Source: Thermosediminibacter litoriperuensis (GTDB lineage Bacteria; Bacillota; Thermosediminibacteria; Thermosediminibacterales; Thermosediminibacteraceae). Taken from it: 64,000 nt of DNA. The stretch is taken from contig NZ_VNHO01000001.1 in NCBI RefSeq assembly GCF_008124715.1, forward strand, positions 62,001 through 126,000. Reading direction: 5' to 3'. The translations under genes and the position numbers were made by a program. Under the pieces are notes generated by a model. It ran no database searches, was not told the origin of the DNA, and saw nothing but the letters and a program-made list of their open reading frames with translations. This document shows positions 1 to 64,000 of this stretch, in pieces (position 1 is the first letter of the stretch; every line of letters begins with the position of its first letter).

Positions 1-490
1 TTGCATAATGGAGAAATAGTGCTAAATCCTTTTCTCTGGTTTGCCTGAACATAAAATCCCTCAGTGGCCTCTGTGCTATATGTAAAGCATCCTGCGTGCT
101 TACTTCTTCTCTGATATAGGGTTGAACCGCATTTTTGTTTATATCGGCAAATACAGGAGCCATGACGAAGAATGTAATGAACAGCGCCAGTCCAATAAGA
201 ACTTGATTCGGAGGGACCTGCTGAACCCCAAGACCACTGCGTACAAATGAAAGCACGATTACTATTCTTATAAACGAAGTCATCATTATGAGGATGGACG
301 GAGCCAGAGACAGTATTGTCAGAATAAGTATTACCTGCAATGTTAAAGCCGTTTCCTGGGGATTGCGCGCCGATCTTACAAAATCCAGTACGGGTATAGG
401 CGGTTCTGGAGCAGCCAAAGCCGTTATTGGTATTAATAAAAGGGTTATGGCTGCGAAAAGCGCCCTGACCCATCTAATTCTCTTCTTCAT
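1..490 (-). CDS. fliP: FliP, flagellar type III export gate protein (partial, C-terminus beyond window)
   Basis: Core membrane component of the flagellar protein export gate (FliP/Q/R). The 163 visible codons begin with a cleavable-looking signal peptide (MKKRIRW, a hydrophobic stretch, then ITALAA) and continue into the family block ILILTILSLAPSILIMMTSF, followed by RIVIVLSFVRSGLG, QVPPNQVLIGLALF and QPYI. These are hallmark FliP sequences. The ATG overlaps the stop of the preceding fliO (ATGA), so translation is probably coupled; no strong ribosome binding site is visible. The gene runs off the left edge without a stop. fliQ, fliR, flhB and flhA would be expected beyond the edge. Confidence 0.95.
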   Translation of the reverse strand, partial: MKKRIRWVRALFAAITLLLIPITALAAPEPPIPVLDFVRSARNPQETALTLQVILILTILSLAPSILIMMTSFIRIVIVLSFVRSGLGVQQVPPNQVLIGLALFITFFVMAPVFADINKNAVQPYIREEVSTQDALHIAQRPLRDFMFRQTREKDLALFLHYA

Positions 491-1035
491 AATTTGTCAT
501 CACCATCTTTAATACTGTGAATACTCTTTATTTTATTTAAAAAATTATCAAGTTGATTTCCAAAATTCCTGTTTCCAAAACTACCGGTGTTTTCAGCCTC
601 ATAAATTAATTCCGCAGTTTTTTCATCCAGCTCTCCGATTAGACAAATCTCCCTTTCGGACGCAGCCAATACTTGTAGCCCCATTGGAGACTTAATTATA
701 AATACCCGGTTGTGGGAATCCAGATGCAGTACATCCACTACTTCCATGTACTTGCTCTTCCAGCGGGGATACGGTGTATATCTGGCCAGCCATCGGGTAG
801 TTATAAACGCCAGGATGCACACGAAAACTATAGTTATAAAATACACCGCGAACTTCAAAATGATCTGCCACGGGGAAGTCTGTTGTGAATCGCCAGGTTC
901 TTCAAAACTGTACTTTTTTAAATTATCTACATCTATTGGATCACCATCATCCCCCAGTGCCGCCCAGCTCCCTTTAAATCCTAAAAACAACACTACTAAA
1001 ATAATCAAAGCGTATACACCGTATTTTTTTTTCAT
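487..1035 (-). CDS. fliO: FliO/FliZ-family flagellar biosynthesis protein
   Basis: Assembly factor for the FliP/FliR export-gate complex. The 182-residue product has an N-terminal hydrophobic segment (about residues 5-25, possibly a signal peptide), a short acidic linker, a transmembrane helix at about 57-79, and a cytoplasmic domain with the family pattern YMEVVDVLHLDSHNRVFIIK ... ICLIGELDEKTAELI. The family is poorly conserved. The call rests on this architecture together with the position between cheY and fliP. The start has GAAGGT nine bases upstream. Its stop overlaps the fliP start. Confidence 0.85.
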   Translation of the reverse strand: MKKKYGVYALIILVVLFLGFKGSWAALGDDGDPIDVDNLKKYSFEEPGDSQQTSPWQIILKFAVYFITIVFVCILAFITTRWLARYTPYPRWKSKYMEVVDVLHLDSHNRVFIIKSPMGLQVLAASEREICLIGELDEKTAELIYEAENTGSFGNRNFGNQLDNFLNKIKSIHSIKDGDDKL

Positions 1036-1048
1036 GTTGCTACCTTCT

Positions 1049-1408
1049 TTACGCCAAAGCTTTCTTAACAGCTTCCAGTACCCTGTCCGGCTGAAACGGT
1101 TTAACGACGAAATCCCTAGCTCCGGCCTGTATCGCGTCTATCACCATTGCCTGCTGTCCCATTGCGGAACACATTATTATCCTCGCATCGGGATCTATAC
1201 TTTTTATCCTCCGAACGGCTTCTATGCCATCCATTTCCGGCATTGTAATATCCATTACAACGAGACTGGGCCTCAATTCTTTAAACTTCTCTACGGCAAC
1301 AGCGCCGTTTTCGGCTTCTCCCACAACCTCATACCCATTCTTTGTGAGTATGTCTTTAATCATCATCCTCATAAATGCAGCATCATCTACGATTAAAATT
1401 CCTGCCAT
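1049..1408 (-). CDS. cheY: CheY-type chemotaxis response regulator
   Basis: Single-domain receiver of 119 residues. The phosphorylation site is Asp53 (in MDITMPEMDG), the acidic pocket is Asp8-Asp9, the Thr/Ser switch position is Ser81 and the conserved lysine is Lys103 (VVKPF). There is no output domain, as expected for CheY, which binds FliM and FliY at the motor switch when phosphorylated. It lies directly after fliY and before fliO in the flagellar operon, as in Bacillus and Clostridia. A GGGGGATGAG binding site precedes the ATG. Being a CheY rather than another stand-alone receiver is inferred from this position. Confidence 0.92.
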   Translation of the reverse strand: MAGILIVDDAAFMRMMIKDILTKNGYEVVGEAENGAVAVEKFKELRPSLVVMDITMPEMDGIEAVRRIKSIDPDARIIMCSAMGQQAMVIDAIQAGARDFVVKPFQPDRVLEAVKKALA

Positions 1409-1426
1409 TTTTACTCATCCCCCCGG

Positions 1427-2515
1427 TTACTGTAAGTAATTTATTTTCTCAAAAGAATTTAAAATTTCGGTTATTCTCACTCCGAAACTTTCATCGATCA
1501 CTACAACCTCTCCTCTAGCGATAAGTTTACCGTTTACGAGGATATCTACCGGCTCTCCCGCAAGTTTTTCCAGCTCAATTATCGAGCCCGGTCCTATTTC
1601 CAGTATCTCTTTTATTTTTTTAACCGTTCTCCCCAATTCTACCGATATTTCAAGGGGAACGTCCATGATGAGATCCAGTGAAGATTTCTTGCTGGAAGTT
1701 ACACCCTCACTGAAGTCCTCTAGTTCCACAGGTTTTACACCAACCTTTTCTCCTTTTTTCTCATGCACGGGCTTTTGCGGTTCAGGCGGAGCATTTTCAA
1801 GAACAGGTTCATCCGCATCCCCGCTTTTTGAAGCTTCAAGGGGAATTCCCCTTGATATGGATATCAACTCACTCACCAACTCTTTTGCAAAAGGAATTGA
1901 CATGAGGAGCATTATTTCGCTTTCTATTAAGTCTCCCACTTCCATTTTAAATGAAATCTTCACTATCTTTTCGCCTTTATTGAAATAACTTTTGAGCGAC
2001 TCGTCGTCTAAATTTATGCGCTTCAGCTTGGGTGGGGAAATGTTGATATTTTTTTTCAACAGCGTAGAAAGCGAGGTGGCCGAGGACCCCATCATCTGAT
2101 TCATCGCCTCTCCAACGGCACTTAATCTCAACTCATCGAGCTCCACCTCGGTATTCCTGCCGTCCCCTCCCATCATAAGGTCAGCGATAATTTTTGCGTC
2201 ATCTTCCTTCATTATTAAAATTGTGCTTCCCTCGATACCCTCAGTATGATCCACTATAATCGCAATAAAAGGTATGGAGTATTTCTCCTGCAATTTTTCT
2301 ACAGTGATGAGAGTTACATCAGGGGTAGTTATAGTTACCTTGTTTCTCAAGAGGGTATAAAGGGTTGTAGCAGAAGTACCAATGGATATGTTGCCTATTT
2401 CACCCAGGGCGTCGATCTCCTCTTGAGAAAGAAATTCCCCCTCATCCTGATTCAAAAGGGATTTATTCAACAGCTCATTTATTTCCTCCTGCGATAAAAT
2501 TCGATTTTCATCCAT
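1427..2515 (-). CDS. fliY: FliY, flagellar switch protein with CheC-like phosphatase and FliN domains
   Basis: Switch-complex (C-ring) protein of 362 residues that in Bacillus dephosphorylates CheY-P. An N-terminal EEINELL-type motif resembles the FliM CheY-binding peptide. Two copies of the CheC/FliY phosphatase signature (D/S-x3-E-x2-N-x22-P) are intact: Asp35-Glu39-Asn42 and Ser132-Glu136-Asn139. A variable linker is followed by a C-terminal FliN/SpoA domain (about 280-355). The frame is open to a GTG at 2533 and an ATG at 2524, but the ATG at 2515 is preferred: it has GAGAGG about ten bases upstream and overlaps the fliM stop. FliY replaces FliN in this lineage. Confidence 0.93.
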   Translation of the reverse strand: MDENRILSQEEINELLNKSLLNQDEGEFLSQEEIDALGEIGNISIGTSATTLYTLLRNKVTITTPDVTLITVEKLQEKYSIPFIAIIVDHTEGIEGSTILIMKEDDAKIIADLMMGGDGRNTEVELDELRLSAVGEAMNQMMGSSATSLSTLLKKNINISPPKLKRINLDDESLKSYFNKGEKIVKISFKMEVGDLIESEIMLLMSIPFAKELVSELISISRGIPLEASKSGDADEPVLENAPPEPQKPVHEKKGEKVGVKPVELEDFSEGVTSSKKSSLDLIMDVPLEISVELGRTVKKIKEILEIGPGSIIELEKLAGEPVDILVNGKLIARGEVVVIDESFGVRITEILNSFEKINYLQ

Positions 2516-3503
2516 TCGCTTCATCCCTCTCACTTATAACTTTAGTAATCCTTACCGCAAACCTTCCATTTCTCTTGCCCATTATACCTTTGTATTTAAG
2601 TTTATCGTATACGTAAACATCCATCTCGCTATTAACACGCTTGTCCAGCTGTATTACATCCCCTATATCCAGATCTAAAAATTCTCTAACGGTTATTTGA
2701 GCTTTGCCGATCTCAGCCCTTATCTCGGCATTTACATTTTCCAGCTTTCTGGATAGGGTTTTTATAAAGCTTTCGGAGCTCTCCTTTTTGCTGGTCGATA
2801 ACCATATCTTGGTAGAAAGTCTTGACATAACAGGTTCAATTACTATATATGGTATGCAGATATTTATCAGCCCATCGGTCTTGCCTATACGCGCATTGAT
2901 TGTAATTAAAGCTATAGCCTCATTGGGTGAAACCAATTGAACGAATTGCGGATTTGTCTCAAGTTTATCAAAAACGGGATGAATTTCTAGAATATCCTGC
3001 CACGCTTCCTCCATCAGCTTAACTATTCTGGAATAAACCCTTTGAATGATATTAGTTTCGATTTCGGTAGGCTCTCTGGTTTTATCCTTATATTCACCGC
3101 TCCCTCCTAAAAGCCTGTCTATTATTGAAAAAACCATAGATACGTTCATTGCGATAATTATAGCTCCCCTTAACGGCTGGAAATCGACTATCCCTATGAT
3201 GGATGGATTTGGGATGGAGGATATGAATTCCGAATAAGGCATCTGGTCAACACTGGATGCATTTATTTGAACCAGGGTCCTTAACTGTGTGGAAAAAAAT
3301 GTGATGAGTTGCCTGGCAAAATTTTCATGGATAAGGTGGAGTGTATTGAGCTGCTCTTTCGAAAATTTATCGGGCTTTTTAAAATCGTAAACCTTTATTT
3401 TCGTTTCAAAAGCTTCTTTTTTTATCTCTTCAGCTTTTATTTCGCCTGTAGTTAGTGCAGTTATTAGAGCGTCTATTTCACTCTGAGAAAGAATTTCGGA
3501 CAA
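2508..3503 (-). CDS. fliM: FliM, flagellar motor switch protein
   Basis: C-ring protein of 331 residues linking CheY-P binding to rotor switching. The N-terminus carries the CheY-binding peptide pattern LSQSEIDALI (about residues 5-14). The middle domain (about 45-235) is CheC-like but lacks the catalytic Glu/Asn pairs, as is usual for FliM. The C-terminus (about 255-325) is a SpoA/FliN-type domain with DLDIGDVIQLDKRVN. Downstream, its last bases overlap the start of fliY. Upstream lies fliL with a 17-base gap. Confidence 0.95.
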   Translation of the reverse strand: MSEILSQSEIDALITALTTGEIKAEEIKKEAFETKIKVYDFKKPDKFSKEQLNTLHLIHENFARQLITFFSTQLRTLVQINASSVDQMPYSEFISSIPNPSIIGIVDFQPLRGAIIIAMNVSMVFSIIDRLLGGSGEYKDKTREPTEIETNIIQRVYSRIVKLMEEAWQDILEIHPVFDKLETNPQFVQLVSPNEAIALITINARIGKTDGLINICIPYIVIEPVMSRLSTKIWLSTSKKESSESFIKTLSRKLENVNAEIRAEIGKAQITVREFLDLDIGDVIQLDKRVNSEMDVYVYDKLKYKGIMGKRNGRFAVRITKVISERDEANG

Positions 3504-3520
3504 ATTACAGACCTCCTTAG

Positions 3521-3949
3521 CTAGTTTACAAGTATGTTCGTAAATAATACATCCTCTACTTTCCCCTTCTCCACCACCGTATTCATCATGTCTTTCAATT
3601 CTTTTTTTAGAATTTGCATACCCTTACTATCCTTTACGGAGTCATAGGTCTTTGACCGTAGGATAGAATAAACTCTGTCTTTTATTTCATACTCTTTAGT
3701 CTGCATCTCTTTTTCCGTTTCCTTATCACCCAATATGCATACGATTGAAAGTTTAATATAGCCTTTGTCGGAGAGATTTGTCAGGTAATCCCCCAACTGA
3801 TAAGTTATATATTGTTTTTTCTCTCCTTTTTCTCCGCCCTCTGCTATCAAGTTTCTTGCGATAAAATACGCAGTAGCTGTAGAAATTATCATGAATAATA
3901 CGAGTATTATCAGCAAGCCGAATACGGACTGCATCCTACTTTTTGACAT
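3521..3949 (-). CDS. fliL: FliL, flagellar basal body-associated protein
   Basis: Stator-associated membrane protein of about 142 residues: one transmembrane helix (about 9-30) followed by a periplasm-facing domain with the FliL pattern YQLGDYLTNLSDKGYIKLSI and a C-terminal VLFTNILVN. The frame extends upstream to a GTG at 3967, but the ATG at 3949 has a near-ideal GGAGGT six bases before it and gives the usual short basic N-terminus, so it is chosen. The binding site lies just past the motB stop, so the two genes are tightly packed. Confidence 0.9.
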   Translation of the reverse strand: MSKSRMQSVFGLLIILVLFMIISTATAYFIARNLIAEGGEKGEKKQYITYQLGDYLTNLSDKGYIKLSIVCILGDKETEKEMQTKEYEIKDRVYSILRSKTYDSVKDSKGMQILKKELKDMMNTVVEKGKVEDVLFTNILVN

Positions 3950-3963
3950 GAATTTACCTCCAT

Positions 3964-4716
3964 TCACCTGGGCTCCTGTGACCCTGAGGAAGAATTTAAT
4001 ATTATTATGTCCACACGCCTGTTCAGGGCCCTGTTCTTCTCGGAATCATTGGGCGCAATAGGGTGGTATTCCCCGTAACCCGCAGCAGAGATTATGCGAG
4101 GGGATATATTATGTTTTTCAATAAAATACCTTACCACATTCACCGCCCTCGTTGTGGACAGTTCCCAGTTTGAAGGAAATTCCCTGGTATGGATGGGCAC
4201 ATTGTCCGTGTGCCCTTCAACTCTAATAGGACGCCGGCTCTGTCTCAAGATAGGTGCGATTTTATCCAGTACCTGCCTGGCATCCTCTCTTAAGTAAGCC
4301 TTACCGGAATCGAAAAGAGCTCCTTCCATAAATCTTATCGCAAGTCCCCTTTCATCCATGCCCACCCTTATCCCTTTGAAATTATTTTCTTCTATTATTT
4401 CGAGAATGGTGTTTTCTAAATTCCGCAATTCCCTTTCTTCTCTGCCCTCGGGTAAATTCTCACCAACTAGGCCGCCCTCGATAAAACTTTTCTTTGTCAG
4501 GGTTCTCCCGCCATCTAATATACCTAAAGAGCCCTGTAAAGAAGTCATAGCCATATCGAACTTTTTCGCATCAATATTCGAAAGAGCAAAAAGCAGGACG
4601 AAAAATATAAGGATTTGAGTGATAAGGTCACCATATGTAGTCATCCAGAGAGGAGCACCGGGAGGGCTATCGTTGCCCCCTCCGTTTCTCCTTCTAACGC
4701 CAGGCAAGGCTATCAC
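3964..4716 (-). CDS. motB: MotB, flagellar stator protein with OmpA-like peptidoglycan-binding domain
   Basis: Stator subunit of 250 residues. One N-terminal transmembrane helix (about 26-48) contains the ion-binding aspartate in WMTTYGD (Asp30). A plug/linker segment precedes a C-terminal OmpA-like domain with VEGHTDNVP and NRALNRRVDI, which anchors the stator to peptidoglycan. The start is a GTG overlapping the end of motA by 23 bases; the ribosome binding site is weak, suggesting coupled translation. The sequence alone does not show whether the motor uses H+ or Na+. A motAB pair inside the flagellar operon, rather than elsewhere, is common in Clostridia. Confidence 0.95.
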   Translation of the reverse strand: MIALPGVRRRNGGGNDSPPGAPLWMTTYGDLITQILIFFVLLFALSNIDAKKFDMAMTSLQGSLGILDGGRTLTKKSFIEGGLVGENLPEGREERELRNLENTILEIIEENNFKGIRVGMDERGLAIRFMEGALFDSGKAYLREDARQVLDKIAPILRQSRRPIRVEGHTDNVPIHTREFPSNWELSTTRAVNVVRYFIEKHNISPRIISAAGYGEYHPIAPNDSEKNRALNRRVDIIILNSSSGSQEPR

Positions 4717-5500
4717 CGCTTTCGGGAGAAGTGCCCCTTTCTTTTAACGTCTCTCTCAGTTTCGGGGCCAGGAATGCTTTGAGTTTTTCTTCGATAATCC
4801 TGGGGTTTTCTCCGGCCTGTATGGAAAGAATACCTTCTATCATTACCTCTTTCATTAGAATTTCCTGTTTGCTACGAACCTTCAGTTTGCCGGCAATAGG
4901 AAGAAAAAGAAAATTGGCAAGAGTTGCCCCGTAAAAGGTGGTTATGAGAGCCACGGCCATACCCGGGCCTACGGCGCTAGGATCATCTAATTTGTTCAAC
5001 ATCTGGATCAAACCGATTATGGTACCTATCAACCCGTATGCGGGAGCTAAGGCGCCCATAGTTTCAAATATGCTCTGGCCTTCTTTATGTCTTTCTTCAA
5101 GAAAAGCGAGTTCCGTTTCCAGGATATTTTTAACGAGCTCAGGATCGGTACCGTCCACCACCAGCATTATGCCTCTTTTCATAAAATCGTCTTGAATCTG
5201 AGCTGCAGTATCTTCGAGAGCCAGAAGTCCTTCTCTCCTGGCTGTATCCGCCAAGTTTACTATTGTCCGGATTATCTCTTCACTGCTCATCTGTTTTTCT
5301 ATAACAACATTTTTAAGTATTTTCACGACCTCTATGAGTTTGGAGAGAGGATAATTTATAAGAGTTGAAGCCACAACACCTCCTAATACTATCAGCATTG
5401 AAGGTATATTTATAAAAGCGCTAATGGGTCCCCCCATGTATATGGCCCATAGGAAAATTGCCAGCCCACCTATTATTCCAATTATTGTAGCGCGATCCAT
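4694..5500 (-). CDS. motA: MotA, flagellar stator ion-channel protein
   Basis: Stator subunit of 268 residues that forms the ion channel with MotB and pushes on FliG. Four hydrophobic segments are visible (about 5-22, 33-50, 148-170 and 180-200). The cytoplasmic loop contains TARREGLLALE, the family motif, and the third segment begins GALAPAYGLIGTIIGLI. The ATG overlaps the flbD stop (TGATG), so the two are translationally coupled. Confidence 0.95.
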   Translation of the reverse strand: MDRATIIGIIGGLAIFLWAIYMGGPISAFINIPSMLIVLGGVVASTLINYPLSKLIEVVKILKNVVIEKQMSSEEIIRTIVNLADTARREGLLALEDTAAQIQDDFMKRGIMLVVDGTDPELVKNILETELAFLEERHKEGQSIFETMGALAPAYGLIGTIIGLIQMLNKLDDPSAVGPGMAVALITTFYGATLANFLFLPIAGKLKVRSKQEILMKEVMIEGILSIQAGENPRIIEEKLKAFLAPKLRETLKERGTSPESGDSLAWR

Positions 5501-5694
5501 CAGCCTTCACTTCCCTTTACAATTCTTCTTTTATATTCAATAACCTTGTCCACTACTTCTTCAGGCGATTCCCGCACTATGTATGTCCTCTCGTTAGTCA
5601 GTTTTATTACGGTATCCGGTGTCGGCTCTATTGTTTCAATTAGCTCAGCATTCAGGTAAAATCTCCTGCCGTTCAATTTGGTGAGTTCAACCAA
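5500..5694 (-). CDS. flbD: FlbD-family flagellar protein
   Basis: Small protein of 64 residues of the FlbD/SwrD family, which in Bacillus is needed for stator power (swarming). The core LTKLNGRRFYLNAELIETIE, followed by PDTVIKLTNERTYIVRES, matches the family. An ATG at 5712 would add six residues, but a TTG at 5694 has AGAGGTG at good spacing and yields the usual N-terminus (Met-Val-Glu-Leu-Thr). It lies between flgE and motA, the usual place of this gene. Confidence 0.85.
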   Translation of the reverse strand: MVELTKLNGRRFYLNAELIETIEPTPDTVIKLTNERTYIVRESPEEVVDKVIEYKRRIVKGSEG

Positions 5695-5746
5695 AATCAC
5701 ACCTCTTTTCATCAGCCCGGGCTAAAGAGCCCGGGCTCCGTGAAGA

Positions 5747-6955
5747 TTACCTCTTGATATTCACCAGTTCCTGAAGCATTTCGTCAGATGCCGTGATTAT
5801 TCTAGAATTAGCCTGGAAACCCCTTTGGGTTATTATCATCTGGGTGAACTCTTCGGCCAGATCGACATTGGACATTTCCAGCGAACCCGGCGATATGGTT
5901 CCCCTTCCTCCGGTGCCTGCCATGCCTATCTGCGGTTCACCCGAGTTGTTGGAATAGGTGTACATGTTCCTTCCGGCTTTTATAAGGCCGGACGGGTTGT
6001 CGAAGATCGCCAGGGCCACCTGGGCCAGTTCCATATTCTGGCCGTTGTCAAACACCCCCGTTATAGTACCGGTAGAATCCACCGAGATGCCAAGCAGGGT
6101 ACCAGCAGGGTAACCGTCCTGGTAGGAGAGGTCTATGGTGGTCTCTTTTGCGTATTGGGTTACATTGGAGAAATCAAGATCGAATGTAATGGGCTCCGCC
6201 CCATTTACGTTAAGTGTAATTGGGGTGCTTGGGTTTCCTGAAGTCAGTATGCCGTAAGTGTTAAAAGACAGCGTGTCGTTATATATGGATGTATCGGCCG
6301 AGTCTTTTATGTCATAATCCCAGGTATTATCGCCATTTTTTGTAAAAGTAATTGTAAGGTTATGGGCATTTCCTTTGGAATCGTAGACCTTGAACGGGAT
6401 GATGTACTGCGTTCCCACAGGATCCGCGTCGTTTAAATTTTTTGCAAACCTGACATCACTCGTGGCGCTCGCCGCCATCATCATGCCCTTTTTTACTATT
6501 ATCGGGGATATATTCTGCGGCGTCTTTGACTGTGCATTCTGCCACCCCATTACTTTAAACCCGTTGGCTGTATTAACCAGATTACCTTCTTCATCAAATC
6601 CGAAATTGCCGGCTCTCGTATAGTAGTAACCCTGGCCGTCGGACATTATGAAGAAGCCGTCGCCTTCGATGGCAAGATCCGTCATATTCCCCGTGGCCTC
6701 CAGGCTGCTCGGAGTGTGTATCGTATCAATGGCCGCGATTGTCATCCCCAGGCCTACCTGCATCGGGTTCGTTCCACCCCGGTTGCCCTGGGGCGAAGAC
6801 GCTCCTCTCATGGTCTGGCTCAGGGTATCCTGAAAAGTCACCCGGCTTTTTTTATAACCGACCGTATTGACATTGGCTATGTTATTGCCTATTACGTCCA
6901 TTTTTATCTGATGATTTCTCAGGCCGGTTACGCCTGAAAACATTGACCGCATCAT
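5747..6955 (-). CDS. flgE: FlgE, flagellar hook protein
   Basis: Hook subunit of 402 residues, exported by the flagellar type III system. The N-terminal rod/hook signature reads MFSGVTGLRNHQIKMDVIGN followed by NIANVNTVGYK. A middle FlgE D2-type region carries GDGFFIM and the C-terminal coiled part ends in MIITQRGFQANSRIITASDE. Length is typical of Gram-positive hook proteins. GGGGAGG lies about ten bases before the first of two adjacent ATG codons. A 90-base gap separates it from the upstream gene. Confidence 0.95.
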   Translation of the reverse strand: MMRSMFSGVTGLRNHQIKMDVIGNNIANVNTVGYKKSRVTFQDTLSQTMRGASSPQGNRGGTNPMQVGLGMTIAAIDTIHTPSSLEATGNMTDLAIEGDGFFIMSDGQGYYYTRAGNFGFDEEGNLVNTANGFKVMGWQNAQSKTPQNISPIIVKKGMMMAASATSDVRFAKNLNDADPVGTQYIIPFKVYDSKGNAHNLTITFTKNGDNTWDYDIKDSADTSIYNDTLSFNTYGILTSGNPSTPITLNVNGAEPITFDLDFSNVTQYAKETTIDLSYQDGYPAGTLLGISVDSTGTITGVFDNGQNMELAQVALAIFDNPSGLIKAGRNMYTYSNNSGEPQIGMAGTGGRGTISPGSLEMSNVDLAEEFTQMIITQRGFQANSRIITASDEMLQELVNIKR

Positions 6956-7045
6956 AATTTATCTTCCTCCCCGTTTTAATTAATGATTTCGGGGTGCCTG
7001 GACTCCTTCTGTCGATCCGGAGCCTTGAGCCTCCTGTGGTCCGGC

Positions 7046-7435
7046 TCACACTATTACGGCACCATCAATATTTGTAAACACATTCTCTTTGAGGTTGGGT
7101 CCATCAACCGCAGTTATGATAGTCCTGTTTTTTACACTGACAATAAAAGCTATGTCGTTCATGAGTATGAGCGATTCCCTGACACCCTTTTTCTCAGCTT
7201 TGTCCAGGGCGCTGTTGAGTTTTTTGAGCTGTTCAGGCGTCAAATTTATATTCCTTGAACTCATGCGAAGCTGGGCATGTTTTGAAATCTTCAGCTGGTT
7301 GTCCAGCTTTTCTTCTAAAATTTTCTCGAAGCTGCTTGAATCGCGCGAAATTCCTTCTTTTCTTACATTTTGCCCGATAGGTTCAATCCTGTTGGAATAC
7401 AGAACAGCAGGGGAAATTTTTATATACTCGTCCAC
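7046..7435 (-). CDS. Flagellar operon protein, TIGR02530 family
   Basis: Protein of 129 residues matching the conserved flagellar operon protein found between flgD and flgE in Gram-positive bacteria. Typical features are the central SKHAQLRMSSRNINLTPEQL, then LNSALDKAEKKG, ending in FTNIDGAVIV. Its exact function is not established; a role with hook assembly is implied by position only. Start is a GTG with GGATGGTGG upstream. Confidence 0.85.
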   Translation of the reverse strand: MDEYIKISPAVLYSNRIEPIGQNVRKEGISRDSSSFEKILEEKLDNQLKISKHAQLRMSSRNINLTPEQLKKLNSALDKAEKKGVRESLILMNDIAFIVSVKNRTIITAVDGPNLKENVFTNIDGAVIV

Positions 7436-7460
7436 AAAACCACCATCCCGTTTCTGCTCT

Positions 7461-7850
7461 TTACCTTATTTCAAACACATCCCGCAGGGGAACCAACTTT
7501 TCTTCATCTCCGATGATCAAATTTAAATTTCCTTGGTCGAATGCCACGCCCTTTATTATTCCTGAAACATACCCTTCTTTAATACGGGCTTTGGCGGTTT
7601 TTCCTATAACGCTGATCGCAGACATCGCTGAAATCTGGGAATTCAAATTCTGCAGCTGTTCCAGGGACGTAAAAGTTGCAAGCTGCGCTATGTATTCCTT
7701 GCTGTCAAGAGGTTCGAGGGGATTTTGATGCTTCAGTTCGGTTATCAGCAGCTTCAAAAAATCATCTTTTCCGAGCTGGGCTCTGCCGGCTGAAACATTG
7801 TCTGCGCCCCTGTACGTCTGGGAAACTGCCGTAAAATTAACCTTGTCCAC
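7461..7850 (-). CDS. flgD: FlgD, flagellar hook-capping protein (short form)
   Basis: Hook-cap scaffold of 129 residues. The N-terminal export/assembly domain is clear: [35 protein letters not shown]. The C-terminal Ig/tudor-like domains found in enterobacterial FlgD are missing, leaving only a short beta-rich tail; this short form is common in Bacillus and Clostridia. Start is a GTG with GGAGGG upstream. Confidence 0.92.
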
Positions 7851-7865
7851 GGTTTAAACCTCCCT

Positions 7866-9110
7866 TCATACTACGTAATTTATCGTACTTGGTCCGAGGA
7901 GTTGGTAATACACGGTTTCCGACCTATCTATTGCTTCAACTTCTTCAAACCTTGTACCCCCGGTGCTCCCGCTACCCGCTTTTTTGAAAGTGTTATACCA
8001 TTCACCATTTTCGAATTTATGCCCGTTTTGATTCATATCCAACTGAGATGAAAATTCATAGACCTTGACTTCGGTAATCGAATAACCCTGCTGTTGAATT
8101 TGATTTTTAATTTCATTAGCATTTGCCTGCAAAGTTTCTCTAATATAAGCATTCTTTACGAAAAGTTCTGCGCTCATTTCCCCCTCAACAGCAACGATCT
8201 TTATGACTATGTCGCCCAGGAATTCAGGCTTGAGCTTGATCCTCATTTCTCTTGCCTGGCCTTTTAAAGCCATCTGGACCTTGGCAACCACCTTATCGAA
8301 TATTTCAGTCTTGAAAAATTGCTCCGGTTTTTGTTCAGTGTTTTTTTCGGCCCCCGCTCTTTCAGTGGTAAACGCTTTATCATCCGCACTCACGTCTATC
8401 GCAGCGTACTGAACACCAACTTTAATAGTTTCAGTTTTATCTTCTAAGGTTTCGACCACCTGCCCGTTAGGTGTCGATTCGTAACTGCCAACTGTGGTTT
8501 TGGCTGTAGTATTTTTATTTATATTTAATACATAGCCATGGCTCGTGGTATTGGAGAGTTCCGATTTGCTTTTACTCTGAACCTGGTTTTTTAGGATCCG
8601 TCCTTCGGTGATTACGTCTCGGGGGACTGTCTGGAGTTTTTTAGTCATGACACTTTTTTGGAGAAAATGTTCAAGATGGTCTTTAAAATCCTGTAAATCT
8701 AAGGATTTTAGTTGCGGTATTGACTCACAGAGTTTTCTGTAGAGCTGTAAAATTTTAAGGTTATCTATCTCCCCGCTCTTTTCAAATTTTATTACTATAT
8801 TTTTCAACAGCGGAAGTACACCTTTATTTAACTGGTTTGCTCCGGTAATTATCCCGGGCATAAGACGATCAGCACTTTCGACGCTATTTGCGGTTTCCTC
8901 CGTCGTTTTTAAATCCTGATATAATAAGTTAATCAACTGGAGCAGAACGCTGCAAACAGCGGCATTTAAATTTTTTTTGTCGGACTCCTGTTGTAAAAGT
9001 CCCAGCAGGTTTTTAAAATCGCCCCGTTCTTCGTCGATATGCCTTCTCCTCAAATCCACTTTTGTTTGATTTGCCAGTACGGGGAAAAAAGCAGCCGATT
9101 CGGCAAACAC
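7866..9110 (-). CDS. fliK: FliK, flagellar hook-length control protein
   Basis: Molecular ruler that switches export from hook to filament subunits. Product is 414 residues: a long, poorly conserved helical N-terminal part and a C-terminal FliK domain (about 270-345) with the family core LKPEFLGDIVIKI, then GEMSAELFV and IKNQIQQQGYSITEVKVY. The frame is open 36 codons further upstream, into the preceding gene, but GTG at 9110 is preceded by a textbook AAAGGAGGTGA and is the clear start. Identification rests on the C-terminal domain and the position before flgD. Confidence 0.88.
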   Translation of the reverse strand: MFAESAAFFPVLANQTKVDLRRRHIDEERGDFKNLLGLLQQESDKKNLNAAVCSVLLQLINLLYQDLKTTEETANSVESADRLMPGIITGANQLNKGVLPLLKNIVIKFEKSGEIDNLKILQLYRKLCESIPQLKSLDLQDFKDHLEHFLQKSVMTKKLQTVPRDVITEGRILKNQVQSKSKSELSNTTSHGYVLNINKNTTAKTTVGSYESTPNGQVVETLEDKTETIKVGVQYAAIDVSADDKAFTTERAGAEKNTEQKPEQFFKTEIFDKVVAKVQMALKGQAREMRIKLKPEFLGDIVIKIVAVEGEMSAELFVKNAYIRETLQANANEIKNQIQQQGYSITEVKVYEFSSQLDMNQNGHKFENGEWYNTFKKAGSGSTGGTRFEEVEAIDRSETVYYQLLGPSTINYVV

Positions 9111-9144
9111 GTTCTTCACCTCCTTTCTCTGCCTTTCTTTTATA

Positions 9145-9702
9145 TTACTGGAGGCCCGACAGTTTCTTGGTAATGGCCGCCGCTCGCTTGGGATCCATAT
9201 TAGCCAGTATTTCCGCAACGGATTCCTTCTTCATATTTCGGAATATCTGTATCACAAATTCATCTTCCATGGACTCGATTATTCTTGCGGCTCTGCCGGT
9301 CTCCATTAATTCGTAGTACTGGGCAATATTTTTCATATTCTTCTCGCTCTCATCCATCTTTGCTTTTGCCAGGTTAAGTTCCTCTTCTTTTGTCTTCAGC
9401 TCAATTTCCTTGTTCTTCAGCTCTTCCTGTTTTTTATTTATTTCATCCATCTGCCTGTTGATTTTGTCCCACTCAGCCTGTAACATGCTTCTTTCTTTTT
9501 CTATCTCCTCTAGGACAATTTTTTCCTCAGCGGTCCGACTTGAAAATCTTGCTCCTATAAATGGAATTTTGGAGATAGCATTACTCAACGCAGGTTCTGC
9601 CTTTCCTGCTTTGATAAACCATAGATAGAAGAAAACTCCGGCTATTAGGGTTGTAAAAAGGACAATAGCAACACCTATCAAGGTATATTTTTTTTCAGCC
9701 AT
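9145..9702 (-). CDS. MotE/YlxF-like protein with MgtE_N-type domain
   Basis: Membrane-anchored coiled-coil protein of about 185 residues: one transmembrane helix (about 6-28), a charged coiled coil (about 55-120, heptads rich in Glu/Lys) and a C-terminal MgtE-N-like domain (about 125-183) with IIESMEDEFVIQIFRNM and LANMDPKRAAAITKKL. This arrangement matches YlxF of Bacillus and MotE of Proteobacteria, where MotE chaperones stator or FliK-related assembly. GTG at 9708 is the alternative start; it overlaps the fliJ stop. Confidence 0.82.
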   Translation of the reverse strand: MAEKKYTLIGVAIVLFTTLIAGVFFYLWFIKAGKAEPALSNAISKIPFIGARFSSRTAEEKIVLEEIEKERSMLQAEWDKINRQMDEINKKQEELKNKEIELKTKEEELNLAKAKMDESEKNMKNIAQYYELMETGRAARIIESMEDEFVIQIFRNMKKESVAEILANMDPKRAAAITKKLSGLQ

Positions 9703-9704
9703 GT

Positions 9705-10163
9705 TCACAGTTCAAATCCCCCTCCCCGCCTGAAAAAAGCGAGTGAGGCAATATCGTCGAGGGCTTTCTGTTCTTCTCTATTGAATTCCACAAGATAAGC
9801 GCCAAATCTTTTGTCTCTTAATCTCTCCAGAATCTGCCTTTCCTGCCTTGAACTTATAAAGACATCTACGGCTTTATTATATCGCTCAAGGGCACCGGCC
9901 ACTCTGTATTTCTGATTTTTTACCTTTAAATCAAGGGTATTAATGCATGCTTCGAAAAAGGCAAGTTCTGCTGCCTTTAATGAATCCCGCATTTTTTGCT
10001 CTAAATTGACCTTTATGGCAGCTTTGTTCTCTTCCAAAATCTTCAACTCATTTTTTTCCCTTTCCAGTGTCAATATGACTTCCATCAGTTGCTGTTTCCT
10101 CATCTGCTCAATTTTCTGTTTCACCCTTAGGGGGGTGTTCAGGTTGAATTTAAACCGTTTCAT
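9705..10163 (-). CDS. fliJ: FliJ, flagellar export chaperone/ATPase stalk
   Basis: Coiled-coil protein of 152 residues that works with the FliI/FliH ATPase as the central stalk. It is almost entirely helical and charged, starting MKRFKFNLNTPLRVKQKIEQ and ending with an ALDDIASLAFFRRG tail. The first dozen residues (FKFxLxxxLRVKxxxE) are the best family signature. An AAAGGAG site precedes the ATG. It sits directly after fliI, the normal place. Confidence 0.85.
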   Translation of the reverse strand: MKRFKFNLNTPLRVKQKIEQMRKQQLMEVILTLEREKNELKILEENKAAIKVNLEQKMRDSLKAAELAFFEACINTLDLKVKNQKYRVAGALERYNKAVDVFISSRQERQILERLRDKRFGAYLVEFNREEQKALDDIASLAFFRRGGGFEL

Positions 10164-10172
10164 TGGATGGAA

Positions 10173-11492
10173 TTACTCCTTTTCAAAGATGCTCTTTAGA
10201 TTCGCAAGGGCCTCTTCGTAATCGACTTTTTCATCAACTTCCTGAACCAGAAAGTTCCTGATGTCATCTATATATTTTAACGCCTCATCTATTTTGGGGT
10301 TACTCCCCCTTACATAAGCTCCGATGTTTATAAGGTCTTCGGCTTCGCTGTAAATCGAAATCAAGCTTTTTACCTTTGCGGCCAGTCTCCTATGTTCATC
10401 GGATATAACATCGATCATTAGACGGCTTACGCTGGCGAGCACGTCGATGGCCGGATAGTGGTTCCTGTTTGCAAGAGTCCTCGAAAGAACTACGTGCCCG
10501 TCAAGTATACCCCTTACGGTATCCGATATGGGTTCGTTTAAGTCGTCGCCCTCTACTAGGACTGTATAAATCCCCGTAATAGAACCGGCGTTGGACGTCC
10601 CCGCCCTCTCCAGCAGTTTTGGCAGTATAGCGAAAACTGAAGGCGTATATCCCCTGGTTACCGGGGGTTCCCCAGCTGCCAGGCCGACTTCCCGCTGTGC
10701 CATGGCAAACCTGGTAACCGAATCCATCATCAGCATTACGTCCAGTCCCTGATCTCTGAAGTACTCGGCGACAGCGGTGGCCGTAAATGCCGCCTTTGTC
10801 CTTATCAGCGGGGGTTTATCCGATGTAGCCACCACCACCACAGACCTTTTTAAACCTTCTTCTCCCAGGTCCTTCATTATAAAGCTGTTTAGTTCTCTTC
10901 CCCTTTCCCCTATGAGGGCTATTACGTTTACATCCGCTTTTGTATTTCTGGCAATCATTCCAAGCAGAGTGCTTTTCCCCACACCGCTGCCTGCGAAAAT
11001 TCCAACTCTCTGACCCCGCCCGCAAGTAATAAGCGTATCTATGACCTTTATTCCCAGGGGTAAGGGCCTGTTTATCGGCGCTCGTTCTACAGGGTTTGGC
11101 GGGGAATTGAACAGGGGATAATAAGTGTGGCTTTTTATGGGGCCTTTGCCGTCAATTGGAGTGCCCAGACCATCCAGTATTCTGCCCAGCAGCTGCTCGC
11201 CAACGGGTACCGCGAGCTTTTTACCCGTAGCTTCAACTTCCCCGCCGGGCGCAATGCCCTCCATATCGCCGAGAGGCATCAGGATTATCGCATCATCTCG
11301 GAAACCAACAACTTCAGCCAGCAATTTTTTAGGCTCTCTGGTAGCTTTTATTTCGCAAATCTCCCCTATCTCCGCCGGCGGCCCCTGCGATTCTATTGTA
11401 AGACCCACAATTTTTGATATTTTACCCTTGGGTTTTAATGTATCGATACCGTCTATGACGGTTTTATAGTAATTAAAAACTTCACTAATCAT
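10173..11492 (-). CDS. fliI: FliI, flagellum-specific ATPase
   Basis: Export ATPase of 439 residues, homologous to F1-beta. The Walker A is GSGVGKST at residues 168-175, the GERGREL block follows, Walker B is in LDVMLMMDSVTRFA, and EPPVTRGYTPSVFAILPKLL identifies the type III secretion/flagellar branch. It energises unfolding and delivery of export substrates at the FlhA/B gate. The ATG overlaps the fliH stop by eight bases. Confidence 0.97.
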   Translation of the reverse strand: MISEVFNYYKTVIDGIDTLKPKGKISKIVGLTIESQGPPAEIGEICEIKATREPKKLLAEVVGFRDDAIILMPLGDMEGIAPGGEVEATGKKLAVPVGEQLLGRILDGLGTPIDGKGPIKSHTYYPLFNSPPNPVERAPINRPLPLGIKVIDTLITCGRGQRVGIFAGSGVGKSTLLGMIARNTKADVNVIALIGERGRELNSFIMKDLGEEGLKRSVVVVATSDKPPLIRTKAAFTATAVAEYFRDQGLDVMLMMDSVTRFAMAQREVGLAAGEPPVTRGYTPSVFAILPKLLERAGTSNAGSITGIYTVLVEGDDLNEPISDTVRGILDGHVVLSRTLANRNHYPAIDVLASVSRLMIDVISDEHRRLAAKVKSLISIYSEAEDLINIGAYVRGSNPKIDEALKYIDDIRNFLVQEVDEKVDYEEALANLKSIFEKE

Positions 11493-12252
11493 CCTCCAGT
11501 ACTTCCATTTCCTTTAATGCAGTTTGAAGGTTATCTAGCTGGGTGCGCAAACCAGCATCCAGCTCAAAACAGCTCCCCTGAATAATGCAATCTCCTTCCG
11601 ATAAAGTAGGGTCCTTGATGAAATTGATTTTTTTATATCCTGCTTTATACTGAATCTCCTTCATTTTTTCTTCCAGTTTCATGTAATCCTTCTCACTGAT
11701 CCTTACGAGTACATCTTTTTCTTCTCCCACTTTATCAAGAGCTGCTCTTATGAGGTTCATTATGTACTCGTTGTCCACTTCCACGTGTTTTCTGAGTATT
11801 TTTTCCGCTATATGAATTGCCAGCTTCAGACAGTCTTTTTCCAGAGTTTTTAGATACTCCCTGTTTTGAACTAAGAGTATTTCCCTCAACTCGTTGAACT
11901 GGCGAAGGCTTTCCTCAAAAAGGCCGGTTAATTCCTTTTTTGCATCTTCTGAGCCCTGCCTGAAACCGTCGCTATATCCTTTTTCGAAGGCTTCCCGTTT
12001 GATTTGTTCCTGCCTTTCCTTCGCCTCTTTTATCAATCTCTCGCTTTCTTTTTTTGCATTTTCAATTATTTCTATCGCTTTTTCCATGGCATCATCATAA
12101 AGTTTACTGGCTCTGTCTTTGAAAAACAGTTCTATGGGCAGCTGTACCCTCTCTCTCGATATATCCGCCAGGTTGGAAACCTTTACAGGAATATCCTTTA
12201 TCCTGAAGGGTCTTTCTCTCAAAACTTCCGTATACTTCAGCACTTTAGACAA
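11485..12252 (-). CDS. fliH: FliH, flagellar export ATPase regulator
   Basis: Peripheral stalk of 255 residues that tethers and regulates FliI. It has a long charged coiled coil (about 50-110, with KAIEIIENAKKESERLIKEA) including the GYSDGFRQGSEDA glycine-containing segment typical of FliH, and a C-terminal V-type ATP synthase E-like domain ending in QGSCFELDAGLRTQLDNLQT. It overlaps the 3' end of fliG by eight bases and the fliI start by eight bases. Confidence 0.92.
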   Translation of the reverse strand: MSKVLKYTEVLRERPFRIKDIPVKVSNLADISRERVQLPIELFFKDRASKLYDDAMEKAIEIIENAKKESERLIKEAKERQEQIKREAFEKGYSDGFRQGSEDAKKELTGLFEESLRQFNELREILLVQNREYLKTLEKDCLKLAIHIAEKILRKHVEVDNEYIMNLIRAALDKVGEEKDVLVRISEKDYMKLEEKMKEIQYKAGYKKINFIKDPTLSEGDCIIQGSCFELDAGLRTQLDNLQTALKEMEVLEDD

Positions 12253-13252
12253 TTATTTCGTCTCCTCCCCCGCGGGATATTATTATCTCGCCGGCATCTT
12301 CAAGTTTCCTTATTATATTCACTATCTTCTGCTGAGCTTCCTCAACATCTCTCAACCTAACAGGCCCTAGGTACTGCATGTCTTCCTTTATCATTTCAGC
12401 CTGGCGTTTCGACATATTGTTGAAAATCTTGTTTTTAACCTCATCGCTCGCTCCTTTTAGGGCTAACACCAGTTCCTGGCTATCGACTTCCCTCAGTATA
12501 CGCTGTATTGACCTGTTGTCAAGGGTGAGGATGTCTTCAAATACAAACATCCTTCTTTTTATTTCTTCGGCCAGATCCGGGTTCTCCATTTCGAGAGCTT
12601 CGATTATATTCTTTTCAGTGCTGCGGTCAACATCGTTCAAAATATTTACTATAGCCTGGATGCCACCCACATTTGTGTAATCTTCCACCACAACTGCCGA
12701 CAGTTGCCGTTCGAGCACTTTCTCTATTTCCATAATGACCTCAGGCGATATTCTTTCCATTGTAGCAATGCGTTTGGCTATCTCTACTTGTTTTTCCGGC
12801 GGCAGTGAAGACAGGAGCAATGCAGCCTTTTCCGGCTGCAGATACGCCATTATGAGTGCTATAGTTTGAGAATTCTCGTTCTGAATAAAGTTAATGAGCT
12901 GGGCAGGGTCGGCTTTTCTGACGAAATCGAAAGGCCTTACCTGCAGTGATGAAGTCAACTTGTTTATTATTTCAAATGCTTTCTGGGTTCCTAAAGCCTT
13001 TTCCAGGATTTCTTTTGCATATTCGATCCCACCCTGGGTAATGTAATCGTTAGCCAAGAGCATCTGGTGAAATTCTTCATAAACCGCTCTTCTCTCTTCT
13101 TCTCCCACTTTTCTTAAACTAGCGATATCCATTGTAAGCTGTTCTATTTCGTCTTCTTTCAAATAGCGGTATATATTAGATGCCAACTCGGGTCCGAGAG
13201 CAACAATGAGTATGGCGGCCTTCTGCCTCCCAGTAAGCCTGGACACGGGCAT
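12245..13252 (-). CDS. fliG: FliG, flagellar motor switch protein
   Basis: Rotor protein of 335 residues that contacts the stator through its C-terminal charged helix. The three-domain FliG layout is visible: N-terminal FliF-binding part (LTGRQKAAILIVALGPELAS), the middle domain with an EHPQ-like motif varied to ENSQTIALIMAYL, and the C-terminal domain with VFEDILTLDNRSIQRILREV. GAGGTG precedes the ATG. Confidence 0.96.
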   Translation of the reverse strand: MPVSRLTGRQKAAILIVALGPELASNIYRYLKEDEIEQLTMDIASLRKVGEEERRAVYEEFHQMLLANDYITQGGIEYAKEILEKALGTQKAFEIINKLTSSLQVRPFDFVRKADPAQLINFIQNENSQTIALIMAYLQPEKAALLLSSLPPEKQVEIAKRIATMERISPEVIMEIEKVLERQLSAVVVEDYTNVGGIQAIVNILNDVDRSTEKNIIEALEMENPDLAEEIKRRMFVFEDILTLDNRSIQRILREVDSQELVLALKGASDEVKNKIFNNMSKRQAEMIKEDMQYLGPVRLRDVEEAQQKIVNIIRKLEDAGEIIISRGGGDEIIV

Positions 13253-13263
13253 TTAAAACACCT

Positions 13264-14805
13264 CTATTCTTCGTTAAGCCAGGTCCTCAGAATTTTGGCC
13301 ACGTCTTCAGGCCTCCTCCTGGCAAGTTTTTCTATATCACTGAATACCTCCTGTTTCTCCTCGGATACCTGTGAAGCAGCCTGCTGGGCCGCCGCCAGTT
13401 CGTGGGCGAGTCTTTCTTCCTCCATCCGCCTTCTTCTTTCAGTAGCAATTCGATAGGCTATTATAAATAGGATTGCGGCGGCTGCAGCACTAATGATTAT
13501 AAGCATTCTCTGCCTTTCTTTTCTCTGATTTTCTTCAGTCAGTTGTTTTGACAATATGTCGGCCAGCTGATTATTAAAGGTCATGCCCTCAACTGTTATC
13601 TGATCACGCTGTATATCATAACCTATAGCATTTCCGACAAGGGTGGCTATTTTATTTTTTTCTTCATCATTCAAATCCCTGTTTATTACCACCGAAACCG
13701 TTATCTTTTTAACGGTTCCAGGAGCAACAGTAAGATTTTCTTTAGATTCATTTACTTCATAATTACGTATAACTTCAGTTTTCTGATAATTTGATGTTCC
13801 GTCGGTATTGAGCTGCATATAACCCGGTATGTTTGTGTCTGTGCCAGGATTCCCTATTGGAACGTTACCTGCTCCGGAAAAATGTTCTTTTAATTCCTGG
13901 ACGCTGCGCAGAATTCCTTCGCCGGTTTCGGAGCTTACAGGTAAAAATAATGTGTTTTCTACAATTTTCTTATCAAAATTCAACTGGGCATTGACCCTGA
14001 CAGCTACATTACCGGGCCCGAATATCTGTTCAAGTAGCGACTGTACACTGGCCTGCAGTTGCTTTTGAAAGTTATTCTGTATTGCCAGTTGAGAATTAAC
14101 GACCTCCTTTGTATTTTGTTCTTCGGAAAGAGGAATGTTTGACAGCACTCTTCCAAACTCGTCAACTATGGTTATATTTTCTGGCTTAAGGCCTTCGATA
14201 GAATGGGCAATTAAATTTAAAATGCCGCGGGTTTCTTCTTCGGTAATTTCCACTCCTGGTTTAAGTTTTAAAAATACAGCCGCCGAGGGTTCCTTTTGCT
14301 CGTTCGGCTCTATAAACAGACTTTTCTGGGGCTGTACAATATGTACTCTAGCAGATTCCACCTGTTCCATTTCTTCAATGGTTCGTGTGAGCTCACCCTG
14401 CAGAGCTTGAGTATACTGAAGCTGCTTTTCCCACTCGGTGGTACCCAGCTTTGTTTTGCTGAATATATCGTTAAATCCTAATACACCACCCTTCGGAAGG
14501 CCCTCTCGGGCGAGATCTAACCTGATCTTGTAAACGTCCTTTGCATCAGCCAGTATAGTTTTTCCACCATCCGAGAGTTTATATGGAATTTTCATATCCT
14601 CCAGTTTTTTTACAATTTCTCCTGCGTCCCTTTCACTCAGGTTAGAATAAAGGGGCACATAATTAGGCCGACTGGCAAAGTACCCCAAAAAACCTACTAT
14701 TAGAATCAGCAAAGAAGCGCTCAGTAACAGTTTGATTTTCTGCGCCCTATTCCTGCTTTCCCAAAATTCTTTCGCCTGCCGCTTAAAGTTGTTGATAAAT
14801 TCCAT
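13264..14805 (-). CDS. fliF: FliF, flagellar MS-ring protein
   Basis: MS-ring subunit of 513 residues, the platform on which the basal body is built. Two transmembrane helices are seen, at about 25-45 and 430-450. The first periplasmic ring-building region contains YVPLYSNLSERDAGEIVKKL and a second contains VSVVINRDLNDEEKNKI. The C-terminal cytoplasmic tail ends in DIEKLARRRPEDVAKILRTW, the FliG-binding motif. AGGTGG lies six bases before the ATG. Confidence 0.96.
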   Translation of the reverse strand: MEFINNFKRQAKEFWESRNRAQKIKLLLSASLLILIVGFLGYFASRPNYVPLYSNLSERDAGEIVKKLEDMKIPYKLSDGGKTILADAKDVYKIRLDLAREGLPKGGVLGFNDIFSKTKLGTTEWEKQLQYTQALQGELTRTIEEMEQVESARVHIVQPQKSLFIEPNEQKEPSAAVFLKLKPGVEITEEETRGILNLIAHSIEGLKPENITIVDEFGRVLSNIPLSEEQNTKEVVNSQLAIQNNFQKQLQASVQSLLEQIFGPGNVAVRVNAQLNFDKKIVENTLFLPVSSETGEGILRSVQELKEHFSGAGNVPIGNPGTDTNIPGYMQLNTDGTSNYQKTEVIRNYEVNESKENLTVAPGTVKKITVSVVINRDLNDEEKNKIATLVGNAIGYDIQRDQITVEGMTFNNQLADILSKQLTEENQRKERQRMLIIISAAAAAILFIIAYRIATERRRRMEEERLAHELAAAQQAASQVSEEKQEVFSDIEKLARRRPEDVAKILRTWLNEE

Positions 14806-14824
14806 TCAATTCCACCTTCACCTG

Positions 14825-15109
14825 TTAAATCTGCATCCTCATTATCTCTTGATACGCTTCAATTGCCTTGTTTCTTATCTGCACCGCAAATTCCAGGGAT
14901 AGCTTTGCCTTTTCTGCAGCAATCATAACTTCATGGACGCTCATGTCTTCTCCGGCTATCAATTTTTTTAACACATTGTCGTAATCTTTCTGATACCCGT
15001 TTACTGTTTCAAAGGCTTTTACCAGTATATCTTTAAAGGAGTTATCCTCCTGTTTTTTTGAAGCCGCGACAACGTTGGTTAACTCTCCTCCAATACTTCT
15101 TATAATCAA
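14825..15109 (-). CDS. fliE: FliE, MS-ring/rod junction protein
   Basis: Adapter of 94 residues joining MS-ring and rod. The C-terminal core is typical: EDMSVHEVMIAAEKAKLSLE followed by FAVQIRNKAIEAYQEIMRMQ. Start is a TTG preceded by AAGGAGGGG about eight bases upstream. It lies between flgC and fliF as in most Gram-positive bacteria. Confidence 0.93.
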   Translation of the reverse strand: MIIRSIGGELTNVVAASKKQEDNSFKDILVKAFETVNGYQKDYDNVLKKLIAGEDMSVHEVMIAAEKAKLSLEFAVQIRNKAIEAYQEIMRMQI

Positions 15110-15140
15110 AAGGCACCCCTCCTTCTTCTACTTTGGTCCG

Positions 15141-15584
15141 CTATGTCCTTCCTATTTCCAAAGCCTTGTTGATCATACCCTTTGCCGCATTTATTGCGGT
15201 TATATTTGCCTCATAACTTCTGGTGGCCGATATCATATCTACCATCTCAGTAACGACATTAACATTTGGCATCAGCACATATCCCTGAGGGTTAGCATCG
15301 GGATGAGTGGGATCGTATACCAGTTTAAAGGGACTTGGGTCTCTCTCTATACCTACGACCCTGACTCCAGCCCCCGTTTGTTTCGGGGATAAATTCGACA
15401 GCAGATCCTTAAAGGTAAAATTGTCCTTTCTTTCCTGAAAAACCACCCTCTGCCTCCTGTAAGGACCACCTTCTTCAGTCCGGGTCGTATTAACATTGGC
15501 GATATTATTGGATATTACATCCATTCGAAGCCTCTGAGCAGTCAGGCCGGAAGCGCTTATTTCCATAGACCTAAAAATCTCCAC
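15141..15584 (-). CDS. flgC: FlgC, flagellar basal-body rod protein
   Basis: Proximal rod subunit of 147 residues. N-terminal signature ISASGLTAQRLRMDVISNN, then IANVNTTRT; FlgC-typical DPTHPDANPQGYVLMPNVNV and C-terminal EMVDMISATRSYEANITAIN are present. Start is a GTG two bases after the flgB stop, with GGGAGGAG inside the end of flgB. Confidence 0.96.
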   Translation of the reverse strand: MEIFRSMEISASGLTAQRLRMDVISNNIANVNTTRTEEGGPYRRQRVVFQERKDNFTFKDLLSNLSPKQTGAGVRVVGIERDPSPFKLVYDPTHPDANPQGYVLMPNVNVVTEMVDMISATRSYEANITAINAAKGMINKALEIGRT

Positions 15585-15586
15585 TT

Positions 15587-15997
15587 TTATCTCCTCCCTT
15601 CCGTTACGGCTGATCTAAGCAGTGAAAAATGTCTCTGAACCTGTTCGGCTATAATATTGTAAGACATAGCATTTTTAGCGAGCTCAACCATTTCCTTGTC
15701 TACATCCACATTGTTTCCGTCATTTCTCAAAACTCTGTCGTGTTGCATAACTATTTTCGGTTTTAAATCAAATGTGGACTTTAAATTGGATATGTGTTTT
15801 TCAGTGGAGGTTTTCAGAGGTAATCTAGAATTACTCTCGTCCAGATATTTTTGTAGCAGCTGTTCGAAAACCACATCGGATCTTTTAAAGTTAGGCGTAT
15901 CTACATTGGCTATGTTATTTGCCAGCACCTCGTGCCTCATCCACTTTGCATCCATGATTTTCTGGAGCAGGGTTGGAGTTTCAAAGAGATTTATCAA
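15587..15997 (-). CDS. flgB: FlgB, flagellar basal-body rod protein
   Basis: Proximal rod subunit of about 136 residues and first gene of the flagellar operon. Signature LANNIANVDTPNFKRSDVVF is intact, as is the C-terminal MVELAKNAMSYNIIAEQVQR. The frame opens at a GTG (16006), but GAAGGTGA overlaps that codon and is better spaced for the TTG at 15997, giving the usual LINLFE start; both remain possible. Transcription would come through the c-di-GMP riboswitch upstream, so this gene and those after it depend on read-through of that element. Confidence 0.93.
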   Translation of the reverse strand: MINLFETPTLLQKIMDAKWMRHEVLANNIANVDTPNFKRSDVVFEQLLQKYLDESNSRLPLKTSTEKHISNLKSTFDLKPKIVMQHDRVLRNDGNNVDVDKEMVELAKNAMSYNIIAEQVQRHFSLLRSAVTEGRR

Positions 15998-16101
15998 TTG
16001 GCTCACCTTCTCTTTTCGACATCAGTTACCATTTTCCACCTTTTTTATTCGCCAAAAACTTCTATTTTCCTTCTACCCCTTAAAATATTTGAAATATATT
16101 T

Positions 16102-16127
16102 AAAAATCTATCCCGAATGGGATAGAA
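16102..16127 (-). terminator. Intrinsic terminator, expression platform of the c-di-GMP riboswitch
   Basis: On the minus strand TTCTATCCC (16127-16119), loop ATTC, GGGATAGA (16114-16107) and a T5 run form a compact Rho-independent terminator. The 5' arm can instead pair with GGGATAGAA at 16143-16135, which contains the 3' strand of aptamer helix P1. The two pairings exclude each other, so ligand binding (P1 formed) frees the terminator and lowers flagellar expression. The logic is read from the sequence; the sign of regulation is inferred. Confidence 0.85.
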
Positions 16128-16138
16128 TGGCTTCTTCT

Positions 16139-16231
16139 ATCCCTTCAGCAACCTGGCAGGCATGGCATAGAAATGCTTTAGCCCCATGGCTTTGCGCCCT
16201 TCCCTTTCGAGAAGTTTGCCTTTTTAGGGAT
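16139..16231 (-). ncRNA. Cyclic-di-GMP class I (GEMM-I) riboswitch aptamer
   Basis: Recognised by the conserved GEMM-I blocks in order on the minus strand: AAAGGCAAAC, a helix capped by a GAAA tetraloop, GGGCGCAAAGCC, GGGGCTAA, then a second hairpin leading to GCCAGGTTGCTGAA. Helix P1 is closed by ATCCCT/AGGGAT. The GAAA tetraloop and the AAC segment are the known parts of ligand-pocket architecture. It sits about 130 bases upstream of flgB with a terminator in between, matching c-di-GMP control of flagellar operons described in Clostridia. Confidence 0.9.
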
Positions 16232-16252
16232 AATTTGTCTATTTGTGTCAAT

Positions 16253-16281
16253 ATTATAACACACTTGGATAAAAATGTATA
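16253..16281 (-). promoter_or_regulatory. Probable sigma-A promoter of the flagellar operon
   Basis: A consensus TATAAT (-10) lies on the minus strand at 16258-16253; 17 bases upstream is a weak -35 (TATACA). Predicted start is near 16246, shortly before the riboswitch aptamer. A TTGACA just downstream is not followed by a -10 at proper distance. Confidence 0.6.
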
Positions 16282-16298
16282 TCATACTTTTGTACTAC

Positions 16299-16330
16299 AA
16301 AAAAAATGCGTGAAAATTTTTCACGCATTT
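16299..16330 (-). terminator. Intrinsic terminator after codY
   Basis: Stem AAATGCGTGAAAA/TTTTCACGCATTT with a one-base centre, followed on the minus strand by a run of eight T. It starts at the codY stop codon and separates the codY transcript from the flagellar operon. Confidence 0.85.
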
Positions 16331-17115
16331 TATGAACGGACTTTTTTAAGTTCTTCTAGAAGCTTGTCGTTAAGCACCTTTATATAAGTTCCCTTCATGC
16401 CGAGGGATCTTGATTCTATGACTCCTGCACTTTCAAGCTTTCTTAAAGCGTTAACTATGACAGATCGCGTTATTCCGACCCTATCGGCGATTTTGCTGGC
16501 CACCAGCAATCCTTCATTGCCGTCCAGTTCTTCAAATATGTGCTGCACGGCCTCTAGTTCGGAGAAAGATAAGGTGCCTATTGCCAGCTGGACAACCGCT
16601 TTTTTGCGGGCTTCTTCCTCAATTTCCTCCGTCTTGGATCTGAGTATTTCCATACCGACCACGGTGGCGCTGTATTCTGCGAGCACCAAGTCGTCGTCGG
16701 TGAACTTTTCACCAAATCTCGCTAAAACGAGTGTACCCAATCTCTCTCCGCCACCGTTTATCGGCACGATTGTAACAAGCTTTTCGGGATGGGGGCACTG
16801 GGAATCTCGATCAAAAACGCACTCGAGCTCATCCTGAGGTATGTTTGGCCTTGTCTCATGGATTTCCAACAATTTGTCGTTGTAGTCTTTCGGGAACATT
16901 CTCTCTTCGAGAATCCGGTTTTGGATTACGTCGCAGTCGTATTCGTTAAGGAGAGCATAACCCAAAACCTTCCCCTTCCGGCTTGCTACATAAGCATTGG
17001 CAGATAACACCTCACTGAGTATTTTGCAAACCTCGTTAAAATCTACCGGGTAGCCCGCAGATCTTTGCAATAATTTGTTGATTCTCCTTGTTTTTTCTAA
17101 CAAATCGCTGCTCAT
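16330..17115 (-). CDS. codY: CodY, GTP-sensing global transcriptional repressor
   Basis: Pleiotropic repressor of 261 residues activated by branched-chain amino acids and GTP. The N-terminal GAF domain starts [20 protein letters not shown]; the C-terminal winged helix (about 200-255) contains [20 protein letters not shown] and [20 protein letters not shown], almost invariant in the family. A strong AAAAGGAGG precedes the ATG. The order hslV-hslU-codY-flgB is the ancestral Firmicute arrangement. CodY could itself repress the adjacent flagellar operon, as known in Bacillus, but I did not find a clear CodY box here. Confidence 0.97.
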
Positions 17116-17162
17116 TATATATTTCCTCCTTTTACGATTTTTTATAAAATAATTTATAAACT

Positions 17163-18572
17163 TTATAAAATGTACATACTCAAATCTTTATCCTTCACTA
17201 TATCTTTTAACCTTTCATTGACGTAGCTCCTGTCTATGACAACTTCACTGAGTTGAATTCTAATTTCTGAAGCATTGAAAGATATGTCCTCCAGGAGCTT
17301 TTCCATAATCGTGTGAAGTCTCCTGGCCCCGATATTTTCCGTCTGCTGGTTCACATATACTGCCACGCTTACTATTTCATCAATAGCATCTTCCGTAAAA
17401 TGGATTTTTATACCTTCGGTTTCCAATAAAGCCTTATACTGTTTTATCAAGGAATTTCTGGGTTCAACCAGAATCCTTTTTAAATCTTCCTTAGAGAGGC
17501 TCTTCAGCTCAACCCGGATTGGGAATCTTCCCTGTAATTCCGGTATCAGGTCCGACGGCTTTGATATGTGAAAGGCTCCGGCTGCAATAAACAGGATATG
17601 GTCTGTCTTAACGGGGCCGTATTTGGTTACGACTGTACATCCTTCCACGATTGGAAGTATGTCCCTCTGTACTCCTTCTCTCGATACATCGGGGCCGATA
17701 CCGTGCTCTCTGCCAGCTATTTTGTCTATTTCGTCTATGAAAATAATCCCGGTCTCTTCGGCTCTCTTTATGGCTTCGGTTACGACTTCGTCCATATCTA
17801 TGAGTTTTTGGGCTTCTTCCTGCGTCAGTACTTTCCTCGCCGCTGCAATCGTTACTTTTTTCTTCTTTCTGCGCTTGGGGATAAAGCCGCCAAATAAATC
17901 CTGGAGGTTTATCCCCATCTCCTCAATGCCTGAGTTGGAAAACACCTCCAATACCGGAGGTGAATTGTCCTCCACTTCGATTTCTATCATTTCGTTATCG
18001 AGCTTGCCTGATTTTATATCCTGGAGTAGAGCCTTTCGCTTTTCCCTGGCAATTTTCATTCTGGACTCGTATTCTTCATCTTTCTCATCGACATCTACTT
18101 TTGATAAGTTCCCGAAAAGGGCTTCCAGCGGATTCTTGAAGTTGCTAGTCTTTACCGGGTCCGGCTGCAGGATTTCCGCTATCCTCAATTCCGCCAGTTC
18201 CCGGGCCCTGTCTTTTACCTGTTCCATTTTTTCGATTTTTACCATTCTGATGGATGTTTCCACCAGATCTCTTACCATTGAATCTACATCGCGCCCCACG
18301 TAGCCCACTTCTGTAAATTTCGTAGCTTCGACTTTGACAAACGGAGCGTTTACAAGTTTAGCGAGCCGCCGCGCAATTTCGGTCTTGCCCACCCCGGTAG
18401 GTCCTATCATCAGTATGTTTTTTGGCATTATCTCTTCTTGTAGCTCCTTTGATAGCTTTTGCCTCCTGTATCTATTGCGAAGGGCTATCGCAACACATCT
18501 TTTAGCTTCTTCCTGGCCGACAATGTATTTATCCAATTCTTCTACTATTCTCCTGGGAGTCAAATCCTCCAA
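17163..18572 (-). CDS. hslU: HslU (ClpY), ATPase subunit of the HslUV protease
   Basis: AAA+ unfoldase of 469 residues that feeds substrates into HslV. Walker A GPTGVGKT at about residues 57-64, Walker B in [11 protein letters not shown], an inserted I-domain of about 110 residues between them, and the sensor region [20 protein letters not shown]. The frame is open upstream into hslV, but a TTG at 18572 has AAGGAGGGGG at the right distance and yields the usual [17 protein letters not shown] start. The downstream neighbour is codY. Confidence 0.96.
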
Positions 18573-18585
18573 GATAACCCCCTCC

Positions 18586-19116
18586 TTACAGAGCTTCAAC
18601 GGATATGAAGTCATTCGTATATACACAGATATCAGCAGCTATTTTTAAAGCTTCTTCCACGATTTTCTCAGCAGGTAAATCGGTAAAACGGGCAAGGGCC
18701 CTGGCAGCCGCCAGAGCGTACGGTCCTCCCGAACCGATAGCCGCTATGCCGTCATCGGGTTCAATGACTTCGCCGTTACCCGAAATTATAAGTATGTGTT
18801 CCCTATCAGCCGCAATCAGCAAAGCTTCCAACTTCCTCAGCATCCTGTCGGTGCGCCATTCCTTGGCAAGTTCTACAGCAGCCCTTACCAAATTACCGTG
18901 AAATTCCTCCAGTTTTCCCTCAAATTTTTCAAAAAGGGTCACCGCGTCGGCTACAGAACCCGCAAAACCCGCTAGTACCCGGCCGTTATATATTTTTCTT
19001 ATTTTCTTCGCGTGATGCTTCATTATGGTATTTTCCCCAAAAGTCACCTGACCGTCGCCGGCGATTGCGGCTCCGGTCTTGTTAACGACAGCTACTATGG
19101 TGGTAGCAGAAAACAT
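18586..19116 (-). CDS. hslV: HslV (ClpQ), proteasome-like peptidase subunit
   Basis: Threonine peptidase of 176 residues. The sequence begins [10 protein letters not shown]; removal of four residues exposes the nucleophilic Thr5, with [20 protein letters not shown] and [19 protein letters not shown] following as in all HslV. Bacillus ClpQ uses an N-terminal serine; here it is threonine. Spacing to hslU is 13 bases, one operon. Confidence 0.97.
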
Positions 19117-19134
19117 CCGGCTTTCCCCCCCTTT

Positions 19135-20031
19135 TCACGAATGAGGAAAGGTTCTGTCATAAACCTCTTTCAGCCTTTCTTTTGTAACATGGGTATAGAT
19201 CTGCGTTGTGGACAAGCTTACATGGCCCAGCAACTCCTGAACAGTCTTTAAGTCCGCTCCGTTATTCAGCATATGGGTTGCAAAAGTATGTCTTAGAGTG
19301 TGAGGACTGATTCTGGCGTTCAAAGACAACAAATTCACGTATTTATCTATTATCCTCCTTACGCTTCTATCGGTCAACCTGGTTCCGTTCTTGTTTAAAA
19401 ACAAATACTCGCACGTTAAATTTTTTACAAGGTACGGCCTGCTTTTTCTCAAGTACTCTTCGAGGCTTTCAGCAGCTTTTGAACCGAAAAACACCACCCT
19501 CTCCCGCGAACCTTTACCGAACACTATAATGAAATTGGCACCCAGATTGACATCCTTGAGTTTTAGTGACACAAGCTCACTTACCCTCATTCCGGTGGCG
19601 TACAGAAGTTCCATGATGGCTCTGTCCCGGATACCAAGCACATCCCGCCCGGGCGCCGATAGCAAAGCCTCAATCTCTGCCGGATACAAAAACAGAGGCA
19701 ATTTTTGAGGTAATTTCATACCTTGTACCATTTTTGTCGGGTCTTCTGAAACCAGGCCTTCGGTGCTGAGGTACCTAAAAAAACTCCTTATGGTCGAGAG
19801 CTTACGCGCAATAGTTTTTTTGGTTGCGCCGCTTTCCTTCAGATAAGCTAAAAAACCGCGTATGTCCAGATGGGTGATGTCGTTTAGGGTCTTCGTTTCG
19901 GATATTTTATTTTGTTCCAAATATTCGATAAACTGCCTTAAGTCGTTAGCATAAGCTTTTAATGTGTTCGGCGATTGGTTTTTCGCTGCGCTTATATAGG
20001 TCAGAAAACTGTCAATCGCTTGGTTTTCCAC
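19135..20031 (-). CDS. xerC: XerC-type tyrosine recombinase
   Basis: Site-specific recombinase of 298 residues resolving chromosome dimers at dif. The catalytic set is complete: Arg149 (TGMRVSEL), Lys173 (GKGSRE), His244 and Arg247 (HTLRH), His270 (LGHVSLSTTQIY) and the nucleophile Tyr279. The N-terminal SAM-like core-binding domain occupies about residues 1-100. The frame opens at 20070, but GTG at 20031 has a GAGG site and starts where the family starts. The position between hslV and trmFO is that of codV/xerC in Bacillus, so it is a housekeeping Xer rather than a phage integrase. Confidence 0.93.
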   Translation of the reverse strand: MENQAIDSFLTYISAAKNQSPNTLKAYANDLRQFIEYLEQNKISETKTLNDITHLDIRGFLAYLKESGATKKTIARKLSTIRSFFRYLSTEGLVSEDPTKMVQGMKLPQKLPLFLYPAEIEALLSAPGRDVLGIRDRAIMELLYATGMRVSELVSLKLKDVNLGANFIIVFGKGSRERVVFFGSKAAESLEEYLRKSRPYLVKNLTCEYLFLNKNGTRLTDRSVRRIIDKYVNLLSLNARISPHTLRHTFATHMLNNGADLKTVQELLGHVSLSTTQIYTHVTKERLKEVYDRTFPHS

Positions 20032-20144
20032 ATTTATCAGCCTCGCGGTGAACAAATAATATACTACCATAACCTTTGTTTTTACGCAAGATTAAATTCT
20101 AAATTATTTTTAAATTGTATGTTAAATTTTTTTGAAAAACCATA

Positions 20145-21458
20145 TTATACCATGAGCTCGTTGGCGGCAATGAATTCTCTCAAAATCTTTATAGAACGTT
20201 GAGCGAGCCGCTGGTTTCGTTCTTTTTTTGATTTGACCTTTTCCTCCAGCGGTGGGAGTATTCCAAAATTGGCCTTCATTGGCTGGAAATTTTTAGGGTC
20301 AGCTGAAGTTATATAATGGCAAAGGGATCCAATAACAGTTTCCAAGGGAAATGCAATGGGGTCCTTTCCTTCCAGCCGACGCACCATATTTACACCCGCA
20401 ACTATCCCTGACGCCGCCGATTCTATATATCCTTCTACACCGGTAATCTGACCGGCGAAAAACAATCCGAAGGTCGCTTTCAGCTCTAGCCAAGGCTGCA
20501 GAAATTTGGGACTCATGATAAACGTATTTCTGTGTATGAAACCGTAGCGAACGAATTCCGGATCTTTTAAACCTGGAATTTTGCTGAATACCCTTTTCTG
20601 TTCGGGCCACTTCAGGCTGGTTTGGAAGCCCACCATATTAAAAAGGGTACCTTCCTTATTTTCCTTCCTCAGCTGAACAACAGCATAGGGTTGTTTACCG
20701 GTTCTCGGATCTATTATTCCAACCGGTTTTAGCGGGCCGAAAAGCAGGGTCTTCGGCCCTCTCTTTGCCATTACCTCGATGGGCATGCATCCCTCGAAAA
20801 ATACGGGTTTTTCAAATTCTTTCAGAGAGTGAACCTCTGCGTTTACCAGCTCATGGTAGAACTCCAGGTATTCTTCTTCAGTCATTGGTAAATTCACATA
20901 ATCCTCGTCTCCCTTGTTGTACCTGGAGCCCCAGAAAGCGATGTTCCAGTCAATTGAATCCCCGGTGATAATGGGAGCGGCGGCATCGTAAAAATAAAGG
21001 TATTCCTTGCCCAACAATTCGCTAATGGCTTTCGATAGAGAGTCCGATGTGAGGGGGCCCGTCGCTATTATCACTGGAGGTGAGGGAATATGACCCTCCT
21101 CTTTCCGGCAGACGTCAATCAGCGGGTGTTCTTGGATGGCAGAAGTCACAGCGCAAGAAAATTTTTCTCTGTCTACGGCAAGGGCCGCCCCCGCAGGGAC
21201 GCTGTTTTCCTCGGCCTTCTTGATAATAAGCGACCCCAAAAGGCGCATTTCTTCTTTTAAAAGCCCTGCGGCATTGGTCAGTTCATTGGACCTCAAAGAA
21301 TTGCTGCACACCAGCTCGGCCAGCTTATCGGTATGATGGGCAGGTGTAGATCTTGCCGGTCTCATCTCGTACAGTTCCACTTTAAAGCCCATATTCGCTA
21401 TATACCAGGCTGCTTCACATCCTGCCAGACCTCCGCCTATTACCTTAACTTTTTCCAT
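20145..21458 (-). CDS. trmFO: TrmFO, folate-dependent tRNA (uracil-54-C5)-methyltransferase
   Basis: Flavoprotein of 437 residues that makes ribothymidine-54 in tRNA using methylene-tetrahydrofolate. The N-terminal FAD-binding motif is [33 protein letters not shown] and CSNSLRSN are family hallmarks, and the C-terminal [16 protein letters not shown] closes the fold. A TTG at 21473 is in frame, but the ATG at 21458 has GAGGGGTG before it. It follows topA with a 4-base gap. Confidence 0.97.
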
Positions 21459-21462
21459 AAAT

Positions 21463-23547
21463 TCACCCCTCAACCTGGTCTTTATAACCGCACTCCCTGT
21501 TAATGCATACCGCTGTCTTGCCGCTCCTCGTCGATTTTTCGACCATCAAGCCCCCGCAACGCGGACACGGGGTCTTGCTGGGCGGATCCCATGTCACGAA
21601 TTCGCAATTGGGATAACTGCTGCAGCCGTAAAACTTTCGCCCCTTTTTGGACTTTCTGAGGACGATGTTTCCGCCGCACACAGGGCATTTTACGCCGGTT
21701 TCTTCAATTAACGGCTTTGTGTTTCTGCATTCAGGGAACCCCGAACATGCCATAAATTCACCGTACCTGCCGCGTTTTATTACCATATTTCTACCGCAAA
21801 TCTCGCATTTTTCTTCAGTAACTTCGTCTTCAATTTTTACTTCCTCGATTTTCTCTTCGGCTATCTTCAGCTTTTCATTAAAGGGTCCGTAAAAGGATTC
21901 GATGATTTTCTGCCAGTTCTCTTCTCCCGCTTCTACTTTATCCAGCTGGTTTTCCATCTCCGCAGTAAAATCCAGGTCAACTATGTCGCTGAAGTACTCC
22001 TTCAATATCTCCGTTACAATTTGCCCTAGTTCCGTCGGTTTAAACCTTCCTTTTTCTTTTTTTACATAACCCCTCTTTTGTATAGTGTCGATTATCGGCG
22101 CATAGGTGCTCGGGCGACCGATGCCCTTTTCTTCCAGCGCCTTTACCAGCATAGCCTCGGTAAATCTCGGCGGCGGCTGCGTAAAGTGCTGTTCGGGCAT
22201 AATTTTCAAGAGCGTCAGCTGCCGCCCTTCTATGAGAATGGGCAATGTACCTTCGTCTTTTTCGGCTTCCTCATCGGCTCCTTCTATATACACGGCCATA
22301 AAACCTGAAAATTTGAGAGTTGAACCGGAAGCTTTGAAAATGTAAGAGCCGGCTTTTATATCTACCGAAACGGTATCGTATACCGCCGGTGCCATCTGAC
22401 TTGCCAGAAACCTTTCCCATATCAGCTTGTAAAGCTTGTACTGGTCCAAAGTTAAGGAGTCCTTAATGGAGTCAGGATGGCGGAAAACCGAAGTCGGCCT
22501 TATGCCCTCATGGGCATCCTGGATGTTTTTTTTGGCCCTTTGAACCGGTATGCTTTCCGCTACATACTCGGTGCCGTAATTAGCTTTAATATATTCTTTG
22601 GCTTCCTTCTGAGCTTGTTCCGAAATCCGGGTGGAATCGGTCCTTATATAAGTCACGAGGCCCACAGTACCCTCGCCCTCGATATCAAGACCCTCGTAAA
22701 GTTGCTGAGCTATCATCATAGTCTTCTTGGCGGTAAAGCCCAGCTTTCTGGCTGCTTCCTGCTGCATGGTGCTGGTGGTGAAAGGGGGTGCTGGGTTGCG
22801 GCGCCTTTCGCCTCTTTTAATCTCCACGACGATAAAAACTTCATTTTGCAAATCGGCTACAATTTTTTCCACCTGTTCCCTGTTTTTCAGGTCGATTTTA
22901 TCGTTGTCTCTGGAATGAAGCTTTGCCTTAAAGCTGCTGCCACCAGCCCGATCTGCAAGTTCCGCCTCAATGGTCCAGTATTCTTCCGGTACGAACTCGG
23001 TTATTTCTCTTTCCCTGTCGCATATCATCCGCACCGCCGCCGACTGAACCCGGCCGGCACTCAACCCCCATTTGACCTTGCGCCACAGAATCGGGCTTAT
23101 CTTATACCCGACCAGGCGGTCCAATATCCTCCTCGCCTGTTGGGCATCCACTAGATTCATATTTATTTTTCGAGGGTAACGCAGGGATTCGGAAACGGCG
23201 GTCTTTGTTATTTCGTGGAACTCCACTCTGCAAGGGGACTCAGGCGGGATATCTAGAAGGTGCGCCAAGTGCCAGGATATAGCTTCACCCTCCCTGTCAG
23301 GATCGGTGGCGAGCAAGACATTTTGAGCTTTAGCAGCCTCTTTTCTCAAGTTTTCTATTATAGGCCCCTTGCCGCGGATGGTTATATACTTGGGTACAAA
23401 ACCTTTTTCTATATCGATTCCCAGCTGACTTTTCGGCAGATCCCGCACATGACCCATGGATGCCACAACTTTATATTCTCTCCCGAGGAATCGGCTGATA
23501 GTTTTTGCTTTAGCTGGGGACTCAACTATTATCAGAGATTTTGCCAT
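21463..23547 (-). CDS. topA: DNA topoisomerase I (type IA)
   Basis: Relaxes negative supercoils; 694 residues. The Toprim domain has [14 protein letters not shown] (Asp82, Asp84, Glu88 for Mg2+), the active tyrosine is Tyr300 in TYIRTDSTR, and the C-terminus has three Cys4 zinc ribbons (CEICGR, CPVCGG and CPRCGG, each with a second Cys pair). GAGGTGG precedes the ATG. It lies between dprA and trmFO, a conserved order. Confidence 0.98.
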
Positions 23548-23556
23548 AATACCACC

Positions 23557-24636
23557 TCAAACTCTCATGACATATCCTCCTGGCAGAGACACTATCAAGT
23601 CCTTCAGCTGGAGACGGGTTAGGATCGCATTAATTTCCTGAGGGACTTTACCGGTCTTCTGGATGATGATCTCTACGTTCGTGGGTTGATAATCAATCAG
23701 ATTCAGCACTTCCATCTCCTCCAGGGTGATCTCCGAACCCTTTTCCATATCAACTCCAGCGCTTTTTCTTAAATTTAGTTCTTCCAGGATATCGTTTACG
23801 TTTTCGACCAGCTTTGCTCCCTGCTTAATCAGCTTATGGGTTCCTCTACTGTAAGGGCTGAAGATACTGCCCGGTACCGCAAAAACTTCCCTGCCCTGAT
23901 CCAGTGCAAAATCGGCTGTAATCAAGGATCCGCTTTTTTCAGCGGCTTCTACCACCACAGTTCCCATAGAAAGACCGCTTATGATGCGGTTTCGCGCCGG
24001 AAAATTCGAAGACAGGGGCCTGAAACCAATGGGAAAACTGCTTATCACACAGCCCGCCTTAATTATTTCTGCCATAAGACTGTAATTTTCCGGTGGATAA
24101 ACTATGTCTATGCCGCATCCCAAAACCGCCGTTGTCGACCCCCCGGCTTCGATCGCTCCTTTATGGGCGATGGAATCAATACCCCGGGCCATTCCGCTGA
24201 CCACATTTATTTCGAGGGCTGCCAGCTCCCGAGCCATCTGCTCCGCAATCTTCCTGCCGTAAGAGGTCGGTTTCCTGGTCCCCACAATCGCTACAGCCTC
24301 GAGATTCAGAACCGTCACCTCTCCAAGGACATAAAGCACAGGTGGCGGATCGTAAATTTCCTTTAACAGGCGCGGATATCTTTCGTCATCCAGGGTTAAA
24401 AATTTCGCCCCGAGTTTAGCTGCCCTTTTTATCTCTTCAAAAGGGTTTACCCTTTTTTTGTATTCCATAATAATGTCGCATATCTTTTCGTTTATCCCCG
24501 GGACTTCCAGCAGCAGGGTTCTAGTTGCGTTCATAAAATGGGAATAAGTTTGAAAATAATTTAATAACTCTCTGGTCCTCACGGCACCCACATTGGGTAT
24601 CATATTCAGAGCCACAAGCAGCTCCAGCTCTGCCAT
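23557..24636 (-). CDS. dprA: DprA/Smf, DNA-processing protein
   Basis: Loader of RecA onto incoming single-stranded DNA in natural transformation; 359 residues. An N-terminal helix-hairpin-helix-like region (IPNVGAVRTRELLNYF, PGINEKICDIIMEYK) precedes the Rossmann-fold DprA core with VGTRKPTSYGRKIAEQMARE, SGMARGIDSIAHKGA and TTAVLGCGIDIVYPPEN. A C-terminal winged-helix-like segment ends the protein. ATG at 24636 is preferred over 24642 because GAGGG is then seven bases away. Together with comM it suggests retained competence functions, though genes for DNA uptake are not in the window. Confidence 0.95.
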   Translation of the reverse strand: MAELELLVALNMIPNVGAVRTRELLNYFQTYSHFMNATRTLLLEVPGINEKICDIIMEYKKRVNPFEEIKRAAKLGAKFLTLDDERYPRLLKEIYDPPPVLYVLGEVTVLNLEAVAIVGTRKPTSYGRKIAEQMARELAALEINVVSGMARGIDSIAHKGAIEAGGSTTAVLGCGIDIVYPPENYSLMAEIIKAGCVISSFPIGFRPLSSNFPARNRIISGLSMGTVVVEAAEKSGSLITADFALDQGREVFAVPGSIFSPYSRGTHKLIKQGAKLVENVNDILEELNLRKSAGVDMEKGSEITLEEMEVLNLIDYQPTNVEIIIQKTGKVPQEINAILTRLQLKDLIVSLPGGYVMRV

Positions 24637-24654
24637 TATCATCCCTCAATAATA

Positions 24655-25182
24655 TTAGTATTCTATACCGGGTTGTGCACCTATTCCTTTATGGAAATGG
24701 TGTTTTATTTCTCTGACCTCGCTGACCATGTCCGCCTTTTCCATTAATTTTTCCGAAGCATAGCGTCCTGTTAAAACCAGGGTTGTGGTTTCGGGCTTCA
24801 AATCTATCAAGCTCAATACGTCCTCTTCCGATACAAGGCCGAAATCCACAGCCACATTTATCTCGTCCAGTATAACCAGATCGTACTCGCCCCCGGCAAT
24901 AACCTGCCGCGCCAGCTCAACCCCTTCTCCGGCGAACCTCAAATCTTCGGGATGCGGATCGCCTTTTTTCACAAAACAATCCCTGCCCTTTTGAACCAGA
25001 TGAAAATTCGGCAGGTAGCTTACAGCCCGCACTTCACCGTAGTCGGGGCTTCCCTTCATAAACTGTATCATATAAACCTTCTCGCCGTGACCTATGGCTC
25101 TTAGAGCAAGCCCGAGAGCGGCCGTAGTCTTTCCCTTACCGTTTCCGGTATATATCAGTACCAGGCCTTTTTTTGGCTTCAT
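24655..25182 (-). CDS. cobO: Cob(I)yrinic acid a,c-diamide adenosyltransferase, CobO/BtuR type
   Basis: Adds the adenosyl group of ATP to reduced corrinoids, the step giving coenzyme B12 forms; 175 residues. The P-loop is TGNGKGKTTAALGLALRA (residues 12-29), followed by the family blocks VYMIQFMKGSPDYGE, YDLVILDEINVAVDFGLV and LVLTGRYAS. Start is the ATG with AAAGGGGTG upstream; an in-frame ATG 12 codons earlier lacks a site. No other cobalamin gene is nearby and no B12 riboswitch is seen, so it is probably used for corrinoid salvage. Confidence 0.93.
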   Translation of the reverse strand: MKPKKGLVLIYTGNGKGKTTAALGLALRAIGHGEKVYMIQFMKGSPDYGEVRAVSYLPNFHLVQKGRDCFVKKGDPHPEDLRFAGEGVELARQVIAGGEYDLVILDEINVAVDFGLVSEEDVLSLIDLKPETTTLVLTGRYASEKLMEKADMVSEVREIKHHFHKGIGAQPGIEY

Positions 25183-25304
25183 ACTATTCACCCCTTTAAC
25201 AAAAAAATAATAGCACATATTGCCTTTCAGGTCAAAGTCTGTGGGTTTGCAATCAAAATTGTCACAATTTGGAACTTTTTGCTATGTCCCGGGAAATAAA
25301 TATT

Positions 25305-26837
25305 TTAAAATCTTAAATTTTGAAAATACCTGTCCAGGTTTCTGTACTGCAGAGCTTCAGCCAGGTGTCTTTCCTTTATATTTTCACTTTGATCCAGATC
25401 GGCTATGGTCCTCGCCACTTTCAACACCCTGTTGTAGGCTCTGCCGCTGAGCTTCAATCTGTGAAAGGCTTCTTTCATGAGAAGTTTTTCGGCTTTGCCC
25501 AGCTTGCAGTATGTATTCATCATGGCGGGCGTGAGCTGGGAATTATAAAAAATATTTCGACCTTTATAACGCTCGAGTTGAATAGCCCTTGCCCGTTCGA
25601 CCCTCTTTCTTATAGTTGCCGAATCAGTGGAATCCACCTTTTCGAAATCTGAAAAGGTCACGGGTGAGGCTTCCACCTGCAGGTCTATCCTGTCAAGTAG
25701 AGGGCCGGAAATTTTGCTTAAATACTTATGTACCTTTTGAGGCGGACAGGAGCATTCGTGGAAGGGATCACCGAAATACCCGCAAGGGCAGGGATTCATC
25801 GCCCCGATTAGCATGAACCTGGCTGGATAGGTAACCGTTGCATTTATCCTGGCTATGGTTATCTTGCCGTCTTCCAGCGGTTGGCGGAGCAGCTCTAAAA
25901 TCTCCCTGGAAAATTCGGGCAGTTCATCCAGGAATAATACTCCGTGATGGGCCAGGCTAACTTCGCCGGGCTTCGGCACTCTCCCCCCTCCCACCAGGCC
26001 CACCGCAGAAATGCTGTGATGAGGCGCCCTGAAAGGCCTATTTTCAATTAAAGATGCGGTTCCCGATAAGAGCCCGGCGATGCTGTATATCTTGGTTAAT
26101 TCCAGGGATTCCTCAAAAGTCATCGACGGCAGGATCGTGGGAATACGCCTGGCTATCATGGTCTTCCCGGAGCCGGGGGAACCAACCATCATCACATTAT
26201 GATGGCCGGCTGCCGCTATCTCCAGGCATCTTTTTAAAACTTCCTGGCCTTTTACTTCGGAAAAATCCCCTTCAAAATCCTTTAGCGATGGGCCCTGAAC
26301 TTTTGGTTTAAAATTCTCCGGTTTGAATTCGCCCTTAAAAAACTCCACGGCTTCTTTCAGGTTCTTCACGCCTATTACTTCTATCCCCTTGATGACGGCG
26401 CCTTCCTCGGCATTCTCAAAGGGCACCACGATCCCTCTTAAGTTTTTCTGTTTTACCTCTATTACCATGGGTAAAACCCCATTTACAGGCCTTACCCTTC
26501 CATCAAGAGATAATTCACCCACTATGGAATATCCCTGCAGCGCCCCAGCCGGAATTTGCTCAGTTGCCGCCAGAATACCGAGGGCAATGGGCAGGTCAAA
26601 ATGGGGACCTTCCTTTTTTATATCGGCAGGCGCCAGATTCAGAGTGATCCTTTTTACGGGAAAATCAAAATTCTGATTTTTTATAGCCGCCCTTACCCTC
26701 TCCCGCGACTCCTTAACGGCCGTATCAGGGAGCCCTACTATGTCAAAGGCCGGAAGGCCGCTGGAAATGTCGACCTCCACGTCTACCAGGAAGCTGTCAA
26801 GGCCGTATATCGCACAACTTTTTAATGAAGCTAACAT
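25305..26837 (-). CDS. comM: ComM/YifB-family AAA+ ATPase (Mg-chelatase-like)
   Basis: Hexameric helicase known in Gram-negative transformation to drive branch migration; 510 residues. An N-terminal ChlI-like domain (FDIVGLPDTAVKESRERVRA) precedes an AAA+ module with Walker A VGSPGSGKTM (about 218-227), Walker B LFLDELPEF, and a Cys-containing insert CPCGYFGDPFHECSCPP. The C-terminal Mg-chelatase domain ends LSGRAYNRVLKVARTIADL. In Firmicutes the role of this gene is less certain. Confidence 0.95.
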   Translation of the reverse strand: MLASLKSCAIYGLDSFLVDVEVDISSGLPAFDIVGLPDTAVKESRERVRAAIKNQNFDFPVKRITLNLAPADIKKEGPHFDLPIALGILAATEQIPAGALQGYSIVGELSLDGRVRPVNGVLPMVIEVKQKNLRGIVVPFENAEEGAVIKGIEVIGVKNLKEAVEFFKGEFKPENFKPKVQGPSLKDFEGDFSEVKGQEVLKRCLEIAAAGHHNVMMVGSPGSGKTMIARRIPTILPSMTFEESLELTKIYSIAGLLSGTASLIENRPFRAPHHSISAVGLVGGGRVPKPGEVSLAHHGVLFLDELPEFSREILELLRQPLEDGKITIARINATVTYPARFMLIGAMNPCPCGYFGDPFHECSCPPQKVHKYLSKISGPLLDRIDLQVEASPVTFSDFEKVDSTDSATIRKRVERARAIQLERYKGRNIFYNSQLTPAMMNTYCKLGKAEKLLMKEAFHRLKLSGRAYNRVLKVARTIADLDQSENIKERHLAEALQYRNLDRYFQNLRF

Positions 26838-27040
26838 TTTGTCCTCCTAATTTTTCATAAGCTCTTGATGTAAGAAATCCTTTTCAGGTAAAAAAAAGAA
26901 GAGAGCTATTTTCAAAAATTCTCCACAATTGCGGATTTTCCTGCTTTATGCTCAATAAATTCCAGGTATGCAATAAACAAAAATTAGCGGCAAATATTTT
27001 ACTTTTGTTTCTGTTCGCACCCTATACCCTCACAATAAAA
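26838..27040. other. Intergenic stretch with no recognised feature
   Basis: This A+T-rich sequence upstream of comM should hold its minus-strand promoter, but I could not pick out a convincing -35/-10 pair, tRNA or structured RNA. It borders the transposase relic and may include more decayed element sequence. Confidence 0.4.
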
Positions 27041-27269
27041 AATAGCGCTTACTCGAAAGTGCAGTGCAAGTTAACGCCAGACTCTTTATCTTAGAAAAAG
27101 TTCTAGGAAGGTTGATTACAAATAAGCAAGCGGCTCTCCTCCTCGGCCTCAGTGAGCACCACGTATATAGGCTCAAAGCTAAACTGAAAGAGCACGGACC
27201 AGCTTACTAGACCACGGTAACCGGGGCCACAAACCGCCTCACTCTATACCGGAAAATATTCGTGAGTAG
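27041..27269 (+). pseudogene. Relic of an insertion-sequence transposase N-terminus (ISNCY-like)
   Basis: Frame from 27070 reads NARLFILEKVLGRLITNKQA followed by ALLLGLSEHHVYRLKAKLKE, an HTH domain typical of ISNCY-type transposases. It stops at TAG 27208, but from 27204 another frame continues LLDHGNRGHKPPHSIPENIR, the usual linker after the HTH, until TAG at 27267. So it is a frameshifted, truncated remnant with no catalytic domain. The first 35 bases form an imperfect hairpin with a T-run on the other strand, as at some IS ends. Family assignment is from recalled sequence patterns. Confidence 0.65.
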
Positions 27270-27466
27270 GTGGTTCATGATTTATATTAATCATCCCAGT
27301 GAACACCGGAACCGAAAGCTTCCGTTGATTAAATCAATAGTACTATTTTAAACCATCCTTAAGTTACATTGAGGCGTCGCTTATTACTCCTGTTGTTAAC
27401 TTTTTGTTTTATGTAAGTTAAGTATACGACATATAGTGGTCGCAGTCCTGCTTTATATCAGTTTTG
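27270..27466. other. Intergenic stretch, probably decayed element sequence
   Basis: Multiple stops in all frames and no recognisable product. It may be the continuation of the transposase relic. A MATE-gene promoter follows directly. Confidence 0.35.
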
Positions 27467-27495
27467 TTGACAATTTATTCTGTAAAATTTAATAT
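27467..27495 (+). promoter_or_regulatory. Promoter of the MATE transporter gene
   Basis: TTGACA, 17-base spacer, TAATAT. The -35 lies within GTTGACA, which has an inverted partner TGTCAAC at 27521-27527, after the predicted start; this 7-base inverted repeat could be an operator or a weak hairpin. It points away from comM and towards the plus-strand gene. Confidence 0.65.
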
Positions 27496-27542
27496 TTATT
27501 TAGTGGGTATATTATAAAGATGTCAACGAAAGAAGTGATCCA

Positions 27543-28949
27543 ATGAGACCAAATATAACAGCGGATGAAAAATTTAAGATAATGACCCAAGCGCCTGTAA
27601 ACAGGCTTATTTGTTCATTAGCGGTACCCACCATAGTCAGTATGCTTATTACCGCTTTATATAATATGGCAGATACTTTTTTTGTCAGCAAGATAAGTAC
27701 CAGTGCATCGGGTGCGGTAGGCATTTCTTTTTCTTTGATGGCAATCATACAGGCTATAGGTTTTACTATCGGAATGGGCTCCGGAAATTACATATCACGC
27801 CTGCTCGGTCAGAAAAAAAGGCAGTACGCTTCAAAGGTAGCGGCAACCGGCTTTTTCACCGCTTTATTTCTGGGTGTTGTAATAGCCTCAATCGGTTTAA
27901 TTTTTTTGGACTCCCTGGTTTATATGCTTGGAGCCACCCGAACGATCGCACCCTTCGCAAAAAGTTATATTAAATTTATCCTAATAGGTGCCCCTTATAT
28001 GATGGCCTCCTTCGTACTCAACAATATCCTCCGCTTTCAGGGCAGCGCTTTTTTTGCAATGCTGGGCATCGCAACCGGCGCCATTCTTAACATCATCCTG
28101 GACCCTATTTTTATTTTCGGGCTTAATATGGGCACCGGCGGTGCCGCACTGGCCACCATCATCAGCCAAGTCATCAGCTTTTTAATACTTTTTTATAATT
28201 CAGGTATAGGCGGAAATATTAAAATTCAGTTTAAGAATTTTACACCGAAATGGGAGATTTATAAAGAAATTCTTAGGGGCGGTATGCCATCCTTCTTTCG
28301 CCAGTGCCTCAGCAGCATTTCGACGGTCTGCCTCAATTTCAGCGCCGGTCCTTACGGCGATGCTGCGATTGCCGCCATGGCCATAGTGACGCGCATATTT
28401 CAATTTGGATTATCAGCGATGATTGGCTTCGGGCAGGGATTTCAGCCGGTATGCGGATTTAACTACGGTGCCAGGCGATACGACCGCGTGCTGGCTGCAT
28501 TCTGGTTCTGCGTAAGAACTTCGGCTGTTGTGCTGCTGACAATTGCTTTATTCGGATTTGCATTTACATCTCAAATCATATCTATTTTTAGAAAAGAAGA
28601 TTTGGAGGTGCTCGCCATCGGCAGCCGGGCCCTCAGGCTTCATTGTTTGACATTTCCGCTCACATCATGGGTTATCATGACGAATATGCTTTTGCAGACA
28701 ATAGGAAAAGGACCTCAGGCCTCCATAGTGGCGGCTTCCCGTCACGGGCTTTTTTTCATTCCGGCCATCATGATCCTCCCGCGCCTTTTTGGACTGCTCG
28801 GCGTCCAGATCAGCCAGCCCGTATCCGATGTCTTTGCCTTCTTCCTATCAGTCCCGATTGCAATGAGCACCCTGAAGGAACTTCAGGAAAAGCAGTTCGA
28901 GGAAAAGATATGGTTGAGCAAAACCGAAGAATTAAAGGCAACATTATAA
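27543..28949 (+). CDS. MATE-family multidrug/cation antiporter
   Basis: Inner-membrane exporter of 468 residues with about twelve hydrophobic helices arranged as two MatE repeats. Typical family blocks are LAVPTIVSMLITALYNMADT in the first repeat and QFGLSAMIGFGQGFQPVCGF with NYGARRYDRV in the second. Substrate cannot be told; NorM/DinF-type members expel drugs or metabolites in exchange for Na+ or H+. It is one of three plus-strand genes here and stands alone between its own promoter and a strong terminator, next to a transposase relic, which would fit acquisition by transfer. The ribosome binding site (AGAAG) is weak. Confidence 0.9.
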   Translation: MRPNITADEKFKIMTQAPVNRLICSLAVPTIVSMLITALYNMADTFFVSKISTSASGAVGISFSLMAIIQAIGFTIGMGSGNYISRLLGQKKRQYASKVAATGFFTALFLGVVIASIGLIFLDSLVYMLGATRTIAPFAKSYIKFILIGAPYMMASFVLNNILRFQGSAFFAMLGIATGAILNIILDPIFIFGLNMGTGGAALATIISQVISFLILFYNSGIGGNIKIQFKNFTPKWEIYKEILRGGMPSFFRQCLSSISTVCLNFSAGPYGDAAIAAMAIVTRIFQFGLSAMIGFGQGFQPVCGFNYGARRYDRVLAAFWFCVRTSAVVLLTIALFGFAFTSQIISIFRKEDLEVLAIGSRALRLHCLTFPLTSWVIMTNMLLQTIGKGPQASIVAASRHGLFFIPAIMILPRLFGLLGVQISQPVSDVFAFFLSVPIAMSTLKELQEKQFEEKIWLSKTEELKATL

Positions 28950-28951
28950 AG

Positions 28952-28994
28952 AAAAATACCGCTTTCGTGGTATCATCCTGAAAGCGGTATTTTT
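28952..28994. terminator. Bidirectional intrinsic terminator
   Basis: Perfect 15-base stem AAAAATACCGCTTTC / GAAAGCGGTATTTTT with a 13-base loop. T-runs lie at both ends, so it can stop the plus-strand MATE transcript and the convergent minus-strand methylenetetrahydrofolate reductase transcript. Confidence 0.9.
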
Positions 28995-28999
28995 ACATA

Positions 29000-30568
29000 T
29001 TACTTTTTATCTTTTTTCTTTTTCTCGTAACGCTCTATTCCCATGCGTTCGGCCGAATGGTCGCGCCCCAGGAAGTAATTGAGCCAGGAAGAGGTCTGGT
29101 GCAGGTTCCAATCGGGAGGCGGTATGATATCGCCGTCCAGTTCATGCTCTTTTCCGAAACGCTTAAGACGGGCGTAAGCACGGACATAAGCACATTTTTT
29201 CTTGTTGGGATAAACCTCACACCAACCCATGTAGCTGCCTCCGCAAGCCCCGTTCCGCTGGTTTTTGGGACATTGAGACATGGGACAAACGTAGCCCACA
29301 TCCATCAAGGCACAATCTCCACAATTTTGGCAATCGTAGAGGCAAACTTTCATGAGGTGTTCAAAGGCGTGGTATGGTCTCTCCAATGAAGTCCCGTCAA
29401 CTATTCTGGCTATTGCCTGCATCGGCTTCCACAGAGGAGTACCGGGCTCAAGCATCAAACGATGCGTAAATGTGGACAGCCGGTAAATAAATTCCACCGG
29501 GGCGTCAAGGGGTCTGTTTTTACGGTCGACCGGATTGGGAGTGTTGAGACTGGTCTTGGGATCCTTCTCGTAGTAATAGAAACCGCCGGGGATCGGGAAA
29601 TCAAATTCATGAATGAAGTCCAGCCAGTTTTTGCTCAGTTCTTCTCCTTTTTCAATAACATACTCCACATCTTCGTATTTTACGTTGTGACCACCGATGT
29701 GAACGCCATCGTAACCCATTCCTTTCATAAAGGCATACATCTTTGCCGCTCTGTCCAGGCGGGCTTGGCGTCCTTTATCCGGAGCCTGAGCTTCTTTCTC
29801 AAGCTCGGCTACCAGTTTGTCCGTAACCACGCAACCTGGAATCTTATTCTTGTTCATTGCTCTGGCCGTACCCAGAGGCAGAATGTAGATATTACCGACC
29901 ACGGGAATATTCCATCCCTGCTGCCGGATAAATTGAATTACCTCATGGAATTTCCTCGCGTCATAACCCAACTGGGTGACAATGAATTGGGCTCCAGCTT
30001 TTATCTTTTTCTTTAATTTGAAATACTGGACCATTTGTTCCGCTTCCGTAGCTTTAAAAGGAGAAACAACAGCACCGGCAAATAAATCACTGGGCTGATG
30101 CTTGATGGTTCCTTTTATTCCCTGATATTCAAGTCCGCGGTTCATTTTGGAAATGAGGTCGAGAACATGGATGGGATCAACGTCAAAAACCGGCATAGGG
30201 CGACCCGCATAACCCGAAACAGTGTAGTCTCCCGTCATTACAAGAAGATTCCTGACCCCGGCCCGATCCAAGGCATACAGTTGGCTTTCGATCTGGTTGC
30301 GGTTTCTATCTTTGCAGGTGAAATGAACCAGAGGCTCGATACCTTTTTTAATCACTTCTGTGGCAATATAGTCAGCCAGAATAGCCGGATTTCCACCCGG
30401 GTTGTCGGTGAGAGTGAGAGCATGTATTTTTCCTCCCCGAGCTGCCTGCTCTGCTGCCATGATGGCCTCTTCCTGCGTCTTTTCCCTGGCCCCCCTACCC
30501 GGCACCAGTTCCCAGGTAACGGAAAAAACGTTTTTGTCCAGCAGGGACTCCTTAAAACGATTCTGCAT
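29000..30568 (-). CDS. Methylenetetrahydrofolate reductase with C-terminal MTHFR_C zinc/Fe-S-like domain
   Basis: One-carbon enzyme of 522 residues reducing methylene-THF to methyl-THF. The N-terminal two thirds is the MetF TIM barrel (FSVTWELVPGRG, LTLTDNPGGNP, NLLVMTGDY, FIVTQLGYDARKF). The C-terminal MTHFR_C domain is cysteine-rich: CLYDCQNCGDCALMDVGYVC, then CPKNQRNGACGG and CEVYPNKKKCAYVRAY, likely binding metal or an Fe-S cluster. Fusions of this kind occur in anaerobes, sometimes with the Wood-Ljungdahl pathway, but no other pathway genes are here. It is monocistronic, with its own promoter, a structured leader and a terminator. AAGGAGAGG precedes the ATG. Confidence 0.9.
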   Translation of the reverse strand: MQNRFKESLLDKNVFSVTWELVPGRGAREKTQEEAIMAAEQAARGGKIHALTLTDNPGGNPAILADYIATEVIKKGIEPLVHFTCKDRNRNQIESQLYALDRAGVRNLLVMTGDYTVSGYAGRPMPVFDVDPIHVLDLISKMNRGLEYQGIKGTIKHQPSDLFAGAVVSPFKATEAEQMVQYFKLKKKIKAGAQFIVTQLGYDARKFHEVIQFIRQQGWNIPVVGNIYILPLGTARAMNKNKIPGCVVTDKLVAELEKEAQAPDKGRQARLDRAAKMYAFMKGMGYDGVHIGGHNVKYEDVEYVIEKGEELSKNWLDFIHEFDFPIPGGFYYYEKDPKTSLNTPNPVDRKNRPLDAPVEFIYRLSTFTHRLMLEPGTPLWKPMQAIARIVDGTSLERPYHAFEHLMKVCLYDCQNCGDCALMDVGYVCPMSQCPKNQRNGACGGSYMGWCEVYPNKKKCAYVRAYARLKRFGKEHELDGDIIPPPDWNLHQTSSWLNYFLGRDHSAERMGIERYEKKKKDKK

Positions 30569-30710
30569 TCTTACCTCTCCTTATCTAAAATAATAAGGCT
30601 GACCGCCGGGCTGCAGTCTTAATCGGTCGTTGACCGGTGATCCAGTGCTAAAAGCAGCCAGTTGTCCGCCAGTATGAGCGTTACTTTGTATTTTGACATA
30701 GAAAGTCTTA
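30569..30710 (-). promoter_or_regulatory. Structured 5' leader of the methylenetetrahydrofolate reductase gene
   Basis: About 140 transcribed bases before the ATG. Three short segments can pair in two exclusive ways: CGGTC (30636-30632), GACCG (30628-30624) and CGGTC (30605-30601); the middle one can join either neighbour. A further hairpin CCTTAT/ATAAGG (30598-30579) overlaps the start of the AAGGAGAGG ribosome binding site. A 26-codon reading frame (30699-30619, no binding site) runs through the first two segments. It matches no riboswitch class I know. Control by attenuation or ribosome access is a hypothesis. Confidence 0.4.
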
Positions 30711-30721
30711 CACTATATTAT
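30693..30721 (+). promoter_or_regulatory. Candidate plus-strand promoter
   Basis: TTGACA, 17-base spacer, TATTAT. It faces right, antiparallel to the methylenetetrahydrofolate reductase promoter and sharing its A+T-rich -10 block. No plus-strand protein gene follows; a terminator-like hairpin lies about 90 bases on. Confidence 0.45.
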
Positions 30722-30746
30722 AAAATAATCTTCTCACATCCTGCAA
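30717..30746 (-). promoter_or_regulatory. Promoter of the methylenetetrahydrofolate reductase gene
   Basis: On the minus strand: TTGCAG (30746-30741), 18-base spacer, TATAAT (30722-30717). Predicted start near 30710. Confidence 0.6.
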
Positions 30747-30843
30747 AGTGTTTTGAGCCAAGTCCAATTTTTGTTTAATGCACTATTTTCGATTAGTTTT
30801 TCGGTCAATACCTAATCTATCCATTAGATGGGGTTATTTTTCT
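30728..30843 (+). ncRNA. Candidate small RNA
   Basis: Delimited by a consensus-like promoter at 30693-30721 and an intrinsic terminator at 30810-30843 (ATCTA/TAGAT extended by CC/GG after a mismatch, then TTATTTTTT). The ~115 bases hold no reading frame with a ribosome binding site. It ends about 40 bases before the convergent S41 peptidase gene. Function unknown; existence inferred from signals only. Confidence 0.3.
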
Positions 30844-30879
30844 CAAATTCCTTTCACCGTTTCATCCGAAATTTACTTA

Positions 30880-32496
30880 TTAAGAAGTACCCAATTCGAT
30901 AATTTTTAAAACCGTGTTCAATATCGTATCGTAGGGGCTGATTATCCATCCTTCTCCGGCCGTTTTAACCCATTCCAGATGCTTCAGGAAATCCCGGTAA
31001 GTCTGTTCCGCGAAAATGTCCGGCGCTGTTGCGAATTCATAGTTGGCGCTTCCATCGGGGTTAAGTCCCATTTCCAGTGCGAATCTGACTATAAGGCCGC
31101 TGTTGGGCAAAGCTACAAACGCAGGATCAATACCGATGCCGTCGCCACCGGTCCTGGTCCCGACGAGCGTCGCCCACTTCGTGGCCTTTGCAAAGGCAGC
31201 AAAGCTCTCCGCCGACGAATACACGCCCTCGTCGACCAGAAGAAAGATCCTGCCTTTAAAACCAACAGGGCTCTCGGGTGATATGTCGTAATTCACCTCT
31301 CCATAACACAACAAGCTCTCTCCAATTTCCGGCGGGTAGTTTTTATTGACCGGCAGTTCATCAATTCTTTTTAGAAACCAATACTTGGCTCCTATGAAGG
31401 GTTTTATGTAATCTCCATCCTTGAAAGCGCAGTAAAATTTCATGCTCAAACGTTTATTGGATAAAGGAGATACTATGTTCTGCTCCCAGTAAGTCGTACT
31501 GCCACCACCGTTGCCCCTGATATCGATTATGAGGTAGGGGTAGTCTTTTACCGTTTCTAGGAATTCTCTTATCTTTTCCCTGTCACTTTCGACGTACCGG
31601 CTATTGAAGGAAAAAATCTTAAGATAGGCAATCTTTCCCTCTTCAATTATGTGAGTTTGGATTGAACTATCTTTTTTATTGACATTATTGACCGCAGTTA
31701 TAGCGCTTGATTTTAACGGTTTTACTGTCACCTCTTTCAACTCCCTTTCGGGCGTCACAAAGGTGAACACGACGCTTTCTTCGCTAGGGGCTGTAATAAC
31801 ACCTTCCGATCTGAATTTATTTCTCTTTTCGTCATATTTAAGGTACCTTTGGTCTATCAAAGAAGCTATGTAATCATCCACTGGAATCGAGTTAATTTTA
31901 ATAAGACACGAACCCTCAGGAATCCCGTATTCATCACTGTAAGCTGGGTCCAGCGGCCCTTCATCAATCTTTACGTCTCTGCCCTCGACATATTTGAAAT
32001 TCATCGGGATAATTATTGGATCTTTCTTGATGATTTTATTCCAGTACTCGTACTTTTCAGTGGAATTCTCATTTGTTACAACTCTAGACCACGGATCAAA
32101 CCGTGGACCGGAGCTCTTTTTCTCTCGATAATATTTATACTGCTCCGGGGAGATCAGTCCAGTATGACCGTTCTGCAGCGTATTTAAAAATCTCGACAGC
32201 ACGCCGTAAAATTCCGCATCGCTCCTAGCGCTTCTCACTTTCGTTTCGAAATCCTTTTTTACTTCCTCGAAATCCAAACCGTGTTTTCTCTTGAGAACTT
32301 CAAGGTAAGGGTAATTCTCCTCTAAAATATCACAAAGGTACCTGAAGTCCTCCAGCCTTTGCTCCGCTGTGAGGCCCCTGAATGGAACGTCACTTTGAGT
32401 TTTAATATCTACCAGTGCCACCCAGGTGAAATATAATAGTCCGACTACCAGTAAAGCAATTACGCCAACCAATAATTTTTTAGAGAGTCCGGCCAC
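30880..32496 (-). CDS. Membrane-anchored S41-family peptidase (copy A)
   Basis: Extracytoplasmic protein of 538 residues with one N-terminal transmembrane anchor (about 8-25). A helical domain (about 35-110, RLEDFRYLCDILEENYPYLE ... LQNGHTG) precedes an S41 catalytic region with PYLIIDIRGNGGGST and VDEGVYSSAESFAAFAKATK (serines about 427-428). The position where CtpA-type enzymes have lysine reads TGGDGIGIDP, so the catalytic mechanism may differ from the classic Ser-Lys dyad. Start is GTG at 32496, because GAGGGGGG and 24 upstream bases are identical to those before copy B; the frame opens 30 codons further. Highly similar to the gene at 35259. Substrate unknown. Confidence 0.85.
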   Translation of the reverse strand: MAGLSKKLLVGVIALLVVGLLYFTWVALVDIKTQSDVPFRGLTAEQRLEDFRYLCDILEENYPYLEVLKRKHGLDFEEVKKDFETKVRSARSDAEFYGVLSRFLNTLQNGHTGLISPEQYKYYREKKSSGPRFDPWSRVVTNENSTEKYEYWNKIIKKDPIIIPMNFKYVEGRDVKIDEGPLDPAYSDEYGIPEGSCLIKINSIPVDDYIASLIDQRYLKYDEKRNKFRSEGVITAPSEESVVFTFVTPERELKEVTVKPLKSSAITAVNNVNKKDSSIQTHIIEEGKIAYLKIFSFNSRYVESDREKIREFLETVKDYPYLIIDIRGNGGGSTTYWEQNIVSPLSNKRLSMKFYCAFKDGDYIKPFIGAKYWFLKRIDELPVNKNYPPEIGESLLCYGEVNYDISPESPVGFKGRIFLLVDEGVYSSAESFAAFAKATKWATLVGTRTGGDGIGIDPAFVALPNSGLIVRFALEMGLNPDGSANYEFATAPDIFAEQTYRDFLKHLEWVKTAGEGWIISPYDTILNTVLKIIELGTS

Positions 32497-32798
32497 AGTA
32501 CAACCCCCCTCATTAAACCTAAATCCGGTTGAAAACGCTAAAAGGTTACGGATCTGAATCCTTTGCTTGTCGCGGCCCACATTCACCTCCTCCCCTTATA
32601 CCTTCTGTAAAGATCCTGCCAGCATTCTAATAAAATCACAAAAATCAAAAGCTTTAAGTCCTTAACAGTTCACTTTCCATTGTCGTCCACAAAATAATAT
32701 TCTTGACTCTTTGCACTGGGAAATAAATATTATCTATATTAATTCGGTATATCCCATATTTTCCCTCTCGTTTAATAAAAATTCCTCCGATTGATGCT
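32497..32798. other. Upstream region of S41 copy A
   Basis: The first stretch beside the gene is similar to the region upstream of copy B, including an acctcctcc block, but lacks the yraN fragment present there. I see no further gene or clear promoter. Confidence 0.4.
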
Positions 32799-32884
32799 AA
32801 TCAGGCCTGCATTGAGCCTCTGTCGAAGACCCATGCAGGCTTAAGCCGACGGCCTCGGCCTTGTGAATTTTACTTCTCCTGATT
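32799..32884. other. Multi-branched palindromic element
   Basis: Nested inverted repeats: an outer AATCAGG/CCTGATT (32799-32805 with 32878-32884) encloses GCCTGCAT/ATGCAGGC (32805-32812 with 32833-32840) and GCCGA/TCGGC (32845-32849 with 32855-32859). As RNA this gives a three-way-junction-like fold on either strand. It could be a structured RNA, a leader far upstream of S41 copy A, or part of a mobile element end. No known family recognised. Confidence 0.35.
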
Positions 32885-32959
32885 TGAGCCAACCGCTGGT
32901 AATCGTTCTTTTCAAGAACTAAGACCGCTGTTATGAAGGCTGTGTACTTGTTTCTATTT

Positions 32960-32994
32960 AAAAAAAATAGCGTTTACTCGAAAGCAAACGCCAG
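32960..32994 (-). terminator. Intrinsic terminator after the PrsA-like gene
   Basis: On the minus strand GCGTTT, 10-base loop, AAACGC, then TA and a T-run. A 19-base core is repeated with one change at 27041-27059, beside the transposase relic, suggesting both come from the same kind of element end. Confidence 0.7.
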
Positions 32995-33026
32995 TTGATT
33001 TAATGAAGATCTTGATGAAAGGGGTA

Positions 33027-33920
33027 TTATTCATTAGCCAATAAATTTTCGACCTTATACTGCTTGTACAGTTCCTGTATCCAGGTGCTGTATTGCTGTT
33101 GAACTTTTTGATTAAAAAGTATATCTTTGATTTCATCTTTGCTCTCTTCATAATTAGCTTCCTGGGCTTCCTTTATTTCTTCCACTTTAATGATATGGTA
33201 TCCATACTGTGTCTTTACCGGAGAACTAATCTCTCCTACTTTTAAAGAAAACGCGGCTTCTTCAAACTCCTTTACCATATCCCCGCTGCCGAAAAAGCCG
33301 AGGTCCCCACCCTTTTCCTTTGTAGCTGTATCTGTGGAGTATTGCTTTGCTAACTCAGCGAAATCTTCTCCGCTCTTTAGTTTTGCTATTATTTCATTGG
33401 CCTTTTCTTCATCCTCTACCAGAATGTGGCGAGCTCTGACCTGTTTTCCCTGGGCGAAATCTTCCTTGTTTTCTTCAAAATAGGATTTTATCTCTTCTTC
33501 AGTAATAGATATTTTGGGCTCCAGAAGTTTTTTAATTTTGATCTCCACAGCCAGGTCCTTTTTATATTCTCCCAGCGAATAACCGTTCATTTGCAGGCTC
33601 TGCGTAAAGGCTTCTTCGCCTCCATAGTATTCGTAAACCTTTTTCAGCTCTTTCTGGATATCTTCATCCGACACATCTATATTCTGTTTTTTTGCTTCCA
33701 GTTCAATAATTTTTTGTGAAATCAAATAATCCAGAGCTTTTTCTCCAATTAATTTTACCATCACATCGTATAACTCATCTTTACTGATTTCCTCACCGTT
33801 TACCCTGGCCACCACTTCCTTGGAACTCCGGAAACTGCAGCCGGCAATTAGAGCAAGAACCGCAGTTGCAATTATTAAACAGGTTACTATCTTACGCTTT
33901 ATTTTTGGAAATTCAATCAC
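33027..33920 (-). CDS. PrsA-like lipoprotein foldase (parvulin peptidyl-prolyl isomerase)
   Basis: Post-translocation folding factor of 297 residues on the outer face of the membrane. A lipoprotein signal peptide ends in LIAGC (Cys about 28). SurA/PrsA-N-like helices follow, then a parvulin domain (about 160-250) with [57 protein letters not shown] and [10 protein letters not shown], and a C-terminal helical tail. Start is a GTG with GGAG about eleven bases upstream. The neighbouring S41 peptidases are also exported, so this foldase may help them, but that is inference from position. Confidence 0.92.
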
Positions 33921-34027
33921 TTTAAATCACACTCCACGATTTTTATTTGCCTTAACTAACCGCATATTATTAATGTTAACAGATATTGACCGTTTTTGCT
34001 AGATGATTATTCTGCATTATCAGTTCT

Positions 34028-34129
34028 TTAATATTTTTGATAACCCGACAATAACCATACGATTAGCCAGCTGCAAGCAGATAAGCGGAAAAAGGTGGCA
34101 GGGTTCCATAATATGCCGTATTGTTTCAT
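34028..34129 (-). CDS. Possible small hydrophobic protein, 33 codons
   Basis: ATG with a strong AAGGAG five bases upstream opens a 33-residue frame, MKQYGILWNPATFFRLSACS followed by WLIVWLLSGYQKY. The C-terminal half could be a short membrane helix. It has no recognised family. It lies between a broken lipoprotein gene and the PrsA-like gene. The ribosome binding site is the main support; the frame is short enough to be chance. Confidence 0.35.
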   Translation of the reverse strand: MKQYGILWNPATFFRLSACSWLIVWLLSGYQKY

Positions 34130-34212
34130 GCTTTCTCCTTATTTTATGTTTTGCGCGATTATCAGCGCGGGCAAAGCAGGGGATATAATAGCATAAACAA
34201 GCTCGAGGCCAT

Positions 34213-34816
34213 TTAAAACAAACTGTACATGTCACCAAAATCAAAAATCCTATATGAGTCATCATCAGCGGTTTTTCCAACAATAAAGCTTCTGTTATAT
34301 GTTCCGTCACCCCACTGTGGTCCTTGCTCTTTTGCTTTTTCTGAAAGAGTTTGTGTAAAAGTTACATTGATAATTTCATATTCGGTCAATTTGTATTTCT
34401 CTATACATTCTTCCCACCCGTAGTAGTATAAAGGATTTGGCTTACCATTATCTAATTTTGGCTTACTATATTCTTTTCTGTTAATGTGGAAATTTCATGT
34501 ATAATATATGATTGAATATAAATATCATCTTCAAATAGCTTCTTTTCATTTTCTATTGAAATTCTGTGCGGTTCTATATCCGCTAAAATATCGGACATAG
34601 CATCAAATTCAGCAGTAATCGTATATAAAAATTCTTTCATAACAGTTTCTTCCACAATGTTTTCCGGAATATCTTCCAATACAAAATTGCGGTCATCCAC
34701 GCTTACTTTTCTTTTACCTTCAAAACATATGTTGCTTCTGAAGTTTGTATCTGTGTACACGCCGATAAATAAATACTCACTAAAATCAAAATAGCTAAAG
34801 TCAATAATTTTTTAAT
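34213..34816 (-). pseudogene. Frameshifted lipoprotein gene of unknown family
   Basis: Three pieces in different frames make one plausible protein. GGAGG precedes ATT AAA AAA, then a lipoprotein signal peptide ending YLSAC and TQIQTSEATYVL. A frame change in a T-run near 34722 leads to KRKVSVDDRNFVLEDIPENI ... YIIHEISTLTEK. A second change near 34467 leads to KPKLDNGKPNPLYYYGWEEC ... SFIVGKTADDDSYRIFDFGD and a stop at 34213. The normal ATG is also missing (ATT). Both shifts lie near homopolymers, so sequencing error is possible, but three lesions favour a real pseudogene. Confidence 0.65.
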
Positions 34817-34827
34817 TTTTATTCCTC

Positions 34828-35238
34828 CTATCCTTCGGATGACTCTCTCTTTACGATCTCTTCAAGGATAGCACCAGCTTGCTTTACTACCTGAAGGCAC
34901 CGATCTTCCTCCGTTCGGTACTTCTGTTTCAGCGGCGGACAGTCGAGATGCCCCATCTTCTTCCTGTATTTCTCGAAGAGTTCCTTTTCAAGAACTTTAA
35001 TGCGGTCGCTCTCGTGAGCCCTGTCTTTTACGAACATTAGGCTTAACACCATTACGGCTCCAAGGAGCGCACCGCAGGTACCGTCGATATTCATGCCTCC
35101 GCCGAATCCTGCGGCTAACTTCAATACCCTTTTATCCAACCCCAAACCGTAGGTTTCATTAGCAGCATAAAGAATGGTCTCGGCGCAGTTGAGGTCGTAG
35201 GACTTCGAATAATATTTTTCTATATTGTCGAGCAGCAC
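34828..35238 (-). CDS. C_GCAxxG_C_C family protein
   Basis: Probable redox or metal-binding protein of 136 residues of the C_GCAxxG_C_C family, named for its cysteine pattern. Here the pattern is DLNCAETILYAANETYGL, GFGGGMNIDGTCGALLGAVM, a later CPPLKQKY and RCLQVVKQAG. GTG at 35238 has AGAGGGGG upstream and is preferred over the GTG at 35262, which overlaps the S41 stop. The biochemical role of the family is not established. It probably shares a transcript with S41 copy B. Confidence 0.85.
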   Translation of the reverse strand: MLLDNIEKYYSKSYDLNCAETILYAANETYGLGLDKRVLKLAAGFGGGMNIDGTCGALLGAVMVLSLMFVKDRAHESDRIKVLEKELFEKYRKKMGHLDCPPLKQKYRTEEDRCLQVVKQAGAILEEIVKRESSEG

Positions 35239-35258
35239 TTCACTACCCCCTCTGAAAT

Positions 35259-36890
35259 TCACTTATTATAGTCATCCAATTCGATTATTTTCAAGGCCGT
35301 GTTCAAAACCGTATCGTAAGGGCTCACAACCCATCCTTCCGGGGCTGTTTTAACCCATTCCAGGTGCTTCAGGAAATCCCGGTAGGTCCATTCCGCGAAA
35401 ATGTCCGGCGCTGTTGCGAATTCCTCATTGGCGCTTCCGTCGGGGTTCAATCCCATATCCAGCGGGAACCTGACTATCAAGCCGCTGTTGGGCAAAGCCA
35501 CAAGAGCAGGATCAATGCCAATGCCGTCCCCCCCGGTCCTGGTCCCGACGAGCGTTGCCCACTTTGTGGCTTTCGCAAAGGCAGCAAAGCTCTCCGCCGA
35601 CGAATACACGCCGTCGTCGACCAGAAGAAAGATCCTGCCTTTAAAACCGACAGGGTTCACGGGTGATATGTCGTAATTCATTTCTACAAAACTGGTAAAA
35701 TCCTTTTTAATTTCCGGCGGATAGTTTTTATTCGCGGGTAAATCATCAATCTTTTTTAAGAGCCCATTCAATCTGTAATCAATGAATGGTTTTATGTATT
35801 TTCCACCTCTGAAAACGCAGTAAAATTTTGCGTTCAAATTTTCACTCAATAGAGGAGGTACTATATTTTTCATCCAGTAATCCGAATCGCCACCACCGTT
35901 ACCTCTGATATCGATTATGAGGTAAGGGTAGTCTTTTACTTTTTCAAAAAATTCCCTTATTTTGTCCCCGTCACTTTCGGTATACCGGATATCGAATGAA
36001 GGGATTTTAAGATAAGTAATCCTTCCCTCTTCAATTATGTGAGTTTGGAATAATCTGTAAGCTTTATCTTTTTTGGCTATAGCATTTAGATTTATCTTTA
36101 TCGGTTTCACCGTTACCTCTTTCAACTCTCTTTCGGGCGTCAAATAGGTGAGCATAACGCTTTCTTCGCTGCGGGTCGGAAAAACATTATCCAATAATCT
36201 AAATTTATTTCTCTTTTCATCGTATGTAAGGTACCCTTGGTCAACCAGAGAAGCTACGTACTCGTCCACCGGAAGCGTATTTATTTTAATAAGACACGAA
36301 CCCTCCGGGATATCGTATTCGTGGCTATCAGCAGCATTCAGCGACCCTGCATCAACTTTTACGTATCTGCCCTCGACATATTTGAAATTCATCGGGATTA
36401 CTATTAGATCTTCCTGCACGATTTTACTCCAGTATTCGTACCTTTCAGTGGTTATTTTATTGTTCAGAACATTTTCCCAAGGGTCGCTATTATTACCTCC
36501 ATATAGCCGGAAAACATCAATAAAATATTTATACCGAGTTTGGGAAACCAAATCAGTATGGCCATTCTGCAGCGTATTTAAAAATCTCGACAGCACGTCG
36601 TAAAATTCCGCATCACTCCGAGCGCTTCTCACTTTCGTTTCGAAATCCTTCTTTACTTCCTCGAAATCCAAACCGTGCTTTCTCTTTAGAACTTCAAGGT
36701 AAGGGTAATTTTCCTCCAGAATATCGCAAAGGTACCTGAAATCCTCAAGCCTTTGCTTCGCCGTAAGGCCCCTGAATGGGACGTGACTTTCTGTTTTAAT
36801 ATCTACCCGTGCCACCCAGGTGAAATATAATAGTCCGACTATCACTAAAGCAATTACGCCAACCAATAATTTTTTGGAGATCCTACTCAT
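35259..36890 (-). CDS. Membrane-anchored S41-family peptidase (copy B)
   Basis: Paralogue of the gene at 30880, 543 residues with the same layout: N-terminal anchor (about 7-25), helical domain RLEDFRYLCDILEENYPYLE ... LQNGHTD, then PYLIIDIRGNGGGDSDYW and VDDGVYSSAESFAAFAKATK. TGGDGIGIDP again replaces the usual catalytic lysine segment. Long blocks at both ends are identical between copies, while the middle (about 120-260) has diverged. GAGGGGGG precedes the ATG, in a leader identical to that of copy A. The upstream flank carries a yraN fragment, so this gene seems to have moved or duplicated with neighbouring sequence. Confidence 0.88.
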   Translation of the reverse strand: MSRISKKLLVGVIALVIVGLLYFTWVARVDIKTESHVPFRGLTAKQRLEDFRYLCDILEENYPYLEVLKRKHGLDFEEVKKDFETKVRSARSDAEFYDVLSRFLNTLQNGHTDLVSQTRYKYFIDVFRLYGGNNSDPWENVLNNKITTERYEYWSKIVQEDLIVIPMNFKYVEGRYVKVDAGSLNAADSHEYDIPEGSCLIKINTLPVDEYVASLVDQGYLTYDEKRNKFRLLDNVFPTRSEESVMLTYLTPERELKEVTVKPIKINLNAIAKKDKAYRLFQTHIIEEGRITYLKIPSFDIRYTESDGDKIREFFEKVKDYPYLIIDIRGNGGGDSDYWMKNIVPPLLSENLNAKFYCVFRGGKYIKPFIDYRLNGLLKKIDDLPANKNYPPEIKKDFTSFVEMNYDISPVNPVGFKGRIFLLVDDGVYSSAESFAAFAKATKWATLVGTRTGGDGIGIDPALVALPNSGLIVRFPLDMGLNPDGSANEEFATAPDIFAEWTYRDFLKHLEWVKTAPEGWVVSPYDTVLNTALKIIELDDYNK

Positions 36891-36923
36891 AGTACAACCC
36901 CCCTCATTAAACCTAAATCTGGC

Positions 36924-37013
36924 TTAAACGCTAAAAGGCGATTTTAGATGAACCAGATCCGGCAACTTCTTGGAGTTCATTTTGGTGCCTAGGAAATCGA
37001 ATCTCAGATTGCC
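36924..37013 (-). pseudogene. Duplicated 3' fragment of yraN
   Basis: Ninety bases translate as GNLRFDFLGTKMNSKKLPDL, then VHLKSPFSV and a stop. They align without gaps to the last 27 residues of the intact YraN just upstream (GDLRFDVIDIRMNSGKLPEL, then VHLKNAF), with 17 identities by eye. The rest of yraN is absent. An AAGGAGGAGG site lies about 25 bases upstream but no start in this frame fits it. It marks the edge of a duplication. Confidence 0.8.
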
Positions 37014-37246
37014 GTTAGCTTTTTGCTGCCAACACTGACCTCCTCCTTATACCCTTGCAGCAAATCCTGCTAGAATCCTAATTTCAGCAGCTTTCCTTCC
37101 TGCGACGCTTTCAGCATAGTCTTAACAACCTTAAAAGCTTCAGGTTATCCAGATCTCACCTCAAAAAATTTACTTGCTGGGACGTCCGCGAAATAAATGA
37201 GGACCCCGTAAGATGTATAACCACCAACGACAGGTCCTGCTGTAGC
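37014..37246. other. Intergenic region without recognised genes
   Basis: Between the yraN fragment and yraN. It resembles in places the flank of S41 copy A (an acctcctcc block and rcttaaaa-type segments). It probably contains the promoter for copy B, which I could not fix. Confidence 0.35.
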
Positions 37247-37600
37247 TTAAAAGGCGTTTTTGAGGTGAACCAGCTCCGGCAGTTTCCCGGAGTTCATTCT
37301 GATGTCTATGACGTCAAACCTCAGATCACCGATGGGTCCTTTGTACTCGTTCAGGAAATTAAGGGCTGCGGTTCTTATCTTTTTCCGCTTGTTACGATCT
37401 ACTGCTTCCATACCTCTGCCGAAAGCCTCGGAAGCCCTCGTTTTTACCTCAACAAAGACCACCGTATTTCTCTCTCTGGCTATAATGTCTATCTCACCGT
37501 ACCTGCACCGGTAATTCACCTTTATGATTTCGTATTTATTGGATTTTAAATAATTCAGGGCGTAATTCTCCCCCATTTTCCCAAGTTCCTTATGATTCAA
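37247..37600 (-). CDS. YraN/UPF0102-family endonuclease-like protein
   Basis: Predicted nuclease-fold protein of 117 residues. It starts with GKMGENYALNYLKSNKYEII (written from Gly7 on) and has the restriction-endonuclease-like core YGEIDIIARERNTVVFVEVK, with Asp, Glu and Lys in the expected D-ExK arrangement, and a conserved C-terminus DLRFDVIDI. Its cellular role is not firmly known; it is usually next to rnhB, as here. Start is a TTG within the last codons of rnhB. Confidence 0.92.
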   Translation of the reverse strand: MNHKELGKMGENYALNYLKSNKYEIIKVNYRCRYGEIDIIARERNTVVFVEVKTRASEAFGRGMEAVDRNKRKKIRTAALNFLNEYKGPIGDLRFDVIDIRMNSGKLPELVHLKNAF

Positions 37601-38237
37601 CGCAATCCCAGCCCTTTATAGAAAAGCTCCTCCTGTGAACGGGGCAGAGACCGTATTTTTTAATAGACTCGACGTGTTTTTTGGTACAGTACCCCTTGTT
37701 GTTGCAAAAATCGTAATGGGGATACATTTCGTGGTAATTTCTCATTATCCTGTCCCGTTCGACTTTGGCTATTATCGAAGCTGCGGCGATTGATGCGCAA
37801 AGCCGGTCCCCGTGGATTATATTCTCCTGCGGTACGTCCAGGCCCGGGATTTTCAGGGCATCGACCAGGACGATATCGGGCTTTACCGAAAGGCCCTGTA
37901 CAGCTTTTTGCATTGCATGGAGGGTTGCATTCAGGATATTGTGCTCGTCTATGTACTTTTCGTCAACCACGGAAAAATTGACAGCCACAGCTCTTCCTTT
38001 TATCTCTTCGTAAACCGCTTCCCGCTGCTTTTCGCTCAAGAGCTTGGAATCGTTCAGCTTCAAAATGAAAACATCCAGAGGGAGGATAACCGCTGCAGCC
38101 ACTACGGGACCCGCCAGCGGCCCTCTCCCGGCTTCGTCAACTCCTGCTATGTATCGGTAGCCCTTATTCGCAAACTGCCTCTCCCGGGCAAAGAGTTCAT
38201 AAACTCTCTTTTTTTCAGCCGCCAGGTCGAGCTTCAC
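37590..38237 (-). CDS. rnhB: Ribonuclease HII
   Basis: Removes ribonucleotides from DNA; 215 residues. The signature YIAGVDEAGRGPLAGPVVAA contains the first catalytic Asp-Glu pair; later acidic residues lie in LNDSKLLSEKQRE and VLVDALKIPGL, and the C-terminus has HYDFCNNKGYCTKKH. The frame opens inside rbgA, but GTG at 38237 has AAAGGAGG and is chosen. The 3' end overlaps the yraN start. Confidence 0.95.
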   Translation of the reverse strand: MKLDLAAEKKRVYELFARERQFANKGYRYIAGVDEAGRGPLAGPVVAAAVILPLDVFILKLNDSKLLSEKQREAVYEEIKGRAVAVNFSVVDEKYIDEHNILNATLHAMQKAVQGLSVKPDIVLVDALKIPGLDVPQENIIHGDRLCASIAAASIIAKVERDRIMRNYHEMYPHYDFCNNKGYCTKKHVESIKKYGLCPVHRRSFSIKGWDCVES

Positions 38238-38271
38238 TGTATCGGCCTCCTTTACAGCTGTTATATCTTTT

Positions 38272-39111
38272 CTACAAACCCTCCCAGAATCCTCCTTCTT
38301 CACCCGGCTCTTCCAGGGAAATTCTCCCAAGTTTTCCTTCCTGAAATTCTTTCAGCAAGGTTTTAGCGGCCCTGAAAGTATCCGCCTTGCCGCCGGCGGC
38401 CATAAATCCCCTATTTTGGGCTATTTGCTCGAGAATCGCCGGCGGATTTTCGCCCGATTTTACTCCGTACCTTGCTGCAAGGGTTTCCGGGAACCGTCTC
38501 ATCAAAAATCCTATCAATTTAAGCGATATCTCTTCCACATTCAACAATTCTTCCTTTATACATCCCAAAAACGCAAGTTTTAAACCAACGGCCTCTTCTT
38601 CAATCTTGGGCCAGAGAATTCCGGGGGTATCCAGCAGTTCAAATTTATCGCCGGCCTTGAGCCACATTTTCCCCCGGGTTATTCCGGGTTTATTTCCCGT
38701 TTTCGCGCCTTTTCTGCCCGCTATTTGATTAATAAAAGAGGACTTTCCTACGTTCGGCACGCCGAGAACTATGCCTCTTATAGGTCTTTTTATTTTACCT
38801 GAAAGCTCTTTTACGAGTTCATTCAGCTTTTTAAATCCGATCCTCCTGCGGGAATCCACGCTCAACGAATCCATCCCGTTTTCAGCAAAAAAGCTCGCCC
38901 ATCGCCCGGTGATCTCTTCGTCCGCCAGGTCGGCCTTATTCATAACTACAAGTAGCTTTTTTGAACCGATCAAGTCCCGTATGTCGGGAATATGGGTGCT
39001 TTTCGGTGCCCGGGCATCAACTATTTCCAGCACTACATCCACCAGTCTCAGGTTTTCCTTTATAATCCTTCTCGTTTTGGCCATGTGGCCTGGATACCAG
39101 TGGATATCCAA
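38272..39111 (-). CDS. rbgA: RbgA (YlqF), ribosome biogenesis GTPase
   Basis: Circularly permuted GTPase of 279 residues that completes assembly of the 50S subunit. The motif order G4 (NKAD) - G1 (GVPNVGKSSFINQIAGRKGA) - G3 (DTPG) shows the permutation. It starts WYPGHMAKTRRIIKENLRLV after Asp-Ile-His, as the family does. Start is a TTG with CAGGTGAAG upstream. Position after rplS is standard. Confidence 0.95.
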   Translation of the reverse strand: MDIHWYPGHMAKTRRIIKENLRLVDVVLEIVDARAPKSTHIPDIRDLIGSKKLLVVMNKADLADEEITGRWASFFAENGMDSLSVDSRRRIGFKKLNELVKELSGKIKRPIRGIVLGVPNVGKSSFINQIAGRKGAKTGNKPGITRGKMWLKAGDKFELLDTPGILWPKIEEEAVGLKLAFLGCIKEELLNVEEISLKLIGFLMRRFPETLAARYGVKSGENPPAILEQIAQNRGFMAAGGKADTFRAAKTLLKEFQEGKLGRISLEEPGEEGGFWEGL

Positions 39112-39150
39112 AAAACTTCACCTGCCCATAAATTAATAAAGGGACTGATC

Positions 39151-39495
39151 TCAGTCCCTCTCCTTGATTCTCGCAGCTTTACCCCTCAAGCTTCTTAAAT
39201 AATAAAGCTTCGCCCTGCGAACCTTACCTCTTTGAACAACTTCTATCTTCTCAATACGGGGTGAGTGTAAAGGGAAAATCCTCTCTACTCCCACGCCATA
39301 GGAAACCTTTCTGACGGTAAACGTTTCCCGCAAACCACCGCCTTTTCTGGCGATAACGGTACCTTCAAAAACCTGAATTCTCTCTCTGCTGCCCTCTACT
39401 ACTTTGGTGTAGACTTTGACCGTATCTCCCGGCCTGAAGTCGGGTATGTCCTTTCTCATCTGTTCTTCCTCTACTGCTCTAAGTAATTCTGACAT
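39151..39495 (-). CDS. rplS: Ribosomal protein bL19
   Basis: 114 residues. [35 protein letters not shown] and [10 protein letters not shown]-like ([20 protein letters not shown]) are diagnostic; the C-terminus is [27 protein letters not shown] precedes the ATG. An additional promoter of its own lies across the end of trmD. Confidence 0.98.
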
Positions 39496-39528
39496 GTTCT
39501 CCCTCCTTTCTTAAATATGACAGAACCT

Positions 39529-39557
39529 ATTATAGCACAACCCATTATTCTTGACAA
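39529..39557 (-). promoter_or_regulatory. Internal promoter for rplS
   Basis: On the minus strand TTGTCA, 17-base spacer, TATAAT. The -35 box lies in the last codons of trmD. It would give rplS, and perhaps rbgA onwards, expression independent of the upstream operon. Confidence 0.65.
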
Positions 39558-40288
39558 CCGAAACCCATTTCTTCCAGCAATTTTTTATCCAGTTCCGTCA
39601 GCTTGAGTTTTTTAAAAAGATCGGGCCTTTTTTCCAGAGTACGCCTGAGAGCTTCCCTGCGCCTGAACAGCTCTATTTCCCTATGGTTTCCCGAGAGCAG
39701 AACCTCCGGAACTCGAAGCCCCCTGTAAACCTCCGGTCTCGTATAATGGGGATATTCCAGCAGACCGTTGGAAAACGACTCCTCGCTCACCGACTCGTAG
39801 CTGCCCAGAACGCCCGGCACCAACCTGGAGGTGGCATCTACTACCGCCAGGGCCGGGATTTCACCTCCGGTCAATACAAAATCCCCCAGTGATACCTCAT
39901 CGGTTATTATGGTTTTTACCCTTTCGTCGACACCTTCGTAATGGCCGCATATGAGAATTATATGCTCTTCGCAGGACAATTCCCTGGCCATCTCCTGGTT
40001 GAAAATTCTGCCCTGGGGTGAAAGCAGGATTATCCGCCTCTTTCTCGCCTCAACGCTACCCACCGCAAAATCCACAGCCTCAAAGATGGGTTCGGGTTTC
40101 ATAACCATACCCGCGCCCCCACCGTAAGGGTAGTCGTCAACTTTCTTATGCTTGTCCCTGGAAAAATCCCTGATATTTAAAAGCTCTATTTTTATGAGGC
40201 CCTTCTCCCGGGCCCTTTTCAATATGCTCACATCCAGCGGTCCGGCGAAGAATTCCGGAAAAAGGGTGAGGATATGAAATAAAAGCAC
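39545..40288 (-). CDS. trmD: tRNA (guanine-37-N1)-methyltransferase
   Basis: SPOUT methyltransferase of 247 residues making m1G37. Trefoil-knot residues are seen in [33 protein letters not shown] and [17 protein letters not shown]. The start is a GTG overlapping the rimM stop by one base. Confidence 0.97.
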
Positions 40289-40800
40289 TACTCCATTCCC
40301 TCCATAAGTTTTACCACCATTTTATTATTTTCCAGGTCAATCTCTTTTACGACATCCCTTATGGCGGGCAGCAGCAGTTCTCTGCCGTCTTTCAGGCCAA
40401 CCACGTATACGTCATTGGCTCCCGTTTTGAGTACATCCTGAACCCGCCCGAGCAGCTCGCCATCCTCTTCTTTGTAAACCTCCATACCGATTATATCGCA
40501 GATGAAATAATGCCCCTCAGGAAGCTTTACAGCATCCTTCCTGTGAACCATAAGATACCTGCCCCTAAAGCGTTCGGCGGATTCTACCGCATCGATTCCT
40601 TGAAGCTCTAAAACCACGAAATCTTTTTTGAGAAACACCACGGAATTTACACCGTAAGATTTTAAAGCACCGTCTTCTTCAACCAGAACCGATTTTAGCT
40701 TCCGGAACCGGGCTACGTCGTCGGTTAAAGGCTCTACTTTGACCTGCCCTCTAACTCCCCAGGGAGCGAGTACCCTCCCGACGGTTATGTACTCTCTCAA
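40288..40800 (-). CDS. rimM: RimM, 16S rRNA-processing protein
   Basis: 30S assembly factor of 170 residues binding uS19. N-terminal domain: [21 protein letters not shown]-terminal PRC-barrel: [40 protein letters not shown]. Start is a TTG with GGAGG about ten bases upstream. A hairpin in the 52-base gap before it may reduce read-through from rpsP-khpA. Confidence 0.95.
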
Positions 40801-40824
40801 GGAAAAGGCCTCCCATCTTCGAAT

Positions 40825-40854
40825 AAAAGGGTTAGGTAGAATCCTAACCCTTTT
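40825..40854 (-). terminator. Intra-operon hairpin between khpA and rimM
   Basis: Perfect 12-base stem AAAAGGGTTAGG/CCTAACCCTTTT with a 6-base loop, at the khpA stop. The T-run after the stem is short, so it is probably a partial terminator or RNA-stability element. Confidence 0.6.
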
Positions 40855-41080
40855 ATAAAATTTCCACGATTACTCTTTTGCCTTCTTTGGCAGCTGCTGC
40901 TTTGACAACGGTTCTGATAGCCTTTGCTATCCTTCCCTGTTTCCCGATTATTTTGCCCATGTCATCGGGGTGGACTTTTAATTCAATTATTACGGACTGT
41001 TCGCCTTCCACCCTATTCACCGCTACCTCTTCGGGATGGTCTACTAAAGCTTTGGCAATGTACTCTACCAGTTCTATCAA
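40853..41080 (-). CDS. khpA: KhpA-type KH-domain RNA-binding protein
   Basis: 75 residues: a single KH domain with the [20 protein letters not shown] loop after [12 protein letters not shown]. Homologous to YlqC of Bacillus; KhpA/KhpB pairs bind many RNAs and influence cell growth and division in streptococci. Start is a TTG with AAGGAGG inside the end of rpsP. Confidence 0.93.
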
Positions 41081-41083
41081 GAC

Positions 41084-41383
41084 TTATTCCTCCTTCGCAT
41101 CAGAATTTTCTTCGCGGTTAGACTTCTGGGCTTTGTACTTTTCAAGGATACCGGTGGTCTTGAATAAGTGCTTTACGGTATCGGTAGGTTGGGCACCCTT
41201 TCTCATCCAGTCCAGGGCCTTTTCTTCATTGATTTTTATTTCAGCCGGGTCGGTGAGCGGGTTATAGTAACCAATCTCTTCTATGAATCTACCGTCCCGC
41301 GGGCTCCGGCTGTCGGCCACAACGATTCGGTAAAAAGGCCTCTTTTTGGCCCCCATGCGCCTTAATCTTATCCTTACCGCCAT
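41084..41383 (-). CDS. rpsP: Ribosomal protein bS16
   Basis: 99 residues, typical start [20 protein letters not shown] followed by [20 protein letters not shown]. The C-terminal tail is charged and somewhat long. AAAAGGAGGTG precedes the ATG; 14 bases after ffh. Confidence 0.98.
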
Positions 41384-41397
41384 TTTTTCACCTCCTT

Positions 41398-42738
41398 TTA
41401 CAGGTTAAAAAAGGGCAACTTGAACCTGCCTTTTTTTTTGCCTTTTTCCAGTTCGCTCAACTGCTTCATCATCTTCTTGGTTTGCTCGAATTGTCTTAAA
41501 AGCCTGTTAACATCCTGAACCGAGGTACCGCTTCCCATGGCGATTCTCCTGCGCCGGCTTCCGTTTATAATGCTCGGATTCAGACGCTCTTCCTTGGTCA
41601 TGGAATTGATTATGGCTTCTATATGGACGAGTTCCTTCTCGTTAAATTCAACACCCTGCAGCTTCTGCGGCGAAAAGCCCGGTATCATGTTTAAAATCTG
41701 GTCGAGAGATCCCATTTTTCTGACCTGCTTCAGCTGTTCCAGAAAATCATTCAGAGTAAAATCTTCTTTCCTGATTTTTTCTTCCAATTCCCGAGCCTTA
41801 TTATGATCTATAGCGGCAGTGGCCTTCTCGATAAGACTTAGCACATCACCCATACCCAGGATCCTGGATGCCATCCGCTCCGGGTAAAAGGGCTCCAGAT
41901 CCGTGAGCTTTTCTCCCATACCAACGAATTTTATGGGACATCCGGTAACGGCCTTTATTGAAAGCGCCGCCCCTCCTCTGGTGTCTCCGTCCAGCTTTGT
42001 CAGGATGAGCCCTGTGAGCTGCAGCTTATTATGGAAAGCTTCGGCCACATTTACTGCGTCCTGACCGGTCATGCTGTCCACTACGAGCAGGATCTCATCG
42101 GGATTTACGGCATCCTTAATGTTTATGAGCTCCTGCATCAATTCGTCGTCTATGTGCAGCCGGCCGGCTGTATCTATAATGACGACATCGTTGTTATGCC
42201 GGGACGCGTATTCCAGGGCAGCCCTGGAAATATTTACGGGATTCTGCTCACCCATGGTAAAAACGGGTAATCCAATCTTTTCTCCCACAACCTGCAGCTG
42301 TTTGATAGCTGCGGGGCGGTATATGTCGGCCGCCACCAACAGAGGCCTTCTTCCCTTTTTTGAAAGATAAAGCCCGAGCTTTCCGGCGGTGGTGGTTTTC
42401 CCCGATCCCTGCAATCCTACCATCATGATAACGGTAACTTTTGAAGGCGAAAAATTCAGCCTGGATTCTTTCGACCCCATTAATCTGGTGAGCTCGTCGT
42501 TTACTATCTTGATCACCTGCTGGGCGGGAGTCAGGCTCTCCATAACCTCCTGCCCTACGGCGCGTTCGGTCACCCTCTGAATGAAATCCTTTACAACCTT
42601 GTAGTTAACGTCGGCCTCAAGCAGGGCGAGCTTAACTTCTCGCATTGCCTGTTTCACGTCGGCCTCGGTTAACTTCCCTTTTCCCCTCAATTTCTTGAAT
42701 ACTGCTTCCAGTTTTTGAGTCAAGGCTTCAAACGCCAA
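41398..42738 (-). CDS. ffh: Ffh, signal recognition particle GTPase
   Basis: SRP54 homologue of 446 residues that targets membrane proteins with SRP RNA. N domain, then G domain with [33 protein letters not shown] and [12 protein letters not shown], then the M domain with methionine-rich [20 protein letters not shown] and the RNA-binding [24 protein letters not shown] three codons earlier is possible, but TTG at 42738 gives the family start ([10 protein letters not shown]) and has GAAGGG at better spacing. Confidence 0.96.
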
Positions 42739-42739
42739 G

Positions 42740-43108
42740 TCATTCACACCCTTCTTTTATAAGCATGGCGAGTTCGTCGCACACTCTTTTCCACCTGGTC
42801 TTGCCCTGTTCGCTGATAAAAGGCTCCAGTTCCTCAAGGGACTTTAGAATTCTTTCCATGCCTCTCGTCATGAAAAGAAACCTTCCCACCAGTCCCAGTT
42901 TCTTCTCGCAATCCTCCAGAAAAGCGGTGGAGCGGTGTATGACATCAAAAACGCCCTGGCGGGTGACGCCGAAATTATCCGCAATTTCGCTCAAAGACCA
43001 GTCGCTGAAAAAGTGAAGCTCGAAAAATTCTCTCTGTCTATCGGTCAAAAAAGCCCCGTAAAAATCGTACAAAAGGCTCAATCTCAAAAGGTCCGGCATT
43101 TGTTTCAC
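42740..43108 (-). CDS. ylxM: YlxM/p13-like HTH protein
   Basis: 122 residues with a sigma-70 region 4-like helix-turn-helix: FLTDRQREFFELHFFSDWSL, SEIADNFGVTRQGVFDVIHR. Nearly always next to ffh or ftsY; in streptococci it modulates SRP GTPase activity. The stop lies one base before the ffh start. Confidence 0.93.
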   Translation of the reverse strand: MKQMPDLLRLSLLYDFYGAFLTDRQREFFELHFFSDWSLSEIADNFGVTRQGVFDVIHRSTAFLEDCEKKLGLVGRFLFMTRGMERILKSLEELEPFISEQGKTRWKRVCDELAMLIKEGCE

Positions 43109-43172
43109 CTGTAAAGGATTTACGCTTTACATACTTATTTTATACAATAACCAGAGCCCAGTCAACAGATAT

Positions 43173-44069
43173 TTAAAATATCGCATCCACAAAGGCATTC
43201 GGGTCGAATTCCTGCAGGTCGTCCACGCCCTCGCCGACACCGACGAAAAGCACCGGCAGGTTTAATTCTGAAGCGATGGCCACAGCCACACCGCCTTTTG
43301 CCGTGCCGTCCAGTTTGGTGAGGATGATCCCGGAAATATTTACGGCTTCTTTAAAAATTCTGGCCTGCGCTATAGCGTTCTGTCCGGTAGTGGCGTCCAG
43401 CACCAGCAGGCTCGAAATTCTCGCTTCCGGGTACTCCTTTTCACTGACCCTGTAGAGTTTTTTGAGCTCCTCCATAAGGTTTTTCTTAGTGTGCAGCCTG
43501 CCGGCAGTATCGCAGATTATTATGTCCGCGCGGCGGGCTTTACCTGCCTGTATAGCATCGAATAAGACCGACGCCGGATCCGATCCCTCCTGGTGCTTTA
43601 TGACATCAACACCCACTCTCTGGCCCCAGATCGAAAGCTGTTCGGTCGCCGCCGCTCTGAAGGTATCGGCGGCGGCGAGGATCACTTTTTTGCCTTTGGA
43701 TTTAAATTTATAAGCCAGCTTACCTATTGTAGTGGTTTTCCCCACGCCGTTTACTCCCACTATGAGGATAATAGCCGGGGGAATAATGTCGAACTTCGGC
43801 TCCGGGAAGACATTTATAATCTCGTTTTTCAGGGCTTCCTTCAGCTCTTCCGGAGATTTGATCTTTTCTGCCTTTACCTTCTCCCTGAGACGGGAAATAA
43901 GTTTTTCTGTGGTATCAACACCTATATCAGCGGTTATGAGGATTTCTTCAAGTTCTTCAAGGGTATCTTCATCTATTTTTGTTGAGAATTTCAGAAGGCT
44001 TTCAACTTTTCCGGCCAAGGAGTCTCTGGTTTTTGCAAGGCTCTGCTTCAGGCGGTCAAAAAAACCCAT
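43173..44069 (-). CDS. ftsY: FtsY, SRP receptor GTPase
   Basis: 298 residues comprising only the N and G domains, without the acidic A domain of E. coli. Motifs: GVNGVGKTTTIGKLAYKFKS, DTFRAAATEQLSIWGQRVGV, DTAGRLHTKKNLMEEL, TKLDGTAKGGVAVAI, and FVGVGEGVDDLQEFDPNAF at the end. GGAGGATG precedes the ATG; 21 bases after smc. Confidence 0.97.
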   Translation of the reverse strand: MGFFDRLKQSLAKTRDSLAGKVESLLKFSTKIDEDTLEELEEILITADIGVDTTEKLISRLREKVKAEKIKSPEELKEALKNEIINVFPEPKFDIIPPAIILIVGVNGVGKTTTIGKLAYKFKSKGKKVILAAADTFRAAATEQLSIWGQRVGVDVIKHQEGSDPASVLFDAIQAGKARRADIIICDTAGRLHTKKNLMEELKKLYRVSEKEYPEARISSLLVLDATTGQNAIAQARIFKEAVNISGIILTKLDGTAKGGVAVAIASELNLPVLFVGVGEGVDDLQEFDPNAFVDAIF

Positions 44070-44090
44070 ATTCCCACATCCTCCCTGTAT

Positions 44091-47000
44091 TTAATCCTCC
44101 AGTTTTACAGTTATTAATTTCGATACCGCGGTTTCTTCCATGGCTATGCCGTAAAGGGCGTCGGCAACCTCCATTGTACCCTTTCTGTGGGTTATTATTA
44201 TTACCTGGGTATGCCCGGACACTTTTTTCAAATAACGTGTAAACCTGTCTATATTGGCATCGTCCAGAGCCGCTTCAATCTCGTCAAGTATACAAAAAGG
44301 CGTTGCTTTAATGTTCAATATTGAAAAAAGCAAGGCAATAGCCGTTAGGGCCCTCTCACCGCCGGATAACAGCGTTAGGTTTTGCAGTTTTTTACCCGGT
44401 GGCTGAGCGATTATCTCAATTCCGGAGTCCAGAAGATTTTCCCCGTCGTCCAGAATTAATTCCGCTTTACCTCCTCCGAAAAGTTCAACGAACACTTTTT
44501 GAAACTCCACTTTAACCCTTTGAAAGGTGTTTAAAAACATTTCTTCCATGGTCTTTGTTAAATCCTTTATGAGGTCGTCCAGTTTTATTTTTGCCTGGAG
44601 CAGGTCGTCCCTCTGGCTCTTTAAAAAATCATACCTGGATTTGAGGTTTTCGTAATCCTCGATGGCATTCAAGTTAACCGTACCCAGAGCTATAATCTTG
44701 TCTTTAACGGAATAAAGCTCTTGCTGCATCCTTTCGTAACCGCCCAGGTCTCGTTTTAAGCCCAATGCGTCTTTCACAGACATGGAGTATTTTTCCATGA
44801 GCCCGGCTTCTATGTGTTCTATCTCAATTTTCAGCGAAGCCTCGCTGATACGGTATTCTCCCAGCGCATTCTCCGCCTTTTTACCCTCTCGTTCGAGCCG
44901 CACCAGGTCTTTTTGGATTGCCTCTATGTTTCGTTCGATTTCTTCTTTTTGATTCTTCACTTCTACCAAAGCATTGTGTAAATTTGCCTGATTTCTGGCG
45001 TGATCTTCCAACCTGTGCTGCAATTCCCGGATTTTGTTTCCGGTGGATTCCAGGGCTTCCCGGATTGCATCCATATTTTGCTCCAGTTCTTTCTTCTCTT
45101 TTTGCCATCCTTCCATATTCTGTTCAAGGTTTTGAATCTGATATTTGAGGCCGAGTTCTTCCTGTCTGAGAGAGTTCAAAACAGCTTTCAGGTCATTTAT
45201 TTCCTTTTCAAGTTCATCCCTCAATTTTTTACTTTCCACAATTTCCCTCTGAAGGGTCTCTACCCTGGACTGGTGTTCTGCATTTTGCTCTTCTATGCAG
45301 CTTATATCCTCCTGTACCTTTAGAATCTGGCGGTCGATATCTTCTACATCTCTTTCGACCTGCTTTTTTTCGAGTTTTAAAAGCCGCTGCCTTTCCAACC
45401 TCTCTTCCATCAAACCCTTTTTTTCCATCTGTTCTTTTTCAAGACCTGCAATCTCAAGGTTGGATATGTAAACGTTTTGATTAAGGGCCTCGATGGACTT
45501 TTGGGTTTTTTCCATGGCTTCCTCCAGGGAACTGATCCTGTTTTTCAGGGCGGATATTTCTTCTTCAATGATACCCATTTTCTCCTTGATTTCCCTGAAT
45601 TCCCTTTTGCGGCTCAACAGCAGGCTGGATTTTTTTAAGCTGCCCCCGGTTATAGGACCGCCGGGGTTTATTATCTCCCCTTCCAGCGTAACGACTTTTA
45701 TGCCGAAATCCGTTTTCCTGGCTATTGTCAGAGCGCTGTCTATGTCTTCTGCAACAATGACCCTGCCTAGAAGATGAGCCAAAACCGGAGTAAACTTTTT
45801 ATCGTATCCTATCAGCCTGCAAGCGACCCCTATACAACCCGGCAACGTGAGGATCCAGTTTTCATCCGGGCTTAATGATCTGGGTTTTACCGATGAAAGG
45901 GGTAGAAAAGTGGCGCGGCCGAGGTTGTTGCGCTTCAGATATTCAATGGCTTCTTTAGCGTTCTGTTCGGTATCACACACGATGTTTTGAAGCGCCCCTC
46001 CCAGGGCGGCCTCTATAGCAGTCTCCATTTTTCTGTCGGTATCTATAATATCCGCGACGGTTCCGTATATCCCGCTTACATTAATTTTGCCTCTTTTCAG
46101 ATGAGAGAGAAGGTTCTTCACACCCAACTGATAACCTTCGTAACTCTGATTTATTTCGTCCAAGGCTCTGTAACGGGACTTTAATTCGTTAAGCAGGATA
46201 ATTTTTTCCTGCAGCAATTTTCCAGTATTCCTGTATTCGCCGTTCTGCTCCTCGAGCACCTTTTGCAGGTGTTCCAGCTTTCTGTTGAAATCATTGAGGT
46301 TTTCTTTCAGACCCGCCAGCCTTCCGTTAATACTGTCCAGTTCCCGCAACGTTAAAGAATTAGCCTCATCGATCTGGCTCAGCTCTTTTTCTATTTGTGT
46401 TATGCGCTTTTGCATATTGTCCTTCATGGTTATGAGGCTTGTAATCATATTCTTAATTTCTGAAGCGGAATTCAAAAGGTCTATAACGTCGCCTTTCAAG
46501 TTTTCGATAGTAACCTGTTTTTCCCTTATCCGCGAATCCACGGAGGTTAATGCCTTCTCTTTCTCGTATAATTTTAGCTCCATACCGTTGATTTCTCTAA
46601 TTTTTTCCTCCAGCTCTTTGACCTTGCAGCTCAAATTGTTTCTTGCTGCCGCCAGCTTTTCATTTAAAGCGCTGAGTTTTTGTTCGGTTATGCTTAGATC
46701 TTCTTCCAACTGTCTGAGCCTTTCTTTCTGCCACTCTTTTTCCTTTTCTATTTCCATTTTCTCCGCATTTTTATTGAAAAACTCTCCGTGGAGTCTTTCG
46801 TACTCTTCCTGCTTGTTGTACAGCTCCCTTTTAATATGTACCAGCCTTGCCTCCAGATTGGCCTTTTTATTTCTTATTTGTTCCAGCGCTAAATTTTTTT
46901 CTGCAAGGCCGGAGACAACTTGAGCCAGTTTTTCCTGAAGCCTTTCCAGGTCTAATAAGAGCAGGTTGACCTCCAGCAGCTTTTGCTGTTCAGATAGTTT

Positions 47001-47648
47001 CTGGTATTCTAGTGCCTTCTCCCGCTGTAAAAACAGAGGTTCCAGCTGAGCTTCGATCTCTGCCAATATATCGTCCACTCTGGTCAAATTTGCCATGGTC
47101 TCTTCCAGCTTTTTTTCGGCTTCCCTCTTTCTCGCCCTGTGTTTCATTATACCGGCTGTCTCTTCAAACATCAGGCGCCTCTCTTCGGGCCTGCTTATCA
47201 AAAACTCGTCCACTTCCCCCTGACTGATTATGGAGTAGCCGTCCTTTCCTATCCCCGTATCCATGAACAACTCCTGGATGTCCTTCAGCCTGCAGGGAAC
47301 CTTGTTGAGGTAAAATTCACTTTCACCGGAGCGGAACACCCGTCTTGTTATACATACTTCCGAATACTCCAAGGGCAGTAAATGGTCCGAATTATCCAGG
47401 ATTATTGATACCTCGGCCATGCCCATGGGCCTTCGGCCATGACTGCCTGCAAAAATGACGTCTTCCAGCTTTGACCCGCGCAGCGTTTTAATGCTCTGCT
47501 CACCCAATACCCAGCGGATAGCGTCGGTTATGTTGCTCTTGCCGCTGCCGTTAGGGCCGACTATGGCGTTGATACCGGGTTGAAATTCGATTTCTATCCT
47601 ATCGGCAAAGGATTTAAAACCTTGTAGTTCGACCCTTTTTAGATACAA
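44091..47648 (-). CDS. smc: Smc, chromosome condensation/segregation ATPase
   Basis: 1185 residues. Walker [10 protein letters not shown] (31-39) in the N-terminal head, two long coiled coils (about 165-500 and 670-1010), a flexible hinge (about 515-635, with [20 protein letters not shown] and [15 protein letters not shown]), and the C-terminal head with [17 protein letters not shown] and [19 protein letters not shown]. Works with ScpAB to compact and segregate the origin. Start is a TTG preceded by AAAGGAGGT. Confidence 0.98.
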
Positions 47649-47716
47649 AAAAACAAACCTCCTTTACCTGAATCCCGCTCACCCTTTAGATTTTACCATA
47701 TAAAGAGCTAAATAAA

Positions 47717-47742
47717 AATACCTGTCCGGAAAGACAGGTATT
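47717..47742 (-). terminator. Intrinsic terminator after spoVS
   Basis: Stem AATACCTGTC/GACAGGTATT with a 6-base loop, followed on the minus strand by TTTATTT. It separates spoVS from smc. Confidence 0.8.
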
Positions 47743-47755
47743 CACTCCCAAAAAC

Positions 47756-48016
47756 TTATCGGGGTTCTACTATAAATTTAATTGCTGTTCTTTCTTCACC
47801 GTCAATTTCAATCTCTGCAAAAGCAGGAACGGTAACCAGATCGATGCCATTAGGAGCGACAAACCCTCTGGTTATTGCAATTGCTTTAACCGCTTGATTT
47901 ACAGCTCCAGCACCTACTGCCTGAAGTTCAGCTACCCCTTTTTCTCTCAGGACGGCTGCCAGAGCACCAGCAACGGCCTTGGGTTTTGACTGAGCTGACA
48001 CCTTTAGTACTTCCAT
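47756..48016 (-). CDS. spoVS: SpoVS, stage V sporulation protein S
   Basis: 86-residue Alba-like protein: MEVLKVSAQSKPKAVAGALA ... KAIAITRGFVAPNGIDLVTV ... PAFAEIEIDGEERTAIKFIV is near-identical to the family throughout. In Bacillus it is needed for normal progress through late sporulation. It has its own terminator and a possible sigma-H promoter, so it is probably monocistronic. GGGGGT lies before the ATG. Confidence 0.97.
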   Translation of the reverse strand: MEVLKVSAQSKPKAVAGALAAVLREKGVAELQAVGAGAVNQAVKAIAITRGFVAPNGIDLVTVPAFAEIEIDGEERTAIKFIVEPR

Positions 48017-48051
48017 TCTACATATACCCCCTTAAATTTTTTTTATTTAAT

Positions 48052-48078
48052 ATATTCTATGACTCATACAAAATTCCT
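48052..48078 (-). promoter_or_regulatory. Candidate sigma-H promoter of spoVS
   Basis: On the minus strand AGGAATT, 14-base spacer, GAATAT. This fits the sigma-H pattern (AGGAWTT ... GAAT), and spoVS of Bacillus is known to be sigma-H dependent. Confidence 0.5.
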
Positions 48079-48093
48079 TCTCAATTGTAAACA

Positions 48094-48819
48094 TTATATT
48101 GCCATATTTCTGTTTTTTAAGAATCGTATTGCCGATCTTGCGGCGTTCTGTTCGGCCTCTTTCTTACTTTTGCCGCAGCCGCAGCCCAGAACCTTATCCT
48201 TCCACACGACCTCAACAAAAAACGTCTTGTCGTGATCAGGCCCCTCTTCTTTTACCACATTATAAGTAATCCTATCGGGTGAGATCCTCTGCAACATCTC
48301 CTGAAGAGCTGTCTTGTAATCGGGGAACAATTTTCCTTCTTCGGCCTTTTCCATAATGGGTTTGAACTTCTCCCTTATAAAGCCGGTGACAACATCAAAA
48401 CCCTTATCAAGATACATGGCGCCGATCAGAGCTTCAAAGGTATCGGCGAGTATGGAAGCTTTTTCTCTGCCGCCGGTGATTTCCTCGCCTTTGCCCATTA
48501 TTAAAAAATCTCCTAGAGTGAGCTTTCGCGAAAGATACGCCAGGCTTTCCTCGCACACCAGCAGAGCTCTTAATTTTGTCAGCTCCCCTTCCGTATAATT
48601 GGGATACTTATCGTAGATCCACTCGCTTATTGCCAGTTCCAGCACCGCATCCCCCAGAAATTCAAGCCTCTGATTGTGTTCCTGGGAAGAAAGCCCCTTT
48701 TCGTAAGCATAAGAAGGATGTATGAGAGCCTTGTTTAGAATATCAAGATCATCAAAATCGACACCCAGGATTTGCTGCAATTTTTTCAATTCACCACATC
48801 TTTTTTCATCTACAGCCAT
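48094..48819 (-). CDS. rnc: Ribonuclease III
   Basis: 241 residues: endonuclease domain with the signature HNQRLEFLGDAVLELAISEW and a C-terminal double-stranded RNA-binding domain (about 165-235) with DYKTALQEMLQR and GCGCGKSKKEAEQNAARSAI. It processes rRNA precursors and antisense duplexes. 16 bases after fabF, end of the fatty-acid operon. Confidence 0.97.
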   Translation of the reverse strand: MAVDEKRCGELKKLQQILGVDFDDLDILNKALIHPSYAYEKGLSSQEHNQRLEFLGDAVLELAISEWIYDKYPNYTEGELTKLRALLVCEESLAYLSRKLTLGDFLIMGKGEEITGGREKASILADTFEALIGAMYLDKGFDVVTGFIREKFKPIMEKAEEGKLFPDYKTALQEMLQRISPDRITYNVVKEEGPDHDKTFFVEVVWKDKVLGCGCGKSKKEAEQNAARSAIRFLKNRNMAI

Positions 48820-48835
48820 TTCTCGAAAACCTCAT

Positions 48836-50080
48836 CTAATTTTTTATTTTGCCTATTATTATGGTGGCGTTGTGGCCTCCGAAACCCATGGAGTTCGAGA
48901 GTGCCACATTGATCTTTTTTTTCACGGAAGTATTCGGCACATAATTTAGGTCGCATTCCGGGTCCGGGGTTTCATAGTTGATGGTGGGGTGCACCTCATC
49001 GGTATATACCGTCATCACAGTCGCAATCGCCTCCACTGCTCCCGCCGCCCCAAGGAGATGCCCGGTCATGGATTTGGTGGAACTAATGAACAGGTTGTAT
49101 GCGTGCTCGCCAAACACGCTCTTTATGGCCATCGTTTCAAATTTATCGTTCAACGGAGTAGAGGTGCCATGGGCGTTAATGTAATCTATTTCCTCAGGCT
49201 GTATTCCCGCATCCTTGATAGCCGCCAGCATGGCTCTTTTCGCCCCTTCCCCTTCGGGAGCCGGTTGAGTCAAATGATGGGCATCAGCTGTACAGCCGTA
49301 TCCCAAAACTTCAGCGTATATGCGAGCTCCTCTTTTCAGGGCATGTTCCAGCGTTTCCATTACCAGGATACCTGCCCCTTCGCCCATCACGAAGCCGTCC
49401 CTGTCCTTATCAAAAGGTCGGCTGGCCCTGGACGGATCTTCGTTTCTGGTGGAAAGGGCCTTCATTGAAGAAAAGCCTGCTAGAGATAGTGGGGTAATGG
49501 GGGCCTCCGTACCGCCCGTTAAAATTACGTCCGCTTCGTTCCTCTGGAGTATCCTGAAGGCTTCGCCTATTGCCGCGGTGCCCGAAGCGCAGGCGGTAGT
49601 GACTGTAAAATTAGGCCCTTTGAGGTTGAAAAATATCGAGATCTGGCCTGAGGCCATGTTAGATATCATCATCGGGACGAAAAACGGGCTGACGCGTTTC
49701 GGACCTTTTTCCATCAGAACGCTATACTGTTTCTCCCAGGTTTCAACTCCGCCTATTCCGCAGCCGACAACGACCCCGACCCTAGTTAGATCTACGGAGG
49801 ACAGATCCAGCCCGGCGTCATCTATGGCCATTCCGGCAGCCCCAATGACAAACTGCGCAAAACGATCCAGCCTCTTTAATTCCTTGTTATCTATATAGTC
49901 CTCCGGGTTATAGTCTTTTACCTCTCCTGCGAATTTGGTGGGGAATTCATCGCAATTAAAGCGTGTTATATAATCTATTCCGGATTTCCCTTCAAGAAGG
50001 GATTTCCAGAACTTCTCCTTGCCTGTTCCGACCGGCGATATTACTCCCAATCCTGTAATAACCACGCGCTGTTTTTGCAT
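48836..50080 (-). CDS. fabF: FabF, beta-ketoacyl-ACP synthase II
   Basis: Elongating condensing enzyme of 414 residues. Catalytic Cys164 in [15 protein letters not shown]; the two histidines lie in [12 protein letters not shown] and [16 protein letters not shown]-terminus [15 protein letters not shown] is typical. GGGGGAG before the ATG. A strong hairpin lies in the gap after acpP. Confidence 0.97.
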
Positions 50081-50113
50081 TTTGGTTCTCCCCCAAGCAA
50101 AGTATTATTTAAA

Positions 50114-50144
50114 GTAAGTCCCGCGAAAACTTCACGGGACTTAC
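50114..50144 (-). terminator. Hairpin between acpP and fabF, probable attenuator
   Basis: Perfect 10-base stem GTAAGTCCCG/CGGGACTTAC, 11-base loop, then TTTAAATAATA on the minus strand. The weak T-run suggests partial termination or 3'-end protection, which would keep acpP mRNA more abundant than fabF mRNA. Confidence 0.65.
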
Positions 50145-50153
50145 CGATCAACC

Positions 50154-50387
50154 TTATGATGTGTGATTTTTTATGTAATCTATCACGTCTTGAACGGTTT
50201 TGATCTTTTCTGCGTCTTCATCAGGGATTTCAAGGTCGAATTCTTCCTCAAAAGCCATTATTAATTCAACAATATCCAGTGAATCTGCCCCCAGGTCGTC
50301 GATAAAGGAAGCCTCGGGTACCACTTCATCTTCATCGACGCCTAACTGGTCGGCAATGATTTTCTTTACCCTGTCTAGAATTTCCAT
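50154..50387 (-). CDS. acpP: Acyl carrier protein
   Basis: 77-residue acidic carrier. Ser36 in [14 protein letters not shown] carries the phosphopantetheine. AAGGGGGGTGA before the ATG is very strong, fitting the large amount of ACP needed. Confidence 0.98.
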
Positions 50388-50455
50388 TAATTCACCCCCC
50401 TTCTATGGAGTGAAATTCAGATTGTCCCCATTAGTTTATTCCTTATTTTAAGATA

Positions 50456-51202
50456 TTATAAAGTGAGCCCACCGTCAATAGCGATAATCTGCCCGGTTAT
50501 ATAGCTTGACTCGTCCGATGCCAGAAAAGCTACGAGGTTTGCCACATCCTCGGGTTCTCCCAATCTTTTAAGGGCAATTTTTTCAGCTATGACGTCCTCT
50601 GAAGTTTTCTGAATCATCGCCGAAGTCATGTCGGTCTTTATGAATCCCGGTGCGACGGCATTTACGGTTATGCCCCTGCTGCCCAGCTCCTTGGCCAGCG
50701 CTTTAGTAAATCCTATTATTCCCGCTTTGGCAGCAGCGTAATTTGCCTGCCCTGCATTGCCGTATATACCGGCTACCGAGGAAATGTTAATTATCTTCCC
50801 ACCCCGCTGCTTCACCATATACTTTACAACACTTTTTGTGGTATTGTAGAGACCCTTTAAATTGGTGTTGATCACATCATCCCAATCTTTTTCGGTCATG
50901 CGCAGTATCAAAGCATCCCTTGTGATGCCGGCGTTATTCACAAGCACGTCGATTCGACCGTATTTCTGGTAAACGTCTTCAACCATCTTGGCGGCCTGAT
51001 TGTAATCGGCCACGTCGGCTCTGTAGGCCATTGCCGTACCACCCAAACTTTCTATTTCGGCCACGACTTCCAGGGCTGATTTTTCATTTGTCTTATAATT
51101 AACTACTACGACAGCCCCGCTTCGGGCTAGTTTAATACTTATGCTCCTGCCTATCCCTCTAGAACCTCCCGTAACTATACAGGCTTTACCTGACAAGTCC
51201 AT
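50456..51202 (-). CDS. fabG: FabG, 3-oxoacyl-ACP reductase
   Basis: Short-chain dehydrogenase of 248 residues: NADP-binding TGGSRGIGRSI (11-21), NNAGITRD, and catalytic Ser142, Tyr155, Lys159. The C-terminus ITGQIIAIDGGLTL is the FabG hallmark. Its ATG overlaps the fabD stop by one base. Confidence 0.97.
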   Translation of the reverse strand: MDLSGKACIVTGGSRGIGRSISIKLARSGAVVVVNYKTNEKSALEVVAEIESLGGTAMAYRADVADYNQAAKMVEDVYQKYGRIDVLVNNAGITRDALILRMTEKDWDDVINTNLKGLYNTTKSVVKYMVKQRGGKIINISSVAGIYGNAGQANYAAAKAGIIGFTKALAKELGSRGITVNAVAPGFIKTDMTSAMIQKTSEDVIAEKIALKRLGEPEDVANLVAFLASDESSYITGQIIAIDGGLTL

Positions 51203-52143
51203 TATTTCCTCCCCCTAAAGTAACCTATAGTCTTGCGCAGGGATTCAATGTCCTCCACATTCAGGGTAACCAGGGCTCTGTCGATTTTCTTGACAAACCC
51301 CGAAAGCGCTCTACCGGGCCCTAACTCCACAAAAGTATCCACTCCCATTTCTCTCATTTTGTTGACGATGTCTTCCCAGAGTACCGGAGAGCTCACCTGT
51401 TTTACTAGAAGTTCCTTTATTACGGCACCTTCGCTAACCAGGTCCGCAGTTACATTTGAAACTAGGGGAATTTTAGCAGATTTTATGTAGATTTTATCCA
51501 GCTCCACCGCAAGCTTTTCACCCGCCGGCTTAAGAAGGCTGCAGTGGAAAGGCGCGCTTACGGGCAGCATGACAGCTTTCCTGGCGCCCTTTTCTTTTGC
51601 GATCTCTACCGCCTTTTCAACAGCCCTCACTTCCCCGGAAATCACTATCTGATCCGGACAGTTAAAATTGGCGGCTTCCACCACTCCGGTCTCCGAAGCG
51701 AGTTCACAGACTCTGAGCACCTCCTGCTTTCCTAGACCGATTATTGCAGCCATGGCTCCCTGTCCCGGCGGCACGGCTTCCTGCATATACATGCCCCTCT
51801 TCCGCACCAGGCGTACCGCTTCCTCGAAGTCTATGGATTCTGCAGCTACAAGGGCGGAATACTCTCCCAAGCTCAACCCCGCCACCACGTCGGGGACTAT
51901 CCCTTCTTCTTTCAGTAAGAAGTAGCAGGCTACACTGTGAGTTAAAATGGCCGGCTGGGTGTTGGCGGTTTCCTTCAGCCTCTCTTCAGGACCGTTAAAG
52001 CAGATTTCGGAAATTTTATAGCCCAATACTTCGTCGGCCCTGTCGAAAATTTTTCTTGCCGTTTCAAAATTGGCGGTCAGCTCCCTGCCCATACCGACGT
52101 ATTGGGCACCCTGCCCGGCAAACAAAAACGCCACTTTTCCCAT
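51202..52143 (-). CDS. fabD: FabD, malonyl-CoA:ACP transacylase
   Basis: 313 residues. Nucleophile Ser91 in AGLSLGEYSALVAA, oxyanion-hole FAGQGAQYVGMG, and His in SAPFHCSLLKPAGEKL. The frame extends five codons to a GTG, but the ATG at 52143 has GGAGGT and is preferred. Confidence 0.97.
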   Translation of the reverse strand: MGKVAFLFAGQGAQYVGMGRELTANFETARKIFDRADEVLGYKISEICFNGPEERLKETANTQPAILTHSVACYFLLKEEGIVPDVVAGLSLGEYSALVAAESIDFEEAVRLVRKRGMYMQEAVPPGQGAMAAIIGLGKQEVLRVCELASETGVVEAANFNCPDQIVISGEVRAVEKAVEIAKEKGARKAVMLPVSAPFHCSLLKPAGEKLAVELDKIYIKSAKIPLVSNVTADLVSEGAVIKELLVKQVSSPVLWEDIVNKMREMGVDTFVELGPGRALSGFVKKIDRALVTLNVEDIESLRKTIGYFRGRK

Positions 52144-52148
52144 CAATA

Positions 52149-53096
52149 CTACCTCCACTTTTTACCGGATACCATTCCATCCAGCAGCACCCTGGCATCG
52201 TTGACAATTTCTTCTATTATTTCTTTCACAGGTTTAATTTCGTTTACAAGGCCGGCTATCTGCCCTGCCATCAGTGAGCCGTACTCCGCATCACCTTCCA
52301 CCGCTGCTTTCAGTTTCCCCGCGCCAAGGGCCTCATATTCTTTCGGGTTTGCCCCCTTTTCCTCCAGCAGCTCAAACTTTCGAGACAGTTTGTTCTTCAA
52401 CACTCTTACCGGGTGTCCCGTGGGCCTTCCGGTTACCACGGTGCTCCGGTCTCCGGCCTTAATGACCGCCTGTTTATAGTTTTCGTGAACAGTGCATTCC
52501 TTCGAGCATATGAATCTTGTACCCATTTGAACGCCCTTCGCCCCCAGTGTTAAAGCCGCGAGGAATCCCCTTGCATCCGCAATGCCTCCGGCTGCTATTA
52601 CCGGGATTTTAACGGCGTCAACCACCTGGGGTACCAGAGCCATCGTCGTGATATCTCCTATATGGCCACCGCACTCCATACCTTCGGCGATAACCGCATC
52701 CACACCCATTTTTTCAAGTCTCTGGGCCAGAGCGACGGAGGCTATTACCGGGATAATTTTAATACCGGCTTCCTTCAAGTTGGGTATGTATTTGCCCGGG
52801 TTCCCGGCTCCGGTGGTCACTACCGGAACTCTTTCTTCGATGATCACCTTCATTACCTCATCGACGAAAGGAGACATGAAATACACGTTAACCCCAAAGG
52901 GCTTATCGGTCAGGGATCTGGTTTTCCTGATCTCTTCTCTTACCGCCTCGGCCGGTGCGTTGCCCGCCCCTATTATGCCAAGACCGCCGGCATTGGAGAC
53001 GGCCGCTACCAGTTCAGCGGTAGCCACCCAGGCCATCCCTCCCTGTATTATAGGGTATTTAATCCCCAGCAGGTCGCATATTTCAGTGTGGAACAT
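52149..53096 (-). CDS. fabK: FabK, flavin-dependent enoyl-ACP reductase II
   Basis: TIM-barrel FMN enzyme of 315 residues, the triclosan-insensitive alternative to FabI. Starts CDLLGIKYPIIQGGMAWVAT; further blocks are VSNAGGLGIIGAG, VIAEGMECGGHIGDITTMAL, VIAAGGIADARGFLAALTLG and AKGVQMGTRFICSKEC. The frame is open 25 codons upstream, but the ATG at 53096 starts where the family does and has AGGGGG. No FabI is in the operon, so FabK probably does this step. Confidence 0.95.
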   Translation of the reverse strand: MFHTEICDLLGIKYPIIQGGMAWVATAELVAAVSNAGGLGIIGAGNAPAEAVREEIRKTRSLTDKPFGVNVYFMSPFVDEVMKVIIEERVPVVTTGAGNPGKYIPNLKEAGIKIIPVIASVALAQRLEKMGVDAVIAEGMECGGHIGDITTMALVPQVVDAVKIPVIAAGGIADARGFLAALTLGAKGVQMGTRFICSKECTVHENYKQAVIKAGDRSTVVTGRPTGHPVRVLKNKLSRKFELLEEKGANPKEYEALGAGKLKAAVEGDAEYGSLMAGQIAGLVNEIKPVKEIIEEIVNDARVLLDGMVSGKKWR

Positions 53097-53113
53097 GAGA
53101 ATCCCCCTAACAA

Positions 53114-53950
53114 CTAGTAGTAATATACGACTCCTATGAGACCCGGCCCTGAATGAGCGCCCAGAACACACCCCAGGGTTGTCAGGTAAAGCTCTCTGAA
53201 TTCAAATCGTTCTTCGATGACTTTTTTAAATCGCGAGGCTTCTTCAAGGCAATCGGAATGTACAACGGCCCCCGTAAGCGGGCCCCTGGCCGCATCCTGA
53301 GAAATTTTTTCCAGCAGCTTGTTAAGCGCCTTTGCTTTTCCCCGGATTCTCTCCACCGGAGTTATCAGACCATCTTCTATAGTAAGCACCGGTTTTACAT
53401 TGAGTAGATTTCCAAGAAGGGCCGCCGCTCTTCCTATCCTCCCACCCTTACGCAGGTACTCAAGGGTGTCCACCAAAAAATATATCCGGATTCTCTTTTT
53501 CAAATCCTCTACCGTATCGAGGATCTCACCTGCTTGTTTGCCTTCCCGGGCCGCCTTGGCCGCTTCGATTGCCATGAATCCCAGCATCATCGACGCTCCT
53601 TGTGAATCCACCACATCTACGGGAATATCAACCATGCTCCCGGCCACAACGGCGGAATTGTAGGTTCCGCTCAGCTTGCCGGACAGGTGAATCGATATTA
53701 CGCGCGTAGCATTATTTGCCAGTTTTTTAAAGCATTCGACAAACTCTGTAGGAGGTGGCTGGGATGTCCGGGGGTGGTGGGGCGATGTCCTCAACTTTTT
53801 ATAGAACTCATCGGGTGTTATATCAATACCATCCCTGTATTCTTCTTCCCCGAAAAATATTTTTAACGGCACTATGCTGATTCCGTACTTCTCCACTACA
53901 TCCGCCGGCAAGTCCGCTGTGCTGTCGGTCACTATTTTTACAGACTCCAT
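53114..53950 (-). CDS. DegV/FakB-family fatty-acid-binding protein
   Basis: 278 residues. DegV proteins bind a single fatty acid and, as FakB, present it to the FakA kinase for entry into phospholipid synthesis through PlsX. Motifs: IVTDSTADLPADVVEKYGIS, FYKKLRTSPHHPRTSQPPPT, HLSGKLSGTYNSAVV, VDSQGASMMLGF and YLRKGGRIGRAAALLGNLLN. Lying between fabH/plsX and fabK, a FakB role is likely, but no FakA gene is in the window. ATG at 53950 with AGGTGAG is chosen over a TTG at 53965. Confidence 0.92.
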   Translation of the reverse strand: MESVKIVTDSTADLPADVVEKYGISIVPLKIFFGEEEYRDGIDITPDEFYKKLRTSPHHPRTSQPPPTEFVECFKKLANNATRVISIHLSGKLSGTYNSAVVAGSMVDIPVDVVDSQGASMMLGFMAIEAAKAAREGKQAGEILDTVEDLKKRIRIYFLVDTLEYLRKGGRIGRAAALLGNLLNVKPVLTIEDGLITPVERIRGKAKALNKLLEKISQDAARGPLTGAVVHSDCLEEASRFKKVIEERFEFRELYLTTLGCVLGAHSGPGLIGVVYYY

Positions 53951-53971
53951 AAGCTCACCTGCCAATTCATA

Positions 53972-54958
53972 TCAGTTGAGACTCCACTCAATAAGATTAG
54001 CTCCCCAGGTAAGGCCGGCTCCGAACCCCACCAGCACCACCTTATCACCTTTTTTAATCCTTTTCTCTCTAACGGCTTCGTCCAGGGCCACCGGGATCGA
54101 TGCGGCAGACATGTTGCCGTATCTATCCAGGTTGACCATCACTTTTTCTTTGGGAATGTCGAGCCTTTTTACGGCTGCATCGATAATCCTCATATTCGCT
54201 TGGTGCGGGATAACAAGAGCCACGTCATTCATGGTTAAGTTCGCCTTTTCTACCACCTTTCTTGTGGATTCCTCCATTATCTTTACGGCAAATTTGAACA
54301 CTTCGTTCCCATTCATCTTAATGTAATGCTTGCGGGCCCTTACCGTTTCAATACTGGCCGGCTCCCTGGACCCGCCGGCAGGCATGAAAAGCAGATCTTT
54401 TCCCCCTCCATCGGCTCCTAAAAGACTTTCCAGGATTCCTCCTTGTTCAACCTCGCTTATTACGGCTGCTCCCGCACCGTCTCCGAACAATACGCACGTA
54501 TTCCTGTCCTGCCAGTCGACAATTTTTGATAGAGTCTCCGCACCAAAGATGAGAATATTCCTGTACATGCCGCTTGCAATAAACTGGGCAGCTGTGGTCA
54601 GGGCGTATATAAATCCGGTACATCCGGCCGACAGGTCGAATGCGGCCGCCTTGAATGCTCCTATCCTTCTCTGCACGACGCATGCGGTCGATGGAAACAT
54701 CATGTCAGGAGTTACCGTTGCGCCTATGATCAAATCCAGTTCCCCGGGATCCAGCCCGGCCCTTTGCAGGGCGTGGAAGGATGCCTTCACAGCCATATCA
54801 GAGGTAGCCGTATTTTCGCCGGCGATCCGCCGGTAAGAAATTCCTGTCCTGGCCTTTATCCATTCATCGGAGGTTTCCACCATCTTTTCCAGATCGTTAT
54901 TTGTAAGTACTTTTTCAGGAGTATATGACCCTACACCTATAATACCTGCTCTTTTCAA
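53972..54958 (-). CDS. fabH: FabH, beta-ketoacyl-ACP synthase III
   Basis: Initiates fatty-acid synthesis; 328 residues. Cys113 in DLSAGCTGFIYAL, His in VIPHQANMRII, and Asn in NLDRYGNMSAASIPVAL. Start is a TTG overlapping the plsX stop, with AAGGAGAG upstream. Confidence 0.97.
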   Translation of the reverse strand: MKRAGIIGVGSYTPEKVLTNNDLEKMVETSDEWIKARTGISYRRIAGENTATSDMAVKASFHALQRAGLDPGELDLIIGATVTPDMMFPSTACVVQRRIGAFKAAAFDLSAGCTGFIYALTTAAQFIASGMYRNILIFGAETLSKIVDWQDRNTCVLFGDGAGAAVISEVEQGGILESLLGADGGGKDLLFMPAGGSREPASIETVRARKHYIKMNGNEVFKFAVKIMEESTRKVVEKANLTMNDVALVIPHQANMRIIDAAVKRLDIPKEKVMVNLDRYGNMSAASIPVALDEAVREKRIKKGDKVVLVGFGAGLTWGANLIEWSLN

Positions 54959-55956
54959 GGCGATAACTCTCCTTCTATATCTATAAGCGCTTTTTTCAAT
55001 TTTAAATGCACGTCACTTTCAGCAAACTGTTTTGCCATTTTAATACCGTTGAATATTGCCTTTCTGTCCGACGAGCCGTGACACTTTATAAGAATTCCGT
55101 CAAGACCGAGAAACATCGCTCCACCGTATTCGGAATAATCCATCCTGGCTTTGACGGCTTTTAAAGCCGGTTTTATTAAAAGAGCTCCTATTGAGTATGT
55201 AAGTTTCCCTTTGACTTCGGTTTTTAACTGGTCCAGCAAAAAACTCCCGAAGCCTTCAACGGTCTTGAGGAATATATTGCCCACAAATCCGTCACACACT
55301 ACCACGTCAAAGTCGCCATCGAAAAAGTCCCTGGCTTCTGCATTTCCTCCGAAGTTGATATCTTTTAATCCTTTCAATATCCCGTAAGCCGTTTTAACGG
55401 CATTGCTCCCCTTTTCTTCCTCGACGCCTATGTTGAGCAAACCTACTCTGGGTTTCTCAACGCCCAGGATCTCCCTGCTGTAGACGCTCCCCATGACGGC
55501 AAACTGGACGAGGTTTCTGGGTTTTGAATCGCTGTTTGCGCCGATATCCAGCAACAGCGCCGGCTTTTTTCTGGTAGGAACCAGGGTGGCAATGGCAGGC
55601 CTTTCAACTCCCTCAAACCGCCCGAGGATAAAAAGGCCGCCGGCCATAAGGGCGCCGGTACTCCCGGCGGAAACCATAGCGCTACCTTGTCCTTCTTTCA
55701 GCAGCCTCATGCCTTTGGGAATTGACGCATCCTTTTTGGTTCTGATAGCCGCTACAGGCGGTTCATCGTTACCTATAACTTCAGCGGCGTTCACCACTTC
55801 GATTTTCGGCGCCGGCGTCGTTATATAACGCCGAATTTTTTCTTCATTTCCCACCAGAACGACGTCCAGGTCCAGGTTTTTCACCGCCTCTAGAGCGCCT
55901 AAAACCACTTCCTCCGGAGCGTTGTCTCCACCCATGGCATCTACTATAATCTTCAT
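54955..55956 (-). CDS. plsX: PlsX, acyl-ACP:phosphate acyltransferase
   Basis: Makes acyl-phosphate for PlsY; 333 residues. [50 protein letters not shown] and [27 protein letters not shown] are family blocks. Its ATG overlaps the fapR stop (ATGA). Confidence 0.97.
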
Positions 55957-56528
55957 ACATTCACCCCGCCATCCAGTGATACCAGTATAAACTTACCCCG
56001 AAACACTTCCCGCTGCTTCTCATATACCCTTACAAAGACGAACTGTTTATTGCCCCTGACTCTAGTAACTTCCGCCTTTGCAACGAGTTTCTGCCCCGCG
56101 AATACGGGCGATTTATATTTTATATTGGCAACTCCCGTCAGAGCTACGTTTGCATCTATAACAGCTATGGCCAGCGAGTTTGCCTGGGCAAATATGAAAT
56201 CTCCCCTCACTATTTTTGTTTTTTCGAAAGTCATGTCTTCGGTGGTCTCGAGTATAGAAATACCCCTTTTGCCCAGTTCCAGATCTACCAGTTCACCAAC
56301 AATCTCTTTTACACCTATTGCCCTGACTTTGGAGTAGTTTTCCTGAGCTACAGCTTTTATTCTTTCGCGAAGCTCCGGGATTTTAAGCTCCATCCGGTCC
56401 AGCCTTATAGTCTGGACGCTGACGTTAAACCTCTCCGCCAGCTCTTCGTCGGTTAAAAAAGGGTCATCAGCAAGCAAGGTCTGAAGCTCCTTTTGCCTTT
56501 CCCTTTTAGACAACCCTTTTTTAAACAA
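55953..56528 (-). CDS. fapR: FapR, malonyl-CoA-responsive repressor of lipid synthesis
   Basis: 191 residues. N-terminal helix-turn-helix ([36 protein letters not shown]) followed by a hot-dog fold ligand domain (about 75-190, with [20 protein letters not shown] and [18 protein letters not shown]). Malonyl-CoA binding releases DNA in Bacillus. GAGGTG favours the TTG at 56528 over the GTG at 56537. The operator lies at its own promoter, so the operon is autoregulated. Confidence 0.95.
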
Positions 56529-56554
56529 TATAATCACCTCAATAATAGTTGCTT

Positions 56555-56601
56555 TTAGGATCAGCTATTAATAGTATATATTATTTTTTAATCAAAATCA
56601 A
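56555..56601 (-). promoter_or_regulatory. fapR operon promoter with FapR operator
   Basis: On the minus strand TTGATT (56601-56596), 17-base spacer, TATACT (56578-56573). Directly after it TTAATAGCTGATCCTAA (56571-56555) resembles the FapR palindrome TTAGTACCTGATACTAA-type sites and would cover the transcription start. Confidence 0.75.
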
Positions 56602-56612
56602 CCAAAATAATG

Positions 56613-56659
56613 AAAAAAGATCAACTTTGACCGTCAGCTGGAAGTTTGATCTTTCTTTT
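56613..56659 (-). terminator. Second terminator-like hairpin upstream of fapR
   Basis: On the minus strand AAAGATCAAACTT, about 12-base loop, AAAGTTGATCTTT with a T-run; one bulge. It backs up the rpmF terminator and insulates the fapR promoter. Confidence 0.6.
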
Positions 56660-56702
56660 AAAGTTATTCTGTTATTCGGGCGTGAAAGTTATAGATAAAA
56701 AT

Positions 56703-56740
56703 AAAAGAGAGAACATACTTTATGTTATGTTCTCTCTTTT
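56703..56740 (-). terminator. Intrinsic terminator after rpmF
   Basis: Perfect 15-base stem AAAAGAGAGAACATA/TATGTTCTCTCTTTT with an 8-base loop and a T-rich tail, ten bases after the rpmF stop. Confidence 0.9.
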
Positions 56741-56749
56741 ACCACCTTT

Positions 56750-56932
56750 TTACTCGGCTTCCACTTTTACTACCTGGCGGCCTTTATAGTACCCGCAGTT
56801 GGGGCATATCCTGTGAGGCATTTTTACATGGTGGCAGTGAGGGCACTGATTTATGGACGGCAATGTCAGCTTCCACTGGGCCCTGCGCTTTGCTGTCCTG
56901 GCTTTGGAAAACCTGCGCTTTGGATTTGCCAT
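56750..56932 (-). CDS. rpmF: Ribosomal protein bL32
   Basis: 60 residues: MANPKRRFSKARTAKRRAQW, then a zinc ribbon CPHCHHVKMPHRICPNCGYY. The four cysteines are intact, the zinc-binding C+ form. AGGAGGTG precedes the ATG; co-transcribed with the upstream DUF177 gene. Confidence 0.98.
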   Translation of the reverse strand: MANPKRRFSKARTAKRRAQWKLTLPSINQCPHCHHVKMPHRICPNCGYYKGRQVVKVEAE

Positions 56933-56943
56933 GCTAACACCTC

Positions 56944-57462
56944 CTAATCATTGTTGGTATCCAGTAACTTTTCCAGCACCCGCAATCTCGGGTCTACTTT
57001 TGTCCCTTTGCACCTACATTCACCGCTGTTGAGATCCACACCGCAATAGGGGCAAAATCCCCGGCAGTCGGGCGAACACAGCACTTTGCTGGGCAGATTT
57101 AATATTATTTCGTTAATCACAGGAGTGTCAAGCTTAATAACGTCTTCTTCTATGGGAAATACTTCATCCTCTTCATCCTTGTGCTTTTCCGGAGATTCGC
57201 TGAACTTGAAGTTAAAATCGATCTTTAGATCCACTCGAGTTTTTGTGAGGCACCTGTAGCACTGGTCCTCAATGACAGCATGAATTACCCCAGTAACCCC
57301 GAAAAGTTTTTTCCCGAGGTTTTCAACCCTACCGTTCACCCGGACCGGGGCTACAAAATCTATCCTTTCTCCTTTGAACTCCAGTCCTTCTACCTTTTCC
57401 TCTACATCAAAATCGTACGCCGCACCAACCTTTTGTTTTATGTCCGCTATAGAGAGTTCCAA
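56944..57462 (-). CDS. YceD/DUF177 family protein
   Basis: 172 residues. A family conserved beside rpmF and implicated in 23S rRNA accumulation in other bacteria. Two Cys pairs are visible: CYRCLTKTRVDL and, near the C-terminus, CSPDCRGFCPYCGVDLNSGE with CRC. An acidic stretch lies between them. Start is a TTG with GAAGGTGA upstream. Homologue of Bacillus ylbN. Confidence 0.92.
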   Translation of the reverse strand: MELSIADIKQKVGAAYDFDVEEKVEGLEFKGERIDFVAPVRVNGRVENLGKKLFGVTGVIHAVIEDQCYRCLTKTRVDLKIDFNFKFSESPEKHKDEEDEVFPIEEDVIKLDTPVINEIILNLPSKVLCSPDCRGFCPYCGVDLNSGECRCKGTKVDPRLRVLEKLLDTNND

Positions 57463-57499
57463 TTAAATTCACCTTCATTCGAAAAACTCAACTCATTTA

Positions 57500-57528
57500 A
57501 TTATAAAAGGACCGAAGGTCGCTGTCAA
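57500..57528 (-). promoter_or_regulatory. Strong promoter of the yceD-rpmF operon
   Basis: Exact consensus on the minus strand: TTGACA, 17-base spacer, TATAAT. The spacer contains a GACC/GGTC inverted repeat. Confidence 0.85.
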
Positions 57529-57531
57529 GGC

Positions 57532-58722
57532 TTATATCAGTGCAATGGTATCTTTGGCGATCATAAGTTCTTCATTGGTCGGTATGACGAGGACCCTGGT
57601 ACGTGCATCATCCGCCGATATGTCGGCCTCCTGCCCCCTTATCCTGTTTTTTTCTTCATCGATCTTTATCCCGAAATATTCCATATCCTTACATATCATA
57701 TGCCTTACTGTAGACGAATTTTCGCCTATGCCGCCCGTAAATACTATGGCATCCAGCCCGTTCATTGCCGCGGCGTAAGCGCCGATATACTTCTTGGCCT
57801 GGTATGTGAAAACTTCCAGCGCCAGCTTTGCCCTGTAATTGCCCTCTCCGGCGGCCTGTTCGATATCTCTGAAATCGCTGCTGACTCCAGAAATGCCCAA
57901 AACACCGCACTTTTTATTCAGATAATCGTTTATTTTCTCTAAGGGAACCCCCTCTTTTTCCATTATGAAGACCGGTATATACGGATCAATGGTGCCGCAC
58001 CGGGTACCCATAGTTATACCCTCAAGAGGCGTGAATCCCATGCTGTTTTCCACGAATTTTCCGCCTTTGACCGCCGATATGCTGGACCCGTTGCCGAGGT
58101 GAAGTGTAACGAGTTTCAGGGTTGCCAGGGGGCGGTTCAGCACTTTGGCAGCTCTCATGGAAACGTATCTGTGAGAAGTGCCATGGAATCCATATCTCCT
58201 TACAGAATATTTCTCGTAAAGCTCGTACGGCACGCCGTAAATATAAGCGTATTCGGGTATCGTCTGGTGGAAAGCCGTATCAAAAACTCCCACCATAGGA
58301 ACATCGGGTAGTATCTCCCTGACGGCTTCAATTCCCCATATGTTCGGCGGATTGTGCAGTGGAGCCAGCTGTATGCATTCCTTCAATACATTCATAACAT
58401 CGTCATCGATCTTTACCGAACCGGAGAACTTTTCTCCACCGTGGACAACCCTGTGACCCACCGCACCTATCTCGGAAACATCCTTTATGACCCCGTATTC
58501 TTCGTGTACGAGAGCGTCCAGCATTAATTTTACTGCAACTTTATGGTTGGGAACTTCAGCCTTTATTTCAACTTTATCTTTACCAGCCGGCTGATGCTTC
58601 AGCAATGAACCTTCAAGGCCTATTCTCTCAACCAGTCCCTTGGCGAGTACAGTCTCATTTTCCATATTGAAGAGCTGATATTTTAAGGAAGAGCTTCCGC
58701 AATTTATGACAAGAACCTTCAT
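57532..58722 (-). CDS. ackA: Acetate kinase
   Basis: 396 residues: converts acetyl-phosphate and ADP to acetate and [66 protein letters not shown] and [11 protein letters not shown] are all present. Pairs with pta, 27 bases upstream, for fermentative ATP formation. Confidence 0.98.
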
Positions 58723-58749
58723 GATTTATCCCCCAATTCGATATTTTAT

Positions 58750-59748
58750 TTAAATATTCATGCTCGCGGCCTGAAGAGCCGTTATAGCCGCTACATTTAC
58801 GATATCTTCGGCGCTGCACCCCCGCGACAGGTCGTTTATCGGCTTTGCAAGGCCCTGACTTATAGGACCTACTGCTTCGGCCTTTGCCAGGCGCTGTACC
58901 AGCTTATAGCCTATGTTGCCGGCGTTGAGATCCGGGAAGATCAATATATTGGCCCGACCCGCCACCTGACTGTCCGGGGCCTTTGTTTTAGCCACCTTGG
59001 GGACCAAGGCCGCATCTGCCTGTAATTCGCCGTCAACTTTTAATTCGGGAGCTTTTTCTTTAACGATCCTGGTGGCTTCCATTACCTTTTCCACCAGCTC
59101 GTGCTGGGCGCTTCCCCTGGTGGAAAACGACAGCATAGCGATATACGGCTCTTCGTCCATAAGAGCTTTCCAGGTCCTAGAAGATGCGATGGCTATTTCA
59201 GCCAGCTGCTGGGCATCGGGATTCGGGTTAATGGCACAATCGGCAAAAAGCATTACACCGTTTGCTCCGTATTCGCAGTCGGGCACCACCATCATAAAAG
59301 CGCTGGATACGACGCTGACTCCCGGCGCGGTCTTTACAACCTGAAAAGCCGGTCTGAACACATCGGCCGTCGCGGTAACAGCTCCCGCCACCATGCCGTC
59401 CACATCCCCGGCTTTAACCATCATCGTGCCAAACCAGATCGGATCTTTTACCAGCTCCCGCGCCTTTTCTTCTGTCATTCCCTTGTCCTTCCTGAGTTCG
59501 TACAAAAGTGCCGTATACTCTTCGGCTTTAGGCGAAGCCACTGGGTCTACGATTTCGACACCGGAAATATCGGTGTCTGCGGCCACAGCCCTTATCTTAT
59601 TCTCATTCCCCAGCAGCACTACATCCGCCAGCTTTTCCTCACAGATTACAGATGCCGCCCGAACTACTCTCTCATCAACGCCTTCGGCTAGAACTATGGT
59701 TTTGTTTGTTGATTTGGCTCGTTCCCTTATTTTCTGGATCAAATCCAT
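58750..59748 (-). CDS. pta: Phosphate acetyltransferase
   Basis: 332 residues, the short form without an N-terminal regulatory domain. Converts acetyl-CoA and phosphate to acetyl-phosphate. IVLAEGVDERVVRAASVICE, DGMVAGAVTATADVFRPAFQ, FADCAINPNPDAQQLAEIAI and ANILIFPDLNAGNIGYKLVQ are typical. AAGGGG precedes the ATG; first gene of the pta-ackA unit. Confidence 0.97.
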   Translation of the reverse strand: MDLIQKIRERAKSTNKTIVLAEGVDERVVRAASVICEEKLADVVLLGNENKIRAVAADTDISGVEIVDPVASPKAEEYTALLYELRKDKGMTEEKARELVKDPIWFGTMMVKAGDVDGMVAGAVTATADVFRPAFQVVKTAPGVSVVSSAFMMVVPDCEYGANGVMLFADCAINPNPDAQQLAEIAIASSRTWKALMDEEPYIAMLSFSTRGSAQHELVEKVMEATRIVKEKAPELKVDGELQADAALVPKVAKTKAPDSQVAGRANILIFPDLNAGNIGYKLVQRLAKAEAVGPISQGLAKPINDLSRGCSAEDIVNVAAITALQAASMNI

Positions 59749-59810
59749 GGCATTTTACCCCTTTCCTTAGAAATTCTGTTTCAGTCTATTTAAATAGTGT
59801 CTCCATAATT

Positions 59811-59838
59811 AATATAACAATAAAAGGCCCAATTACAA
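59811..59838 (-). promoter_or_regulatory. Possible promoter of pta-ackA
   Basis: On the minus strand TTGTAA, 16-base spacer, TATATT, about 55 bases before the start codon. Confidence 0.4.
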
Positions 59839-59888
59839 GCCCCGAAAACACAAAAAAAGAAATTCTACACAAAAATTATATTTCCTCC

Positions 59889-59917
59889 CTTTAAAAAATT
59901 TTTTTTTGCTATATAAT
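59889..59917 (+). promoter_or_regulatory. Possible promoter of tmcAL
   Basis: TATAAT at 59912-59917, 30 bases before the start codon; the -35 region (CTTTAA) is poor but lies before a T9 run in the spacer. Confidence 0.4.
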
Positions 59918-59946
59918 AGAAAATGCGATTTTATGGAGGTAAAAAG

Positions 59947-61209
59947 ATGAAGATCGTTGGTGTCATAGCCGAGTACAATCCTTTCCACAGCGGTCACATG
60001 TATCACCTTAGCAAAATTAGGTCCGAATTTAATCCCGACGCAATTTTATGCGCTATGAGCGGAAATTTTGTCCAGAGAGGGGAGCCCGCGGTTTTCGACA
60101 AATGGGTCAGGGCTGAAATGGCGCTCGGAGGCGGAGCCGACCTGGTGATGGAAATCCCTGCCTGCTTCGCAGCATCAACGGCCGAAGTTTTTGCAGAAGC
60201 TTCGGTTAAGCTTTTGAACTCAACGGGATTGGTCAATTACCTGAGCTTCGGTATAGAGGAATGCCGGATTGAAGAGTTAAATCTTATTGGAAAGCTTTTT
60301 GCGGAGGAACCCCCTCTCCTAAAAGCGTCGATAAAAAAATTTTTAAAGAAAGGTCTTTCTTTCCCGGCAGCCAGGGAAAAAGCCGCGCTGGAACTCTTAT
60401 CTTCCCAGATTCCCGATGGCAAACTTCAGTTGCTACCCCATCTTTTGAGAAAACCCAATTTCATCCTTGCCGTCGAGTACGTCAAAGCAATAAAAAAATT
60501 GGGGGTCGACATGGAAATCCTGCCGGTGTTGAGGAAAGGCGCCGGCTATCACGAAAAAGGCCTGCAAAGGGAATTTCCCAGCGCTTCGGCCATCCGGTGT
60601 TTTCTCAGGGAAACTCGGGACAAAGAGGCTTTAAACTTACTGGCCTCGGCCCTGCCCACCCACTGCATTGAAATCATAAAAAGAGAAATTGAATCGGGCA
60701 ACGGCCCTGTATTTTTTGAGGATTTTGAACTCTTAATACTGGGCATCCTGCGGCGAAGCTCTGAAGAAGATCTCTCTTTAATCTTTGACATTAAAGAGGG
60801 GTTGGAGAACCGCATAAAACGCGCTGCTAAAAAAGCTTCAAGTTTGGCCGAATTGATCGAGGAAATAAAGTCAAAAAGATACCCCGAGACCAGAATCCAG
60901 CGCATTTTGATCCACATCCTGCTCAATATAGAAAGAGAACTGGTTTCTAGCAGAGCCCCGCTGTACATAAGGGTGCTCGGTTTTTCTCAAAAGGGTTCGG
61001 AAATTCTCAGGAAGATTAAAGAAAAAACCAGCCTGCCTGTCATTACCAGAACCGCCGAATATAAAAATTTAAAAAATCTTGCCCGGCGGATGTTTGAAAT
61101 CGACCTGCTGGCTTCCGATATTTACTCGCTAGCAAAGCCCTCCAGAGATAAACGACAGGGCGGTATGGATTTTTACAAAAAAATAATACATTATAATTTT
61201 TCAAGGTAA
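59947..61209 (+). CDS. tmcAL: TmcAL (YlbM), tRNA(Met) cytidine acetate ligase
   Basis: Uses ATP and acetate to form N4-acetylcytidine at the wobble position of elongator tRNA-Met; 420 residues. Nucleotidyltransferase motif GVIAEYNPFHSGHMYHLSKI with the HxGH signature, then AMSGNFVQRGEPAVFDKW. TATGGAGGT precedes the ATG. It depends on acetate, and the acetate-forming pta-ackA genes are divergent neighbours. The 3' end overlaps convergent ylbL by 19 bases. Confidence 0.95.
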   Translation: MKIVGVIAEYNPFHSGHMYHLSKIRSEFNPDAILCAMSGNFVQRGEPAVFDKWVRAEMALGGGADLVMEIPACFAASTAEVFAEASVKLLNSTGLVNYLSFGIEECRIEELNLIGKLFAEEPPLLKASIKKFLKKGLSFPAAREKAALELLSSQIPDGKLQLLPHLLRKPNFILAVEYVKAIKKLGVDMEILPVLRKGAGYHEKGLQREFPSASAIRCFLRETRDKEALNLLASALPTHCIEIIKREIESGNGPVFFEDFELLILGILRRSSEEDLSLIFDIKEGLENRIKRAAKKASSLAELIEEIKSKRYPETRIQRILIHILLNIERELVSSRAPLYIRVLGFSQKGSEILRKIKEKTSLPVITRTAEYKNLKNLARRMFEIDLLASDIYSLAKPSRDKRQGGMDFYKKIIHYNFSR

Positions 61210-62195
61210 TCGAGCACATCCTCCAAGGTTTTAACGGGTACGATTTTTATGTCAAGATTCCGGGCGGCTTTGAACGCATCCTGAGCGTTTTTCTCGGGGA
61301 CAAAAAATATTTCGGCGCCGTCTCTGTAAGCCGCAGCCACCTTTTGAGCCACACCGCCGATTTCTCCCACCTGCTCATCAAGACTTATGGTGCCTGTACC
61401 CGCAATTTTACGGCCTTTCGTTAGGTCCCCCGGCGTCAGCTGGTTTAATATCTCCAGGGTAAACATCACTCCCGCCGAAGGTCCACCTATATCACCCGTA
61501 TTTATATCTATCTTTATCGGCAGCACTGGCTTCCAGTCCAGGGTTGTTATCAAGACGCCGATTATAGGTTTTCCCTTTTGGGTTTTGCTCTCTACCGTCG
61601 CTACCGTTAAAGGTATCCTCTTTCCGTTTCTCTCGATTTCTATATCGACCGTCTCTCCTATCCGGCGCCTAGTTACTATATTAACTACTTCCTCGGCGAG
61701 ATTAACCTTTATCCCGTCTACTTTGGTTATTATATCGTCAGGCATTATAATGCCCCGCGCAGGGCTATCTTCCATTACTTCTACAACCCGAGCTCCCTTT
61801 CCCATTATCAGCGGCTTGTATCCCGCCCTCTTCAGTGCTACCACCTCTGCAATTTTTTGGCTTTCTTCCATCCACTGTCTCATATATTCCCTGTATTTTT
61901 TCATATCCATGTCCGGGGGAATCAGGCTCTCTTTTTTTTCCACGCTGACGTGCGGGTGCAATGCGGCGTAAAATAACAGGGGAATATTTAAAGGTCTCGT
62001 GGATACCGTTGTTAAAAAAAAGGCACCTTTTTCATCATCAATGCCGTTTTCCACCCTAACAATCTCTTTAAGATTCAGCGTTACTCCGGGAGCCACAATG
62101 GTGTAATGGTTTGTCATATAGAAATTTGCAGCTAAAAGGACTATTAATGTTACCACCAGTGCCGATCGGCGCTTTGAGAAAAAATTTCTGGTCAT
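61191..62195 (-). CDS. ylbL: YlbL-like PDZ-domain serine protease (Lon-type S16 fold)
   Basis: 334 residues: N-terminal transmembrane anchor (about 12-28), a PDZ domain (about 130-205, with MEDSPARGIIMPDDIITKVD) and a C-terminal Lon-like protease domain with nucleophile Ser in GDIGGPSAGVMFTLEI and Lys in IGGVAQKVAAAYRDGA. In Bacillus YlbL clears the division inhibitor YneA. Its ATG overlaps the ylbK stop. Confidence 0.93.
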   Translation of the reverse strand: MTRNFFSKRRSALVVTLIVLLAANFYMTNHYTIVAPGVTLNLKEIVRVENGIDDEKGAFFLTTVSTRPLNIPLLFYAALHPHVSVEKKESLIPPDMDMKKYREYMRQWMEESQKIAEVVALKRAGYKPLIMGKGARVVEVMEDSPARGIIMPDDIITKVDGIKVNLAEEVVNIVTRRRIGETVDIEIERNGKRIPLTVATVESKTQKGKPIIGVLITTLDWKPVLPIKIDINTGDIGGPSAGVMFTLEILNQLTPGDLTKGRKIAGTGTISLDEQVGEIGGVAQKVAAAYRDGAEIFFVPEKNAQDAFKAARNLDIKIVPVKTLEDVLDYLEKL

Positions 62196-62989
62196 CTATC
62201 ATAGCCCTTCCCTTCCAGAATAGATAAAATTTTGGGCACGGCGGCTTCGGTTGCTCTGATTCCTTCTTGAATACACCGTTCAGGCTCACCGAAGGCCATA
62301 GGGTTAACGCCCTCGAGGTTAGGGGTTATAAGTATGTCGCAATCATAACTTTTTAGCGCCTGAAGTTCTCTCCCCATTACCTCAAAGGTTTGAATCAGAA
62401 TATCGTAAATATTATCCAGCGAGCTCTTCCCGCTGAAACCTAGTTCTACTCCTATGACTATATCTGCACCCATTACCCGAGCCGCCCGCCCGGGAACTCT
62501 TTCCAGCACCCCGCCATCCACCAGCACCATTCCGGCCTTTATCACTGGGCGGAAGATACCAGGTATGGCGATACTGGCTCTGACAGCTGAAGCCACATTT
62601 CCTTCTCTTATCAAAACCGACCTCTTCGAGCGAAGGTCAGTAGCCACTACACCCAGAGGAATTTTGAGTTCATCAAAATTTCTGTTTCTGGTGAGAAGTC
62701 TTAACATCTCTTCCACTTTATTGCCGGCTATCAATCCCAGCCTTGGAAAGGTAATGTCAAGCCAGTGTCTTCTTTTTATATGGTATGCCATGGATTCCAT
62801 ATAATCTACACTCATACCGGAAGCGTAAAGCGCTCCTATAATGCTACCGATACTTGAGCCGGTGACGAGGTCTATGGGTATTCCGTACTTTTCTAACACT
62901 CTGATTACACCTATATGGGCATAACCTTTAGCCGCCCCCGATCCCAGGGCGAGCCCCACAATCGGCCTCCCTTTCACGTCCCCGCTCAT
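62192..62989 (-). CDS. ylbK: YlbK-like patatin-family phospholipase/esterase
   Basis: 265 residues. Glycine-rich oxyanion loop LALGSGAAKGYAHIGVI, nucleophile Ser in TGSSIGSIIGALYASG and catalytic Asp in VDGGVLERVPGRAARV. Natural substrate unknown. Start could be this ATG (AGAAGGG very close) or an internal GTG about eight codons on with GGGAGG at ideal spacing. Confidence 0.92.
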   Translation of the reverse strand: MSGDVKGRPIVGLALGSGAAKGYAHIGVIRVLEKYGIPIDLVTGSSIGSIIGALYASGMSVDYMESMAYHIKRRHWLDITFPRLGLIAGNKVEEMLRLLTRNRNFDELKIPLGVVATDLRSKRSVLIREGNVASAVRASIAIPGIFRPVIKAGMVLVDGGVLERVPGRAARVMGADIVIGVELGFSGKSSLDNIYDILIQTFEVMGRELQALKSYDCDILITPNLEGVNPMAFGEPERCIQEGIRATEAAVPKILSILEGKGYDR

Positions 62990-63075
62990 CCCTTCTGGCT
63001 AAGAATATAAAAACTTTCCCGGCAATATATATTAGTATAAACCGAAACGCAAAAAATGCTTTAGGGGGCCTGATC

Positions 63076-64000
63076 ATGAGATTAAACATACCTAAGAGCA
63101 GAGTAGCTAAAATGAGTCAGTTGATACTCCCGGCCGTCGCAGTAGTTATAACTATCTCGATAATTCGTTTTCCGGAGGAAGCTTTTCAGGCAGCTTTTGA
63201 GGGTCTTGACGTGTGGTTTAACATCGTGCTCCCCGCTTTGCTTCCCTTCTTCATAGGCTCCCAGCTGCTGATGGGATTGGGAGTTGTTCACTTTATGGGT
63301 GTGCTGCTGGAACCTTTTATGAGGCCTCTTTTTAACGTCCCTGGAGCAGGTTCTTTTGTAATGGCGATGGGACTTGCCAGCGGGTACCCACTTGGGGCAA
63401 TGCTTACGGCAAAGCTTGTCAAAAAGAAACTCTGTAATGCCAGAGAAGCTGAACGATTAGTGTCTTTTACTAACACCGCAGACCCGCTCTTTATGGTGGG
63501 AGCAGTAGCCGTAGGCATGTTCAAAGACGTCCGGCTGGGATCTATAATAGCCCTCGCCCATTATATATCCGCTTTGTTGGTTGGTATTATTATGCGTTTC
63601 TACGCCAGAAACTCCGAAATGACTCCGCCCGTAACGTCGTCCAGAAGCCGCGAGAGTATTTTGCTCAAAGCAACAAAAGAGCTTCTGAGAGCCCGCCGGG
63701 AAGATTCAAGACCCTTCGGCCAACTCCTAGGCGATTGTATAAAGGATTCGATAAATTCCCTCTTGCTGATCCTAGGGTTCATAATATTATTTTCGGTAAT
63801 TATCAGAATAATAACCATAGCAGGTTTTGTCAATATGCTGGTTCCCATACTAAACGTAATCCTGAAAATCTTCGGCCTCCAGGACAGCCTTTCACCGTCC
63901 ATCATCAGCGGTATTTTTGAAATAACGCTGGGAACAAAGCTGGCAAGCACGGCCGACGCTCCGCTTATTCAGAGGATTGTTATCGCCAGCGCTATAATAG
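63076..64000 (+). CDS. ylbJ: YlbJ, sporulation integral membrane protein (partial, C-terminus beyond window)
   Basis: The 308 visible codons encode a multi-pass membrane protein with nucleoside-transporter-gate-like repeats: FNIVLPALLPFFIGSQLLMG, FVMAMGLASGYPLGAMLTAK, FTNTADPLFMVGAVAVGMFK and, in the second half, PSIISGIFEITLGTKLAS. YlbJ is needed for spore cortex formation in Bacillus. AGGGGG lies seven bases before the ATG. The gene is divergent from ylbK and runs off the right edge. Confidence 0.93.
   Translation, partial: MRLNIPKSRVAKMSQLILPAVAVVITISIIRFPEEAFQAAFEGLDVWFNIVLPALLPFFIGSQLLMGLGVVHFMGVLLEPFMRPLFNVPGAGSFVMAMGLASGYPLGAMLTAKLVKKKLCNAREAERLVSFTNTADPLFMVGAVAVGMFKDVRLGSIIALAHYISALLVGIIMRFYARNSEMTPPVTSSRSRESILLKATKELLRARREDSRPFGQLLGDCIKDSINSLLLILGFIILFSVIIRIITIAGFVNMLVPILNVILKIFGLQDSLSPSIISGIFEITLGTKLASTADAPLIQRIVIASAII

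Follow-up and report, generated by a model that had tools for sequence, protein, structure and literature searches.

The closest described system is the class I c-di-GMP riboswitch Cd1 (Cdi1_3) of C. difficile, located in the 5' UTR of flgB in an operon that includes sigD; in vitro transcription, northern blotting and motility data showed it to be an OFF switch (PMC6366702, PMC3649979). According to PMC7446863, an invertible 'flagellar switch' is also present upstream of the flgB operon of C. difficile. In the genome studied here, a c-di-GMP-I element followed by a premature terminator was likewise found upstream of flgB, in the minus strand of a 64,000-nucleotide stretch of DNA (hereafter, the window), and it is predicted to act in the OFF direction. 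As in the case of Cd1, the element occupies the flgB 5' UTR and the sigma-28 gene belongs to the same operon. The arrangement is therefore already known from C. difficile, and the window adds a further example of it. The promoter of C. difficile precedes the start codon by 496 bp (PMC3649979), whereas the leader described here is about 250 nt long; the operon of C. difficile is stated to be 23 kb long (PMC6366702), compared to about 29.5 kb here, including cheAWCD and ycgR. A literature search combining the likely genus with c-di-GMP revealed nothing relevant. A circuit demonstrated mostly in a single gut pathogen is extended to a little-studied Thermosediminibacteraceae-like lineage, in which almost all motility genes, that of sigma-28 among them, lie downstream of one RNA. 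The named records closest to flgB of this genome come from Thermosediminibacteraceae and Fervidicola, so that the genome is probably a member of this family. Very probably, the RNA turns off transcription of a single long operon for flagella and chemotaxis in response to c-di-GMP.

Aptamer and switching segments of the flgB leader

The c-di-GMP-I (GEMM-I) aptamer (16144..16230, minus strand) is represented by a full-length match to RF01051 at 16230..16144, covering model positions 1–87 of 87, with a score of 86.7 bits (gathering score 35) and an E-value of 9.4e-16. No second match at the gathering score was found in the Rfam scan of the 64-kb window, and in the whole-genome search this aptamer had the highest score of the eight c-di-GMP-I matches. 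In the cmscan alignment, the P2 hairpin ends in the CGAAAG tetraloop, and both conserved blocks (GGCAAAC and CGCAAAG) are found; P1 is formed by TATCCCT (16232–16226) and AGGGATA (16144–16138).

Upstream of the aptamer, a scan revealed a predicted sigma-A promoter with an extended -10 element (TGTTATAAT; 16253..16281, minus strand; 10/12, TG before the -10), from which transcription would be expected to start near 16246. The sequence around the -10 element is similar across the family genomes of genera g1–g3, including those without the riboswitch. Downstream of the terminator, the distal leader (15998..16101, minus strand), parts of which are conserved across the family, contains neither a U-tailed hairpin nor a sigma-70-like promoter detectable by scanning. 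The conserved distal-leader motif AGGA...TTTTTGNCGAA was considered as a recurrent regulatory site and dropped, having just two occurrences genome-wide in that form. The first gene of the operon is flgB (15587..15997, minus strand; TIGR01396, E-value 4e-34), with TTG behind AGAGAAGGTGA as its likely start codon.

Folding, with and without the enforced aptamer, together with a terminator scan, revealed four segments on the minus strand. Segment A (TTATCCCT, 16226..16233) is the 5' strand of P1, with segment D as its alternative partner; segment B (AGGGATAGAA, 16135..16144) is both the 3' strand of P1 and the 5' arm of the antiterminator; segment C (TTCTATCCC, 16119..16127), also supported by paired changes in the genomes G009, G010 and G016, is the arm common to the antiterminator and the terminator; segment D with the U run (GGGATAGA, then TTTTT, 16102..16114) is the 3' arm of the terminator. 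The antiterminator is formed by GGGATAGAA (16143–16135) and TTCTATCCC (16127–16119), with -12.2 kcal/mol for the lone hairpin, and the terminator by TCTATCCC (16126–16119) and GGGATAGA (16114–16107), followed by TTTTT to 16102, with about -11.3 to -11.5 kcal/mol. The 5' arm of the terminator is accordingly common to an antiterminator built on P1, which is one of the characteristics of a Cd1-like OFF riboswitch.

The minimum free energy fold of the full leader (-47.4 kcal/mol) combines B:C (nine pairs and three more across a bulge) with A:D, while C:D forms when the aptamer and P1 are enforced (-43.9 kcal/mol). The ligand-free probability of the terminator (C:D) is 0.05, so the antiterminator is favoured. 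Without enforcing the consensus aptamer pairs, the best fold containing C:D has -46.3 kcal/mol, and the resulting gap of 1.1 kcal/mol to the minimum is small, so that switching depends on kinetics, which lie outside equilibrium folding; all these values refer to equilibrium at 37 °C, though the named relatives are thermophiles. In RNAs folded at stepwise increasing lengths, P1 appears before segment C exists, and B:C displaces P1 as soon as C has been completed (at 16118); in the interval between these events, bound ligand has the chance to determine which structure results. The whole leader is more stable than all 200 of 200 dinucleotide shuffles (z -3.4). When the 28-nt platform was shuffled 200,000 times, an 8-bp stem directly adjoining the U run appeared in 0.015% of cases, and in none of these was one arm also a full complement of the 3' strand of P1.

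The segments can thus be modelled as two exchangeable sets, {A:B, C:D} and {B:C, A:D}, of which the ligand should favour the first. Since the 3' strand of P1 is the 5' arm of the antiterminator, and since holding the aptamer and P1 leaves the terminator alone, an OFF switch is predicted. RNA polymerase would start near 16246 and transcribe the aptamer first. At low c-di-GMP, P1 would open, B would pair with C and block the terminator, and transcription would enter flgB; the freed segment A could then hold D. At high c-di-GMP, the bound aptamer would keep A:B, C would pair with D, and transcription would stop near 16102, giving a predicted RNA of about 145 nt, compared to about 160 nt for Cd1/Cdi1_3.

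The original prediction had read the GEMM-I blocks, P1 and the tetraloop directly from the letters, and all of them were located; it had named a search with the RF01051 model as its check and the lack of a hit as evidence to the contrary, and the search returned the full-length match given above. Its OFF direction, deduced from the position of the 3' strand of P1 in the antiterminator, agrees with the anatomy, the folding, the relatives and the C. difficile counterpart. It had also proposed three exclusive segments; the arms lie where they were placed, but the interchangeable segments number four rather than three, because the 5' strand of P1 (A) also pairs with the 3' arm of the terminator (D).

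Extent of the operon and internal signals

According to gene order, the operon comprises 36 genes over about 29.5 kb, from flgB through the sigma-28 gene to a terminator located beyond the window. Genes flgC, fliE, fliF, fliG, fliH, fliI, fliJ, a MotE/FlbB-like gene, fliK, flgD, a TIGR02530 gene, flgE, flbD (swrD), motA, motB, fliL, fliM, fliY, cheY and fliO were annotated with NCBIfam and Pfam at 487..15584 on the minus strand, with ORF spacing from -74 to +90 nt, and the beginning of fliP was identified with Pfam at 1..490 on the same strand. FliH, FlgD, MotA, MotB, FliL and FlgE were below the NCBI curated cut-offs or were detected via related models, so their names rest on E-values and gene order. 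Beyond the window, fliP, fliQ, fliR, flhB, flhA, flhF, flhG, ycgR (PilZ), cheA, cheW, cheC, cheD, fliA, fapA and orf90 were assigned with Pfam; fliA, encoding a sigma-28-like factor with regions 2 and 4, lies inside the flagellar run (L009:8573-9310), and the last gene, orf90, encodes a 90-aa protein to which no family was assigned. The terminator scan placed the end of the run at a T-tailed hairpin (L009:6799-6776), beyond which a promoter-like site precedes a gene of the Rrf2 family.

Gene order points to a single transcript from flgB to fliA. High c-di-GMP would then turn down motility as a whole and, with it, the single PilZ protein of the cell, because the genes for sigma-28 (fliA), MotAB, the export apparatus, CheAWCDY and YcgR all lie downstream in the same orientation, and no strong break interrupts them. 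A motility operon of about 22 genes had been proposed originally; the long motility run was confirmed, whereas the number of genes is 36, and 22 is roughly what the window holds. The accompanying proposal that one RNA would set the whole motor holds by gene order, no strong terminator or sigma-28-like promoter being found inside the run, and extends to the chemotaxis genes and sigma-28.

The alternative with the best standing, although it is rather unlikely, is that the switch works but acts mainly on the proximal basal-body genes, while internal promoters feed motAB, the che genes and fliA. The length of the run (29.5 kb) and the frequency of sigma-70-like matches throughout the operon, somewhat above chance (48 where chance predicts 32.5, and 38 where it predicts 28.4), are consistent with internal promoters. 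However, a search of the coding strand of the run for sigma-28-like sites, allowing up to one mismatch, returned none, the gaps between genes do not exceed 90 nt, and the terminator-like sites detected are weak and lie within genes, all of which argues for control of the entire operon.

Between flgE and flbD, at 5713-5746 of the window, a hairpin AGCCCGGGCT...AGCCCGGGCT of -21.7 kcal/mol without a T run was found, which may contribute to the processing or stability of the mRNA.

Conservation and decay of the leader in related genomes

Among 16 genomes of at least 90% completeness containing flgB, six have a flgB-leader aptamer above the threshold and one (G007) has a decayed copy. RF01051 matches are located just upstream of flgB in the genome studied here (G000) and in five genomes outside its genus, G008, G009, G010, G016 and G023, of which G009, G010 and G016 have the same switching platform. 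These three genomes belong to a neighbouring family, and their leaders retain the A/B/C/D platform and its logic in diverged sequences that differ from that of G000 by paired changes. Compensatory changes on both sides were found at pairs 1, 7 and 8 of C:D and pair 4 of B:C; they stem from two or three lineages and represent few independent events. The register for this count was chosen manually, because MAFFT misaligned the platform between lineages. In the same register, P1 of the three genomes contains mismatches. Their ligand-free terminator probabilities are 0.016 (G009), 0.000 (G010) and 0.006 (G016). In G008, which belongs to another genus of the family of G000, the aptamer is intact and is followed by a different platform and another terminator; in G023, from a third family, the flgB-leader aptamer is also followed by another terminator.

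In G007, of the same genus as G000, the aptamer at the same place (L113:1501-1586, corresponding to G007:C1:1072310-1072395) has a score of 33 bits, below the gathering score. The promoter and the terminator are kept in this leader, the antiterminator is broken, P1 carries a paired change, and the ligand-free terminator probability is 0.60. All 35 of the 35 proteins compared are uninterrupted, so the operon of G007 is still maintained. A transposase-like reading frame is located upstream of the decayed leader. In genera g2 and g3 (six genomes), no riboswitch was found before flgB, and the promoter and distal leader are similar. Close relatives retain the operon with a degraded element or with none, so the element is dispensable. 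Nor is its placement in the flgB leader general, since cmscan of 40 flgB loci, mostly from distant genomes, revealed a riboswitch in only two (L042 and L067). In the second of these, from Dethiobacter sp. SURF_39, two near-identical c-di-GMP-I aptamers are located in tandem before flgB (L067:2149-2396).

A joint reading would make the flgB-leader riboswitch an evolutionarily disposable module, with an apparently functional OFF switch in G000, an attenuator deprived of aptamer and antiterminator in G007, and just the promoter and distal leader in g2 and g3; we advance it tentatively, with somewhat more doubt than confidence. If it is true, the leader of G007 partly terminates by default, blind to the ligand, and c-di-GMP control of flagellum synthesis has been transferred from RNA to a different level inside a single family. 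Because leaders of all three kinds (intact, decayed and missing) occur in this family, they provide a comparison for the loss of a riboswitch while its operon stays.

The same decay might suggest that the leader of G000 is itself a fading relic, which folds as described while the operon is no longer governed by it in vivo: the copy in the same genus is degraded (33 bits) beside an operon intact throughout, two sister genera lack it, and all keep flgB and the gene for a YcgR-type PilZ protein. This is very unlikely, as the copy of G000 has the top score of the eight in its genome and its switching helices are all perfect.

Other c-di-GMP-I aptamers of the genome

Against its eight c-di-GMP-I matches, the genome contains just three GGDEF domains and a single PilZ domain, which belongs to the YcgR-type protein encoded inside the flgB operon. 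The small number of GGDEF domains was counted against the OFF model. A c-di-GMP-I aptamer was found before a T2SSF (PilC/GspF-type) gene (L005:1501-1588); its 3' strand forms a terminator with a ligand-free probability of 0.999, and the folding model predicts an ON switch. Another aptamer precedes a cheW gene paired with a gene of a Cache-domain protein (L004:1501-1595), where the ligand-free terminator probability of 0.004 leads to the prediction of an OFF switch. Together, these leaders suggest that c-di-GMP represses flagella and chemotaxis and promotes a pilus-like system. The same holds for C. difficile, although the ON role on the pilus side belongs there to class II switches (PMC6366702), in contrast to the class I aptamer predicted here.

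With an ON switch predicted in the same genome, the flgB leader could be imagined as a real aptamer whose ligand prevents termination. Class I switches of this direction exist, such as Bc2 of B. thuringiensis cap, which is cited in PMC6366702 and has the same aptamer class as the flgB leader and the opposite direction. Unlike in the T2SSF leader, however, the 3' strand of P1 before flgB is part of the antiterminator rather than of the terminator, and the terminator is rare without ligand (0.05), which makes an ON switch slightly less probable than a relic and argues for the OFF assignment. The least probable alternative is that a cyclic dinucleotide other than c-di-GMP, such as 3',3'-cGAMP, is bound: GEMM-I variants with altered ligand specificity are known, but the leader matches the c-di-GMP-I consensus with 86.7 bits and an unchanged GGCAAAC block, in which the guanine altered in cGAMP variants is presumably retained, if its position in the Vc2 numbering is taken correctly.

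Aptamers were also found before genes for a sigma-54 activator, a small helix-turn-helix protein and a DJ-1/PfpI protein (L002, L003 and L007, respectively; matches from position 1501). A weak aptamer (38-40 bits) resembling the L003 leader is present in both genomes of the genus (L008:393-481 and L112) and looks like a degenerating duplicate.
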